This document shows, in pieces, positions 1 through 64,000 of a stretch of 64,000 nt of DNA (the first letter of the stretch is position 1; every line of letters begins with the position of its first letter). Position numbers and translations under genes: made by a program. The notes under the pieces are model-generated. The model saw only the letters and a program-made list of their open reading frames with translations. It was not told where the DNA came from and made no database searches. This stretch comes from Actinernus sp. WN-2022. Taxonomy: Eukaryota; Cnidaria; Anthozoa; Actiniaria; Actinernidae. Location of the stretch: positions 992,001-1,056,000 of the forward strand of contig JAOWCC010000091.1 in NCBI GenBank assembly GCA_030867875.1. Reading direction: 5' to 3'.

Positions 1-523
1 CTCACTCACTTCCACAGCATGTCCTCATAACTAATACACAGTAAATGTACATGCTGTTTGTATTCTGACTGAATGACATGTGTCGATCCATGTACTGCCA
101 CTGGCCCTTATGCAATAATACACCATAAACACCCGTAGATAAGCTGTACCTTTTCACCCAAAATATTCGTTCAAAATCGGGGGTGCGGCTTATCTACGGG
201 AACACCTAGAAAGGAGACCCAACATTAACATATATTTACATATCACGAACCTGTATGAAGCTTTTATTATGCGACGGTGCATATATTACAATCAGGTTCA
301 AATCGCATCCGATTGTGTAATATAGCAATTTAAGCATAAGCATTGAAAAAAAACACGCAATTTGAAAGAATTAAAGCAAAAACTCTTCAAGACCACCCTA
401 GACCTAATATATTAGAATTTCGTGAATATTTAAACGTGATTAAGCTTATTTACCTTCCAAAACATGCTGATTCGCAGCGCTTGTCAAAGCATGCATCTAA
501 ACAACCAGGAATCCTTCGCAATT
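1..523. other. Left part of the unit: non-coding, MITE-like
   Basis: I recognise no gene here. The stretch holds the 13-bp inverted repeat at 132-200 and a weaker one at about 275-323 (ATATTACAATC against GATTGTGTAATAT, with a 2-nt bulge). An A/T-rich tail with a length-variable A run near 347-354 follows. The plus-strand reading frame that crosses 343-645 is largely the antisense of the transposase fragment. The same content recurs at the start of every unit. Confidence 0.7.
132..200. repeat. 13-bp perfect inverted repeat (MITE-like hairpin)
   Basis: CCCGTAGATAAGC at 132-144 is the exact reverse complement of GCTTATCTACGGG at 188-200, with a 43-nt spacer that contains CGGGGGTGCGG. Termini containing a GCGGCTTAT-type word are common in pogo/Tigger-like DNA transposons and their MITEs, so this could be a fossil of that kind. 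I see no transposase for it and no clear target duplication. It is present in all 20 units. A structured RNA or a protein-binding palindrome remains possible. Confidence 0.5.
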
Positions 524-995
524 TTACACGTGGGAGATTGGCACTAGTTCATGAAAATCCAAGATGGCGGACCTCAGACCTACTCGTGCTAGAGAGGCTG
601 TACCATACAGCCTGGCAAAACGAGGGCCAAGTGGCAAATAAATAAAGTGAATAGTATCTCATTCTTTGTGCTTAGCTGGCTCATTCTTTGACTTGTACCT
701 CTCAGCACTACATTTGGCGCAAGAAGTCAGGTGGCTGTATGTATTTATAAGCGTTGCTATCACGAAACAGAATACAGTCTTTTGGACAGTAGTGATATGT
801 TACAGTATCAACAAGAAATGGCCGTATGAGAGCACACGCATCATCATAATTAGAGGGTAGAAGGTTGCTAGGAGGAAGTAATGACTTTTGAAGTTGAAGT
901 TGGTGGGAGAGGCTTTCTTTGCTAGTTTCTAGTTTACAGAAAACCATAGAAACTGCACTGCAACGGCTTGCATTAAAGTGACATTGCTGAGGCAA
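524..995 (-). pseudogene. EnSpm/CACTA transposase fragment, broken (unit 1)
   Basis: Reading down the minus strand from 995, the frame contains a leucine-rich stretch and then CPKDCILFR (codons at 788-762). At about 755-740 the frame changes; the next frame gives SCAKCSAERYK, then an in-frame TGA at 661-659, then PLGPRFARLYGTASLARV (about 634-581), and stops at 526-524. The order of a CPxDCxLFR box, a CxxC...ERY zinc knuckle and a PLxPRxARLxGTASL box is characteristic of EnSpm/CACTA (TNP2-type) transposases. The catalytic DDE core is not present in the unit. A further minus-strand frame at about 1190-1040 (ELCEQVLLSLY) may be the preceding exon. The fragment cannot encode an active enzyme. 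Confidence 0.7.
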
Positions 996-1334
996 AGTAG
1001 CAGGACTTATCTCTACAAGTGTGCTTCAAAAGTCACATTCATATTCTCGCATTGATTTGGCTGCGGCAGGCAGCAGTTCCCTTAGCCTGTTGAAGATAAA
1101 CATATAGAGACAGCAGCACCTGTTCGCACAACTCAAACCTTACATCAGTTTCAGAATCAGATAAATCCAATTCTGCACCTTGCACTTCAGAATAAGTCTG
1201 TAAGTTAAGTGAAATTAAGACTTAGCAGATTTCATTTAATCAGTAGTGAATATACACCTGAATTACCAAAATTGTATTGCTTAATTTATAAAAATGAAGA
1301 ATAAGGGTATAAATACCACAACTACTATAACCAC

Positions 1335-1359
1335 AGCTTGGAGGACATTTTGCCAAGCT
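1335..1359. repeat. 25-bp hairpin removed in short-form units
   Basis: AGCTTGG at 1335-1341 pairs with CCAAGCT at 1353-1359 around an 11-nt loop. The 39-bp deletion of units 4 and 12-15 corresponds to 1321-1359 and removes this hairpin exactly to its 3' end. Confidence 0.6.
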
Positions 1360-1498
1360 CATGATATTTTTAAAGTTGTAGGATTCGGTATAATTAGTGG
1401 TAAGCAAAAAAAAACCTTGATTCGTATCCCTCGCCCGCCACTAAAGTTTTTGTAGTAAAGCAACGTACGACTCACTCACTTTGATGAGAAGGAAATAC

Positions 1499-1562
1499 TT
1501 TGGCGGGGGGGAAATATTAGCCGGGACAAAAATTAGGCGGGAAGAAACTTGTTTGGTCGGGA
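1499..1562 (+). promoter_or_regulatory. Cluster of four GGCGGGA-type (E2F-like) boxes
   Basis: Four related words lie within 60 bp: TTTGGCGGGG (core at 1502), TTAGCCGGGA (1520), TTAGGCGGGA (1536) and TTTGGTCGGGA (1556), spaced 18, 16 and 20 bp. TTTGGCGGGAA-like words are the classical E2F/DP target, so this could be a cell-cycle-controlled element, but I infer that from the motif alone. No start codon or TATA box is clearly tied to it. In units 6-9 and 16-18 the second box is the better match GGCGGGA; in unit 19 it is damaged (GCCGCGA). Confidence 0.35.
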
Positions 1563-2189
1563 CAACTAGCCAACCGAAATCATTATTACCCTGAAGAATA
1601 AGGATACTTTAGTAAAAAAAAAAGACTGTGGACTCAGACGGGTAAAAAAGTAATTAACCCACACAGTGCACCATTATTGCTAGATCCTAATAGGCAAAAC
1701 ACGAAGTTGAAAAAAAACCAGTCAGAGGTTGATAACGTGGACAACTATTGCGAAGGGAAAGCGAATTAAGTATTAACCACTCCAAGTCTATGATAAAATA
1801 CACGAAGTCATGTAAACAGTTATTTTCATTTATTATATTTTTTAAATCAATTGTCAATTCCTGCAAAGAATGGAGAAAACGATGATTAGATGGATAAAGT
1901 AGAGTCTGTTTAGTATAGAGGGGAGCAAAATGGCTCTGTGGTTTCTCTACGCGTGTTTCTCTGATGAAATGTTCTTACGCTTTTAACGTCCTTAAACGGT
2001 AAGGAAGGGGGTAACGATCTAAGAAGGGTACTCATGGCTACGGTTAAGTCGGTAATATCTGTCGAATCGCTCCTAACTATGTAAACCAAACATGCATCAC
2101 GCTATTTCTTTATCCTGACTAAAGTGAAAGAGATACGTTTTTTACTCTAAGATTAAGAACAAGATTTACCGGTTATTTTGTGGTGTAAC

Positions 2190-2303
2190 ATGTCACTGAA
2201 AAAGAAGAAGAACGACGGATTAGAAATTTATAACAGGTGTGGTGTTAATGTATTTTGCGCTTACTGTGACCATTGCATTGATTTTATCTTACGTTCTTGT
2301 TAA
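2190..2303 (+). pseudogene. CGGBP1/BED-like zinc-finger remnant (unit 1)
   Basis: A 37-codon plus-strand frame begins with ATG and a lysine cluster (SLKKKK). It then reads VFCAYCDHCIDFILRS before a TAA at 2301. The next frame resumes with VKHHIGG and runs to 2478. FCxxC, then an acidic residue, R-S, and a histidine in the following frame matches the first half of the CGGBP1/BED-type DNA-binding fingers found in many transposases and domesticated proteins. The histidine falls in place if about 2 nt were lost (or 1 gained) at the break. I read it as a decayed transposon finger. It overlaps, on the opposite strand, the last exon of the RING gene, so one of the two readings may be accidental. Confidence 0.4.
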
Positions 2304-2732
2304 ACACCATATCGGCGGCCCGGTGGACCGCCACCAGAACGTTGGCGTCCATGCTATTCGCATGGACTATGACACACCCGTCCCCTGCCTTCCTGCAAGA
2401 ATGATTTATACGATTGATAAGTTATTGAGAATATCGCTAAGGGTTATAGTTGTGTGGTATTGCGTTTATGCATTGTAGCGAAATGAAGTAGAAAACCTAC
2501 CAGCAAGCCCCCACAGGGCAAAGTCCTGTGGCGAAGGCCAAGCGGACACACCCCTCACAGAATGTGTGCCCACAGTTACTCAATGTAAAGGTCGGCTCTG
2601 GTATCGACTTGCATAGTACACAAGAGTTAACGGCTGTATAGATAGGATGCAAGAAGAGAATATCTGTGAGGATACTGCACACAATCTTATAGTGTATCAT
2701 TAAACAGTTTGGACCTTACCTTGGTTCGACAT
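2284..2732 (-). CDS. Small three-exon RING-finger gene, possible E3 ligase (unit 1)
   Basis: Exon 1 (2732-2720) starts MSNQ and ends at CAAG|GTAAGG. After an 86-nt intron ending TATACAG, exon 2 (2633-2501) runs to GCTG|GTAGGT. After a 108-nt intron ending TTCTTGCAG, exon 3 (2392-2284) follows. Phases agree at both junctions and give 84 residues ending NKNVR; if AAC|GTAAGA at 2293 is used as a donor, the next good acceptor (CTTTTTCAG, about 2197) brings an immediate TGA. Exon 2 holds a C3HC4 RING: C9, C12, C25, H27, C30, C33, C43, C48. The last pair is spaced by four residues (CPVGAC), as in RING1 of RBR ligases, not the usual two. RING proteins bind E2 enzymes and transfer ubiquitin; that role is inferred. 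No membrane segment or signal peptide is visible. Exon 3 lies antisense to the zinc-finger remnant and is the least certain part. Confidence 0.6.
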
Positions 2733-2766
2733 GACGACGAATGAAGAAGGGTTTCACGTCCCTTCG

Positions 2767-2788
2767 TTTTATACTGAATTATTTGCAT
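2767..2788 (-). promoter_or_regulatory. Octamer plus TATA promoter of the RING gene (unit 1)
   Basis: On the minus strand a TATAAAA box (2773-2767) stands 35 nt before the RING start codon. A perfect octamer, ATGCAAAT (2788-2781 as read on the minus strand), lies 7 bp upstream of it. A start site about 30 nt below the TATA box would leave a 5' leader of roughly ten bases. Octamer plus TATA is the layout of histone H2B-type and other POU-factor promoters. Both motifs are unchanged in every unit, at the same distance from the ATG. Confidence 0.55.
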
Positions 2789-3267
2789 TGAATGCTCTTT
2801 TGTTCGGTTACTTTGAAGTAATTACAGTGAGTTATCACGATCACTCGAGATTCATTTCAACAATGGTTTCTGTGTTTCGAAATAATCCTTGAGGTCCTCT
2901 TTGGTAAACAAAATACAGTGTACCTTTATTAACGTGTCTACGAATCAAAAATTTAGTTGATCTTATTTGAAAACCGTTTCGAATCAAGGAAAAGTTTGCA
3001 AATATGTGGTACTAAGGAAAATACACATCACTGTGCTAATTATGTTGCCACGGAAACACTCTTGGTCCCATGTTTCATCCGTGTGGAAAAACAATTTTGT
3101 AATTTCTCCTTCCTCGAACACAATTTACTGCTGTGGGCACATCAGATGACTCCAAGTCCATCAGTTTTGTGAGAAAATACATCAGTTCTCTGACCCCTAC
3201 ACTGTTAAGCTACCCACTTATGAAGCCCTCTAGAAATCCATCCTGATCATACATGTATATTATAGTC
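2789..3267. other. Right part of the unit: upstream of the RING promoter, nothing recognised
   Basis: I recognise no gene. Two overlapping plus-strand frames of 60 and 71 codons (2957-3172) have no family resemblance I can see. A 43-codon frame without an ATG near the unit end (SFVRKYISSLTPTLLSYPL, about 3050-3240) is also unrecognised. This is the 5' flank of the RING gene and may hold its upstream control region. A run TAAACAAAAT / TAAAAAAAAT near 2904 varies between units. Confidence 0.5.
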
Positions 3268-3791
3268 CTCACTCACTTCCACAGCATGTCCTCATAACTA
3301 ATACACAGTAAATGTACATGCTGTTTGTATTCTGACTGAATGACATGTGTCGATCCATGTACTGCCACTGGCTCTTATGCAATAATACACCATAAACACC
3401 CGTAGATAAGCTGTACCTTTTCACCCAAAATATTCGTTCAAAATCGGGGGTGCGGCTTATCTACGGGAACACCTAGAAAGGAGACCCAACATTAACATAT
3501 ATTTACATATCACGAACCTGTATGAAGCTTTTATTATGCGACGGTGCATATATTACAATCAGGTTCAAATCGCATCCGATTGTGTAATATAGCAATTTAA
3601 GCATAAGCATTGAAAAAAAAAACGCAATTTGAAAGAATTAAAGCAAAAACTCTTCAAGACCCACCCTAGACCTAATATATTAGAATTTCGTGAATATTTA
3701 AACGTGATTAAGCTTATTTACCTTCCAAAACATGCTGATTCGCAGCGCTTGTCAAAGCATGCATCTAAACAACCAGGAATCCTTCGCAATT

Positions 3792-4263
3792 TTACACGTG
3801 GGAGATTGGCACTAGTTCATGAAAATCCAAGATGGCGGACCTCAGACCTACTCGTGCTAGAGAGGCTGTACCATACAGCCTGGCAAAACGAGGGCCAAGT
3901 GGCAAATAAATAAAGTGAATAGTATCTCATTCTTTGTGCTTAGCTGGCTCATTCTTTGACTTGTACCTCTCAGCACTACATTTGGCGCAAGAAGTCAGGT
4001 GGCTGTATGTATTTATAAGCGTTGCTATCACGAAACAGAATACAGTCTTTTGGACAGTAGTGATATGTTACAGTATCAACAAGAAATGGCCGAATGAGAG
4101 CACACGCATCATCATAATTAGAGGGTAGAAGGTTGCTAGGAGGAAGTAATGACTTTTGAAGTTGAAGTTGGTGGGAGAGGCTTTCTTTGCTAGTTTCTAG
4201 TTTACAGAAAACCATAGAAACTGCACTGCAACGGCTTGCATTAAAGTGACATTGCTGAGGCAA
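3792..4263 (-). pseudogene. EnSpm/CACTA transposase fragment (unit 2)
   Basis: Same frameshift and TGA as unit 1. One synonymous Ile codon change (ATA to ATT), shared with unit 5. The SINE lies 155 bp upstream on the transposase strand. Confidence 0.7.
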
Positions 4264-4418
4264 AGTAGCAGGACTTATCTCTACAAGTGTGCTTCAAAAG
4301 TCACATTCATATTCTCGCATTGATTTGGCTGCGGCAGGCAGCAGTTCCCTTAGCCTGTTGAAGATAAAAATATAGAGACAGCAGCACCTGTTCGCACAAC
4401 TCAAACCTTACATCAGTT

Positions 4419-4801
4419 ACCGCCTCACTGGTTAGCTCAGTTGGTAGAGCACGGTCTAGAGTGCGGGAGGTCGGGGGTTCGAACCCGGCCGCGTCCTTGG
4501 GCAGGGACATTTATAAGTCGTTGGCCTTGTCTCCTTCTACTTCTAATCAGTATTTGAAGGGGACGTGAAAGAACCTGTTGTACTACTCGAAAAAGAGAAG
4601 GGGATTGTCACCCGGTACAACAGCCTGGCCATTGCACTAACCACACACTCAACATTGTAAACTGCGTGGCTGCCATTGGCGCCGTAAAAGCAGTCCGATA
4701 CAGATTCACTGACGGGATATGTCAGTAAAATGTAAAGCGCCATGAGACTGTGGTGATATGGCGCTATATAAATATGGCCTATTATTATTATTATTATTAT
4801 T
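4419..4801 (+). mobile_element. tRNA-derived SINE with (ATT)n tail
   Basis: This 383-bp segment is present only in unit 2 and is flanked by a 7-bp target duplication, ATCAGTT (4412-4418 and 4802-4808). Its head is tRNA-like with RNA polymerase III control boxes: A box TAGCTCAGTTGG (4433-4444) and B box GGTTCGAACCC (4476-4486). The body ends in GGCGCTATATAAATAT followed by (ATT)n at about 4780-4801. That tail type is widespread in SINEs of marine invertebrates and is thought to recruit a partner LINE reverse transcriptase. The duplication and tail show retrotransposition into this one copy after the array had formed. Confidence 0.9.
4421..4493 (+). ncRNA. tRNA-like SINE head (pol III promoter)
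   Basis: The sequence folds in outline like a tRNA, with D-arm and T-arm words, but is the 5' module of the SINE and not a free tRNA gene: the acceptor ends do not pair cleanly and it continues directly into the SINE body. Confidence 0.7.
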
Positions 4802-5847
4802 ATCAGTTTCAGAATCAGATAAATCCAATTCTGCACCTTGCACTTCAGAATAAGTCTGTAAGTTAAGTGAAATTAAGACTTAGCAGATTTCATTTAATCA
4901 GTAGTGAATATACACCTGAATTACCAAAATTGTATTGCTTAATTTATAAAAATGAAGAATAAGGGTATAAATACCACAACTACTATAACCACAGCTTGGA
5001 GGACATTTTGCCAAGCTCATGATATTTTTAAAGTTGTAGGATTCGGTATAATTAGTGGTAAGCAAAAAAAAAACTTGATTCGTATCCCTCGCCCGCCACT
5101 AAAGTTTTTGTAGTAAAGCAACGTACGACTCACTCACTTTGATGAGAAGGAAAGACTTTGGCGGGGGGAAAATATTAGCCGGGACAAAAATTAGGCGGGA
5201 AGAAACTTGTTTGGTCGGGACAACTAGCCAACCGAAATCATTATTACCCTGAAGAATAAGGATACTTTAGTAAAAAAAAAAGACTGTGGACTCAGACGGG
5301 TAAAAAAGTAATTAACCCACACAGTGCACCATTATTGCTAGATCCTAATAGGCAAAACACGAAGTTGAAAAAAAACCAGTCAGAGGTTGATAACGTGGAC
5401 AACTATTGCGAAGGGAAAGCGAATTAAGTATTAACCACTCCAAGTCTATGATAAAATACACGAAGTCATGTAAACAGTTATTTTCATTTATTATATTTTT
5501 TAAATCAATTGTCAATTCCTGCAAAGAATGGAGAAAACGATGATTAGATGGATAAAGTAGAGTCTGTTTAGTATAGAGGGGAGCAAAATGGCTCTGTGGT
5601 TTCTCTACGCGTGTTTCTCTGATGAAATGTTCTTACGCTTTTAACGTCCTTAAACGGTAAGGAAGGGGGTAACGATCTAAGAAGGGTACTCATGGCTACG
5701 GTTAAGTCGGTAATATCTGTCGAATCGCTCCTAACTATGTAAACCAAACATGCATCACGCTATTTCTTTATCCTGACTAAAGTGAAAGAGATACGTTTTT
5801 TACTCTAAGATTAAGAACAAGATTTACCGGTTATTTTGTGGTGTAAC

Positions 5848-5961
5848 ATGTCACTGAAAAAGAAGAAGAACGACGGATTAGAAATTTATAACAAGTATGG
5901 TGTTAATGTATTTTGCGCTTACTGTGACCATTGCATTGATTTTATCTTACGTTCTTGTTAA
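5848..5961 (+). pseudogene. Zinc-finger remnant (unit 2)
   Basis: Arg16 codon is AAG (Lys), shared with unit 5; same break as unit 1. Confidence 0.4.
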
Positions 5962-6390
5962 ACACCATATCGGCGGCCCGGTGGACCGCCACCAGAACGT
6001 TGGCGTCCATGCTATTCGCATGGACTATGACACACCCGTCCCCTGCCTTCCTGCAAGAATGATTTATACGATTGATAAGTTATTGAGAATATCGCTAAGG
6101 GTTATAGTTGTGTGGTATTGCGTTTATGCATTGTAGCGAAATGAAGTAGAAAACCTACCAGCAAGCCCCCACAGGGCAAAGTCCTGTGGCGAAGGCCAAG
6201 CGGACACACCCCTCACAGAATGTGTGCCCACAGTTACTCAATGTAAAGGTCGGCTCTGGTATCGACTTGCATAGTACACAAGAGTTAACGGCTGTATAGA
6301 TAGGATGCAAGAAGAGAATATCTGTGAGGATACTGCACACAATCTTATAGTGTATCATTAAACAGTTTGGACCTTACCTTGGTTCGACAT
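5942..6390 (-). CDS. RING-finger gene (unit 2)
   Basis: Exons 6390-6378, 6291-6159 and 6050-5942. Coding sequence the same as unit 1. Promoter boxes present. Confidence 0.6.
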
Positions 6391-7449
6391 GACGACGAAT
6401 GAAGAAGGGTTTCACGTCCCTTCGTTTTATACTGAATTATTTGCATTGAATGCTCTTTTGTTCGGTTACTTTGAAGTAATTACAGTGAGTTATCACGATC
6501 ACTCGAGATTCATTTCAACAATGGTTTCTGTGTTTCGAAATAATCCTTGAGGTCCTCTTTGGTAAACAAAATACAGTGTACCTTTATTAACGTGTCTACG
6601 AATCAAAAATTTAGTTGATCTTATTTGAAAACCGTTTCGAATCAAGGAAAAGTTTGCAAATATGTGGTACTAAGGAAAATACACATCACTGTGCTAATTA
6701 TGTTGCCACGGAAACACTCTTGGTCCCATGTTTCATCCGTGTGGAAAAACAATTTTGTAATTTCTCCTTCCTCGAACACAATTTACTGCTGTGGGCACAT
6801 CAGATGACTCCAAGTCCATCAGTTTTGTGAGAAAATACATCAGTTCTCAGACCCCTACACTGTTAAGCTACCCACTTATGAAGCCCTCTAGAAATCCATC
6901 CTGATCATACATGTATATTATAGTCCTCACTCACTTCCACAGCATGTCCTCATAACTAATACACAGTAAATGTACATGCTGTTTGTATTCTGACTGAATG
7001 ACATGTGTCGATCCATGTACTGCCACTGGCTCTTATGCAATAATACACCATAAACACCCGTAGATAAGCTGTACCTTTTCACCCAAAATATTCGTTCAAA
7101 ATCGGGGGTGCGGCTTATCTACGGGAACACCTAGAAAGGAGACCCAACATTAACATATATTTACATATCACGAACCTGTATGAAGCTTTTATTATGCGAC
7201 GGTGCATATATTACAATCAGGTTCAAATCGCATCCGATTGTGTAATATAGCAATTTAAGCATAAGCATTGAAAAAAAACACGCAATTTGAAAGAATTAAA
7301 GCAAAAACTCTTCAAGACCCACCCTAGACCTAATATATTAGAATTTCGTGAATATTTAAACGTGATTAAGCTTATTTACCTTCCAAAACATGCTGATTCG
7401 CAGCGCTTGTCAAAGCATGCATCTAAACAACCAGGAATCCTTCGCAATT

Positions 7450-7921
7450 TTACACGTGGGAGATTGGCACTAGTTCATGAAAATCCAAGATGGCGGACCT
7501 CAGACCTACTCGTGCTAGAGAGGCTGTACCATACAGCCTGGCAAAACGAGGGCCAAGTGGCAAATAAATAAAGTGAATAGTATCTCATTCTTTGTGCTTA
7601 GCTGGCTCATTCTTTGACTTGTACCTCTCAGCACTACATTTGGCGCAAGAAGTCAGGTGGCTGTATGTATTTATAAGCGTTGCTATCACGAAACAGAATA
7701 CAGTCTTTTGGACAGTAGTGATATGTTACAGTATCAACAAGAAATGGCCGTATGAGAGCACACGCATCATCATAATTAGAGGGTAGAAGGTTGCTAGGAG
7801 GAAGTAATGACTTTTGAAGTTGAAGTTGGTGGGAGAGGCTTTCTTTGCTAGTTTCTAGTTTACAGAAAACCATAGAAACTGCACTGCAACGGCTTGCATT
7901 AAAGTGACATTGCTGAGGCAA
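7450..7921 (-). pseudogene. EnSpm/CACTA transposase fragment (unit 3)
   Basis: Identical in content to unit 1, with the same frameshift and TGA. Confidence 0.7.
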
Positions 7922-9115
7922 AGTAGCAGGACTTATCTCTACAAGTGTGCTTCAAAAGTCACATTCATATTCTCGCATTGATTTGGCTGCGGCAGGCAGC
8001 AGTTCCCTTAGCCTGTTGAAGATAAAAATATAGAGACAGCAGCACCTGTTCGCACAACTCAAACCTTACATCAGTTTCAGAATCAGATAAATCCAATTCT
8101 GCACCTTGCACTTCAGAATAAGTCTGTAAGTTAAGTGAAATTAAGACTTAGCAGATTTCATTTAATCAGTAGTGAATATACACCTGAATTACCAAAATTG
8201 TATTGCTTAATTTATAAAAATGAAGAATAAGGGTATAAATACCACAACTACTATAACCACAGCTTGGAGGACATTTTGCCAAGCTCATGATATTTTTAAA
8301 GTTGTAGGATTCGGTATAATTAGTGGTAAGCAAAAAAAAACCTTGATTCGTATCCCTCGCCCGCCACTAAAGTTTTTGTAGTAAAGCAACGTACGACTCA
8401 CTCACTTTGATGAGAAGGAAAGACTTTGGCGGGGGGAAAATATTAGCCGGGACAAAAATTAGGCGGGAAGAAACTTGTTTGGTCGGGACAACTAGCCAAC
8501 CGAAATCATTATTACCCTGAAGAATAAGGATACTTTAGTAAAAAAAAAAGACTGTGGACTCAGACGGGTAAAAAAGTAATTAACCCACACAGTGCACCAT
8601 TATTGCTAGATCCTAATAGGCAAAACACGAAGTTGAAAAAAAACCAGTCAGAGGTTGATAACGTGGACAACTATTGCGAAGGGAAAGCGAATTAAGTATT
8701 AACCACTCCAAGTCTATGATAAAATACACGAAGTCATGTAAACAGTTATTTTCATTTATTATATTTTTTAAATCAATTGTCAATTCCTGCAAAGAATGGA
8801 GAAAACGATGATTAGATGGATAAAGTAGAGTCTGTTTAGTATAGAGGGGAGCAAAATGGCTCTGTGGTTTCTCTACGCGTGTTTCTCTGATGAAATGTTC
8901 TTACGCTTTTAACGTCCTTAAACGGTAAGGAAGGGGGTAACGATCTAAGAAGGGTACTCATGGCTACGGTTAAGTCGGTAATATCTGTCGAATCGCTCCT
9001 AACTATGTAAACCAAACATGCATCACGCTATTTCTTTATCCTGACTAAAGTGAAAGAGATACGTTTTTTACTCTAAGATTAAGAACAAGATTTACCGGTT
9101 ATTTTGTGGTGTAAC

Positions 9116-9229
9116 ATGTCACTGAAAAAGAAGAAGAACGACGGATTAGAAATTTATAACAGGTATGGTGTTAATGTATTTTGCGCTTACTGTGACCATT
9201 GCATTGATTTTATCTTACGTTCTTGTTAA
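9116..9229 (+). pseudogene. Zinc-finger remnant (unit 3)
   Basis: Codon 17 is TAT (Tyr), the majority form; same break. Confidence 0.4.
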
Positions 9230-9658
9230 ACACCATATCGGCGGCCCGGTGGACCGCCACCAGAACGTTGGCGTCCATGCTATTCGCATGGACTATGACA
9301 CACCCGTCCCCTGCCTTCCTGCAAGAATGATTTATACGATTGATAAGTTATTGAGAATATCGCTAAGGGTTATAGTTGTGTGGTATTGCGTTTATGCATT
9401 GTAGCGAAATGAAGTAGAAAACCTACCAGCAAGCCCCCACAGGGCAAAGTCCTGTGGCGAAGGCCAAGCGGACACACCCCTCACAGAATGTGTGCCCACA
9501 GTTACTCAATGTAAAGGTCGGCTCTGGTATCGACTTGCATAGTACACAAGAGTTAACGGCTGTATAGATAGGATGCAAGAAGAGAATATCTGTGAGGATA
9601 CTGCACACAATCTTATAGTGTATCATTAAACAGTTTGGACCTTACCTTGGTTCGACAT
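9210..9658 (-). CDS. RING-finger gene (unit 3)
   Basis: Exons 9658-9646, 9559-9427 and 9318-9210. Coding sequence the same as unit 1. Confidence 0.6.
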
Positions 9659-10717
9659 GACGACGAATGAAGAAGGGTTTCACGTCCCTTCGTTTTATAC
9701 TGAATTATTTGCATTGAATGCTCTTTTGTTCGGTTACTTTGAAGTAATTACAGTGAGTTATCACGATCACTCGAGATTCATTTCAACAATGGTTTCTGTG
9801 TTTCGAAATAATCCTTGAGGTCCTCTTTGGTAAAAAAAATACAGTGTACCTTTATTAACGTGTCTACGAATCAAAAATTTAGTTGATCTTATTTGAAAAC
9901 CGTTTCGAATCAAGGAAAAGTTTGCAAATATGTGGTACTAAGGAAAATACACATCACTGTGCTAATTATGTTGCCACGGAAACACTCTTGGTCCCATGTT
10001 TCATCCGTGTGGAAAAACAATTTTGTAATTTCTCCTTCCTCGAACACAATTTACTGCTGTGGGCACATCAGATGACTCCAAGTCCATCAGTTTTGTGAGA
10101 AAATACATCAGTTCTCAGACCCCTACACTGTTAAGCTACCCACTTATGAAGCCCTCTAGAAATCCATCCTGATCATACATGTATATTATAGTCCTCACTC
10201 ACTTCCACAGCATGTCCTCATAACTAATACACAGTAAATGTACATGCTGTTTGTATTCTGACTGAATGACATGTGTCGATCCATGTACTGCCACTGGCTC
10301 TTATGCAATAATACACCATAAACACCCGTAGATAAGCTGTACCTTTTCACCCAAAATATTCGTTCAAAATCGGGGGTGCGGCTTATCTACGGGAACACCT
10401 AGAAAGGAGACCCAACATTAACATATATTTACATATCACGAACCTGTATGAAGCTTTTATTATGCGACGGTGCATATATTACAATCAGGTTCAAATCGCA
10501 TCCGATTGTGTAATATAGCAATTTAAGCATAAGCATTGAAAAAAAACACGCAATTTGAAAGAATTAAAGCAAAAACTCTTCAAGACCCACCCTAGACCTA
10601 ATATATTAGAATTTCGTGAATATTTAAACGTGATTAAGCTTATTTACCTTCCAAAACATGCTGATTCGCAGCGCTTGTCAAAGCATGCATCTAAACAACC
10701 AGGAATCCTTCGCAATT

Positions 10718-11189
10718 TTACACGTGGGAGATTGGCACTAGTTCATGAAAATCCAAGATGGCGGACCTCAGACCTACTCGTGCTAGAGAGGCTGTACCAT
10801 ACAGCCTGGCAAAACGAGGGCCAAGTGGCAAATAAATAAAGTGAATAGTATCTCATTCTTTGTGCTTAGCTGGCTCATTCTTTGACTTGTACCTCTCAGC
10901 ACTACATTTGGCGCAAGAAGTCAGGTGGCTGTATGTATTTATAAGCGTTGCTATCACGAAACAGAATACAGTCTTTTGGACAGTAGTGATATGTTACAGT
11001 ATCAACAAGAAATGGCCGTATGAGAGCACACGCATCATCATAATTAGAGGGTAGAAGGTTGCTAGGAGGAAGTAATGACTTTTGAAGTTGAAGTTGGTGG
11101 GAGAGGCTTTCTTTGCTAGTTTCTAGTTTACAGAAAACCATAGAAACTGCACTGCAACGGCTTGCATTAAAGTGACATTGCTGCGGCAA
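10718..11189 (-). pseudogene. EnSpm/CACTA transposase fragment (unit 4)
   Basis: As unit 1, with CCG for CCT in the second codon (CTGCGGC on the plus strand). Confidence 0.7.
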
Positions 11190-12344
11190 AGTAGCAGGAC
11201 TTATCTCTACAAGTGTGCTTCAAAAGTCACATTCATATTCTCGCATTGATTTGGCTGCGGCAGGCAGCAGTTCCCTTAGTCTGTTGAAGATAAAAATATA
11301 GAGACAGCAGCACCTGTTCGCACAACTCAAACCTTACATCAGTTTCAGAATCAGATAAATCCAATTCTGCACCTTGCACTTCAGAATAAGTCTGTAAGTT
11401 AAGTGAAATTAAGACTTAGCACATTTCATTTAATCAGTAGTGAATATACACCTGAATTACCAAAATTGTATTGCTTAATTTATAAAAATGAAGAATAAGG
11501 GTATAAATACCACACATGATATTTTTAAAGTTGTAGGATTCGGTATAATTAGTGGTAAGCAAAAAAAAACCTTGATTCGTATCCCTCGCCCGCCACTAAA
11601 GTTTTTGTAGTAAAGCAACGTACGACTCACTCACTTTGATGAGAAGGAAATACTTTGGCGGGGGGAAAATATTAGCCGGGACAAAAATTAGGCGGGAAGA
11701 AACTTGTTTGGTCGGGACAACTAGCCAACCGAAATCATTATTACCCTGAAGAATAAGGATACTTTAGTAAAAAAAAAAGACTGTGGACTCAGACGGGTAA
11801 AAAAGTAATTAACCCACACAGTGCACCATTATTGCTAGATCCTAATAGGCAAAACACGAAGTTGAAAAAAAACCAGTCAGAGGTTGATAACGTGGACAAC
11901 TATTGCGAAGGGAAAGCGAATTAAGTATTAACCACTCCAAGTCTATGATAAAATACACGAAGTCATGTAAACAGTTATTTTCATTTATTATATTTTTTAA
12001 ATCAATTGTCAATTCCTGCAAAGAATGGAGAAAACGATGATTAGATGGATAAAGTAGAGTCTGTTTAGTATAGAGGGGAGCAAAATGGCTCTGTGGTTTC
12101 TCTACGCGTGTTTCTCTGATGAAATGTTCTTACGCTTTTAACGTCCTTAAACGGTAAGGAAGGGGGTAACGATCTAAGAAGGGTACTCATGGCTACGGTT
12201 AAGTCGGTAATATCTGTCGAATCGCTCCTAACTATGTAAACCAAACATGCATCACGCTATTTCTTTATCCTGACTAAAGTGAAAGAGATACGTTTTTTAC
12301 TCTAAGATTAAGAACAAGATTTACCGGTTATTTTGTGGTGTAAC

Positions 12345-12458
12345 ATGTCACTGAAAAAGAAGAAGAACGACGGATTAGAAATTTATAACAGGTATGGTGT
12401 TAATGTATTTTGCGCTTACTGTGACCATTGCATTGATTTTATCTTACGTTCTTGTTAA
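12345..12458 (+). pseudogene. Zinc-finger remnant (unit 4)
   Basis: Majority form, same break. Confidence 0.4.
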
Positions 12459-12887
12459 ACACCATATCGGCGGCCCGGTGGACCGCCACCAGAACGTTGG
12501 CGTCCATGCTATTCGCATGGACTATGACACACCCGTCCCCTGCCTTCCTGCAAGAATGATTTATACGATTGATAAGTTATTGAGAATATCGCTAAGGGTT
12601 ATAGTTGTGTGGTATTGCGTTTATGCATTGTAGCGAAATGAAGTAGAAAACCTACCAGCAAGCCCCCACAGGGCAAAGTCCTGTGGCGAAGGCCAAGCGG
12701 ACACACCCCTCACAGAATGTGTGCCCACAGTTACTCAATGTAAAGGTCGGCTCTGGTATCGACTTGCATAGTACACAAGAGTTAACGGCTGTATAGATAG
12801 GATGCAAGAAGAGAATATCTGTGAGGATACTGCACACAATCTTATAGTGTATCATTAAACAGTTTGGACCTTACCTTGGTTCGACAT
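12439..12887 (-). CDS. RING-finger gene (unit 4)
   Basis: Exons 12887-12875, 12788-12656 and 12547-12439. The short-form deletion lies about 0.9 kb away on the 3' side and does not touch the gene. Confidence 0.6.
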
Positions 12888-13946
12888 GACGACGAATGAA
12901 GAAGGGTTTCACGTCCCTTCGTTTTATACTGAATTATTTGCATTGAATGCTCTTTTGTTCGGTTACTTTGAAGTAATTACAGTGAGTTATCACGATCACT
13001 CGAGATTCATTTCAACAATGGTTTCTGTGTTTCGAAATAATCCTTGAGGTCCTCTTTGGTAAACAAAATACAGTGTACCTTTATTAACGTGTCTACGAAT
13101 CAAAAATTTAGTTGATCTTATTTGAAAACCGTTTCGAATCAAGGAAAAGTTTGCAAATATGTGGTACTAAGGAAAATACACATCACTGTGCTAATTATGT
13201 TGCCACGGAAACACTCTTGGTCCCATGTTTCATCCGTGTGGAAAAACAATTTTGTAATTTCTCCTTCCTCGAACACAATTTACTGCTGTGGGCACATCAG
13301 ATGACTCCAAGTCCATCAGTTTTGTGAGAAAATACATCAGTTCTCTGACCCCTACACTGTTAAGCTACCCACTTATGAAGCCCTCTAGAAATCCATCCTG
13401 ATCATACATGTATATTATAGTCCTCACTCACTTCCACAGCATGTCCTCATAACTAATACACAGTAAATGTACATGCTGTTTGTATTCTGACTGAATGACA
13501 TGTGTCGATCCATGTACTGCCACTGGCTCTTATGCAATAATACACCATAAACACCCGTAGATAAGCTGTACCTTTTCACCCAAAATATTCGTTCAAAATC
13601 GGGGGTGCGGCTTATCTACGGGAACACCTAGAAAGGAGACCCAACATTAACATATATTTACATATCACGAACCTGTATGAAGCTTTTATTATGCGACGGT
13701 GCATATATTACAATCAGGTTCAAATCGCATCCGATTGTGTAATATAGCAATTTAAGCATAATCATTGAAAAAAAACACGCAATTTGAAAGAATTAAAGCA
13801 AAAACTCTTCAAGACCCACCCTAGACCTAATATATTAGAATTTCGTGAATATTTAAACGTGATTAAGCTTATTTACCTTCCAAAACATGCTGATTCGCAG
13901 CGCTTGTCAAAGCATGCATCTAAACAACCAGGAATCCTTCGCAATT

Positions 13947-14418
13947 TTACACGTGGGAGATTGGCACTAGTTCATGAAAATCCAAGATGGCGGACCTCAG
14001 ACCTACTCGTGCTAGAGAGGCTGTACCATACAGCCTGGCAAAACGAGGGCCAAGTGGCAAATAAATAAAGTGAATAGTATCTCATTCTTTGTGCTTAGCT
14101 GGCTCATTCTTTGACTTGTACCTCTCAGCACTACATTTGGCGCAAGAAGTCAGGTGGCTGTATGTATTTATAAGCGTTGCTATCACGAAACAGAATACAG
14201 TCTTTTGGACAGTAGTGATATGTTACAGTATCAACAAGAAATGGCCGAATGAGAGCACACGCATCATCATAATTAGAGGGTAGAAGGTTGCTAGGAGGAA
14301 GTAATGACTTTTGAAGTTGAAGTTGGTGGGAGAGGCTTTCTTTGCTAGTTTCTAGTTTACAGAAAACCATAGAAACTGCACTGCAACGGCTTGCATTAAA
14401 GTGACATTGCTGAGGCAA
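13947..14418 (-). pseudogene. EnSpm/CACTA transposase fragment (unit 5)
   Basis: As unit 2, including the shared synonymous Ile change. Confidence 0.7.
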
Positions 14419-15612
14419 AGTAGCAGGACTTATCTCTACAAGTGTGCTTCAAAAGTCACATTCATATTCTCGCATTGATTTGGCTGCGGCAGGCAGCAGT
14501 TCCCTTAGCCTGTTGAAGATAAAAATATAGAGACAGCAGCACCTGTTCGCACAACTCAAACCTTACATCAGTTTCAGAATCAGATAAATCCAATTCTGCA
14601 CCTTGCACTTCAGAATAAGTCTGTAAGTTAAGTGAAATTAAGACTTAGCAGATTTCATTTAATCAGTAGTGAATATACACCTGAATTACCAAAATTGTAT
14701 TGCTTAATTTATAAAAATGAAGAATAAGGGTATAAATACCACAACTACTATAACCACAGCTTGGAGGACATTTTGCCAAGCTCATGATATTTTTAAAGTT
14801 GTAGGATTCGGTATAATTAGTGGTAAGCAAAAAAAAAACTTGATTCGTATCCCTCGCCCGCCACTAAAGTTTTTGTAGTAAAGCAACGTACGACTCACTC
14901 ACTTTGATGAGAAGGAAAGACTTTGGCGGGGGGAAAATATTAGCCGGGACAAAAATTAGGCGGGAAGAAACTTGTTTGGTCGGGACAACTAGCCAACCGA
15001 AATCATTATTACCCTGAAGAATAAGGATACTTTAGTAAAAAAAAAAGACTGTGGACTCAGACGGGTAAAAAAGTAATTAACCCACACAGTGCACCATTAT
15101 TGCTAGATCCTAATAGGCAAAACACGAAGTTGAAAAAAAACCAGTCAGAGGTTGATAACGTGGACAACTATTGCGAAGGGAAAGCGAATTAAGTATTAAC
15201 CACTCCAAGTCTATGATAAAATACACGAAGTCATGTAAACAGTTATTTTCATTTATTATATTTTTTAAATCAATTGTCAATTCCTGCAAAGAATGGAGAA
15301 AACGATGATTAGATGGATAAAGTAGAGTCTGTTTAGTATAGAGGGGAGCAAAATGGCTCTGTGGTTTCTCTACGCGTGTTTCTCTGATGAAATGTTCTTA
15401 CGCTTTTAACGTCCTTAAACGGTAAGGAAGGGGGTAACGATCTAAGAAGGGTACTCATGGCTACGGTTAAGTCGGTAATATCTGTCGAATCGCTCCTAAC
15501 TATGTAAACCAAACATGCATCACGCTATTTCTTTATCCTGACTAAAGTGAAAGAGATACGTTTTTTACTCTAAGATTAAGAACAAGATTTACCGGTTATT
15601 TTGTGGTGTAAC

Positions 15613-15726
15613 ATGTCACTGAAAAAGAAGAAGAACGACGGATTAGAAATTTATAACAAGTATGGTGTTAATGTATTTTGCGCTTACTGTGACCATTGCA
15701 TTGATTTTATCTTACGTTCTTGTTAA
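15613..15726 (+). pseudogene. Zinc-finger remnant (unit 5)
   Basis: As unit 2 (Lys16). Confidence 0.4.
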
Positions 15727-16155
15727 ACACCATATCGGCGGCCCGGTGGACCGCCACCAGAACGTTGGCGTCCATGCTATTCGCATGGACTATGACACAC
15801 CCGTCCCCTGCCTTCCTGCAAGAATGATTTATACGATTGATAAGTTATTGAGAATATCGCTAAGGGTTATAGTTGTGTGGTATTGCGTTTATGCATTGTA
15901 GCGAAATGAAGTAGAAAACCTACCAGCAAGCCCCCACAGGGCAAAGTCCTGTGGCGAAGGCCAAGCGGACACACCCCTCACAGAATGTGTGCCCACAGTT
16001 ACTCAATGTAAAGGTCGGCTCTGGTATCGACTTGCATAGTACACAAGAGTTAACGGCTGTATAGATAGGATGCAAGAAGAGAATATCTGTGAGGATACTG
16101 CACACAATCTTATAGTGTATCATTAAACAGTTTGGACCTTACCTTGGTTCGACAT
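15707..16155 (-). CDS. RING-finger gene (unit 5)
   Basis: Exons 16155-16143, 16056-15924 and 15815-15707. Coding sequence the same as unit 1. Confidence 0.6.
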
Positions 16156-17214
16156 GACGACGAATGAAGAAGGGTTTCACGTCCCTTCGTTTTATACTGA
16201 ATTATTTGCATTGAATGCTCTTTTGTTCGGTTACTTTGAAGTAATTACAGTGAGTTATCACGATCACTCGAGATTCATTTCAACAATGGTTTCTGTGTTT
16301 CGAAATAATCCTTGAGGTCCTCTTTGGTAAAAAAAATACAGTGTACCTTTATTAACGTGTCTACGAATCAAAAATTTAGTTGATCTTATTTGAAAACCGT
16401 TTCGAATCAAGGAAAAGTTTGCAAATATGTGGTACTAAGGAAAATACACATCACTGTGCTAATTATGTTGCCACGGAAACACTCTTGGTCCCATGTTTCA
16501 TCCGTGTGGAAAAACAATTTTGTAATTTCTCCTTCCTCGAACACAATTTACTGCTGTGGGCACATCAGATGACTCCAAGTCCATCAGTTTTGTGAGAAAA
16601 TACATCAGTTCTCAGACCCCTACACTGTTAAGCTACCCACTTATGAAGCCCTCTAGAAATCCATCCTGATCATACATGTATATTATAGTCCTCACTCACT
16701 TCCACAGCATGTCCTCATAACTAATACACAGTAAATGTACATGCTGTTTGTATTCTGACTGAATGACATGTGTCGATCCATGTACTGCCACTGGCTCTTA
16801 TGCAATAATACACCATAAACACCCGTAGATAAGCTGTACCTTTTCACCCAAAATATTCGTTCAAAATCGGGGGTGCGGCTTATCTACGGGAACACCTAGA
16901 AAGGAGACCCAACATTAACATATATTTACATATCACGAACCTGTATGAAGCTTTTATTATGCGACGGTGCATATATTACAATCAGGTTCAAATCGCATCC
17001 GATTGTGTAATATAGCAATTTAAGCATAAGCATTGAAAAAAAACACGCAATTTGAAAGAATTAAAGCAAAAACTCTTCAAGACCCACCCTAGACCTAATA
17101 TATTAGAATTTCGTGAATATTTAAACGTGATTAAGCTTATTTACCTTCCAAAACATGCTGATTCGCAGCGCTTGTCAAAGCATGCATCTAAACAACCAGG
17201 AATCCTTCGCAATT

Positions 17215-17686
17215 TTACACGTGGGAGATTGGCACTAGTTCATGAAAATCCAAGATGGCGGACCTCAGACCTACTCGTGCTAGAGAGGCTGTACCATACA
17301 GCCTGGCAAAACGAGGGCCAAGTGGCAAATAAATAAAGTGAATAGTATCTCATTCTTTGTGCTTAGCTGGCTCATTCTTTGACTTGTACCTCTCAGCACT
17401 ACATTTGGCGCAAGAAGTCAGGTGGCTGTATGTATTTATAAGCGTTGCTATCACGAAACAGAATACAGTCTTTTGGACAGTAGTGATATGTTACAGTATC
17501 AACAAGAAATGGCCGTATGAGAGCACACGCATCATCATAATTAGAGGGTAGAAGGTTGCTAGGAGGAAGTAATGACTTTTGAAGTTGAAGTTGGTGGGAG
17601 AGGCTTTCTTTGCTAGTTTCTAGTTTACAGAAAACCATAGAAACTGCACTGCAACGGCTTGCATTAAAGTGACATTGCTGCGGCAA
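17215..17686 (-). pseudogene. EnSpm/CACTA transposase fragment (unit 6)
   Basis: As unit 4 (CCG second codon). Frameshift and TGA unchanged. Confidence 0.7.
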
Positions 17687-18880
17687 AGTAGCAGGACTTA
17701 TCTCTACAAGTGTGCTTCAAAAGTCACATTCATATTCTCGCATTGATTTGGCTGCGGCAGGCAGCAATTCCCTTAGCCTGTTGAAGATAAAAATATAGAG
17801 ACAGCAGCACCTGTTCGCACAACTCAAACCTTACATCAGTTTCAGAATCAGATAAATCCAATTCTGCACCTTGCACTTCAGAATAAGTCTGTAAGTTAAG
17901 TGAAATTAAGACTTAGCAGATTTCATTTAATCAGTAGTGAATATACACCTGAATTACCAAAATTGTATTGCTTAATTTATAAAAATGAAGAATAAGGGTA
18001 TAAATACCACAACTACTATAACCACAGCTTGGAGGACATTTTGCCAAGCTCATGATATTTTTAAAGTTGTAGGATTCGGTATAATTAGTGGTAAGCAAAA
18101 AAAAACCTTGATTCGTATCCCTCGCCCGCCACTAAAGTTTTTGTAGTAAAGCAACGTACGACTCACTCACTTTGATGAGAAGGAAAGACTTTGGCGGGGG
18201 AAAAATATTAGGCGGGACAAAAATTAGGCGGGAAGAAACTTGTTTGGTCGGGACAACTAGCCAACCCAAATCATTATTACCCTGAGGAATAAGGATACTT
18301 TAGTAAAAAAAAAAGACTGTGGACTCAGACGGGTAAAAACGTAATTAACCCACACAGTGCACCATTATTGCTAGATCCTAATAGGCAAAACACGAAGTTG
18401 AAAAAAAACCAGTCAGAGGTTGATAACGTGGACAACTATTGCGAAGGGAAAGCGAATTAAGTATTAACCACTCCAAGTCTATGATAAAATACACGAAGTC
18501 ATGTAAACAGTTATTTTCATTTATTATATTTTTTAAATCAATTGTCAATTCCTGCAAAGAATGGAGAAAACGATGATTAGATGGATAAAGTAGAGTCTGT
18601 TTAGTATAGAGGGGAGCAAAATGGCTCTGTGGTTTCTCTACGCGTGTTTCTCTGATGAAATGTTCTTACGCTTTTAACGTCCTTAAACGGTAAGGAAGGG
18701 GGTAACGATCTAAGAAGGGTACTCATGGCTACGGTTAAGTCGGTAATATCTGTCGAATCGCTCCTAACTATGTAAACCAAACATGCATCACGCTATTTCT
18801 TTATCCTGACTAAAGTGAAAGAGATACGTTTTTTACTCTAAGATTAAGAACAAGATTTACCGGTTATTTTGTGGTGTAAC

Positions 18881-18994
18881 ATGTCACTGAAAAAGAAGAA
18901 GAACGACGGATGAGAAATTTATAACAGGTATGGTGTTAATGTATTTTGCGCTTACTGTGACCATTGCATTGATTTTATCTTACGTTCTTGTTAA
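18881..18994 (+). pseudogene. Zinc-finger remnant with extra nonsense codon (unit 6)
   Basis: TTA to TGA at 18911-18913 stops the frame at codon 11, before the cysteines. A frame free to collect stops fits a non-functional remnant. Confidence 0.4.
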
Positions 18995-19423
18995 ACACCA
19001 TATCGGCGGCCCGGTGGACCGCCACCAGAACGTTGGCGTCCATGCTATTCGCATGGACTATGACACACCCGTCCCCTGCCTTCCTGCAAGAATGATTTAT
19101 ACGATTGATAAGTTATTGGGAATATCGCTAAGGGTTATAGTTGTGTGGTATTGCGTTTATGCATTGTAGCGAAATGAAGTAGAAAACCTACCAGCAAGCC
19201 CCCACAGGGCAAAGTCCTGTGGCGAAGGCCAAGCGGACACACCCCTCACAGAATGTGTGCCCACAGTTACTCAATGTAAAGGTCGGCTCTGGTATCGACT
19301 TGCATAGTACACAAGAGTTAACGGCTGTATAGATAGGATGCAAGAAGAGAATATCTGTGAGGATACTGCACACAATCTTATAGTGTATCATTAAACAGTT
19401 TGGACCTTACCTTGGTTCGACAT
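18975..19423 (-). CDS. RING-finger gene (unit 6)
   Basis: Exons 19423-19411, 19324-19192 and 19083-18975. From this unit on, intron 2 often carries the TTATTGGGAAT variant (plus strand) instead of TTATTGAGAAT. Confidence 0.6.
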
Positions 19424-20482
19424 GACGACGAATGAAGAAGGGTTTCACGTCCCTTCGTTTTATACTGAATTATTTGCATTGAATGCTCTTTTGTTCGGTT
19501 ACTTTGAAGTAATTACAGTAAGTTATCACGATCACTCGAGATTCATTTCAACAATGGTTTCTGTGTTTCGAAATAATCCTTGAGGTCCTCTTTGGTAAAA
19601 AAAATACAGTGTACCCTTATTAACGTGTCTACGAATCAAAAATTTAGTTGATCTTATTTGAAAACCGTTTCGAATCAAGGAAAAGTTTGCAAATATGTGG
19701 TACTAAGGAAAATACACATCACTGTGCTAATTATGTTGCCACGGAAACACTCTTGGTCCCATGTTTCATCCGTGTGGAAAAACAATTTTGTAATTTCTCC
19801 TTCCTCGAACACAATTTACTGCTGTGGGCACATCAGATGACTCCAAGTCCATCAGTTTTGTGAGAAAATACATCAGTTCTCTGACCCCTACACTGTTAAG
19901 CTACCCACTTATGAAGCCCTCTAGAAATCCATCCTGATCATACATGTATATTATAGTCCTCACTCACTTCCACAGCATGTCCTCATAACTAATACACAGT
20001 AAATGTACATGCTGTTTGTATTCTGACTGAATGACATGTGTCGATCCATGTACTGCCACTGGCCCTTATGCAATAATACACCATAAACACCCGTAGATAA
20101 GCTGTACCTTTTCACCCAAAATATTCGTTCAAAATCGGGGGTGCGGCTTATCTACGGGAACACCTAGAAAGGAGACCCAACATTAACATATATTTACATA
20201 TCACGAACCTGTATGAAGCTTTTATTATGCGACGGTGCATATATTACAATCAGGTTCAAATCGCATCCGATTGTGTAATATAGCAATTTAAGCATAAGCA
20301 TTGAAAAAAAAAACGCAATTTGAAAGAATTAAAGCAAAAACTCTTCAAGACCCACCCTAGACCTAATATATTAGAATTTCGTGAATATTTAAACGTGATT
20401 AAGCTTATTTACCTTCCAAAACATGCTGATTCGCAGCGCTTGTCAAAGCATGCATCTAAACAACCAGGAATCCTTCGCAATT

Positions 20483-20954
20483 TTACACGTGGGAGATTGG
20501 CACTAGTTCATGAAAATCCAAGATGGCGGACCTCAGACCTACTCGTGCTAGAGAGGCTGTACCATACAGCCTGGCAAAACGAGGGCCAAGTGGCAAATAA
20601 ATAAAGTGAATAGTATCTCATTCTTTGTGCTTAGCTGGCTCATTCTTTGACTTGTACCTCTCAGCACTACATTTGGCGCAAGAAGTCAGGTGGCTGTATG
20701 TATTTATAAGCGTTGCTATCACGAAACAGAATACAGTCTTTTGGACAGTAGTGATATGTTACAGTATCAACAAGAAATGGCCGTATGAGAGCACACGCAT
20801 CATCATAATTAGAGGGTAGAAGGTTGCTAGGAGGAAGTAATGACTTTTGAAGTTGAAGTTGGTGGGAGAGGCTTTCTTTGCTAGTTTCTAGTTTACAGAA
20901 AACCATAGAAACTGCACTGCAACGGCTTGCATTAAAGTGACATTGCTGCGGCAA
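20483..20954 (-). pseudogene. EnSpm/CACTA transposase fragment (unit 7)
   Basis: As unit 4 (CCG second codon). Confidence 0.7.
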
Positions 20955-22149
20955 AGTAGCAGGACTTATCTCTACAAGTGTGCTTCAAAAGTCACATTCA
21001 TATTCTCGCATTGATTTGGCTGCGGCAGGCAGCAGTTCCCTTAGCCTGTTGAAGATAAAAATATAGAGACAGCAGCACCTGTTCGCACAACTCAAACCTT
21101 ACATCAGTTTCAGAATCAGATAAATCCAATTCTGCACCTTGCACTTCAGAATAAGTCTGTAAGTTAAGTGAAATTAAGACTTAGCAGATTTCATTTAATC
21201 AGTAGTGAATATACACCTGAATTACCAAAATTGTATTGCTTAATTTATAAAAATGAAGAATAAGGGTATAAATACCACAACTACTATAACCACAGCTTGG
21301 AGGACATTTTGCCAAGCTCATGATATTTTTAAAGTTGTAGGATTCGGTATAATTAGTGGTAAGCAAAAAAAAACCTTGATTCGTATCCCTCGCCCGCCAC
21401 TAAAGTTTTTGTAGTAAAGCAACGTACGACTCACTCACTTTGATGAGAAGGAAAGACTTTGGCGGGGGAAAAATATTAGGCGGGACAAAAATTAGGCGGG
21501 AAGAAACTTGTTTGGTCGGGACAACTAGCCAACCCAAATCATTATTACCCTGAGGAATAAGGATACTTTAGTAAAAAAAAAAAGACTGTGGACTCAGACG
21601 GGTAAAAACGTAATTAACCCACACAGTGCACCATTATTGCTAGATCCTAATAGGCAAAACACGAAGTTGAAAAAAAACCAGTCAGAGGTTGATAACGTGG
21701 ACAACTATTGCGAAGGGAAAGCGAATTAAGTATTAACCACTCCAAGTCTATGATAAAATACACGAAGTCATGTAAACAGTTATTTTCATTTATTATATTT
21801 TTTAAATCAATTGTCAATTCCTGCAAAGAATGGAGAAAACGATGATTAGATGGATAAAGTAGAGTCTGTTTAGTATAGAGGGGAGCAAAATGGCTCTGTG
21901 GTTTCTCTACGCGTGATTCTCTGATGAAATGTTCTTACGCTTTTAACGTCCTTAAACGGTAAGGAAGGGGGTAACGATCTAAGAAGGGTACTCATGGCTA
22001 CGGTTAAGTCGGTAATATCTGTCGAATCGCTCCTAACTATGTAAACCAAACATGCATCACGCTATTTCTTTATCCTGACTAAAGTGAAAGAGATACGTTT
22101 TTTACTCTAACATTAAGAACAAGATTTACCGGTTATTTTGTGGTGTAAC

Positions 22150-22263
22150 ATGTCACTGAAAAAGAAGAAGAACGACGGATTAGAAATTTATAACAGGTAT
22201 GGTGTTAATGTATTTTGCGCTTACTGTGACCATTGCATTGATTTTATCTTACGTTCTTGTTAA
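22150..22263 (+). pseudogene. Zinc-finger remnant (unit 7)
   Basis: Majority form, same break. Confidence 0.4.
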
Positions 22264-22692
22264 ACACCATATCGGCGGCCCGGTGGACCGCCACCAGAAC
22301 GTTGGCGTCCATGCTATTCGCATGGACTATGACACACCCGTCCCCTGCCTTCCTGCAAGAATGATTTATACGATTGATAAGTTATTGGGAATATCGCTAA
22401 GGGTTATAGTTGTGTGGTATTGCGTTTATGCATTGTAGCGAAATGAAGTAGAAAACCTACCAGCAAGCCCCCACAGGGCAAAGTCCTGTGGCGAAGGCCA
22501 AGCGGACACACCCCTCACAGAATGTGTGCCCACAGTTACTCAATGTAAAGGTCGGCTCTGGTATCGACTTGCATAGTACACAAGAGTTAACGGCTGTATA
22601 GATAGGATGCAAGAAGAGAATATCTGTGAGGATACTGCACACAATCTTATAGTGTATCATTAAACAGTTTGGACCTTACCTTGGTTCGACAT
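22244..22692 (-). CDS. RING-finger gene (unit 7)
   Basis: Exons 22692-22680, 22593-22461 and 22352-22244. Intron 2 variant as in unit 6. Confidence 0.6.
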
Positions 22693-23751
22693 GACGACGA
22701 ATGAAGAAGGGTTTCACGTCCCTTCGTTTTATACTGAATTATTTGCATTGAATGCTCTTTTGTTCGGTTACTTTGAAGTAATTACAGTGAGTTATCACGA
22801 TCACTCGAGATTCATTTCAACAATGGTTTCTGTGTTTCGAAATAATCCTTGAGGTCCTCTTTGGTAAAAAAAATACAGTGTACCTTTATTAACGTGTCTA
22901 CGAATCAAAAATGTAGTTGATCTTATTTGAAAACCGTTTCGAATCAAGGAAAAGTTTGCAAATATGTGGTACTAAGGAAAATACACATCACTGTGCTAAT
23001 TATGTTGCCACGGAAACACTCTTGGTCCCATGTTTCATCCGTGTGGAAAAACAATTTTGTAATTTCTCCTTCCTCGAACACAATTTACTGCTGTGGGCAC
23101 ATCAGATGACTCCAAGTCCATCAGTTTTGTGAGAAAATACATCAGTTCTCTGACCCCTACACTGTTAAGCTACCCACTTATGAAGCCCTCTAGAAATCCA
23201 TCCTGATCATACATGTATATTATAGTCCTCACTCACTTCCACAGCATGTCCTCATAACTAATACACAGTAAATGTACATGCTGTTTGTATTCTGACTGAA
23301 TGACATGTGTCGATCCATGTACTGCCACTGGCCCTTATGCAATAATACACCATAAACACCCGTAGATAAGCTGTACCTTTTCACCCAAAATATTCGTTCA
23401 AAATCGGGGGTGCGGCTTATCTACGGGAACACCTAGAAAGGAGACCCAACATTAACATATATTTACATATCACGAACCTGTATGAAGCTTTTATTATGCG
23501 ACGGTGCATATATTACAATCAGGTTCAAATCGCATCCGATTGTGTAATATAGCAATTTAAGCATAAGCATTGAAAAAAAAAACGCAATTTGAAAGAATTA
23601 AAGCAAAAACTCTTCAAGACCCACCCTAGACCTAATATATTAGAATTTCGTGAATATTTAAACGTGATTAAGCTTATTTACCTTCCAAAACATGCTGATT
23701 CGCAGCGCTTGTCAAAGCATGCATCTAAACAACCAGGAATCCTTCGCAATT

Positions 23752-24223
23752 TTACACGTGGGAGATTGGCACTAGTTCATGAAAATCCAAGATGGCGGAC
23801 CTCAGACCTACTCGTGCTAGAGAGGCTGTACCATACAGCCTGGCAAAACGAGGGCCAAGTGGCAAATAAATAAAGTGAATAGTATCTCATTCTTTGTGCT
23901 TAGCTGGCTCATTCTTTGACTTGTACCTCTCAGCACTACATTTGGCGCAAGAAGTCAGGTGGCTGTATGTATTTATAAGCGTTGCTATCACGAAACAGAA
24001 TACAGTCTTTTGGACAGTAGTGATATGTTACAGTATCAACAAGAAATGGCCGTATGAGAGCACACGCATCATCATAATTAGAGGGTAGAAGGTTGCTAGG
24101 AGGAAGTAATGACTTTTGAAGTTGAAGTTGGTGGGAGAGGCTTTCTTTGCTAGTTTCTAGTTTACAGAAAACCATAGAAACTGCACTGCAACGGCTTGCA
24201 TTAAAGTGACATTGCTGCGGCAA
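23752..24223 (-). pseudogene. EnSpm/CACTA transposase fragment (unit 8)
   Basis: As unit 4 (CCG second codon). Confidence 0.7.
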
Positions 24224-25418
24224 AGTAGCAGGACTTATCTCTACAAGTGTGCTTCAAAAGTCACATTCATATTCTCGCATTGATTTGGCTGCGGCAGGCA
24301 GCAGTTCCCTTAGCCTGTTGAAGATAAAAATATAGAGACAGCAGCACCTGTTCGCACAACTCAAACCTTACATCAGTTTCAGAATCAGATAAATCCAATT
24401 CTGCACCTTGCACTTCAGAATAAGTCTGTAAGTTAAGTGAAATTAAGACTTAGCACATTTCATTTAATCAGTAGTGAATATACACCTGAATTACCAAAAT
24501 TGTATTGCTTAATTTATAAAAATGAAGAATAAGGGTATAAATACCACAACTACTATAACCACAGCTTGGAGGACATTTTGCCAAGCTCATGATATTTTTA
24601 AAGTTGTAGGATTCGGTATAATTAGTGGTAAGCAAAAAAAAACCTTGATTCGTATCCCTCGCCCGCCACTAAAGTTTTTGTAGTAAAGCAACGTACGACT
24701 CACTCACTTTGATGAGAAGGAAAGACTTTGGCGGGGGAAAAATATTAGGCGGGACAAAAATTAGGCGGGAAGAAACTTGTTTGGTCGGGACAACTAGCCA
24801 ACCCAAATCATTATTACCCTGAGGAATAAGGATACTTTAGTAAAAAAAAAAAGACTGTGGACTCAGACGGGTAAAAACGTAATTAACCCACACAGTGCAC
24901 CATTATTGCTAGATCCTAATAGGCAAAACACGAAGTTGAAAAAAAACCAGTCAGAGGTTGATAACGTGGACAACTATTGCGAAGGGAAAGCGAATTAAGT
25001 ATTAACCACTCCAAGTCTATGATAAAATACACGAAGTCATGTAAACAGTTATTTTCATTTATTATATTTTTTAAATCAATTGTCAATTCCTGCAAAGAAT
25101 GGAGAAAACGATGATTAGATGGATAAAGTAGAGTCTGTTTAGTATAGAGGGGAGCAAAATGGCTCTGTGGTTTCTCTACGCGTGATTCTCTGATGAAATG
25201 TTCTTACGCTTTTAACGTCCTTAAACGGTAAGGAAGGGGGTAACGATCTAAGAAGGGTACTCATGGCTACGGTTAAGTCGGTAATATCTGTCGAATCGCT
25301 CCTAACTATGTAAACCAAACATGCATCACGCTATTTCTTTATCCTGACTAAAGTGAAAGAGATACGTTTTTTACTCTAACATTAAGAACAAGATTTACCG
25401 GTTATTTTGTGGTGTAAC

Positions 25419-25532
25419 ATGTCACTGAAAAAGAAGAAGAACGACGGATTAGAAATTTATAACAGGTATGGTGTTAATGTATTTTGCGCTTACTGTGACC
25501 ATTGCATTGATTTTATCTTACGTTCTTGTTAA
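25419..25532 (+). pseudogene. Zinc-finger remnant (unit 8)
   Basis: Majority form, same break. Confidence 0.4.
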
Positions 25533-25961
25533 ACACCATATCGGCGGCCCGGTGGACCGCCACCAGAACGTTGGCGTCCATGCTATTCGCATGGACTATG
25601 ACACACCCGTCCCCTGCCTTCCTGCAAGAATGATTTATACGATTGATAAGTTATTGGGAATATCGCTAAGGGTTATAGTTGTGTGGTATTGCGTTTATGC
25701 ATTGTAGCGAAATGAAGTAGAAAACCTACCAGCAAGCCCCCACAGGGCAAAGTCCTGTGGCGAAGGCCAAGCGGACACACCCCTCACAGAATGTGTGCCC
25801 ACAGTTACTCAATGTAAAGGTCGGCTCTGGTATCGACTTGCATAGTACACAAGAGTTAACGGCTGTATAGATAGGATGCAAGAAGAGAATATCTGTGAGG
25901 ATACTGCACACAATCTTATAGTGTATCATTAAACAGTTTGGACCTTACCTTGGTTCGACAT
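25513..25961 (-). CDS. RING-finger gene (unit 8)
   Basis: Exons 25961-25949, 25862-25730 and 25621-25513. Intron 2 variant as in unit 6. Confidence 0.6.
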
Positions 25962-27020
25962 GACGACGAATGAAGAAGGGTTTCACGTCCCTTCGTTTTA
26001 TACTGAATTATTTGCATTGAATGCTCTTTTGTTCGGTTACTTTGAAGTAATTACAGTGAGTTATCACGATCACTCGAGATTCATTTCAACAATGGTTTCT
26101 GTGTTTCGAAATAATCCTTGAGGTCCTCTTTGGTAAAAAAAATACAGTGTACCTTTATTAACGTGTCTACGAATCAAAAATGTAGTTGATCTTATTTGAA
26201 AACCGTTTCGAATCAAGGAAAAGTTTGCAAATATGTGGTACTAAGGAAAATACACATCACTGTGCTAATTATGTTGCCACGGAAACACTCTTGGTCCCAT
26301 GTTTCATCCGTGTGGAAAAACAATTTTGTAATTTCTCCTTCCTCGAACTCAATTTACTGCTGTGGGCACATCAGATGACTCCAAGTCCATCAGTTTTGTG
26401 AGAAAATACATCAGTTCTCTGACCCCTACACTGTTAAGCTACCCACTTATGAAGCCCTCTAGAAATCCATCCTGATCATACATGTATATTATAGTCCTCA
26501 CTCACTTCCACAGCATGTCCTCATAACTAATACACAGTAAATGTACATGCTGTTTGTATTCTGACTGAATGACATGTGTCGATCCATGTACTGCCACTGG
26601 CTCTTATGCAATAATACACCATAAACACCCGTAGATAAGCTGTACCTTTTCACCCAAAATATTCGTTCAAAATCGGGGGTGCGGCTTATCTACGGGAACA
26701 CCTAGAAAGGAGACCCAACATTAACATATATTTACATATCACGAACCTGTATGAAGCTTTTATTATGCGACGGTGCATATATTACAATCAGGTTCAAATC
26801 GCATCCGATTGTGTAATATAGCAATTTAAGCATAAGCATTGAAAAAAAACACGCAATTTGAAAGAATTAAAGCAAAAACTCTTCAAGACCCACCCTAGAC
26901 CTAATATATTAGAATTTCGTGAATATTTAAACGTGATTAAGCTTATTTACCTTCCAAAACATGCTGATTCGCAGCGCTTGTCAAAGCATGCATCTAAACA
27001 ACCAGGAATCCTTCGCAATT

Positions 27021-27492
27021 TTACACGTGGGAGATTGGCACTAGTTCATGAAAATCCAAGATGGAGGACCTCAGACCTACTCGTGCTAGAGAGGCTGTAC
27101 CATACAGCCTGGCAAAACGAGGGCCAAGTGGCAAATAAATAAAGTGAATAGTATCTCATTCTTTGTGCTTAGCTGGCTCATTCTTTGACTTGTACCTCTC
27201 AGCACTACATTTGGCGCAAGAAGTCAGGTGGCTGTATGTATTTATAAGCGTTGCTATCACGAAACAGAATACAGTCTTTTGGACAGTAGTGATATGTTAC
27301 AGTATCAACAAGAAATGGCCGTATGAGAGCACACGCATCATCATAATTAGAGGGTAGAAGGTTGCTAGGAGGAAGTAATGACTTTTGAAGTTGAAGTTGG
27401 TGGGAGAGGCTTTCTTTGCTAGTTTCTAGTTTACAGAAAACCATAGAAACTGCACTGCAACGGCTTGCATTAAAGTGACATTGCTGAGGCAA
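27021..27492 (-). pseudogene. EnSpm/CACTA transposase fragment (unit 9)
   Basis: As unit 1, with one private missense change (Ala to Ser) just after the GTASL box. Confidence 0.7.
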
Positions 27493-28686
27493 AGTAGCAG
27501 GACTTATCTCTACAAGTGTGCTTCAAAAGTCACATTCATATTCTCGCATTGATTTGGCTGCGGCAGGCAGCAGTTCCCTTAGCCTGTTGAAGATAAAAAT
27601 ATAGAGACAGCAGCACCTGTTCGCACAACTCAAACCTTACATCAGTTTCAGAATCAGATAAATCCAATTCTGCACCTTGCACTTCAGAATAAGTCTGTAA
27701 TTTAAGTGAAATTAAGACTTAGCAGATTTCATTTAATCAGTAGTGAATATACACCTGAATTACCAAAATTGTATTGCTTAATTTATAAAAATGAAGAATA
27801 AGGGTATAAATACCACAACTACTATAACCACAGCTTGGAGGACATTTTGCCAAGCTCATGATATTTTTAAAGTTGTAGGATTCGGTATAATTAGTGGTAA
27901 GCAAAAAAAAACCTTGATTCGTATCCCTCGCCCGCCACTAAAGTTTTTGTAGTAAAGCAACGTACGACTCACTCACTTTGATGAGAAGGAAAGACTTTGG
28001 CGGGGGAAAAATATTAGGCGGGACAAAAATTAGGCGGGAAGAAACTTGTTTGGTCGGGACAACTAGCCAACCCAAATCATTATTACCCTGAGGAATAAGG
28101 ATACTTTAGTAAAAAAAAAAGACTGTGGACTCAGACGGGTAAAAAAGTAATTAACCCACACAGTGCACCATTATTGCTAGATCCTAATAGGCAAAACACG
28201 AAGTTGAAAAAAAACCAGTCAGAGGTTGATAACGTGGACAACTATTGCGAAGGGAAAGCGAATTAAGTATTAACCACTCCAAGTCTATGATAAAATACAC
28301 GAAGTCATGTAAACAGTTATTTTCATTTATTATATTTTTTAAATCAATTGTCAATTCCTGCAAAGAATGGAGAAAACGATGATTAGATGGATAAAGTAGA
28401 GTCTGTTTAGTATAGAGGGGAGCAAAATGGCTCTGTGGTTTCTCTACGCGTGTTTCTCTGATGAAATGTTCTTACGCTTTTAACGTCCTTAAACGGTAAG
28501 GAAGGGGGTAACGATCTAAGAAGGGTACTCATGGCTACGGTTAAGTCGGTAATATCTGTCGAATCGCTCCTAACTATGTAAACCAAACATGCATCACGCT
28601 ATTTCTTTATCCTGACTAAAGTGAAAGAGATACGTTTTTTACTCTAAGATTAAGAACAAGATTTACCGGTTATTTTGTGGTGTAAC

Positions 28687-28800
28687 ATGTCACTGAAAAA
28701 GAAGAAGAACGACGGATTAGAAATTTATAACAGGTATGGTGTTAATGTATTTTGCGCTTACTGTGACCATTGCATTGATTTTATCTTACGTTCTTGTTAA
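28687..28800 (+). pseudogene. Zinc-finger remnant (unit 9)
   Basis: Majority form, same break. Confidence 0.4.
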
Positions 28801-29229
28801 ACACCATATCGGCGGCCCGGTGGACCGCCACCAGAACGTTGGCGTCCATGCTATTCGCATGGACTATGACACACCCGTCCCCTGCCTTCCTGCAAGAATG
28901 ATTTATACGATTGATAAGTTATTGGGAATATCGCTAAGGGTTATAGTTGTGTGGTATTGCGTTTATGCATTGTAGCGAAATGAAGTAGAAAACCTACCAG
29001 CAAGCCCCCACAGGGCAAAGTCCTGTGGCGAAGGCCAAGCGGACACACCCCTCACAGAATGTGTGCCCACAGTTACTCAATGTAAAGGTCGGCTCTGGTA
29101 TCGACTTGCATAGTACACAAGAGTTAACGGCTGTATAGATAGGATGCAAGAAGAGAATATCTGTGAGGATACTGCACACAATCTTATAGTGTATCATTAA
29201 ACAGTTTGGACCTTACCTTGGTTCGACAT
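28781..29229 (-). CDS. RING-finger gene (unit 9)
   Basis: Exons 29229-29217, 29130-28998 and 28889-28781. Intron 2 variant as in unit 6. Confidence 0.6.
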
Positions 29230-30282
29230 GACGACGAATGAAGAAGGGTTTCACGTCCCTTCGTTTTATACTGAATTATTTGCATTGAATGCTCTTTTGT
29301 TCGGTTACTTTGAAGTAATTACAGTGAGTTATCACGATCACTCGAGATTCATTTCAACAATGGTTTCTGTGTTTCGAAATAATCCTTGAGGTCCTCTTTG
29401 GTAAAAAAAATACAGTGTACCTTTATTAACGTGTCTACGAATCAAAAATTTAGTTGATCTTATTTGAAAACCGTTTCGAATCAAGGAAAAGTTTGCAAAT
29501 ATGTGGTACTAAGGAAAATACACATCACTGTGCTAATTATGTTGCCACGGAAACACTCTTGGTCCCATGTTTCATCCGTGTGGAAAAACAATTTTGTAAT
29601 TTCTCCTTCCTCGAACACAATTTACTGCTGTGGGCACATCAGATGACTCCAAGTCCATCAGTTTTGTGAGAAAATACATCAGTTCTCTGACCCCTACACT
29701 GTTAAGCTACCCACTTATGAAGCCCTCTAGAAATCCATCCTGATCATACATGTATATTATAGTCCTCACTCACTTCCACAGCATGTCCTCATAACTAATA
29801 CACAGTAAATGTACATGCTGTTTGTATTCTGACTGAATGACATGTGTCGATCCATGTACTGCCACTGGCCCTTATGCAATAATACACCATAAACACCCGT
29901 AGATAAGCTGTACCTTTTCACCCAAAATATTCGTTCAAAATCGGGGGTGCGGCTTATCTACGGGAACACCTAGAAAGGAGACCCAACATTAACATATATT
30001 TACATATCACGAACCTGTATGAAGCTTTTATTATGCGACGGTGCATATATTACAATCAGGTTCAAATCGCATCCGATTGTGTAATATAGCAATATAAGCA
30101 TTGAAAAAAAACACGCAATTTGAAAGAATTAAAGCAAAAACTCTTCAAGATCCACCCTAGACCTAATATATTAGAATTTCGTGAATATTTAAACGTGATT
30201 AAGCTTATTTACCTTCCAAAACATGCTGATTCGCAGCGCTTGTCAAAGCATGCATCTAAACAACCAGGAATCCTTCGCAATT

Positions 30283-30754
30283 TTACACGTGGGAGATTGG
30301 CACTAGTTCATGAAAATCCAAGATGGCGGACCTCAGACCTACTCGTGCTAGAGAGGCTGTACCATACAGCCTGGCAAAACGAGGGCCAAGTGGCAAATAA
30401 ATAAAGTGAATAGTATCTCATTCTTTGTGCTTAGCTGGCTCATTCTTTGACTTGTACCTCTCAGCACTACATTTGGCGCAAGAAGTCAGGTGGCTGTATG
30501 TATTTATAAGCGTTGCTATCACGAAACAGAATACAGTCTTTTGGACAGTAGTGATATGTAACAGTATCAACAAGAAATGGCCGTATGAGAGCACACGCAT
30601 CATCATAATTAGAGGGTAGAAGGTTGCTAGGAGGAAGTAATGACTTTTGAAGTTGAAGTTGGTGGGAGAGGCTTTCTTTGCTAGTTTCTAGTTTACAGAA
30701 AACCATAGAAACTGCACTGCAACGGCTTGCATTAAAGTGACATTGCTGAGGCAA
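30283..30754 (-). pseudogene. EnSpm/CACTA transposase fragment (unit 10)
   Basis: As unit 1, with a synonymous Val change shared with unit 17. That change also happens to remove a stop from the second frame and lengthens it upstream. Confidence 0.7.
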
Positions 30755-31948
30755 AGTAGCAGGACTTATCTCTACAAGTGTGCTTCAAAAGTCACATTCA
30801 TATTCTCGCATTGATTTGGCTGCGGCAGGCAGCAGTTCCCTTAGCCTGTTGAAGATAAAAATATAGAGACAGCAGCACCTGTTCGCACAACTCAAACCTT
30901 ACATCAGTTTCAGAATCAGATAAATCCAATTCTGCACCTTGCACTTCAGAATAAGTCTGTAAGTTAAGTGAAATTAAGACTTAGCACATTTCATTTAATC
31001 AGTAGTGAATATACACCTGAATTACCAAAATTGTATTGCTTAATTTATAAAAATGAAGAATAAGGGTATAAATACCACAACTACTATAACCACAGCTTGG
31101 AGGACATTTTGCCAAGCTCATGATATTTTTAAAGTTGTAGGATTCGGTATAATTAGTGGTAAGCAAAAAAAAACCTTGATTCGTATCCCTCGCCCGCCAC
31201 TAAAGTTTTTGTAGTAAAGCAACGTACGACTCACTCACTTTGATGAGAAGGAAAGACTTTGGCGGGGGGAAAATATTAGCCGGGACAAAAATTAGGCGGG
31301 AAGAAACTTGTTTGGTCGGGACAACTAGCCAACCCAAATCATTATTACCCTGAAGAATAAGGATACTTTAGTAAAAAAAAAAGACTGTGGACTCAGACGG
31401 GTAAAAAAGTAATTAACCCACACAGTGCACCATTATTGCTAGATCCTAATAGGCAAAACACGAAGTTGAAAAAAAACCAGTCAGAGGTTGATAACGTGGA
31501 CAACTATTGCGAAGGGAAAGCGAATTAAGTATTAACCACTCCAAGTCTATGATAAAATACACGAAGTCATGTAAACAGTTATTTTCATTTATTATATTTT
31601 TTAAATCAATTGTCAATTCCTGCAAAGAATGGAGAAAACGATGATTAGATGGATAAAGTAGAGTCTGTTTAGTATAGAGGGGAGCAAAATGACTCTGTGG
31701 TTTCTCTACGCGTGTTTCTCTGATGAAATGTTCTTACGCTTTTAACGTCCTTAAACGGTAAGGAAGGGGGTAACGATCTAAGAAGGGTACTCATGGCTAC
31801 GGTTAAGTCGGTAATATCTGTCGAATCGCTCCTAACTATGTAAACCAAACATGCATCACGCTATTTCTTTATCCTGACTAAAGTGAAAGAGATACGTTTT
31901 TTACTCTAAGATTAAGAACAAGATTTACCGGTTATTTTGTGGTGTAAC

Positions 31949-32062
31949 ATGTCACTGAAAAAGAAGAAGAACGACGGATTAGAAATTTATAACAGGTATG
32001 GTGTTAATGTATTTTGCGCTTACTGTGACCATTGCATTGATTTTATCTTACGTTCTTGTTAA
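31949..32062 (+). pseudogene. Zinc-finger remnant (unit 10)
   Basis: Majority form, same break. Confidence 0.4.
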
Positions 32063-32491
32063 ACACCATATCGGCGGCCCGGTGGACCGCCACCAGAACG
32101 TTGGCGTCCATGCTATTCGCATGGACTATGACACACCCGTCCCCTGCCTTCCTGCAAGAATGATTTATACGATTGATAAGTTATTGAGAATATCGCTAAG
32201 GGTTATAGTTGTGTGGTATTGCGTTTATGCATTGTAGCGAAATGAAGTAGAAAACCTACCAGCAAGCCCCCACAGGGCAAAGTCCTGTGGCGAAGGCCAA
32301 GCGGACACACCCCTCACAGAATGTGTGCCCACAGTTACTCAATGTAAAGGTCGGCTCTGGTATCGACTTGCATAGTACACAAGAGTTAACGGCTGTATAG
32401 ATAGGATGCAAGAAGAGAATATCTGTGAGGATACTGCACACAATCTTATAGTGTATCATTAAACAGTTTGGACCTTACCTTGGTTCGACAT
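32043..32491 (-). CDS. RING-finger gene (unit 10)
   Basis: Exons 32491-32479, 32392-32260 and 32151-32043. Intron 2 returns to the unit 1 form here and in unit 11. Confidence 0.6.
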
Positions 32492-33550
32492 GACGACGAA
32501 TGAAGAAGGGTTTCACGTCCCTTCGTTTTATACTGAATTATTTGCATTGAATGCTCTTTTGTTCGGTTACTTTGAAGTAATTACAGTGAGTTATCACGAT
32601 CACTCGAGATTCATTTCAACAATGGTTTCTGTGTTTCGAAATAATCCTTGAGGTCCTCTTTGGTAAAAAAAATACAGTGTACCTTTATTAACGTGTCTAC
32701 GAATCAAAAATTTAGTTGATCTTATTTGAAAACCGTTTCGAATCAAGGAAAAGTTTGCAAATATGTGGTACTAAGGAAAATACACATCACTGTGCTAATT
32801 ATGTTGCCACGGAAACACTCTTGGTCCCATGTTTCATCCGTGTGGAAAAACAATTTTGTAATTTCTCCTTCCTCGAACACAATTTACTGCTGTGGGCACA
32901 TCAGATGACTCCAAGTCCATCAGTTTTGTGAGAAAATACATCAGTTCTCAGACCCCTACACTGTTAAGCTACCCACTTATGAAGCCCTCTAGAAATCCAT
33001 CCTGATCATACATGTATATTATAGTCCTCACTCACTTCCACAGCATGTCCTCATAACTAATACACAGTAAATGTACTTGCTGTTTGTATTCTGACTGAAT
33101 GACATGTGTCGATCCATGTACTGCCACTGGCTCTTATGCAATAATACACCATAAACACCCGTAGATAAGCTGTACCTTTTCACCCAAAATATTCGTTCAA
33201 AATCGGGGGTGCGGCTTATCTACGGGAACACCTAGAAAGGAGACCCAACATTAACATATATTTACATATCACGAACCTGTATGAAGCTTTTATTATGCGA
33301 CGGTGCATATATTACAATCAGGTTCAAATCGCATCCGATTGTGTAATATAGCAATTTAAGCATAAGCATTGAAAAAAAACACGCAATTTGAAAGAATTAA
33401 AGCAAAAACTCTTCAAGACCCACCCTAGACCTAATATATTAGAATTTCGTGAATATTTAAACGTGATTAAGCTTATTTACCTTCCAAAACATGCTGATTC
33501 GCAGCGCTTGTCAAAGCATGCATCTAAACAACCAGGAATCCTTCGCAATT

Positions 33551-34022
33551 TTACACGTGGGAGATTGGCACTAGTTCATGAAAATCCAAGATGGCGGACC
33601 TCAGACCTACTCGTGCTAGAGAGGCTGTACCATACAGCCTGGCAAAACGAGGGCCAAGTGGCAAATAAATAAAGTGAATAGTATCTCATTCTTTGTGCTT
33701 AGCTGGCTCATTCTTTGACTTGTACCTCTCAGCACTACATTTGGCGCAAGAAGTCAGGTGGCTGTATGTATTTATAAGCGTTGCTATCACGAAACAGAAT
33801 ACAGTCTTTTGGACAGTAGTGATATGTTACAGTATCAACAAGAAATGGCCGTATGAGAGCACACGCATCATCATAATTAGAGGGTAGAAGGTTGCTAGGA
33901 GGAAGTAATGACTTTTGAAGTTGAAGTTGGTGGGAGAGGCTTTCTTTGCTAGTTTCTAGTTTACAGAAAACCATAGAAACTGCACTGCAACGGCTTGCAT
34001 TAAAGTGACATTGCTGAGGCAA
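33551..34022 (-). pseudogene. EnSpm/CACTA transposase fragment (unit 11)
   Basis: As unit 1. Confidence 0.7.
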
Positions 34023-35216
34023 AGTAGCAGGACTTATCTCTACAAGTGTGCTTCAAAAGTCACATTCATATTCTCGCATTGATTTGGCTGCGGCAGGCAG
34101 CAGTTCCCTTAGCCTGTTGAAGATAAAAATATAGAGACAGCAGCACCTGTTCGCACAACTCAAACCTTACATCAGTTTCAGAATCAGATAAATCCAATTC
34201 TGCACCTTGCACTTCAGAATAAGTCTGTAAGTTAAGTGAAATTAAGACTTAGCACATTTCATTTAATCAGTAGTGAATATACACCTGAATTACCAAAATT
34301 GTATTGCTTAATTTATAAAAATGAAGAATAAGGGTATAAATACCACAACTACTATAACCACAGCTTGGAGGACATTTTGCCAAGCTCATGATATTTTTAA
34401 AGTTGTAGGATTCGGTATAATTAGTGGTAAGCAAAAAAAAACCTTGATTCGTATCCCTCGCCCGCCACTAAAGTTTTTGTAGTAAAGCAACGTACGACTC
34501 ACTCACTTTGATGAGAAGGAAAGACTTTGGCGGGGGAAAAATATTAGCCGGGACAAAAATTAGGCGGGAAGAAACTTGTTTGGTCGGGACAACTAGCCAA
34601 CCCAAATCATTATTACCCTGAAGAATAAGGATACTTTAGTAAAAAAAAAAGACTGTGGACTCAGACGGGTAAAAAAGTAATTAACCCACACAGTGCACCA
34701 TTATTGCTAGATCCTAATAGGCAAAACACGAAGTTGAAAAAAAACCAGTCAGAGGTTGATAACGTGGACAACTATTGCGAAGGGAAAGCGAATTAAGTAT
34801 TAACCACTCCAAGTCTATGATAAAATACACGAAGTCATGTAAACAGTTATTTTCATTTATTATATTTTTTAAATCAATTGTCAATTCCTGCAAAGAATGG
34901 AGAAAACGATGATTAGATGGATAAAGTAGAGTCTGTTTAGTATAGAGGGGAGCAAAATGGCTCTGTGGTTTCTCTACGCGTGTTTCTCTGATGAAATGTT
35001 CTTACGCTTTTAACGTCCTTAAACGGTAAGGAAGGGGGTAACGATCTAAGAAGGGTACTCATGGCTACGGTTAAGTCGGTAATATCTGTCGAATCGCTCC
35101 TAACTATGTAAACCAAACATGCATCACGCTATTTCTTTATCCTGACTAAAGTGAAAGAGATACGTTTTTTACTCTAAGATTAAGAACAAGATTTACCGGT
35201 TATTTTGTGGTGTAAC

Positions 35217-35330
35217 ATGTCACTGAAAAAGAAGAAGAACGACGGATTAGAAATTTATAACAGGTATGGTGTTAATGTATTTTGCGCTTACTGTGACCAT
35301 TGCATTGATTTTATCTTACGTTCTTGTTAA
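35217..35330 (+). pseudogene. Zinc-finger remnant (unit 11)
   Basis: Majority form, same break. Confidence 0.4.
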
Positions 35331-35759
35331 ACACCATATCGGCGGCCCGGTGGACCGCCACCAGAACGTTGGCGTCCATGCTATTCGCATGGACTATGAC
35401 ACACCCGTCCCCTGCCTTCCTGCAAGAATGATTTATACGATTGATAAGTTATTGAGAATATCGCTAAGGGTTATAGTTGTGTGGTATTGCGTTTATGCAT
35501 TGTAGCGAAATGAAGTAGAAAACCTACCAGCAAGCCCCCACAGGGCAAAGTCCTGTGGCGAAGGCCAAGCGGACACACCCCTCACAGAATGTGTGCCCAC
35601 AGTTACTCAATGTAAAGGTCGGCTCTGGTATCGACTTGCATAGTACACAAGAGTTAACGGCTGTATAGATAGGATGCAAGAAGAGAATATCTGTGAGGAT
35701 ACTGCACACAATCTTATAGTGTATCATTAAACAGTTTGGACCTTACCTTGGTTCGACAT
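35311..35759 (-). CDS. RING-finger gene (unit 11)
   Basis: Exons 35759-35747, 35660-35528 and 35419-35311. Intron 2 as in unit 1. Confidence 0.6.
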
Positions 35760-36818
35760 GACGACGAATGAAGAAGGGTTTCACGTCCCTTCGTTTTATA
35801 CTGAATTATTTGCATTGAATGCTCTTTTGTTCGGTTACTTTGAAGTAATTACAGTGAGTTATCACGATCACTCGAGATTCATTTCAACAATGGTTTCTGT
35901 GTTTCGAAATAATCCTTGAGGTCCTCTTTGGTAAAAAAAATACAGTGTACCTTTATTAACGTGTCTACGAATCAAAAATTTAGTTGATCTTATTTGAAAA
36001 CCGTTTCGAATCAAGGAAAAGTTTGCAAATATGTGGTACTAAGGAAAATACACATCACTGTGCTAATTATGTTGCCACGGAAACACTCTTGGTCCCATGT
36101 TTCATCCGTGTGGAAAAACAATTTTGTAATTTCTCCTTCCTCGAACACAATTTACTGCTGTGGGCACATCAGATGACTCCAAGTCCATCAGTTTTGTGAG
36201 AAAATACATCAGTTCTCAGACCCCTACACTGTTAAGCTACCCACTTATGAAGCCCTCTAGAAATCCATCCTGATCATACATGTATATTATAGTCCTCACT
36301 CACTTCCACAGCATGTCCTCATAACTAATACACAGTAAATGTACATGCTGTTTGTATTCTGACTGAATGACATGTGTCGATCCATGTACTGCCACTGGCT
36401 CTTATGCAATAATACACCATAAACACCCGTAGATAAGCTGTACCTTTTCACCCAAAATATTCGTTCAAAATCGGGGGTGCGGCTTATCTACGGGAACACC
36501 TAGAAAGGAGACCCAACATTAACATATATTTACATATCACGAACCTGTATGAAGCTTTTATTATGCGACGGTGCATATATTACAATCAGGTTCAAATCGC
36601 ATCCGATTGTGTAATATAGCAATTTAAGCATAAGCATTGAAAAAAAACACGCAATTTGAAAGAATTAAAGCAAAAACTCTTCAAGACCCACCCTAGACCT
36701 AATATATTAGAATTTCGGGAATATTTAAACGTGATTAAGCTTATTTACCTTCCAAAACATGCTGATTCGCAGCGCTTGTCAAAGCATGCATCTAAACAAC
36801 CAGGAATCCTTCGCAATT

Positions 36819-37290
36819 TTACACGTGGGAGATTGGCACTAGTTCATGAAAATCCAAGATGGCGGACCTCAGACCTACTCGTGCTAGAGAGGCTGTACCA
36901 TACAGCCTGGCAAAACGAGGGCCAAGTGGCAAATAAATAAAGTGAATAGTATCTCATTCTTTGTGCTTAGCTGGCTCATTCTTTGACTTGTACCTCTCAG
37001 CACTACATTTGGCGCAAGAAGTCAGGTGGCTGTATGTATTTATAAGCGTTGCTATCACGAAACAGAATACAGTCTTTTGGACAGTAGTGATATGTTACAG
37101 TATCAACAAGAAATGGCCGTATGAGAGCACACGCATCATCATAATTAGAGGGTAGAAGGTTGCTAGGAGGAAGTAATGACTTTTGAAGTTGAAGTTGGTG
37201 GGAGAGGCTTTCTTTGCTAGTTTCTAGTTTACAGAAAACCATAGAAACTGCACTGCAACGGCTTGCATTAAAGTGACATTGCTGCGGCAA
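36819..37290 (-). pseudogene. EnSpm/CACTA transposase fragment (unit 12)
   Basis: As unit 4 (CCG second codon). Confidence 0.7.
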
Positions 37291-38445
37291 AGTAGCAGGA
37301 CTTATCTCTACAAGTGTGCTTCAAAAGTCACATTCATATTCTCGCATTGATTTGGCTGCGGCAGGCAGCAGTTCCCTTAGCCTGTTGAAGATAAAAATAT
37401 AGAGACAGCAGCACCTGTTCGCACAACTCAAACCTTACATCAGTTTCAGAATCAGATAAATCCAATTCTGCACCTTGCACTTCAGAATAAGTCTGTAAGT
37501 TAAGTGAAATTAAGACTTAGCACATTTCATTTAATCAGTAGTGAATATACACCTGAATTACCAAAATTGTATTGCTTAATTTATAAAAATGAAGAATAAG
37601 GGTATAAATACCACACATGATATTTTTAAAGTTGTAGGATTCGGTATAATTAGTGGTAAGCAAAAAAAAACCTTGATTCGTATCCCTCGCCCGCCACTAA
37701 AGTTTTTGTAGTAAAGCAACGTACGACTCACTCACTTTGATGAGAAGGAAAGACTTTGGCGGGGGGAAAATATTAGCCGGGACAAAAATTAGGCGGGAAG
37801 AAACTTGTTTGGTCGGGACAACTAGCCAACCCAAATCATTATTACCCTGAAGAATAAGGATACTTTAGTAAAAAAAAAAGACTGTGGACTCAGACGGGTA
37901 AAAAAGTAATTAACCCACACAGTGCACCATTATTGCTAGATCCTAATAGGCAAAACACGAAGTTGAAAAAAAACCAGTCAGAGGTTGATAACGTGGACAA
38001 CTATTGCGAAGGGAAAGCGAATTAAGTATTAACCACTCCAAGTCTATGATAAAATACACGAAGTCATGTAAACAGTTATTTTCATTTATTATATTTTTTA
38101 AATCAATTGTCAATTCCTGCAAAGAATGGAGAAAACGATGATTAGATGGATAAAGTAGAGTCTGTTTAGTATAGAGGGGAGCAAAATGGCTCTGTGGTTT
38201 CTCTACGCGTGTTTCTCTGATGAAATGTTCTTACGCTTTTAACGTCCTTAAACGGTAAGGAAGGGGGTAACGATCTAAGAAGGGTACTCATGGCTACGGT
38301 TAAGTCGGTAATATCTGTCGAATCGCTCCTAACTATGTAAACCAAACATGCATCACGCTATTTCTTTATCCTGACTAAAGTGAAAGAGATACGTTTTTTA
38401 CTCTAAGATTAAGAACAAGATTTACCGGTTATTTTGTGGTGTAAC

Positions 38446-38559
38446 ATGTCACTGAAAAAGAAGAAGAACGACGGATTAGAAATTTATAACAGGTATGGTG
38501 TTAATGTATTTTGCGCTTACTGTGACCATTGCATTGATTTTATCTTACGTTCTTGTTAA
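38446..38559 (+). pseudogene. Zinc-finger remnant (unit 12)
   Basis: Majority form, same break. Confidence 0.4.
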
Positions 38560-38988
38560 ACACCATATCGGCGGCCCGGTGGACCGCCACCAGAACGTTG
38601 GCGTCCATGCTATTCGCATGGACTATGACACACCCGTCCCCTGCCTTCCTGCAAGAATGATTTATACGATTGATAAGTTATTGGGAATATCGCTAAGGGT
38701 TATAGTTGTGTGGTATTGCGTTTATGCATTGTAGCGAAATGAAGTAGAAAACCTACCAGCAAGCCCCCACAGGGCAAAGTCCTGTGGCGAAGGCCAAGCG
38801 GACACACCCCTCACAGAATGTGTGCCCACAGTTACTCAATGTAAAGGTCGGCTCTGGTATCGACTTGCATAGTACACAAGAGTTAACGGCTGTATAGATA
38901 GGATGCAAGAAGAGAATATCTGTGAGGATACTGCACACAATCTTATAGTGTATCATTAAACAGTTTGGACCTTACCTTGGTTCGACAT
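38540..38988 (-). CDS. RING-finger gene (unit 12)
   Basis: Exons 38988-38976, 38889-38757 and 38648-38540. Intron 2 variant as in unit 6. Confidence 0.6.
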
Positions 38989-40047
38989 GACGACGAATGA
39001 AGAAGGGTTTCACGTCCCTTCGTTTTATACTGAATTATTTGCATTGAATGCTCTTTTGTTCGGTTACTTTGAAGTAATTACAGTGAGTTATCACGATCAC
39101 TCGAGATTCATTTCAACAATGGTTTCTGTGTTTCGAAATAATCCTTGAGGTCCTCTTTGGTAAAAAAAATACAGTGTACCTTTATTAACGTGTCTACGAA
39201 TCAAAAATTTAGTTGATCTTATTTGAAAACCGTTTCGAATCAAGGAAAAGTTTGCAAATATGTGGTACTAAGGAAAATACACATCACTGTGCTAATTATG
39301 TTGCCACGGAAACACTCTTGGTCCCATGTTTCATCCGTGTGGAAAAACAATTTTGTAATTTCTCCTTCCTCGAACACAATTTACTGCTGTGGGCACATCA
39401 GATGACTCCAAGTCCATCAGTTTTGTGAGAAAATACATCAGTTCTCAGACCCCTACACTGTTAAGCTACCCACTTATGAAGCCCTCTAGAAATCCATCCT
39501 GATCATACATGTATATTATAGTCCTCACTCACTTCCACAGCATGTCCTCATAACTAATACACAGTAAATGTACATGCTGTTTGTATTCTGACTGAATGAC
39601 ATGTGTCGATCCATGTACTGCCACTGGCTCTTATGCAATAATACACCATAAACACCCGTAGATAAGCTGTACCTTTTCACCCAAAATATTCGTTCAAAAT
39701 CGGGGGTGCGGCTTATCTACGGGAACACCTAGAAAGGAGACCCAACATTAACATATATTTACATATCACGAACCTGTATGAAGCTTTTATTATGCGACGG
39801 TGCATATATTACAATCAGGTTCAAATCGCATCCGATTGTGTAATATAGCAATTTAAGCATAAGCATTGAAAAAAAACACGCAATTTGAAAGAATTAAAGC
39901 AAAAACTCTTCAAGACCCACCCTAGACCTAATATATTAGAATTTCGGGAATATTTAAACGTGATTAAGCTTATTTACCTTCCAAAACATGCTGATTCGCA
40001 GCGCTTGTCAAAGCATGCATCTAAACAACCAGGAATCCTTCGCAATT

Positions 40048-40519
40048 TTACACGTGGGAGATTGGCACTAGTTCATGAAAATCCAAGATGGCGGACCTCA
40101 GACCTACTCGTGCTAGAGAGGCTGTACCATACAGCCTGGCAAAACGAGGGCCAAGTGGCAAATAAATAAAGTGAATAGTATCTCATTCTTTGTGCTTAGC
40201 TGGCTCATTCTTTGACTTGTACCTCTCAGCACTACATTTGGCGCAAGAAGTCAGGTGGCTGTATGTATTTATAAGCGTTGCTATCACGAAACAGAATACA
40301 GTCTTTTGGACAGTAGTGATATGTTACAGTATCAACAAGAAATGGCCGTATGAGAGCACACGCATCATCATAATTAGAGGGTAGAAGGTTGCTAGGAGGA
40401 AGTAATGACTTTTGAAGTTGAAGTTGGTGGGAGAGGCTTTCTTTGCTAGTTTCTAGTTTACAGAAAACCATAGAAACTGCACTGCAACGGCTTGCATTAA
40501 AGTGACATTGCTGCGGCAA
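40048..40519 (-). pseudogene. EnSpm/CACTA transposase fragment (unit 13)
   Basis: As unit 4 (CCG second codon). Confidence 0.7.
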
Positions 40520-41674
40520 AGTAGCAGGACTTATCTCTACAAGTGTGCTTCAAAAGTCACATTCATATTCTCGCATTGATTTGGCTGCGGCAGGCAGCAG
40601 TTCCCTTAGCCTGTTGAAGATAAAAATATAGAGACAGCAGCACCTGTTCGCACAACTCAAACCTTACATCAGTTTCAGAATCAGATAAATCCAATTCTGC
40701 ACCTTGCACTTCAGAATAAGTCTGTAAGTTAAGTGAAATTAAGACTTAGCACATTTCATTTAATCAGTAGTGAATATACACCTGAATTACCAAAATTGTA
40801 TTGCTTAATTTATAAAAATGAAGAATAAGGGTATAAATACCACACATGATATTTTTAAAGTTGTAGGATTCGGTATAATTAGTGGTAAGCAAAAAAAAAC
40901 CTTGATTCGTATCCCTCGCCCGCCACTAAAGTTTTTGTAGTAAAGCAACGTACGACTCACTCACTTTGATGAGAAGGAAAGACTTTGGCGGGGGGAAAAT
41001 ATTAGCCGGGACAAAAATTAGGCGGGAAGAAACTTGTTTGGTCGGGACAACTAGCCAACCCAAATCATTATTACCCTGAAGAATAAGGATACTTTAGTAA
41101 AAAAAAAAGACTGTGGACTCAGACGGGTAAAAAAGTAATTAACCCACACAGTGCACCATTATTGCTAGATCCTAATAGGCAAAACACGAAGTTGAAAAAA
41201 AACCAGTCAGAGGTTGATAACGTGGACAACTATTGCGAAGGGAAAGCGAATTAAGTATTAACCACTCCAAGTCTATGATAAAATACACGAAGTCATGTAA
41301 ACAGTTATTTTCATTTATTATATTTTTTAAATCAATTGTCAATTCCTGCAAAGAATGGAGAAAACGATGATTAGATGGATAAAGTAGAGTCTGTTTAGTA
41401 TAGAGGGGAGCAAAATGGCTCTGTGGTTTCTCTACGCGTGTTTCTCTGATGAAATGTTCTTACGCTTTTAACGTCCTTAAACGGTAAGGAAGGGGGTAAC
41501 GATCTAAGAAGGGTACTCATGGCTACGGTTAAGTCGGTAATATCTGTCGAATCGCTCCTAACTATGTAAACCAAACATGCATCACGCTATTTCTTTATCC
41601 TGACTAAAGTGAAAGAGATACGTTTTTTACTCTAAGATTAAGAACAAGATTTACCGGTTATTTTGTGGTGTAAC

Positions 41675-41788
41675 ATGTCACTGAAAAAGAAGAAGAACGA
41701 CGGATTAGAAATTTATAACAGGTATGGTGTTAATGTATTTTGCGCTTACTGTGACCATTGCATTGATTTTATCTTACGTTCTTGTTAA
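41675..41788 (+). pseudogene. Zinc-finger remnant (unit 13)
   Basis: Majority form, same break. Confidence 0.4.
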
Positions 41789-42217
41789 ACACCATATCGG
41801 CGGCCCGGTGGACCGCCACCAGAACGTTGGCGTCCATGCTATTCGCATGGACTATGACACACCCGTCCCCTGCCTTCCTGCAAGAATGATTTATACGATT
41901 GATAAGTTATTGGGAATATCGCTAAGGGTTATAGTTGTGTGGTATTGCGTTTATGCATTGTAGCGAAATGAAGTAGAAAACCTACCAGCAAGCCCCCACA
42001 GGGCAAAGTCCTGTGGCGAAGGCCAAGCGGACACACCCCTCACAGAATGTGTGCCCACAGTTACTCAATGTAAAGGTCGGCTCTGGTATCGACTTGCATA
42101 GTACACAAGAGTTAACGGCTGTATAGATAGGATGCAAGAAGAGAATATCTGTGAGGATACTGCACACAATCTTATAGTGTATCATTAAACAGTTTGGACC
42201 TTACCTTGGTTCGACAT
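41769..42217 (-). CDS. RING-finger gene (unit 13)
   Basis: Exons 42217-42205, 42118-41986 and 41877-41769. Intron 2 variant as in unit 6. Confidence 0.6.
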
Positions 42218-43276
42218 GACGACGAATGAAGAAGGGTTTCACGTCCCTTCGTTTTATACTGAATTATTTGCATTGAATGCTCTTTTGTTCGGTTACTTTG
42301 AAGTAATTACAGTGAGTTATCACGATCACTCGAGATTCATTTCAACAATGGTTTCTGTGTTTCGAAATAATCCTTGAGGTCCTCTTTGGTAAAAAAAATA
42401 CAGTGTACCTTTATTAACGTGTCTACGAATCAAAAATTTAGTTGATCTTATTTGAAAACCGTTTCGAATCAAGGAAAAGTTTGCAAATATGTGGTACTAA
42501 GGAAAATACACATCACTGTGCTAATTATGTTGCCACGGAAACACTCTTGGTCCCATGTTTCATCCGTGTGGAAAAACAATTTTGTAATTTCTCCTTCCTC
42601 GAACACAATTTACTGCTGTGGGCACATCAGATGACTCCAAGTCCATCAGTTTTGTGAGAAAATACATCAGTTCTCAGACCCCTACACTGTTAAGCTACCC
42701 ACTTATGAAGCCCTCTAGAAATCCATCCTGATCATACATGTATATTATAGTCCTCACTCACTTCCACAGCATGTCCTCATAACTAATACACAGTAAATGT
42801 ACATGCTGTTTGTATTCTGACTGAATGACATGTGTCGATCCATGTACTGCCACTGGCTCTTATGCAATAATACACCATAAACACCCGTAGATAAGCTGTA
42901 CCTTTTCACCCAAAATATTCGTTCAAAATCGGGGGTGCGGCTTATCTACGGGAACACCTAGAAAGGAGACCCAACATTAACATATATTTACATATCACGA
43001 ACCTGTATGAAGCTTTTATTATGCGACGGTGCATATATTACAATCAGGTTCAAATCGCATCCGATTGTGTAATATAGCAATTTAAGCAAAAGCATTGAAA
43101 AAAAACACGCAATTTGAAAGAATTAAAGCAAAAACTCTTCAAGACCCACCCTAGACCTAATATATTAGAATTTCGTGAATATTTAAACGTGATTAAGCTT
43201 ATTTACCTTCCAAAACATGCTGATTCGCAGCGCTTGTCAAAGCATGCATCTAAACAACCAGGAATCCTTCGCAATT

Positions 43277-43748
43277 TTACACGTGGGAGATTGGCACTAG
43301 TTCATGAAAATCCAAGATGGCGGACCTCAGACCTACTCGTGCTAGAGAGGCTGTACCATACAGCCTGGCAAAACGAGGGCCAAGTGGCAAATAAATAAAG
43401 TGAATAGTATCTCATTCTTTGTGCTTAGCTGGCTCATTCTTTGACTTGTACCTCTCAGCACTACATTTGGCGCAAGAAGTCAGGTGGCTGTATGTATTTA
43501 TAAGCGTTGCTATCACGAAACAGAATACAGTCTTTTGGACAGTAGTGATATGTTACAGTATCAACAAGAAATGGCCGTATGAGAGCACACGCATCATCAT
43601 AATTAGAGGGTAGAAGGTTGCTAGGAGGAAGTAATGACTTTTGAAGTTGAAGTTGGTGGGAGAGGCTTTCTTTGCTAGTTTCTAGTTTACAGAAAACCAT
43701 AGAAACTGCACTGCAACGGCTTGCATTAAAGTGACATTGCTGAGGCAA
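43277..43748 (-). pseudogene. EnSpm/CACTA transposase fragment (unit 14)
   Basis: As unit 1. It differs from the other block 12-15 members in having CCT as second codon. Confidence 0.7.
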
Positions 43749-44903
43749 AGTAGCAGGACTTATCTCTACAAGTGTGCTTCAAAAGTCACATTCATATTCT
43801 CGCATTGATTTGGCTGCGGCAGGCAGCAGTTCCCTTAGCCTGTTGAAGATAAAAATATAGAGACAGCAGCACCTGTTCGCACAACTCAAACCTTACATCA
43901 GTTTCAGAATCAGATAAATCCAATTCTGCACCTTGCACTTCAGAATAAGTCTGTAAGTTAAGTGAAATTAAGACTTAGCACATTTCATTTAATCAGTAGT
44001 GAATATACACCTGAATTACCAAAATTGTATTGCTTAATTTATAAAAATGAAGAATAAGGGTATAAATACCACACATGATATTTTTAAAGTTGTAGGATTC
44101 GGTATAATTAGTGGTAAGCAAAAAAAAACCTTGATTCGTATCCCTCGCCCGCCACTAAAGTTTTTGTAGTAAAGCAACGTACGACTCACTCACTTTGATG
44201 AGAAGGAAAGACTTTGGCGGGGGGAAAATATTAGCCGGGACAAAAATTAGGCGGGAAGAAACTTGTTTGGTCGGGACAACTAGCCAACCCAAATCATTAT
44301 TACCCTGAAGAATAAGGATACTTTAGTAAAAAAAAAAGACTGTGGACTCAGACGGGTAAAAAAGTAATTAACCCACACAGTGCACCATTATTGCTAGATC
44401 CTAATAGGCAAAACACGAAGTTGAAAAAAAAACAGTCAGAGGTTGATAACGTGGACAACTATTGCGAAGGGAAAGCGAATTAAGTATTAACCACTCCAAG
44501 TCTATGATAAAATACACGAAGTCATGTAAACAGTTATTTTCATTTATTATATTTTTTAAATCAATTGTCAATTCCTGCAAAGAATGGAGAAAACGATGAT
44601 TAGATGGATAAAGTAGAGTCTGTTTAGTATAGAGGGGAGCAAAATGGCTCTGTGGTTTCTCTACGCGTGTTTCTCTGATGAAATGTTCTTACGCTTTTAA
44701 CGTCCTTAAACGGTAAGGAAGGGGGTAACGATCTAAGAAGGGTACTCATGGCTACGGTTAAGTCGGTAATATCTGTCGAATCGCTCCTAACTATGTAAAC
44801 CAAACATGCATCACGCTATTTCTTTATCCTGACTAAAGTGAAAGAGATACGTTTTTTACTCTAAGATTAAGAACAAGATTTACCGGTTATTTTGTGGTGT
44901 AAC

Positions 44904-45017
44904 ATGTCACTGAAAAAGAAGAAGAACGACGGATTAGAAATTTATAACAGGTATGGTGTTAATGTATTTTGCGCTTACTGTGACCATTGCATTGATTTTA
45001 TCTTACGTTCTTGTTAA
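44904..45017 (+). pseudogene. Zinc-finger remnant (unit 14)
   Basis: Majority form, same break. Confidence 0.4.
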
Positions 45018-45446
45018 ACACCATATCGGCGGCCCGGTGGACCGCCACCAGAACGTTGGCGTCCATGCTATTCGCATGGACTATGACACACCCGTCCCCT
45101 GCCTTCCTGCAAGAATGATTTATACGATTGATAAGTTATTGGGAATATCGCTAAGGGTTATAGTTGTGTGGTATTGCGTTTATGCATTGTAGCGAAATGA
45201 AGTAGAAAACCTACCAGCAAGCCCCCACAGGGCAAAGTCCTGTGGCGAAGGCCAAGCGGACACACCCCTCACAGAATGTGTGCCCACAGTTACTCAATGT
45301 AAAGGTCGGCTCTGGTATCGACTTGCATAGTACACAAGAGTTAACGGCTGTATAGATAGGATGCAAGAAGAGAATATCTGTGAGGATACTGCACACAATC
45401 TTATAGTGTATCATTAAACAGTTTGGACCTTACCTTGGTTCGACAT
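44998..45446 (-). CDS. RING-finger gene (unit 14)
   Basis: Exons 45446-45434, 45347-45215 and 45106-44998. Intron 2 variant as in unit 6. Confidence 0.6.
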
Positions 45447-46505
45447 GACGACGAATGAAGAAGGGTTTCACGTCCCTTCGTTTTATACTGAATTATTTGC
45501 ATTGAATGCTCTTTTGTTCGGTTACTTTGAAGTAATTACAGTGAGTTATCACGATCACTCGAGATTCATTTCAACAATGGTTTCTGTGTTTCGAAATAAT
45601 CCTTGAGGTCCTCTTTGGTAAAAAAAATACAGTGTACCTTTATTAACGTGTCTACGAATCAAAAATTTAGTTGATCTTATTTGAAAACCGTTTCGAATCA
45701 AGGAAAAGTTTGCAAATATGTGGTACTAAGGAAAATACACATCACTGTGCTAATTATGTTGCCACGGAAACACTCTTGGTCCCATGTTTCATCCGTGTGG
45801 AAAAACAATTTTGTAATTTCTCCTTCCTCGAACACAATTTACTGCTGTGGGCACATCAGATGACTCCAAGTCCATCAGTTTTGTGAGAAAATACATCAGT
45901 TCTCAGACCCCTACACTGTTAAGCTACCCACTTATGAAGCCCTCTAGAAATCCATCCTGATCATACATGTATATTATAGTCCTCACTCACTTCCACAGCA
46001 TGTCCTCATAACTAATACACAGTAAATGTACATGCTGTTTGTATTCTGACTGAATGACATGTGTCGATCCATGTACTGCCACTGGCTCTTATGCAATAAT
46101 ACACCATAAACACCCGTAGATAAGCTGTACCTTTTCACCCAAAATATTCGTTCAAAATCGGGGGTGCGGCTTATCTACGGGAACACCTAGAAAGGAGACC
46201 CAACATTAACATATATTTACATATCACGAACCTGTATGAAGCTTTTATTATGCGACGGTGCATATATTACAATCAGGTTCAAATCGCATCCGATTGTGTA
46301 ATATAGCAATTTAAGCATAAGCATTGAAAAAAAACACGCAATTTGAAAGAATTAAAGCAAAAACTCTTCAAGACCCACCCTAGACCTAATATATTAGAAT
46401 TTCGTGAATATTTAAACGTGATTAAGCTTATTTACCTTCCAAAACATGCTGATTCGCAGCGCTTGTCAAAGCATGCATCTAAACAACCAGGAATCCTTCG
46501 CAATT

Positions 46506-46977
46506 TTACACGTGGGAGATTGGCACTAGTTCATGAAAATCCAAGATGGCGGACCTCAGACCTACTCGTGCTAGAGAGGCTGTACCATACAGCCTGGCAA
46601 AACGAGGGCCAAGTGGCAAATAAATAAAGTGAATAGTATCTCATTCTTTGTGCTTAGCTGGCTCATTCTTTGACTTGTACCTCTCAGCACTACATTTGGC
46701 GCAAGAAGTCAGGTGGCTGTATGTATTTATAAGCGTTGCTATCACGAAACAGAATACAGTCTTTTGGACAGTAGTGATATGTTACAGTATCAACAAGAAA
46801 TGGCCGTATGAGAGCACACGCATCATCATAATTAGAGGGTAGAAGGTTGCTAGGAGGAAGTAATGACTTTTGAAGTTGAAGTTGGTGGGAGAGGCTTTCT
46901 TTGCTAGTTTCTAGTTTACAGAAAACCATAGAAACTGCACTGCAACGGCTTGCATTAAAGTGACATTGCTGCGGCAA
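46506..46977 (-). pseudogene. EnSpm/CACTA transposase fragment (unit 15)
   Basis: As unit 4 (CCG second codon). Confidence 0.7.
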
Positions 46978-48132
46978 AGTAGCAGGACTTATCTCTACAA
47001 GTGTGCTTCAAAAGTCACATTCATATTCTCGCATTGATTTGGCTGCGGCAGGCAGCAGTTCCCTTAGCCTGTTGAAGATAAAAATATAGAGACAGCAGCA
47101 CCTGTTCGCACAACTCAAACCTTACATCAGTTTCAGAATCAGATAAATCCAATTCTGCACCTTGCACTTCAGAATAAGTCTGTAAGTTAAGTGAAATTAA
47201 GACTTAGCACATTTCATTTAATCAGTAGTGAATATACACCTGAATTACCAAAATTGTATTGCTTAATTTATAAAAATGAAGAATAAGGGTATAAATACCA
47301 CACATGATATTTTTAAAGTTGTAGGATTCGGTATAATTAGTGGTAAGCAAAAAAAAACCTTGATTCGTATCCCTCGCCCGCCACTAAAGTTTTTGTAGTA
47401 AAGCAACGTACGACTCACTCACTTTGATGAGAAGGAAAGACTTTGGCGGGGGGAAAATATTAGCCGGGACAAAAATTAGGCGGGAAGAAACTTGTTTGGT
47501 CGGGACAACTAGCCAACCCAAATCATTATTACCCTGAAGAATAAGGATACTTTAGTAAAAAAAAAAGACTGTGGACTCAGACGGGTAAAAAAGTAATTAA
47601 CCCACACAGTGCACCATTATTGCTAGATCCTAATAGGCAAAACACGAAGTTGAAAAAAAACCAGTCAGAGGTTGATAACGTGGACAACTATTGCGAAGGG
47701 AAAGCGAATTAAGTATTAAACACTCCAAGTCTATGATAAAATACACGAAGTCATGTAAACAGTTATTTTCATTTATTATATTTTTTAAATCAATTGTCAA
47801 TTCCTGCAAAGAATGGAGAAAACGATGATTAGATGGATAAAGTAGAGTCTGTTTAGTATAGAGGGGAGCAAAATGGCTCTGTGGTTTCTCTACGCGTGTT
47901 TCTCTGATGAAATGTTCTTACGCTTTTAACGTCCTTAAACGGTAAGGAAGGGGGTAACGATCTAAGAAGGGTACTCATGGCTACGGTTAAGTCGGTAATA
48001 TCTGTCGAATCGCTCCTAACTATGTAAACCAAACATGCATCACGCTATTTCTTTATCCTGACTAAAGTGAAAGAGATACGTTTTTTACTCTAAGATTAAG
48101 AACAAGATTTACCGGTTATTTTGTGGTGTAAC

Positions 48133-48246
48133 ATGTCACTGAAAAAGAAGAAGAACGACGGATTAGAAATTTATAACAGGTATGGTGTTAATGTATTTTG
48201 CGCTTACTGTGACCATTGCATTGATTTTATCTTACGTTCTTGTTAA
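48133..48246 (+). pseudogene. Zinc-finger remnant (unit 15)
   Basis: Majority form, same break. Confidence 0.4.
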
Positions 48247-48675
48247 ACACCATATCGGCGGCCCGGTGGACCGCCACCAGAACGTTGGCGTCCATGCTAT
48301 TCGCATGGACTATGACACACCCGTCCCCTGCCTTCCTGCAAGAATGATTTATACGATTGATAAGTTATTGGGAATATCGCTAAGGGTTATAGTTGTGTGG
48401 TATTGCGTTTATGCATTGTAGCGAAATGAAGTAGAAAACCTACCAGCAAGCCCCCACAGGGCAAAGTCCTGTGGCGAAGGCCAAGCGGACACACCCCTCA
48501 CAGAATGTGTGCCCACAGTTACTCAATGTAAAGGTCGGCTCTGGTATCGACTTGCATAGTACACAAGAGTTAACGGCTGTATAGATAGGATGCAAGAAGA
48601 GAATATCTGTGAGGATACTGCACACAATCTTATAGTGTATCATTAAACAGTTTGGACCTTACCTTGGTTCGACAT
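48227..48675 (-). CDS. RING-finger gene (unit 15)
   Basis: Exons 48675-48663, 48576-48444 and 48335-48227. Intron 2 variant as in unit 6. Confidence 0.6.
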
Positions 48676-49734
48676 GACGACGAATGAAGAAGGGTTTCAC
48701 GTCCCTTCGTTTTATACTGAATTATTTGCATTGAATGCTCTTTTGTTCGGTTACTTTGAAGTAATTACAGTGAGTTATCACGATCACTCGAGATTCATTT
48801 CAACAATGGTTTCTGTGTTTCGAAATAATCCTTGAGGTCCTCTTTGGTAAAAAAAATACAGTGTACCTTTATTAACGTGTCTACGAATCAAAAATTTAGT
48901 TGATCTTATTTGAAAACCGTTTCGAATCAAGGAAAAGTTTGCAAATATGTGGTACTAAGGAAAATACACATCACTGTGCTAATTATGTTGCCACGGAAAC
49001 ACTCTTGGTCCCATGTTTCATCCGTGTGGAAAAACAATTTTGTAATTTCTCCTTCCTCGAACACAATTTACTGCTGTGGGCACATCAGATGACTCCAAGT
49101 CCATCAGTTTTGTGAGAAAATACATCAGTTCTCAGACCCCTACACTGTTAAGCTACCCACTTATGAAGCCCTCTAGAAATCCATCCTGATCATACATGTA
49201 TATTATAGTCCTCACTCACTTCCACAGCATGTCCTCATAACTAATACACAGTAAATGTACATGCTGTTTGTATTCTGACTGAATGACATGTGTCGATCCA
49301 TGTACTGCCACTGGCTCTTATGCAATAATACACCATAAACACCCGTAGATAAGCTGTACCTTTTCACCCAAAATATTCGTTCAAAATCGGGGGTGCGGCT
49401 TATCTACGGGAACACCTAGAAAGGAGACCCAACATTAACATATATTTACATATCACGAACCTGTATGAAGCTTTTATTATGCGACGGTGCATATATTACA
49501 ATCAGGTTCAAATCGCATCCGATTGTGTAATATAGCAATTTAAGCATAAGCATTGAAAAAAAACACGCAATTTGAAAGAATTAAAGCAAAAACTCTTCAA
49601 GACCCACCCTAGACCTAATATATTAGAATTTCGTGAATATTTAAACGTGATTAAGCTTATTTACCTTCCAAAACATGCTGATTCGCAGCGCTTGTCAAAG
49701 CATGCATCTAAACAACCAGGAATCCTTCGCAATT

Positions 49735-50206
49735 TTACACGTGGGAGATTGGCACTAGTTCATGAAAATCCAAGATGGCGGACCTCAGACCTACTCGTGC
49801 TAGAGAGGCTGTACCATACAGCCTGGCAAAACGAGGGCCAAGTGGCAAATAAATAAAGTGAATAGTATCTCATTCTTTGTGCTTAGCTGGCTCATTCTTT
49901 GACTTGTACCTCTCAGCACTACATTTGGCGCAAGAAGTCAGGTGGCTGTATGTATTTATAAGCGTTGCTATCACGAAACAGAATACAGTCTTTTGGACAG
50001 TAGTGATATGTTACAGTATCAACAAGAAATGGCCGTATGAGAGCACACGCATCATCATAATTAGAGGGTAGAAGGTTGCTAGGAGGAAGTAATGACTTTT
50101 GAAGTTGAAGTTGGTGGGAGAGGCTTTCTTTGCTAGTTTCTAGTTTACAGAAAACCATAGAAACTGCACTGCAACGGCTTGCATTAAAGTGACATTGCTG
50201 CGGCAA
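49735..50206 (-). pseudogene. EnSpm/CACTA transposase fragment (unit 16)
   Basis: As unit 4 (CCG second codon). Confidence 0.7.
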
Positions 50207-51400
50207 AGTAGCAGGACTTATCTCTACAAGTGTGCTTCAAAAGTCACATTCATATTCTCGCATTGATTTGGCTGCGGCAGGCAGCAGTTCCCTTAGCCTG
50301 TTGAAGATAAAAATATAGAGACAGCAGCACCTGTTCGCACAACTCAAACCTTACATCAGTTTCAGAATCAGATAAATCCAATTCTGCACCTTGCACTTCA
50401 GAATAAGTCTGTAAGTTAAGTGAAATTAACACTTAGCAGATTTCATTTAATCAGTAGTGAATATACACCTGAATTACCAAAATTGTATTGCTTAATTTAT
50501 AAAAATGAAGAATAAGGGTATAAATACCACAACTACTATAACCACAGCTTGGAGGACATTTTGCCAAGCTCATGATATTTTTAAATTTGTAGGATTCGGT
50601 ATAATTAGTGGTAAGCAAAAAAAAACTTTGATTCGTATCCCTCGCCCGCCACTAAAGTTTTTGTAGTAAAGCAACGTACGACTCACTCACTTTGATGAGA
50701 AGGAAAGACTTTGGCGGGGGAAAAATATTAGGCGGGACAAAAATTAGGCGGGAAGAAACTTGTTTGGTCGGGACAACTAGCCAACCCAAATCATTATTAC
50801 CCTGAGGAATAAGGATACTTTAGTAAAAAAAAAAGACTGTGGACTCAGACGGGTAAAAAAGTAATTAACCCACACAGTGCACCATTATTGCTAGATCCTA
50901 ATAGGCAAAACACGAAGTTGAAAAAAAACCAGTCAGAGGTTGATAACGTGGACAACTATTGCGAAGGGAAAGCGAATTAAGTATTAACCACTCCAAGTCT
51001 ATGATAAAATACACGAAGTCATGTAAACAGTTATTTTCATTTATTATTTTTTTTAAATCAATTGTCAATTCCTGCAAAGAATGGAGAAAACGATGATTAG
51101 ATGGATAAAGTAGAGTCTGTTTAGTATAGAGGGGAGCAAAATGGCTCTGTGGTTTCTCTACGCGTGTTTCTCTGATGAAATGTTCTTACGCTTTTAACGT
51201 CCTTAAACGGTAAGGAAGGGGGTAACGATCTAAGAAGGGTACTCATGGCTACGGTTAAGTCGGTAATATCTGTCGAATCGCTCCTAACTATGTAAACCAA
51301 ACATGCATCACGCTATTTCTTTATCCTGACTAAAGTGAAAGAGATACGTTTTTTACTCTAAGATTAAGAACAAGATTTACCGGTTATTTTGTGGTGTAAC

Positions 51401-51514
51401 ATGTCACTGAAAAAGAAGAAGAACGACGGATTAGAAATTTATAACAGGTATGGTGTTAGTGTATTTTGCGCTTACTGTGACCATTGCATTGATTTTATCT
51501 TGCGTTCTTGTTAA
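51401..51514 (+). pseudogene. Zinc-finger remnant (unit 16)
   Basis: Asn20 to Ser, plus a silent Leu change that is the same base altering the RING exon-3 donor on the other strand. Confidence 0.4.
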
Positions 51515-51943
51515 ACACCATATCGGCGGCCCGGTGGACCGCCACCAGAACGTTGGCGTCCATGCTATTCGCATGGACTATGACACACCCGTCCCCTGCC
51601 TTCCTGCAAGAATGATTTATACGATTGATAAGTTATTGGGAATATCGCTAAGGGTTATAGTTGTGTGGTATTGCGTTTATGCATTGTAGCGAAATGAAGT
51701 AGAAAACCTACCAGCAAGCCCCCACAGGGCAAAGTCCTGTGGCGAAGGCCAAGCGGACACACCCCTCACAGAATGTGTGCCCACAGTTACTCAATGTAAA
51801 GGTCGGCTCTGGTATCGACTTGCATAGTACACAAGAGTTAACGGCTGTATAGATAGGATGCAAGAAGAGAATATCTGTGAGGATACTGCACACAATCTTA
51901 TAGTGTATCATTAAACAGTTTGGACCTTACCTTGGTTCGACAT
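51495..51943 (-). CDS. RING-finger gene with altered exon-3 end (unit 16)
   Basis: Exons 51943-51931, 51844-51712 and 51603-51495. The GTAAGA after exon 3 is GCAAGA here. If that site is a donor it is weakened to GC; if exon 3 simply reads on, the tail becomes KNAR and the stop stays in place. Confidence 0.55.
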
Positions 51944-53002
51944 GACGACGAATGAAGAAGGGTTTCACGTCCCTTCGTTTTATACTGAATTATTTGCATT
52001 GAATGCTCTTTTGTTCGGTTACTTTGAAGTAATTACAGTGAGTTATCACGATCACTCGAGATTCATTTCAACAATGGTTTCTGTGTTTCGAAATAATCCT
52101 TGAGGTCCTCTTTGGTAAAAAAAATACAGTGTACCTTTATTAACGTGTCTACGAATCAAAAATTTAGTTGATCTTATTTGAAAACCGTTTCGAATCAAGG
52201 AAAAGTTTGCAAATATGTGGTACTAAGGAAAATACACATCACGGTGCTAATTATGTTGCCACGGAAACACTCTTGGTCCCATGTTTCATCCGTGTGGAAA
52301 AACAATTTTGTAATTTCTCCTTCCTCGAACACAATTTACTGCTGTGGGCACATCAGATGACTCCAAGTCCATCAGTTTTGTGAGAAAATACATCAGTTCT
52401 CTGACCCCTACACTGTTAAGCTACCCACTTATGAAGCCCTCTAGAAATCCATCCTGATCATACATGTATATTATAGTCCTCACTCACTTCCACAGCATGT
52501 CCTCATAACTAATACACAGTAAATGTACATGCTGTTTGTATTCTGACTGAATGACATGTGTCGATCCATGTACTGCCACTGGCTCTTATGCAATAATACA
52601 CCATAAACACCCGTAGATAAGCTGTACCTTTTCACCCAAAATATTCGTTCAAAATCGGGGGTGCGGCTTATCTACGGGAACACCTAGAAAGGAGACCCAA
52701 CATTAACATATATTTACATATCACGAACCTGTATGAAGCTTTTATTATGCGACGGTGCATATATTACAATCAGGTTCAAATCGCATCCGATTGTGTAATA
52801 TAGCAATTTAAGCATAAGCATTGAAAAAAAACACGCAATTTGAAAGAATTAAAGCAAAAACTCTTCAAGACCCACCCTAGACCTAATATATTAGAATTTC
52901 GTGAATATTTAAACGTGATTAAGCTTATTTACCTTCCAAAACATGCTGATTCGCAGCGCTTGTCAAAGCATGCATCTAAACAACCAGGAATCCTTCGCAA
53001 TT

Positions 53003-53474
53003 TTACACGTGGGAGATTGGCACTAGTTCATGAAAATCCAAGATGGCGGACCTCAGACCTACTCGTGCTAGAGAGGCTGTACCATACAGCCTGGCAAAAC
53101 GAGGGCCAAGTGGCAAATAAATAAAGTGAATAGTATCTCATTCTTTGTGCTTAGCTGGCTCATTCTTTGACTTGTACCTCTCAGCACTACATTTGGCGCA
53201 AGAAGTCAGGTGGCTGTATGTATTTATAAGCGTTGCTATCACGAAACAGAATACAGTCTTTTGGACAGTAGTGATATGTAACAGTATCAACAAGAAATGG
53301 CCGTATGAGAGCACACGCATCATCATAATTAGAGGGTAGAAGGTTGCTAGGAGGAAGTAATGACTTTTGAAGTTGAAGTTGGTGGGAGAGGCTTTCTTTG
53401 CTAGTTTCTAGTTTACAGAAAACCATAGAAACTGCACTGCAACGGCTTGCATTAAAGTGACATTGCTGAGGCAA
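53003..53474 (-). pseudogene. EnSpm/CACTA transposase fragment (unit 17)
   Basis: As unit 10, with the shared synonymous Val change. Confidence 0.7.
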
Positions 53475-54668
53475 AGTAGCAGGACTTATCTCTACAAGTG
53501 TGCTTCAAAAGTCACATTCATATTCTCGCATTGATTTGGCTGCGGCAGGCAGCAGTTCCCTTAGCCTGTTGAAGATAAAAATATAGAGACAGCAGCACCT
53601 GTTCGCACAACTCAAACCTTACATCAGTTTCAGAATCAGATAAATCCAATTCTGCACCTTGCACTTCAGAATAAGTCTGTAAGTTAAGTGAAATTAAGAC
53701 TTAGCAGATTTCATTTAATCAGTAGTGAATATACACCTGAATTACCAAAATTGTATTGCTTAATTTATAAAAATGAAGAATAAGGGTATAAATACCACAA
53801 CTACTATAACCACAGCTTGGAGGACATTTTGCCAAGCTCATGATATTTTTAAAGTTGTAGGATTCGGTATAATTAGTGGTAAGCAAAAAAAAACCTTGAT
53901 TCGTATCCCTCTCCCGCCACTAAAGTTTTTGTAGTAAAGCAACGTACGACTCACTCACTTTGATGAGAAGGAAAGACTTTGGCGGGGGAAAAATATTAGG
54001 CGGGACAAAAATTAGGCGGGAAGAAACTTGTTTGGTCGGGACAAGTAGCCAACCCAAATCATTATTACCCTGAGGAATAAGGATACTTTAGTAAAAAAAA
54101 AAGACTGTGGACTCAGACGGGTAAAAAAGTAATTAACCCACACAGTGCACCATTATTGCTAGATCCTAATAGGCAAAACACGAAGTTGAAAAAAAACCAG
54201 TCAGAGGTTGATAACGTGGACAACTATTGCGAAGGGAAAGCGAATTAAGTATTAACCACTCCAAGTCTATGATAAAATACACGAAGTCATGTAAACAGTT
54301 ATTTTCATTAATTATATTTTTTAAATCAATTGTCAATTCCTGCAAAGAATGGAGAAAACGATGATTAGATGGATAAAGTAGAGTCTGTTTAGTATAGAGG
54401 GGAGCAAAATGGCTCTGTGGTTTCTCTACGCGTGTTTCTCTGATGAAATGTTCTTACGCTTTTAACGTCCTTAAACGGTAAGGAAGGGGGTAACGATCTA
54501 AGAAGGGTACTCATGGCTACGGTTAAGTCGGTAATATCTGTCGAATCGCTCCTAACTATGTAAACCAAACATGCATCACGCTATTTCTTTATCCTGACTA
54601 AAGTGAAAGAGATACGTTTTGTACTCTAAGATTAAGAACAAGATTTACCGGTTATTTTGTGGTGTAAC

Positions 54669-54782
54669 ATGTCACTGAAAAAGAAGAAGAACGACGGATT
54701 AGAAATTTATAACAGGTATGGTGTTAATGTATTTTGCGCTTACTGTGACCATTGCATTGATTTTATCTTACGTTCTTGTTAA
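54669..54782 (+). pseudogene. Zinc-finger remnant (unit 17)
   Basis: Majority form, same break. Confidence 0.4.
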
Positions 54783-55211
54783 ACACCATATCGGCGGCCC
54801 GGTGGACCGCCACCAGAACGTTGGCGTCCATGCTATTCGCATGGACTATATCACACCCGTCCCCTGCCTTCCTGCAAGAATGATTTATACGATTGATAAG
54901 TTATTGGGAATATCGCTAAGGGTTATAGTTGTGTGGTATTGCGTTTATGCATTGTAGCGAAATGAAGTAGAAAACCTACCAGCAAGCCCCCACAGGGCAA
55001 AGTCCTGTGGCGAAGGCCAAGCGGACACACCCCTCACAGAATGTGTGCCCACAGTTACTCAATGTAAAGGTCGGCTCTGGTATCGACTTGCATAGTACAC
55101 AAGAGTTAACGGCTGTATAGATAGGATGCAAGAAGAGAATATCTGTGAGGATACTGCACACAATCTTATAGTGTATCATTAAACAGTTTGGACCTTACCT
55201 TGGTTCGACAT
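54763..55211 (-). CDS. RING-finger gene with one missense change (unit 17)
   Basis: Exons 55211-55199, 55112-54980 and 54871-54763. In exon 3 the codon after Cys55 changes from GTC (Val) to GAT (Asp). This is the only amino-acid difference I found among the 19 copies; it lies outside the RING. Confidence 0.55.
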
Positions 55212-56270
55212 GACGACGAATGAAGAAGGGTTTCACGTCCCTTCGTTTTATACTGAATTATTTGCATTGAATGCTCTTTTGTTCGGTTACTTTGAAGTAA
55301 TTACAGTGAGTTATCACGATCACTCGAGATTCATTTCAACAATGGTTTCTGTGTTTCGAAATAATCCTTGAGGTCCTCTTTGGCAAAAAAAATACAGTGT
55401 ACCTTTATTAACGTGTCTACGAATCAAAAATTTAGTTGATCTTATTTGAAAACCGTTTCGAATCAAGGAAAAGTTTGCAAATATGTGGTACTAAGGAAAA
55501 TACACATCACGGTGCTAATTATGTTGCCACGGAAACACTCTTGGTCCCATGTTTCATCCGTGTGGAAAAACAATTTTGTAATTTCTCCTTCCTCGAACAC
55601 AATTTACTGCTGTGGGCACATCAGATGACTCCAAGTCCATCAGTTTTGTGAGAAAATACATCAGTTCTCTGACCCCTACACTGTTAAGCTACCCACTTAT
55701 GAAGCCCTCTAGAAATCCATCCTGATCATACATGTATATTATAGTCCTCACTCACTTCCACAGCATGTCCTCATAACTAATACACAGTAAATGTACATGC
55801 TGTTTGTATTCTGACTGAATGACATGTGTCGATCCATGTACTGCCACTGGCTCTTATGCAATAATACACCATAAACACCCGTAGATAAGCTGTACCTTTT
55901 CACCCAAAATATTCGTTCAAAATCGAGGGTGCGGCTTATCTACGGGAACACCTAGAAAGGAGACCCAACATTAACATATATTTACATATCACGAACCTGT
56001 ATGAAGCTTTTATTATGCGACGGTGCATATATTACAATCAGGTTCAAATCGCATCCGATTGTGTAATATAGCAATTTAAGCATAAGCATTGAAAAAAAAC
56101 ACGCAATTTGAAAGAATTAAAGCAAAAACTCTTCAAGACCCACCCTAGACCTAATATATTAGAATTTCGTGAATATTTAAACGTGATTAAGCTTATTTAC
56201 CTTCCAAAACATGCTGATTCGCAGCGCTTGTCAAAGCATGCATCTAAACAACCAGGAATCCTTCGCAATT

Positions 56271-56742
56271 TTACACGTGGGAGATTGGCACTAGTTCATG
56301 AAAATCCAAGATGGCGGACCTCGGACCTACTCGTGCTAGAGAGGCTGTACCATACAGCCTGGCAAAACGAGGGCCAAGTGGCAAATAAATAAAGTGAATA
56401 GTATCTCATTCTTTGTGCTTAGCTGGCTCATTCTTTGACTTGTACCTCTCAGCACTACATTTGGCGCAAGAAGTCAGGTGGCTGTATGTATTTATAAGCG
56501 TTGCTATCACGAAACAGAATACAGTCTTTTGGACAGTAGTGATATGTTACAGTATCAACAAGAAATGGCCGTATGAGAGCACACGCATCATCATAATTAG
56601 AGGGTAGAAGGTTGCTAGGAGGAAGTAATGACTTTTGAAGTTGAAGTTGGTGGGAGAGGCTTTCTTTGCTAGTTTCTAGTTTACAGAAAACCATAGAAAC
56701 TGCACTGCAACGGCTTGCATTAAAGTGACATTGCTGAGGCAA
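56271..56742 (-). pseudogene. EnSpm/CACTA transposase fragment (unit 18)
   Basis: As unit 1, with one private missense change (Leu to Pro) after the GTASLARV box. Confidence 0.7.
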
Positions 56743-57940
56743 AGTAGCAGGACTTATCTCTACAAGTGTGCTTCAAAAGTCACATTCATATTCTCGCATT
56801 GATTTGGCTGCGGCAGGCAGCAGTTCCCTTAGCCTGTTGAAGATAAAAATATAGAGACAGCAGCACCTGTTCGCACAACTCAAACCTTACATCAGTTTCA
56901 GAATCAGATAAATCCAATTCTGCACCTTGCACTTCAGAATAAGTCTGTAAGTTAAGTGAAATTAAGACTTAGCAGATTTCATTTAATCAGTAGTGAATAT
57001 ACACCTGAATTACCAAAATTGTATTGCTTAATTTATAAAAATGAAGAATAAGGGTATAAATACCACAACTACTATAACCACAGCTTGGAGGACATTTTGC
57101 CAAGCTCATGATATTTTTAAAGTTGTAGGATTCGGTATAATTAGTGGTAAGCAAAAAAAAACCTTGATTCGTATCCCTCGCCCGCCACTAAAGTTTTTGT
57201 AGTAAAGCAACGTACGACTCACTCACTTTGATGAGAAGGAAAGACTTTGGCGGGGGAAAAATATTAGGCGGGACAAAAATTAGGCGGGAAGAAACTTGTT
57301 TGGTCGGGACAAGTAGCCAACCCAAATCATTATTACCCTGAGGAATAAGGATACTTTAGTAAAAAAAAAAGACTGTGGACTCAGACGGGTAAAAAAGTAA
57401 TTAACCCACACAGTGCACCATTATTGCTAGATCCTAATAGGCAAAACACGAAGTTGAAAAAAAACCAGTCAGAGGTTGATAACGTGGACAACTATTGCGA
57501 AGGGAAAGCGAATTAAGTATTAACCACTCCAAGTCTATGATAATAAAAATACACGAAGTCATGTAAACAGTTATTTTCATTAATTATATTTTTTAAATCA
57601 ATTGTCAATTCCTGCAAAGAATGGAGAAAACGATGATTAGATGGATAAAGTAGAGTCTGTTTAGTATAGAGGGGAGCAAAATGGCTCTGTGGTTTCTCTA
57701 CGCGTGTTTCTCTGATGAAATGTTCTTACGCTTTTAACGTCCTTAAACGGTAAGGAAGGGGGTAACGATCTAAGAAGGGTACTCATGGCTACGGTTAAGT
57801 CGGTAATATCTGTCGAATCGCTCCTAACTATGTAAACCAAACATGCATCACGCTATTTCTTTATCCTGACTAAAGTGAAAGAGATACGTTTTGTACTCTA
57901 AGATTAAGAACAAGATTTACCGGTTATTTTGTGGTGTAAC

Positions 57941-58054
57941 ATGTCACTGAAAAAGAAGAAGAACGACGGATTAGAAATTTATAACAGGTATGGTGTTAAT
58001 GTATTTTGCGCTTACTGTGACCATTGCATTGATTTTATCTTACGTTCTTGTTAA
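57941..58054 (+). pseudogene. Zinc-finger remnant (unit 18)
   Basis: Majority form, same break. Confidence 0.4.
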
Positions 58055-58483
58055 ACACCATATCGGCGGCCCGGTGGACCGCCACCAGAACGTTGGCGTC
58101 CATGCTATTCGCATGGACTATGACACACCCGTCCCCTGCCTTCCTGCAAGAATGATTTATACGATTGATAAGTTATTGGGAATATCGCTAAGGGTTATAG
58201 TTGTGTGGTATTGCGTTTATGCATTGTAGCGAAATGAAGTAGAAAACCTACCAGCAAGCCCCCACAGGGCAAAGTCCTGTGGCGAAGGCCAAGCGGACAC
58301 ACCCCTCACAGAATGTGTGCCCACAGTTACTCAATGTAAAGGTCGGCTCTGGTATCGACTTGCATAGTACACAAGAGTTAACGGCTGTATAGATAGGATG
58401 CAAGAAGAGAATATCTGTGAGGATACTGCACACAATCTTATAGTGTATCATTAAACAGTTTGGACCTTACCTTGGTTCGACAT
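58035..58483 (-). CDS. RING-finger gene (unit 18)
   Basis: Exons 58483-58471, 58384-58252 and 58143-58035. The unit 17 missense is absent although the two units are otherwise twins, so it arose after their duplication. Confidence 0.6.
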
Positions 58484-59542
58484 GACGACGAATGAAGAAG
58501 GGTTTCACGTCCCTTCGTTTTATACTGAATTATTTGCATTGAATGCTCTTTTGTTCGGTTACTTTGAAGTAATTACAGTGAGTTATCACGATCACTCGAG
58601 ATTCATTTCAACAATGGTTTCTGTGTTTCGAAATAATCCTTGAGGTCCTCTTTGGCAAAAAAAATACAGTGTACCTTTATTAACGTGTCTACGAATCAAA
58701 AATTTAGTTGATCTTATTTGAAAACCGTTTCGAATCAAGGAAAAGTTTGCAAATATGTGGTACTAAGGAAAATACACATCACGGTGCTAATTATGTTGCC
58801 ACGGAAACACTCTTGGTCCCATGTTTCATCCGTGTGGAAAAACAATTTTGTAATTTCTCCTTCCTCGAACACAATTTACTGCTGTGGGCACATCAGATGA
58901 CTCCAAGTCCATCAGTTTTGTGAGAAAATACATCAGTTCTCTGACCCCTACACTGTTAAGCTACCCACTTATGAAGCCCTCTAGAAATCCATCCTGATCA
59001 TACATGTATATTATAGTCCTCACTCACTTCCACAGCATGTCCTCATAACTAATACACAGTAAATGTACATGCTGTTTGTATTCTGACTGAATGACATGTG
59101 TCGATCCATGTACTGCCACTGGCTCTTATGCAATAATACACCATAAACACCCGTAGATAAGCTGTACCTTTTCACCCAAAATATTCGTTCAAAATCGGGG
59201 GTGCGGCTTATCTACGGGAACACCTAGAAAGGAGACCCAACATTAACATATATTTACATATCACGAACCTGTATGAAGCTTTTATTATGCGACGGTGCAT
59301 ATATTACAATCAGGTTCAAATCGCATCCGATTGTGTAATATAGCAATTTAAGCATAAGCATTGAAAAAAAACACGCAATTTGAAAGAATTAAAGCAAAAA
59401 CTCTTCAAGACCCACCCTAGACCTAATATATTAGAATTTCGTGAATATTTAAACGTGATTAAGCTTATTTACCTTCCAAAACATGCTGATTCGCAGCGCT
59501 TGTCAAAGCATGCATCTAAACAACCAGGAATCCTTCGCAATT

Positions 59543-60014
59543 TTACACGTGGGAGATTGGCACTAGTTCATGAAAATCCAAGATGGCGGACCTCAGACCT
59601 ACTCGTGCTAGAGAGGCTGTACCATACAGCCTGGCAAAACGAGGGCCAAGTGGCAAATAAATAAAGTGAATAGTATCTCATTCTTTGTGCTTAGCTGGCT
59701 CATTCTTTGACTTGTACCTCTCAGCACTACATTTGGCGCAAGAAGTCAGGTGGCTGTATGTATTTATAAGCGTTGCTATCACGAAACAGAATACAGTCTT
59801 TTGGACAGTAGTGATATGTTACAGTATCAACAAGAAATGGCCGTATGAGAGCACACGCATCATCATAATTAGAGGGTAGAAGGTTGCTAGGAGGAAGTAA
59901 TGACTTTTGAAGTTGAAGTTGGTGGGAGAGGCTTTCTTTGCTAGTTTCTAGTTTACAGAAAACCATAGAAACTGCACTGCAACGGCTTGCATTAAAGTGA
60001 CATTGCTGAGGCAA
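59543..60014 (-). pseudogene. EnSpm/CACTA transposase fragment (unit 19)
   Basis: As unit 1. It is the copy nearest the array edge and still carries the same two disabling changes. Confidence 0.7.
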
Positions 60015-61207
60015 AGTAGCAGGACTTATCTCTACAAGTGTGCTTCAAAAGTCACATTCATATTCTCGCATTGATTTGGCTGCGGCAGGCAGCAGTTCCC
60101 TTAGCCTGTTGAAGATAAAAATATAGAGACAGCAGCACCTGTTCGCACAACTCAAACCTTACATCAGTTTCAGAATCAGATAAATCCAATTCTGCACCTT
60201 GCACTTCAGAATAAGTCTGTAAGTTAAGTGAAATTAAGACTTAGCAGATTTCATTTAATCAGTAGTGAATATACACCTGAATTACCAAAATTGTATTGCT
60301 TAATTTATAAAAATGAAGAATAAGGGTATAAATACCACAACTACTATAACCACAGCTTGGAGGACATTTTGCCAAGCTCATGATATTTTTAAAGTTGTAG
60401 GATTCGGTATAATTAGTGGTAAGCAAAAAAAAAACTTGATTCGTATCCCTCGCCCGCCACTAAAGTTTTTGTAGTAAAGCAACGTACGACTCACTCACTT
60501 TGATGAGAAGGAAAGACTTTGGCGGGGGAAAATATTAGCCGCGACAAAAATTAGGCGGGAAGAAACTTGTTTGGTCGGGACAACTAGCCAACCCAAATCA
60601 TTATTACCCTGAAGAATAAGGATACTTTAGTAAAAAAAAAAGACTGTGGACTCAGACGGGTAAAAAAGTAATTAACCCACACAGTGCACCATTATTGCTA
60701 GATCCTAATAGGCAAAACACGAAGTTGAAAAAAAAACAGTCAGAGGTTGATAACGTGGACAACTATTGCGAAGGGAAAGCGAATTAAGTATTAACCACTC
60801 CAAGTCTATGATAAAATACACGAAGTCATGTAAACAGTTATTTTCATTTATTATATTTTTAAAATCAATTGTCAATTCCTGCAAAGAATGGAGAAAACGA
60901 TGATTAGATGGATAAAGTAGAGTCTGTTTAGTATAGAGGGGAGCAAAATGGCTCTGTGGTTTCTCTACGCGTGTTTCTCTGATGAAATGTTCTTACGCTT
61001 TTAACGTCCTTAAACGGTAAGGAAGGGGGTAACGATCTAAGAAGGGTACTCATGGCTACGGTTAAGTCGGTAATATCTGTCGAATCGCTCCTAACTATGT
61101 AAACCAAACATGCATCACGCTATTTCTTTATCCTGACTAAAGTGAAAGAGATACGTTTTTTAATCTAAGATTAAGAACAATATTTACCAGTTATTTTGTG
61201 GTGTAAC

Positions 61208-61321
61208 ATGTCACTGAAAAAGAAGAAGAACGACGGATTAGAAATTTATAACAGGTATGGTGTTAATGTATTTTGCGCTTACTGTGACCATTGCATTGAT
61301 TTTATCTTACGTTCTTGTTAA
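61208..61321 (+). pseudogene. Zinc-finger remnant (unit 19)
   Basis: Majority form, same break. Confidence 0.4.
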
Positions 61322-61750
61322 ACACCATATCGGCGGCCCGGTGGACCGCCACCAGAACGTTGGCGTCCATGCTATTCGCATGGACTATGACACACCCGTC
61401 CCCTGCCTTCCTGCAAGAATGATTTATACGATTGATAAGTTATTGGGAATATCGCTAAGGGTTATAGTTGTGTGGTATTGCGTTTATGCATTGTAGCGAA
61501 ATGAAGTAGAAAACCTACCAGCAAGCCCCCACAGGGCAAAGTCCTGTGGCGAAGGCCAAGCGGACACACCCCTCACAGAATGTGTGCCCACAGTTACTCA
61601 ATGTAAAGGTCGGCTCTGGTATCGACTTGCATAGTACACAAGAGTTAACGGCTGTATAGATAGGATGCAAGAAGAGAATATCTGTGAGGATACTGCACAC
61701 AATCTTATAGTGTATCATTAAACAGTTTGGACCTTACCTTGGTTCGACAT
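61302..61750 (-). CDS. RING-finger gene (unit 19)
   Basis: Exons 61750-61738, 61651-61519 and 61410-61302. Coding sequence intact although this edge unit has more private changes elsewhere. Confidence 0.6.
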
Positions 61751-62285
61751 GACGACGAATGAAGAAGGGTTTCACGTCCCTTCGTTTTATACTGAATTAT
61801 TTGCATTGAATGCTCTTTTGTTCGGTTACTTTGAAGTAATTACAGTGAGTTATCACGATCACTCGAGATTCATTTCAACAATGGTTTCTGTGTTTCGAAA
61901 TAATCCTTGAGGTCCTCTTTGGTAAAAAAAATACAGTGTACCTTTATTAACGTGTCTACGAATCAAAAATTAAGTTGATCTCATTTGAAAACCGTTTCGA
62001 ATCAAGGAAAAGTTTGCAAATATGTGGTACTAAGGAAAATACACATCACTGTGCTAATTATGTTGCCACGGAAACACTCTTGGTCCCATGTTTCATCCGT
62101 GTGGAAAAACAATTTTGTAATTTCTCCTTCCTCGAACACAATTTACTGCTGTGGGCACATCAGATGACTCCAAGTCCATCAGTTTTGTGAGAAAATACAT
62201 CAGTTCTCAGACCCCTACACTGTTAAGCTACCCACTTATGAAGCCCTCTAGAAATCCATCCTGATCATACATGTATATTATAGTC

Positions 62286-62565
62286 CTCACTCACTTCCAC
62301 AGCATGTCCTCATAACTAATACACAGTAAATGTACATGCTGTTTGTATTCTGACTGAATAACATGTGTCGATCCATGTACTGCCACTGGCTCTTATGCAA
62401 TAATACACCATAAACACCCGTAGATAAGCTGTACCTTTTCACCCAAAATTTTCGTTCAAAATCGGGGGTGCGGCTTATCTACGGGAACACCTAGAAAGGA
62501 GACCCAACATTAACATATATTTACATATCACGAACCTGTATGAAGCTTTTATTATGCGACGGTGC
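62286..62565 (+). repeat. Array unit 20, truncated to 280 bp
   Basis: It matches the first 280 bp of the unit up to GCGACGGTGC, then diverges completely at 62566. It retains the 13-bp inverted repeat but no coding part. Confidence 0.95.
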
Positions 62566-62730
62566 TCAGAGACTTCCGGTGTTGTTGACGTAAAGCACCC
62601 ACACGTTGTCTCTTTCCTAGAAAAGGTGGATGGAAGGTTGTTTTTTTGTTGGGTCTCTTCCACACCGCCCCACGAAGGCCTTGGTGCGGGGCGCTGTCCT
62701 TTGGCTTTTTCGATCTTTTTGCCGCGGGGT
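62566..62730. other. Junction flank between array and ATPase gene
   Basis: This is the first non-array sequence, GC-richer than the array, running up to the ATPase stop codon. It includes a T7 run near 62640. It should hold the 3' untranslated end of the ATPase transcript. It may also hold the terminus of the Polinton-like element: an AG start at 62568 or 62570 would suit the usual AG...CT ends, but I cannot see the partner terminus or a target duplication. Confidence 0.5.
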
Positions 62731-63570
62731 CTACTTCTTCTGTTTGGAGCCTCCTTGTTGTTGGCTCTTTCGTAGTTGTTGTTGCATCGTTTTGGCGGTG
62801 CTGGCAAAAAAATGGGGCTTTCCTCGTTGGTGGTACATCGCTTTGTCGATGTTGCCCATAACGTCAAGGCTAGGTTTTAGCATGGGGGTAATTTCCTTCT
62901 TCAGTTCCGCCCAAATACCCGCCCCCTTTTGATCTTCCTCCAGCACGTAGGCGCGATGCTGTTTTCCCTCCTCGGAGAAAATGTTGGTGCGCAACCGGAC
63001 CTGGGGCGGGGTCCGGGGGTGCAAATCGAAGAGGAGGTAGCCAAAGGGGCGTTGGGTAGCGTCCTGGTAGGCCCGCATCACCGCCGGCACTTGCCCCGGA
63101 AAGGCTTGCTCGGCCAATTTCCGGACTTGCAACGAATCTCGAGCGTTTTTAAAAGCGACCAGGTAGTTGATGGAAATGGTGCGTGCGTACTTGCCTGGGG
63201 GGAAAATGTTCTGGGTCAGGTACAGCACCGAAATGTTGTGGTGGTGCGAGCCTTTTGTGAACAGGTCCCCCACCCGCTCATCCTTGGAGCCTTCTTTCAT
63301 CAAATCGTCCAGGATCAAGAGACCCGGCTGGCCGCGAAAGGGGGCGTATGGGTCGTCGGGAAGCCCCTCCACAAATTTCACCCCCAATTGTTTCTGCATG
63401 GCGGTGAAACGGGGTTGCCAGGCGCTGCCATAGCAGTACACGATCGTGAGAGGTGGGTGGGTAAAATGGGATTTCGCATGCTGCAGGAGCCCTTCGGTGA
63501 ACACCGTTTTTCCCGATTGACTCTGACCCGTGATCAAGATATTGCAGGGCGTTTGGAAACGGACATCCAT
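62731..63570 (-). CDS. Polinton/adintovirus-type genome-packaging ATPase (FtsK/HerA fold)
   Basis: This 279-residue protein is expected to drive double-stranded DNA into a capsid by ATP hydrolysis. The Walker A loop GQSQSGKT lies at residues 15-22, very close to the N-terminus as usual for this group. Walker B LLILDDL lies at 84-90 (acidic pair D88, D89). YLTQN (117-121) is the third ATPase motif, and KNARD (141-145) carries a conserved arginine. VRLRTNIF (191-198) is a conserved C-terminal landmark, followed by a variable basic/glutamine-rich tail. The length fits A32-like packaging ATPases of Polintons/Mavericks and adintoviruses. The start is the ATG 14 codons before Walker A. The frame is unbroken. 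The broken maturation protease lies directly upstream on the same strand, the usual gene pair of these elements. Base composition is clearly richer in GC than the array. Confidence 0.9.
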   Translation of the reverse strand: MDVRFQTPCNILITGQSQSGKTVFTEGLLQHAKSHFTHPPLTIVYCYGSAWQPRFTAMQKQLGVKFVEGLPDDPYAPFRGQPGLLILDDLMKEGSKDERVGDLFTKGSHHHNISVLYLTQNIFPPGKYARTISINYLVAFKNARDSLQVRKLAEQAFPGQVPAVMRAYQDATQRPFGYLLFDLHPRTPPQVRLRTNIFSEEGKQHRAYVLEEDQKGAGIWAELKKEITPMLKPSLDVMGNIDKAMYHQRGKPHFFASTAKTMQQQLRKSQQQGGSKQKK

Positions 63571-63623
63571 CGCACCTCACACCCTTCCCAAGAATAACAA
63601 GATATTGAGGTGGGGTACTTGTT

Positions 63624-64000
63624 TTATTTTCTCTCAAACTGATAACACATTGATCGTGAAGGGAACTGCCTTGCCGCTGCCACTGCGCCACACTCCGACG
63701 CTGGTACTGGCGTTGCCAGGCTTTGAGGGCCCGGTCTCTGGTTGTCTTGGTCTTCCACTGCTGGAGGTTCTGCAGGACCTCCGCCATGAACCGTCCGTGG
63801 GCTCGGCGCAGGAGGTAGTACAGGCAATAACTGCCGCACACGCTGGACTTGTTCCCTTGCAACATCACGTTGTTTTTCCCCGTGCTGGGACTCCCCCTGC
63901 CGCACGTACTCTTGCAACCCGTAATAAGAGGCGGGAAAGCCATAACTGTCGAAGAATTCATTCAGGCCTTGGCGCGGAAAATAAAAGGCCAACCAATGGG
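63624..64000 (-). pseudogene. Adenovirus-type cysteine protease, frameshifted, 5' end outside the window
   Basis: Adenain-family proteases mature the capsid of Polinton-like viruses. In one frame the minus strand reads HWLAF (catalytic His codon 63998-63996) and FFDSYG (acidic residue codon about 63950-63948). The partner residues are in a different frame: LQG (Gln codon 63859-63857) and SVCGSYC (nucleophile Cys codon 63838-63836). The frame must therefore change once between 63948 and 63859, where the run GGGGAAAAA is a likely site. The Cys frame then has no stop before it enters the ATPase gene, whereas the other two frames stop at 63636-63634 (TGA) and 63626-63624 (TAA), just before the ATPase ATG. 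A second frame change is therefore likely. Two lesions suggest decay; base-calling errors in homopolymers are the alternative. Confidence 0.8.

What the first reader, a model, noticed from the sequence alone, without database searches (positions are those of the whole stretch)
2284..2732. Hidden three-exon RING gene multiplied 19-fold
Single-frame reading shows only a 67-codon frame, but exon joining at consensus GT-AG sites gives a continuous 84-residue protein with ATG, C3HC4 RING and agreeing phases at both junctions. Many identical copies of a ubiquitin-ligase-like gene could be a dosage or conflict system. I know of no described family with this exact layout.
Basis: partly seen in the sequence, partly recalled or inferred. 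Interest (0 to 1): 0.8.

Follow-up and report, generated by a model that had tools for sequence, protein, structure and literature searches.

The report
Polinton RING gene caught in arrays
A small gene that appears to be spliced and to encode a RING (ubiquitin-ligase-like) protein sits near one end of virus-like Polinton elements scattered through this 1.39-Gb genome, and one such end with its flank has been copied into long tandem arrays, 19 copies of which fill the window.

Summary
The gene model stands. It lies on the minus strand of a ~3.27-kb unit present 19 times in the window; three exons (13, 133, 109 nt) give 84 residues, identical in 17 of 19 units, with a zf-C3HC4 match above Pfam's cutoff. 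It is not a lone host gene: unit segment 1321-2884 is the left end of a Maverick/Polinton. Ten dispersed loci show that end; at least seven loci have a GRF zinc-finger frame next inward, and the one locus read further has type-B DNA polymerase and rve/chromo integrase. Distant paralogues (39-44% identical RING exon) keep most exon boundaries, so splicing is well supported, though no RNA was seen and each distant copy has some damage. The array looks passive: it repeats an element-flank junction, and a sister array carries a frameshifted RING. Unexpected: between element clades, RING synonymous sites differ by 0.29-0.36, introns by 0.03-0.07, flanks by 0.03-0.04, neighbouring genes' synonymous sites by 0.04-0.09, while amino acids are constrained; some pairs and patches do not fit this. 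Best reading: a Polinton accessory E3-like protein acting on host proteins. E3 genes in Polinton-like viruses are already reported; a spliced one in arrays I did not find.

The parts
2720..2732 (-). RING gene, unit 1, exon 1 (13 nt)
   Evidence: 13-nt first exon followed by GT in 5 of 6 distant loci printed
2634..2719 (-). intron 1, 86 nt, GTAAGG...ATACAG, phase 1
   Evidence: donor and acceptor kept in 9 of 9 dispersed copies
2501..2633 (-). exon 2, 133 nt, the RING motif
   Evidence: zf-C3HC4 29.1 bits, cutoff 21
2393..2500 (-). intron 2, 108 nt, GTAGGT...TTGCAG, phase 2
   Evidence: donor and acceptor kept in 9 of 9 dispersed copies
2284..2392 (-). exon 3, 109 nt, C-terminal tail and stop
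   Evidence: a similar tail is recognisable by eye in L038-L040
1321..2884 (.). left-terminal segment of a Maverick/Polinton inside unit 1; outer end ACTACTATAACCACAG at 1321, inner breakpoint 2884
   Evidence: homologous to 9 dispersed copies with unrelated left flanks
1..62565 (.). tandem array of ~3.27-kb units (19 units and a 280-bp partial one)
4419..4801 (+). insert in unit 2 only, with a tRNA-like head and ATT tail (SINE-like by eye)
   Evidence: sequence; gap between the two matches
5942..6390 (-). RING gene, unit 2
9210..9658 (-). RING gene, unit 3
12439..12887 (-). RING gene, unit 4
15707..16155 (-). RING gene, unit 5
18975..19423 (-). RING gene, unit 6
22244..22692 (-). RING gene, unit 7
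25513..25961 (-). RING gene, unit 8
28781..29229 (-). RING gene, unit 9
32043..32491 (-). RING gene, unit 10
35311..35759 (-). RING gene, unit 11
38540..38988 (-). RING gene, unit 12
41769..42217 (-). RING gene, unit 13
44998..45446 (-). RING gene, unit 14
48227..48675 (-). RING gene, unit 15
51495..51943 (-). RING gene, unit 16 (V83A)
54763..55211 (-). RING gene, unit 17 (V56D)
58035..58483 (-). RING gene, unit 18
61302..61750 (-). RING gene, unit 19
62731..63570 (-). packaging-ATPase-like gene (Pox_A32, 25.4 bits, cutoff 22.8) of another Polinton family that abuts the array at 62566
   Evidence: an rve integrase lies further out in L012

Best explanation
The gene is a spliced accessory gene of Maverick/Polinton virus-like elements, lying within about 1.5 kb of one element end and transcribed towards that end, opposite to the GRF-PolB-integrase frames. 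Shown by sequence: gene anatomy, RING match, residence in dispersed elements next to Polinton genes, most intron positions kept in distant paralogues, constraint on the amino acids. Inferred: the protein binds zinc, recruits an E2 and, perhaps through its C-terminal tail, marks or sequesters host proteins that would restrict the element, as RING E3s of other viruses do. The window's array is secondary: a left element end plus its flank, cut at unit position 2884, was tandemly amplified and homogenised, carrying the gene along as a passenger; whether the array copies are transcribed is open.
For: Exon structure kept in 19 of 19 units. Pfam zf-C3HC4 above cutoff. Genome search: three array contigs plus dispersed paralogues, the list running from 98% down to 40% identity. 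Nine dispersed copies share one outer end with unrelated left flanks; six of them (L024, L026, L028-L031) stay alike for more than 3 kb. In L030/L033, inward of the RING gene: GRF zinc finger 1.1e-9, DNA_pol_B_2 2.6e-49, rve 9.6e-13 plus chromo 6e-7; the GRF frame is also present in L024, L026, L028, L029, L041, L042. Distant paralogues L039 and L038 have GRF- and PolB-like DNA beside the RING. Exon boundaries in distant paralogues. dN/dS about 0.18-0.24 for the array gene versus intact copies L026, L028, L029, L030. L041, on a contig that also bears an array, holds a longer Polinton left end whose outside flank matches unit 698-1073 and 1188-1320 at 97-99%. The sister array copies read (L025, L045) share the 2884 junction but have a 1-nt shift in the RING exon.
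Against: No RNA or protein evidence. Of 24 dispersed or sister-array copies aligned, 9 are intact under the model and 15 broken; one of the 9, L051, has lost cysteine 43; 9 more loci of the 33 compared were left out as partial or rearranged. Element homology stops early in L023, L027 and L032, so those are fragments. The second terminus, target duplication, capsid and protease genes were not found for the RING-bearing element. The vertebrate survey reports no introns in intact Mavericks (PMC8097293, passage). The last cysteine pair has unusual spacing. The large protein search found no relative. A 400-bp variant-free run over exons 1-2 in the array (chance 0.023 under random placement) speaks mildly against 'purely passive'.
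Confidence: 0.7

Rival explanations
1. The array is a working dosage system of host or element: dozens of intact RING copies are transcribed together and the copy number is selected.
For: 19 of 19 window copies keep splice sites and stop; the longest variant-free run of the unit (400 bp, 2429-2828) covers exons 1-2, chance about 0.023 under random placement of 61 variants; at least 24-37 copies on each of three contigs.
Against: Exons vary at 3 of 255 sites, introns at 1 of 194, the flank part at 27 of 1703: no exon-specific protection; the three exon variants make two residue changes. The sister array copies read carry a shifted RING frame. The repeated unit includes 1.7 kb of flank with no frame of 120 codons or more; smaller or spliced genes there were not sought.
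Confidence: 0.15
2. About the exon excess: it comes from short gene conversion with diverged RING copies whose introns are too different to convert, leaving old exon patches inside young elements.
For: Divergence is patchy along the element, with lesser noncoding peaks at L030 positions about 551, 835-915, 2291 and 2451-2530, and one inside the GRF frame at 2881; L051 and L061 look mosaic in exons by eye.
Against: The distant family is not the donor: at 26 exon-2 sites where L041 and L030 differ, its members match L041 at 8-10 and L030 at 6-8. L024 is intermediate (15 and 10), which suggests stepwise change.
Confidence: 0.4
3. About the exon excess: it comes from selection or mutation acting on the mature mRNA, for instance escape from small RNAs that target spliced transcripts.
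For: Synonymous divergence 0.29-0.36 against introns 0.03-0.07 and flanks 0.03-0.04 in five between-clade pairs; total exon excess also in two of three distant-family pairs.
Against: Neighbouring GRF and PolB coding stretches do not show it (synonymous 0.04-0.09); nor do the stretches just up- and downstream, which should hold the untranslated regions; codons 34-48 are nearly invariant even at silent sites; noncoding patches exist; the pairs L041-L024 (Fisher 0.07 against introns) and array-L041 (1.0) and L038-L039 (0.38) show little or no excess.
Confidence: 0.15
4. The spliced frame is a chance join in noncoding satellite DNA.
For: 144 alternative joins of the stretch stay open.
Against: Pfam match, recurring exon boundaries in distant paralogues, amino-acid constraint.
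Confidence: 0.03

Closest known systems
Maverick/Polinton elements of animals, e.g. vertebrate Mavericks (PMC8097293; section 7 read, other passages seen)
   Different: Here a two-intron RING gene is an accessory; the survey found no introns in intact elements. The outer end reads ACTACT inward, the commonest published motif AGTAGT.
Predicted E3 ubiquitin ligases of Polinton-like viruses (PMC7805220; two passages seen)
   Same: Predicted E3 ligase carried by Polinton-like viruses: 61 viruses in that data set and one earlier report.
   Different: Those come from aquatic ecosystems; their sequences were not compared here; splicing and arrays are not mentioned in the passages seen.
Group I introns in short genes of some protist Polinton-like viruses (PMC12220804; passages)
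   Same: An intron inside a short gene of a Polinton-like virus.
   Different: Those are self-splicing introns of 309-376 bp; ours are short GT-AG introns, and no Rfam family matched the window at gathering score.
RING proteins with solved structures, such as MAT1, RING2, BRE1, TRIM25
   Same: Weak sequence matches within residues 8-68 (best E 0.00063).
   Different: Only 84 residues, no further known domain, last cysteine pair C-x4-C.
Macrosatellites that carry whole genes (recalled as a kind, no call)
   Same: Kilobase unit with a complete gene, homogenised copies.
   Different: The unit is a Polinton end plus its flank.

Membership tests
RING (zf-C3HC4) | Pfam match above gathering score | tested here: met
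   PF00097 29.1 bits, cutoff 21; the 13 other models listed (nearly all RING types) score under their cutoffs
RING (zf-C3HC4) | eight ligands with RING spacing | tested here: inconclusive
   C9-x2-C12-x12-C25-x-H27-x2-C30-x2-C33-x9-C43-x4-C48; last pair x4 (sequence; usual spacing recalled)
RING E3 ligase | E2 binding and ubiquitin transfer | not testable with these tools
   needs protein assay
Maverick/Polinton | protein-primed type DNA polymerase B | tested here: met
   DNA_pol_B_2 2.6e-49 in L033, the same locus as a RING copy; the protein-primed character itself is recalled for this Pfam family
Maverick/Polinton | retrovirus-like integrase | tested here: met
   rve 9.6e-13 with chromo 6e-7
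Maverick/Polinton | A32-like packaging ATPase | tested here: inconclusive
   found in the other Polinton family beside the array; that part of the RING-bearing element was not fetched
Maverick/Polinton | capsid proteins and protease | tested here: inconclusive
   no telling Pfam match for the candidate frames sent: one from L033, three from L012
Maverick/Polinton | terminal inverted repeats | tested here: inconclusive
   distant-family copies L034/L035 lie inverted, 11 kb apart, 99.5% alike over 2.4 kb; of the RING-bearing element one end only was read; the pattern search did not complete
Maverick/Polinton | 6-bp target-site duplication | not tested
   no right end was fetched

The most novel reading that the evidence does not exclude
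An element-borne RING gene whose mature-mRNA exons, far more than its introns, flanks or neighbouring genes, are driven to change even at silent sites while the protein is held: diversification aimed at the spliced message, as in escape from host small RNAs, with arrays of the gene as a possible source or target of those RNAs.
Probability: 0.12. Interest if true: 0.85.

Novelty: new variant of a known kind. Interest (0 to 1): 0.5.

Why it matters
It points to a virus-like element of a large eukaryotic genome that carries a spliced, constrained ubiquitin-ligase-like gene, and shows how one end of such an element can seed gene-bearing tandem arrays. The contrast between fast-changing exons and slow introns gives a testable case of conflict or conversion acting on a mobile element's accessory gene, to be followed with small-RNA and RNA-seq data.

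Tried and rejected
Plus-strand reading: rejected, the gene is on the minus strand. Structural RNA gene array: no Rfam match at gathering score in the window. Chance splicing: unlikely (see rivals). Exon donor from the distant RING family: not supported. The idea that the excess is confined strictly to exons was weakened by other peaks and by pairs without excess. That the array lies inside a Polinton: not supported; the far-side flanks L044 (C1676) and L020 (C945) give no tblastx match at 1e-6 to the two Polinton stretches held. Protein search of 5.8 billion sequences: no candidate. Structure prediction was not tried, since the spliced protein is not read letter for letter from DNA. The organism was not identified. 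Papers: seven searches showed no paper on a spliced RING gene in Polintons or on such arrays; word finds in PMC11071308 and PMC10120064 gave no RING hit; the adintovirus paper looked up by DOI is not held.

Full report
The observation. Each ~3.27-kb unit of the window's array (19 units over 1-62565 with a 280-bp partial unit at the end) holds on its minus strand a gene of three exons, 13, 133 and 109 nt, with introns of 86 and 108 nt. Joined, they give an 84-residue protein, identical in 17 of 19 units; units 16 and 17 have one residue change each. Joining alone proves little, since 144 GT-AG joins of this stretch stay open. The Pfam zf-C3HC4 match (29.1 bits, cutoff 21) and the comparative evidence below count for more. 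Weak matches to solved RING proteins (MAT1, RING2, BRE1, TRIM25; best E 0.00063) agree; the same list also holds chance-like hits such as profilin. The last cysteine pair is C-x4-C, which departs from the usual spacing as I recall it, but is shared by the distant loci L034-L037, L039 and L040.

The surroundings. The genome (1.39 Gb, 1772 contigs) holds at least 94 near-identical exon-2 copies in arrays on three contigs, C1676 (37), C1161 (33) and C945 (24), by my count, whose counts are lower bounds. Flanks on the window's side agree between the three contigs at 99.3-100% over kilobases, so they are probably alleles or duplicates of one locus. Beyond the arrays the same search lists dispersed paralogues from 98% down to 40% identity. 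I fetched ten loci at 4 kb, one 8-kb neighbour and further loci of 1.4-6 kb.

What it belongs to. Unit positions 1321-2884 align with nine of the ten 4-kb loci from a common outer end, ACTACTATAACCACAG, whose left flanks are unrelated; the tenth, L025, is a second array. Six of the nine stay alike for more than 3 kb; in L023, L027 and L032 homology stops earlier. In the one locus read further (L030 plus L033), inward of the RING gene, lie a GRF zinc finger, a type-B DNA polymerase (DNA_pol_B_2, 2.6e-49) and an rve integrase with chromodomain: part of the core of a Maverick/Polinton. The GRF frame is also present in L024, L026, L028, L029, L041 and L042. The array's right neighbour from 62566 is another Polinton family, with an A32-like ATPase and an rve integrase. 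Distant paralogues (seven loci L034-L040; RING exon 39-44% identical) lie in related elements: L039 and L038 have GRF- and PolB-like DNA beside the gene, and L034/L035 are inverted copies 99.5% alike over 2.4 kb, 11 kb apart.

Splicing. Six distant loci were printed around exon 2. The first exon is 13 nt and followed by GT in 5 of 6 (L038 has 12 nt). The exon-2 acceptor AG stands in 5 of 6 (L040 lacks it). The exon-2 donor GT after the TG of the split codon stands in 5 of 6 (L039 reads AT). L038-L040 have an acceptor and a recognisable tail for exon 3, whereas L034, L036 and L037 run into other element DNA there. So every distant copy has some damage or change, but the boundaries and phases recur, at about 40% protein identity. 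That is the best evidence, short of RNA, that the introns are real. In the main family, 9 of 9 dispersed copies keep the four splice dinucleotides. The vertebrate Maverick survey reports no introns in intact elements (PMC8097293, passage); some protist Polinton-like viruses have self-splicing group I introns (PMC12220804, passages).

Selection. Thirty-three loci were compared with the gene; nine partial or rearranged ones (L043, L052, L055-L059, L063, L064) were left out. Of the 24 aligned, 9 are intact under the model and 15 broken; one of the 9, L051, has lost cysteine 43. Between the array gene and the intact copies L026, L028, L029 and L030, dN is 0.09-0.095 and dS 0.40-0.50, so the protein is constrained. 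The surprise is the contrast with neighbouring DNA: for L041 versus L030, synonymous sites differ at 19 of 56, introns at 14 of 194, flanks at 15 of 421 (Fisher 2e-6 and 5e-11); for L024 versus L030, 18 of 55.8, 6 of 194 and 12 of 421. Five between-clade pairs (L041-L030, L041-L026, array-L030, L024-L030, L041-L046) lie at 0.29-0.36. Synonymous divergence between clades is 0.06-0.09 in the GRF frame and 0.04-0.09 in the PolB start. Sites share ancestry and pairs overlap, so these are not separate tests. The excess sits in exon 2 codons 6-33 and in exon 3; codons 34-48 hardly vary, even at silent sites.

Against a clean story: lesser peaks exist in noncoding stretches and one in the GRF frame; the array gene and L041 show no excess, L041-L024 is weak (0.13; Fisher 0.07 against introns); in the distant family two of three pairs show a total exon excess (58 of 227 exon sites versus 58 of 399 noncoding; 56 of 226 versus 51 of 369; Fisher about 0.0009 each) and one does not (17 of 226 versus 38 of 385), and those copies are damaged. 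Patchy conversion is my first explanation, though the one donor tested fails.

The array. L041, on contig C1161 about 200 kb beyond that contig's last listed array copy, holds a longer Polinton left end (RING to GRF) whose outside flank matches unit 698-1073 and 1188-1320. The unit therefore looks like a Polinton-flank junction, cut at 2884 and tandemly copied. A second array at C635:145.68 Mb shares the 2884 junction, but in the copies read (L025, L045) the RING exon has lost one base. Amplification there did not need an intact RING. Inside the window array the exons hold 3 variable sites of 255, introns 1 of 194, other Polinton part 30 of 1115, flank part 27 of 1703; a 400-bp variant-free run over exons 1-2 has chance about 0.02 under random placement. 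This leaves some room for selection on the array copies.

How it works, in my judgement. The element's RING protein probably acts as a small E3 that removes or modifies host proteins; its targets are unknown and the catalytic step is inferred from the family. [quoted passage not shown] The array is most likely a passenger expansion.

Novelty. Polintons with accessory genes and E3-bearing Polinton-like viruses are known. A two-intron RING gene in such Polintons, its arrays and the exon excess I did not find in seven paper searches, which cover only open-licence papers. I call it a new variant of a known kind.

Noticed in passing
window 4419-4801: Unit 2 alone carries a ~383-bp insert with a tRNA-like head and ATT-repeat tail; SINE-like by eye, with ATCAGTT-like letters at both edges.
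   Followed up: no
window 1321-1359 and the same place in units 4 and 12-15: Five of 19 units lack about the first 39 nt of the Polinton end; units 12-15 are neighbours, which points to unequal exchange.
   Followed up: partly
window 62566-64000 and L012: A second Polinton family abuts the array, with an ATPase, an integrase and unidentified frames on the minus strand.
   Followed up: partly
L027, left flank of the element end: By eye, the flank resembles the second Polinton family's DNA (window about 63809-63890), so one Polinton may have inserted in another.
   Followed up: no
L034, L036, L037 downstream of exon 2: Behind the exon-2 donor these copies run into element DNA that elsewhere lies beyond exon 3; exon 3 seems lost.
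   Followed up: partly
exon 2 codons 34-48, element clades: A ~45-nt stretch nearly invariant even at silent sites beside the hypervariable patch.
   Followed up: partly
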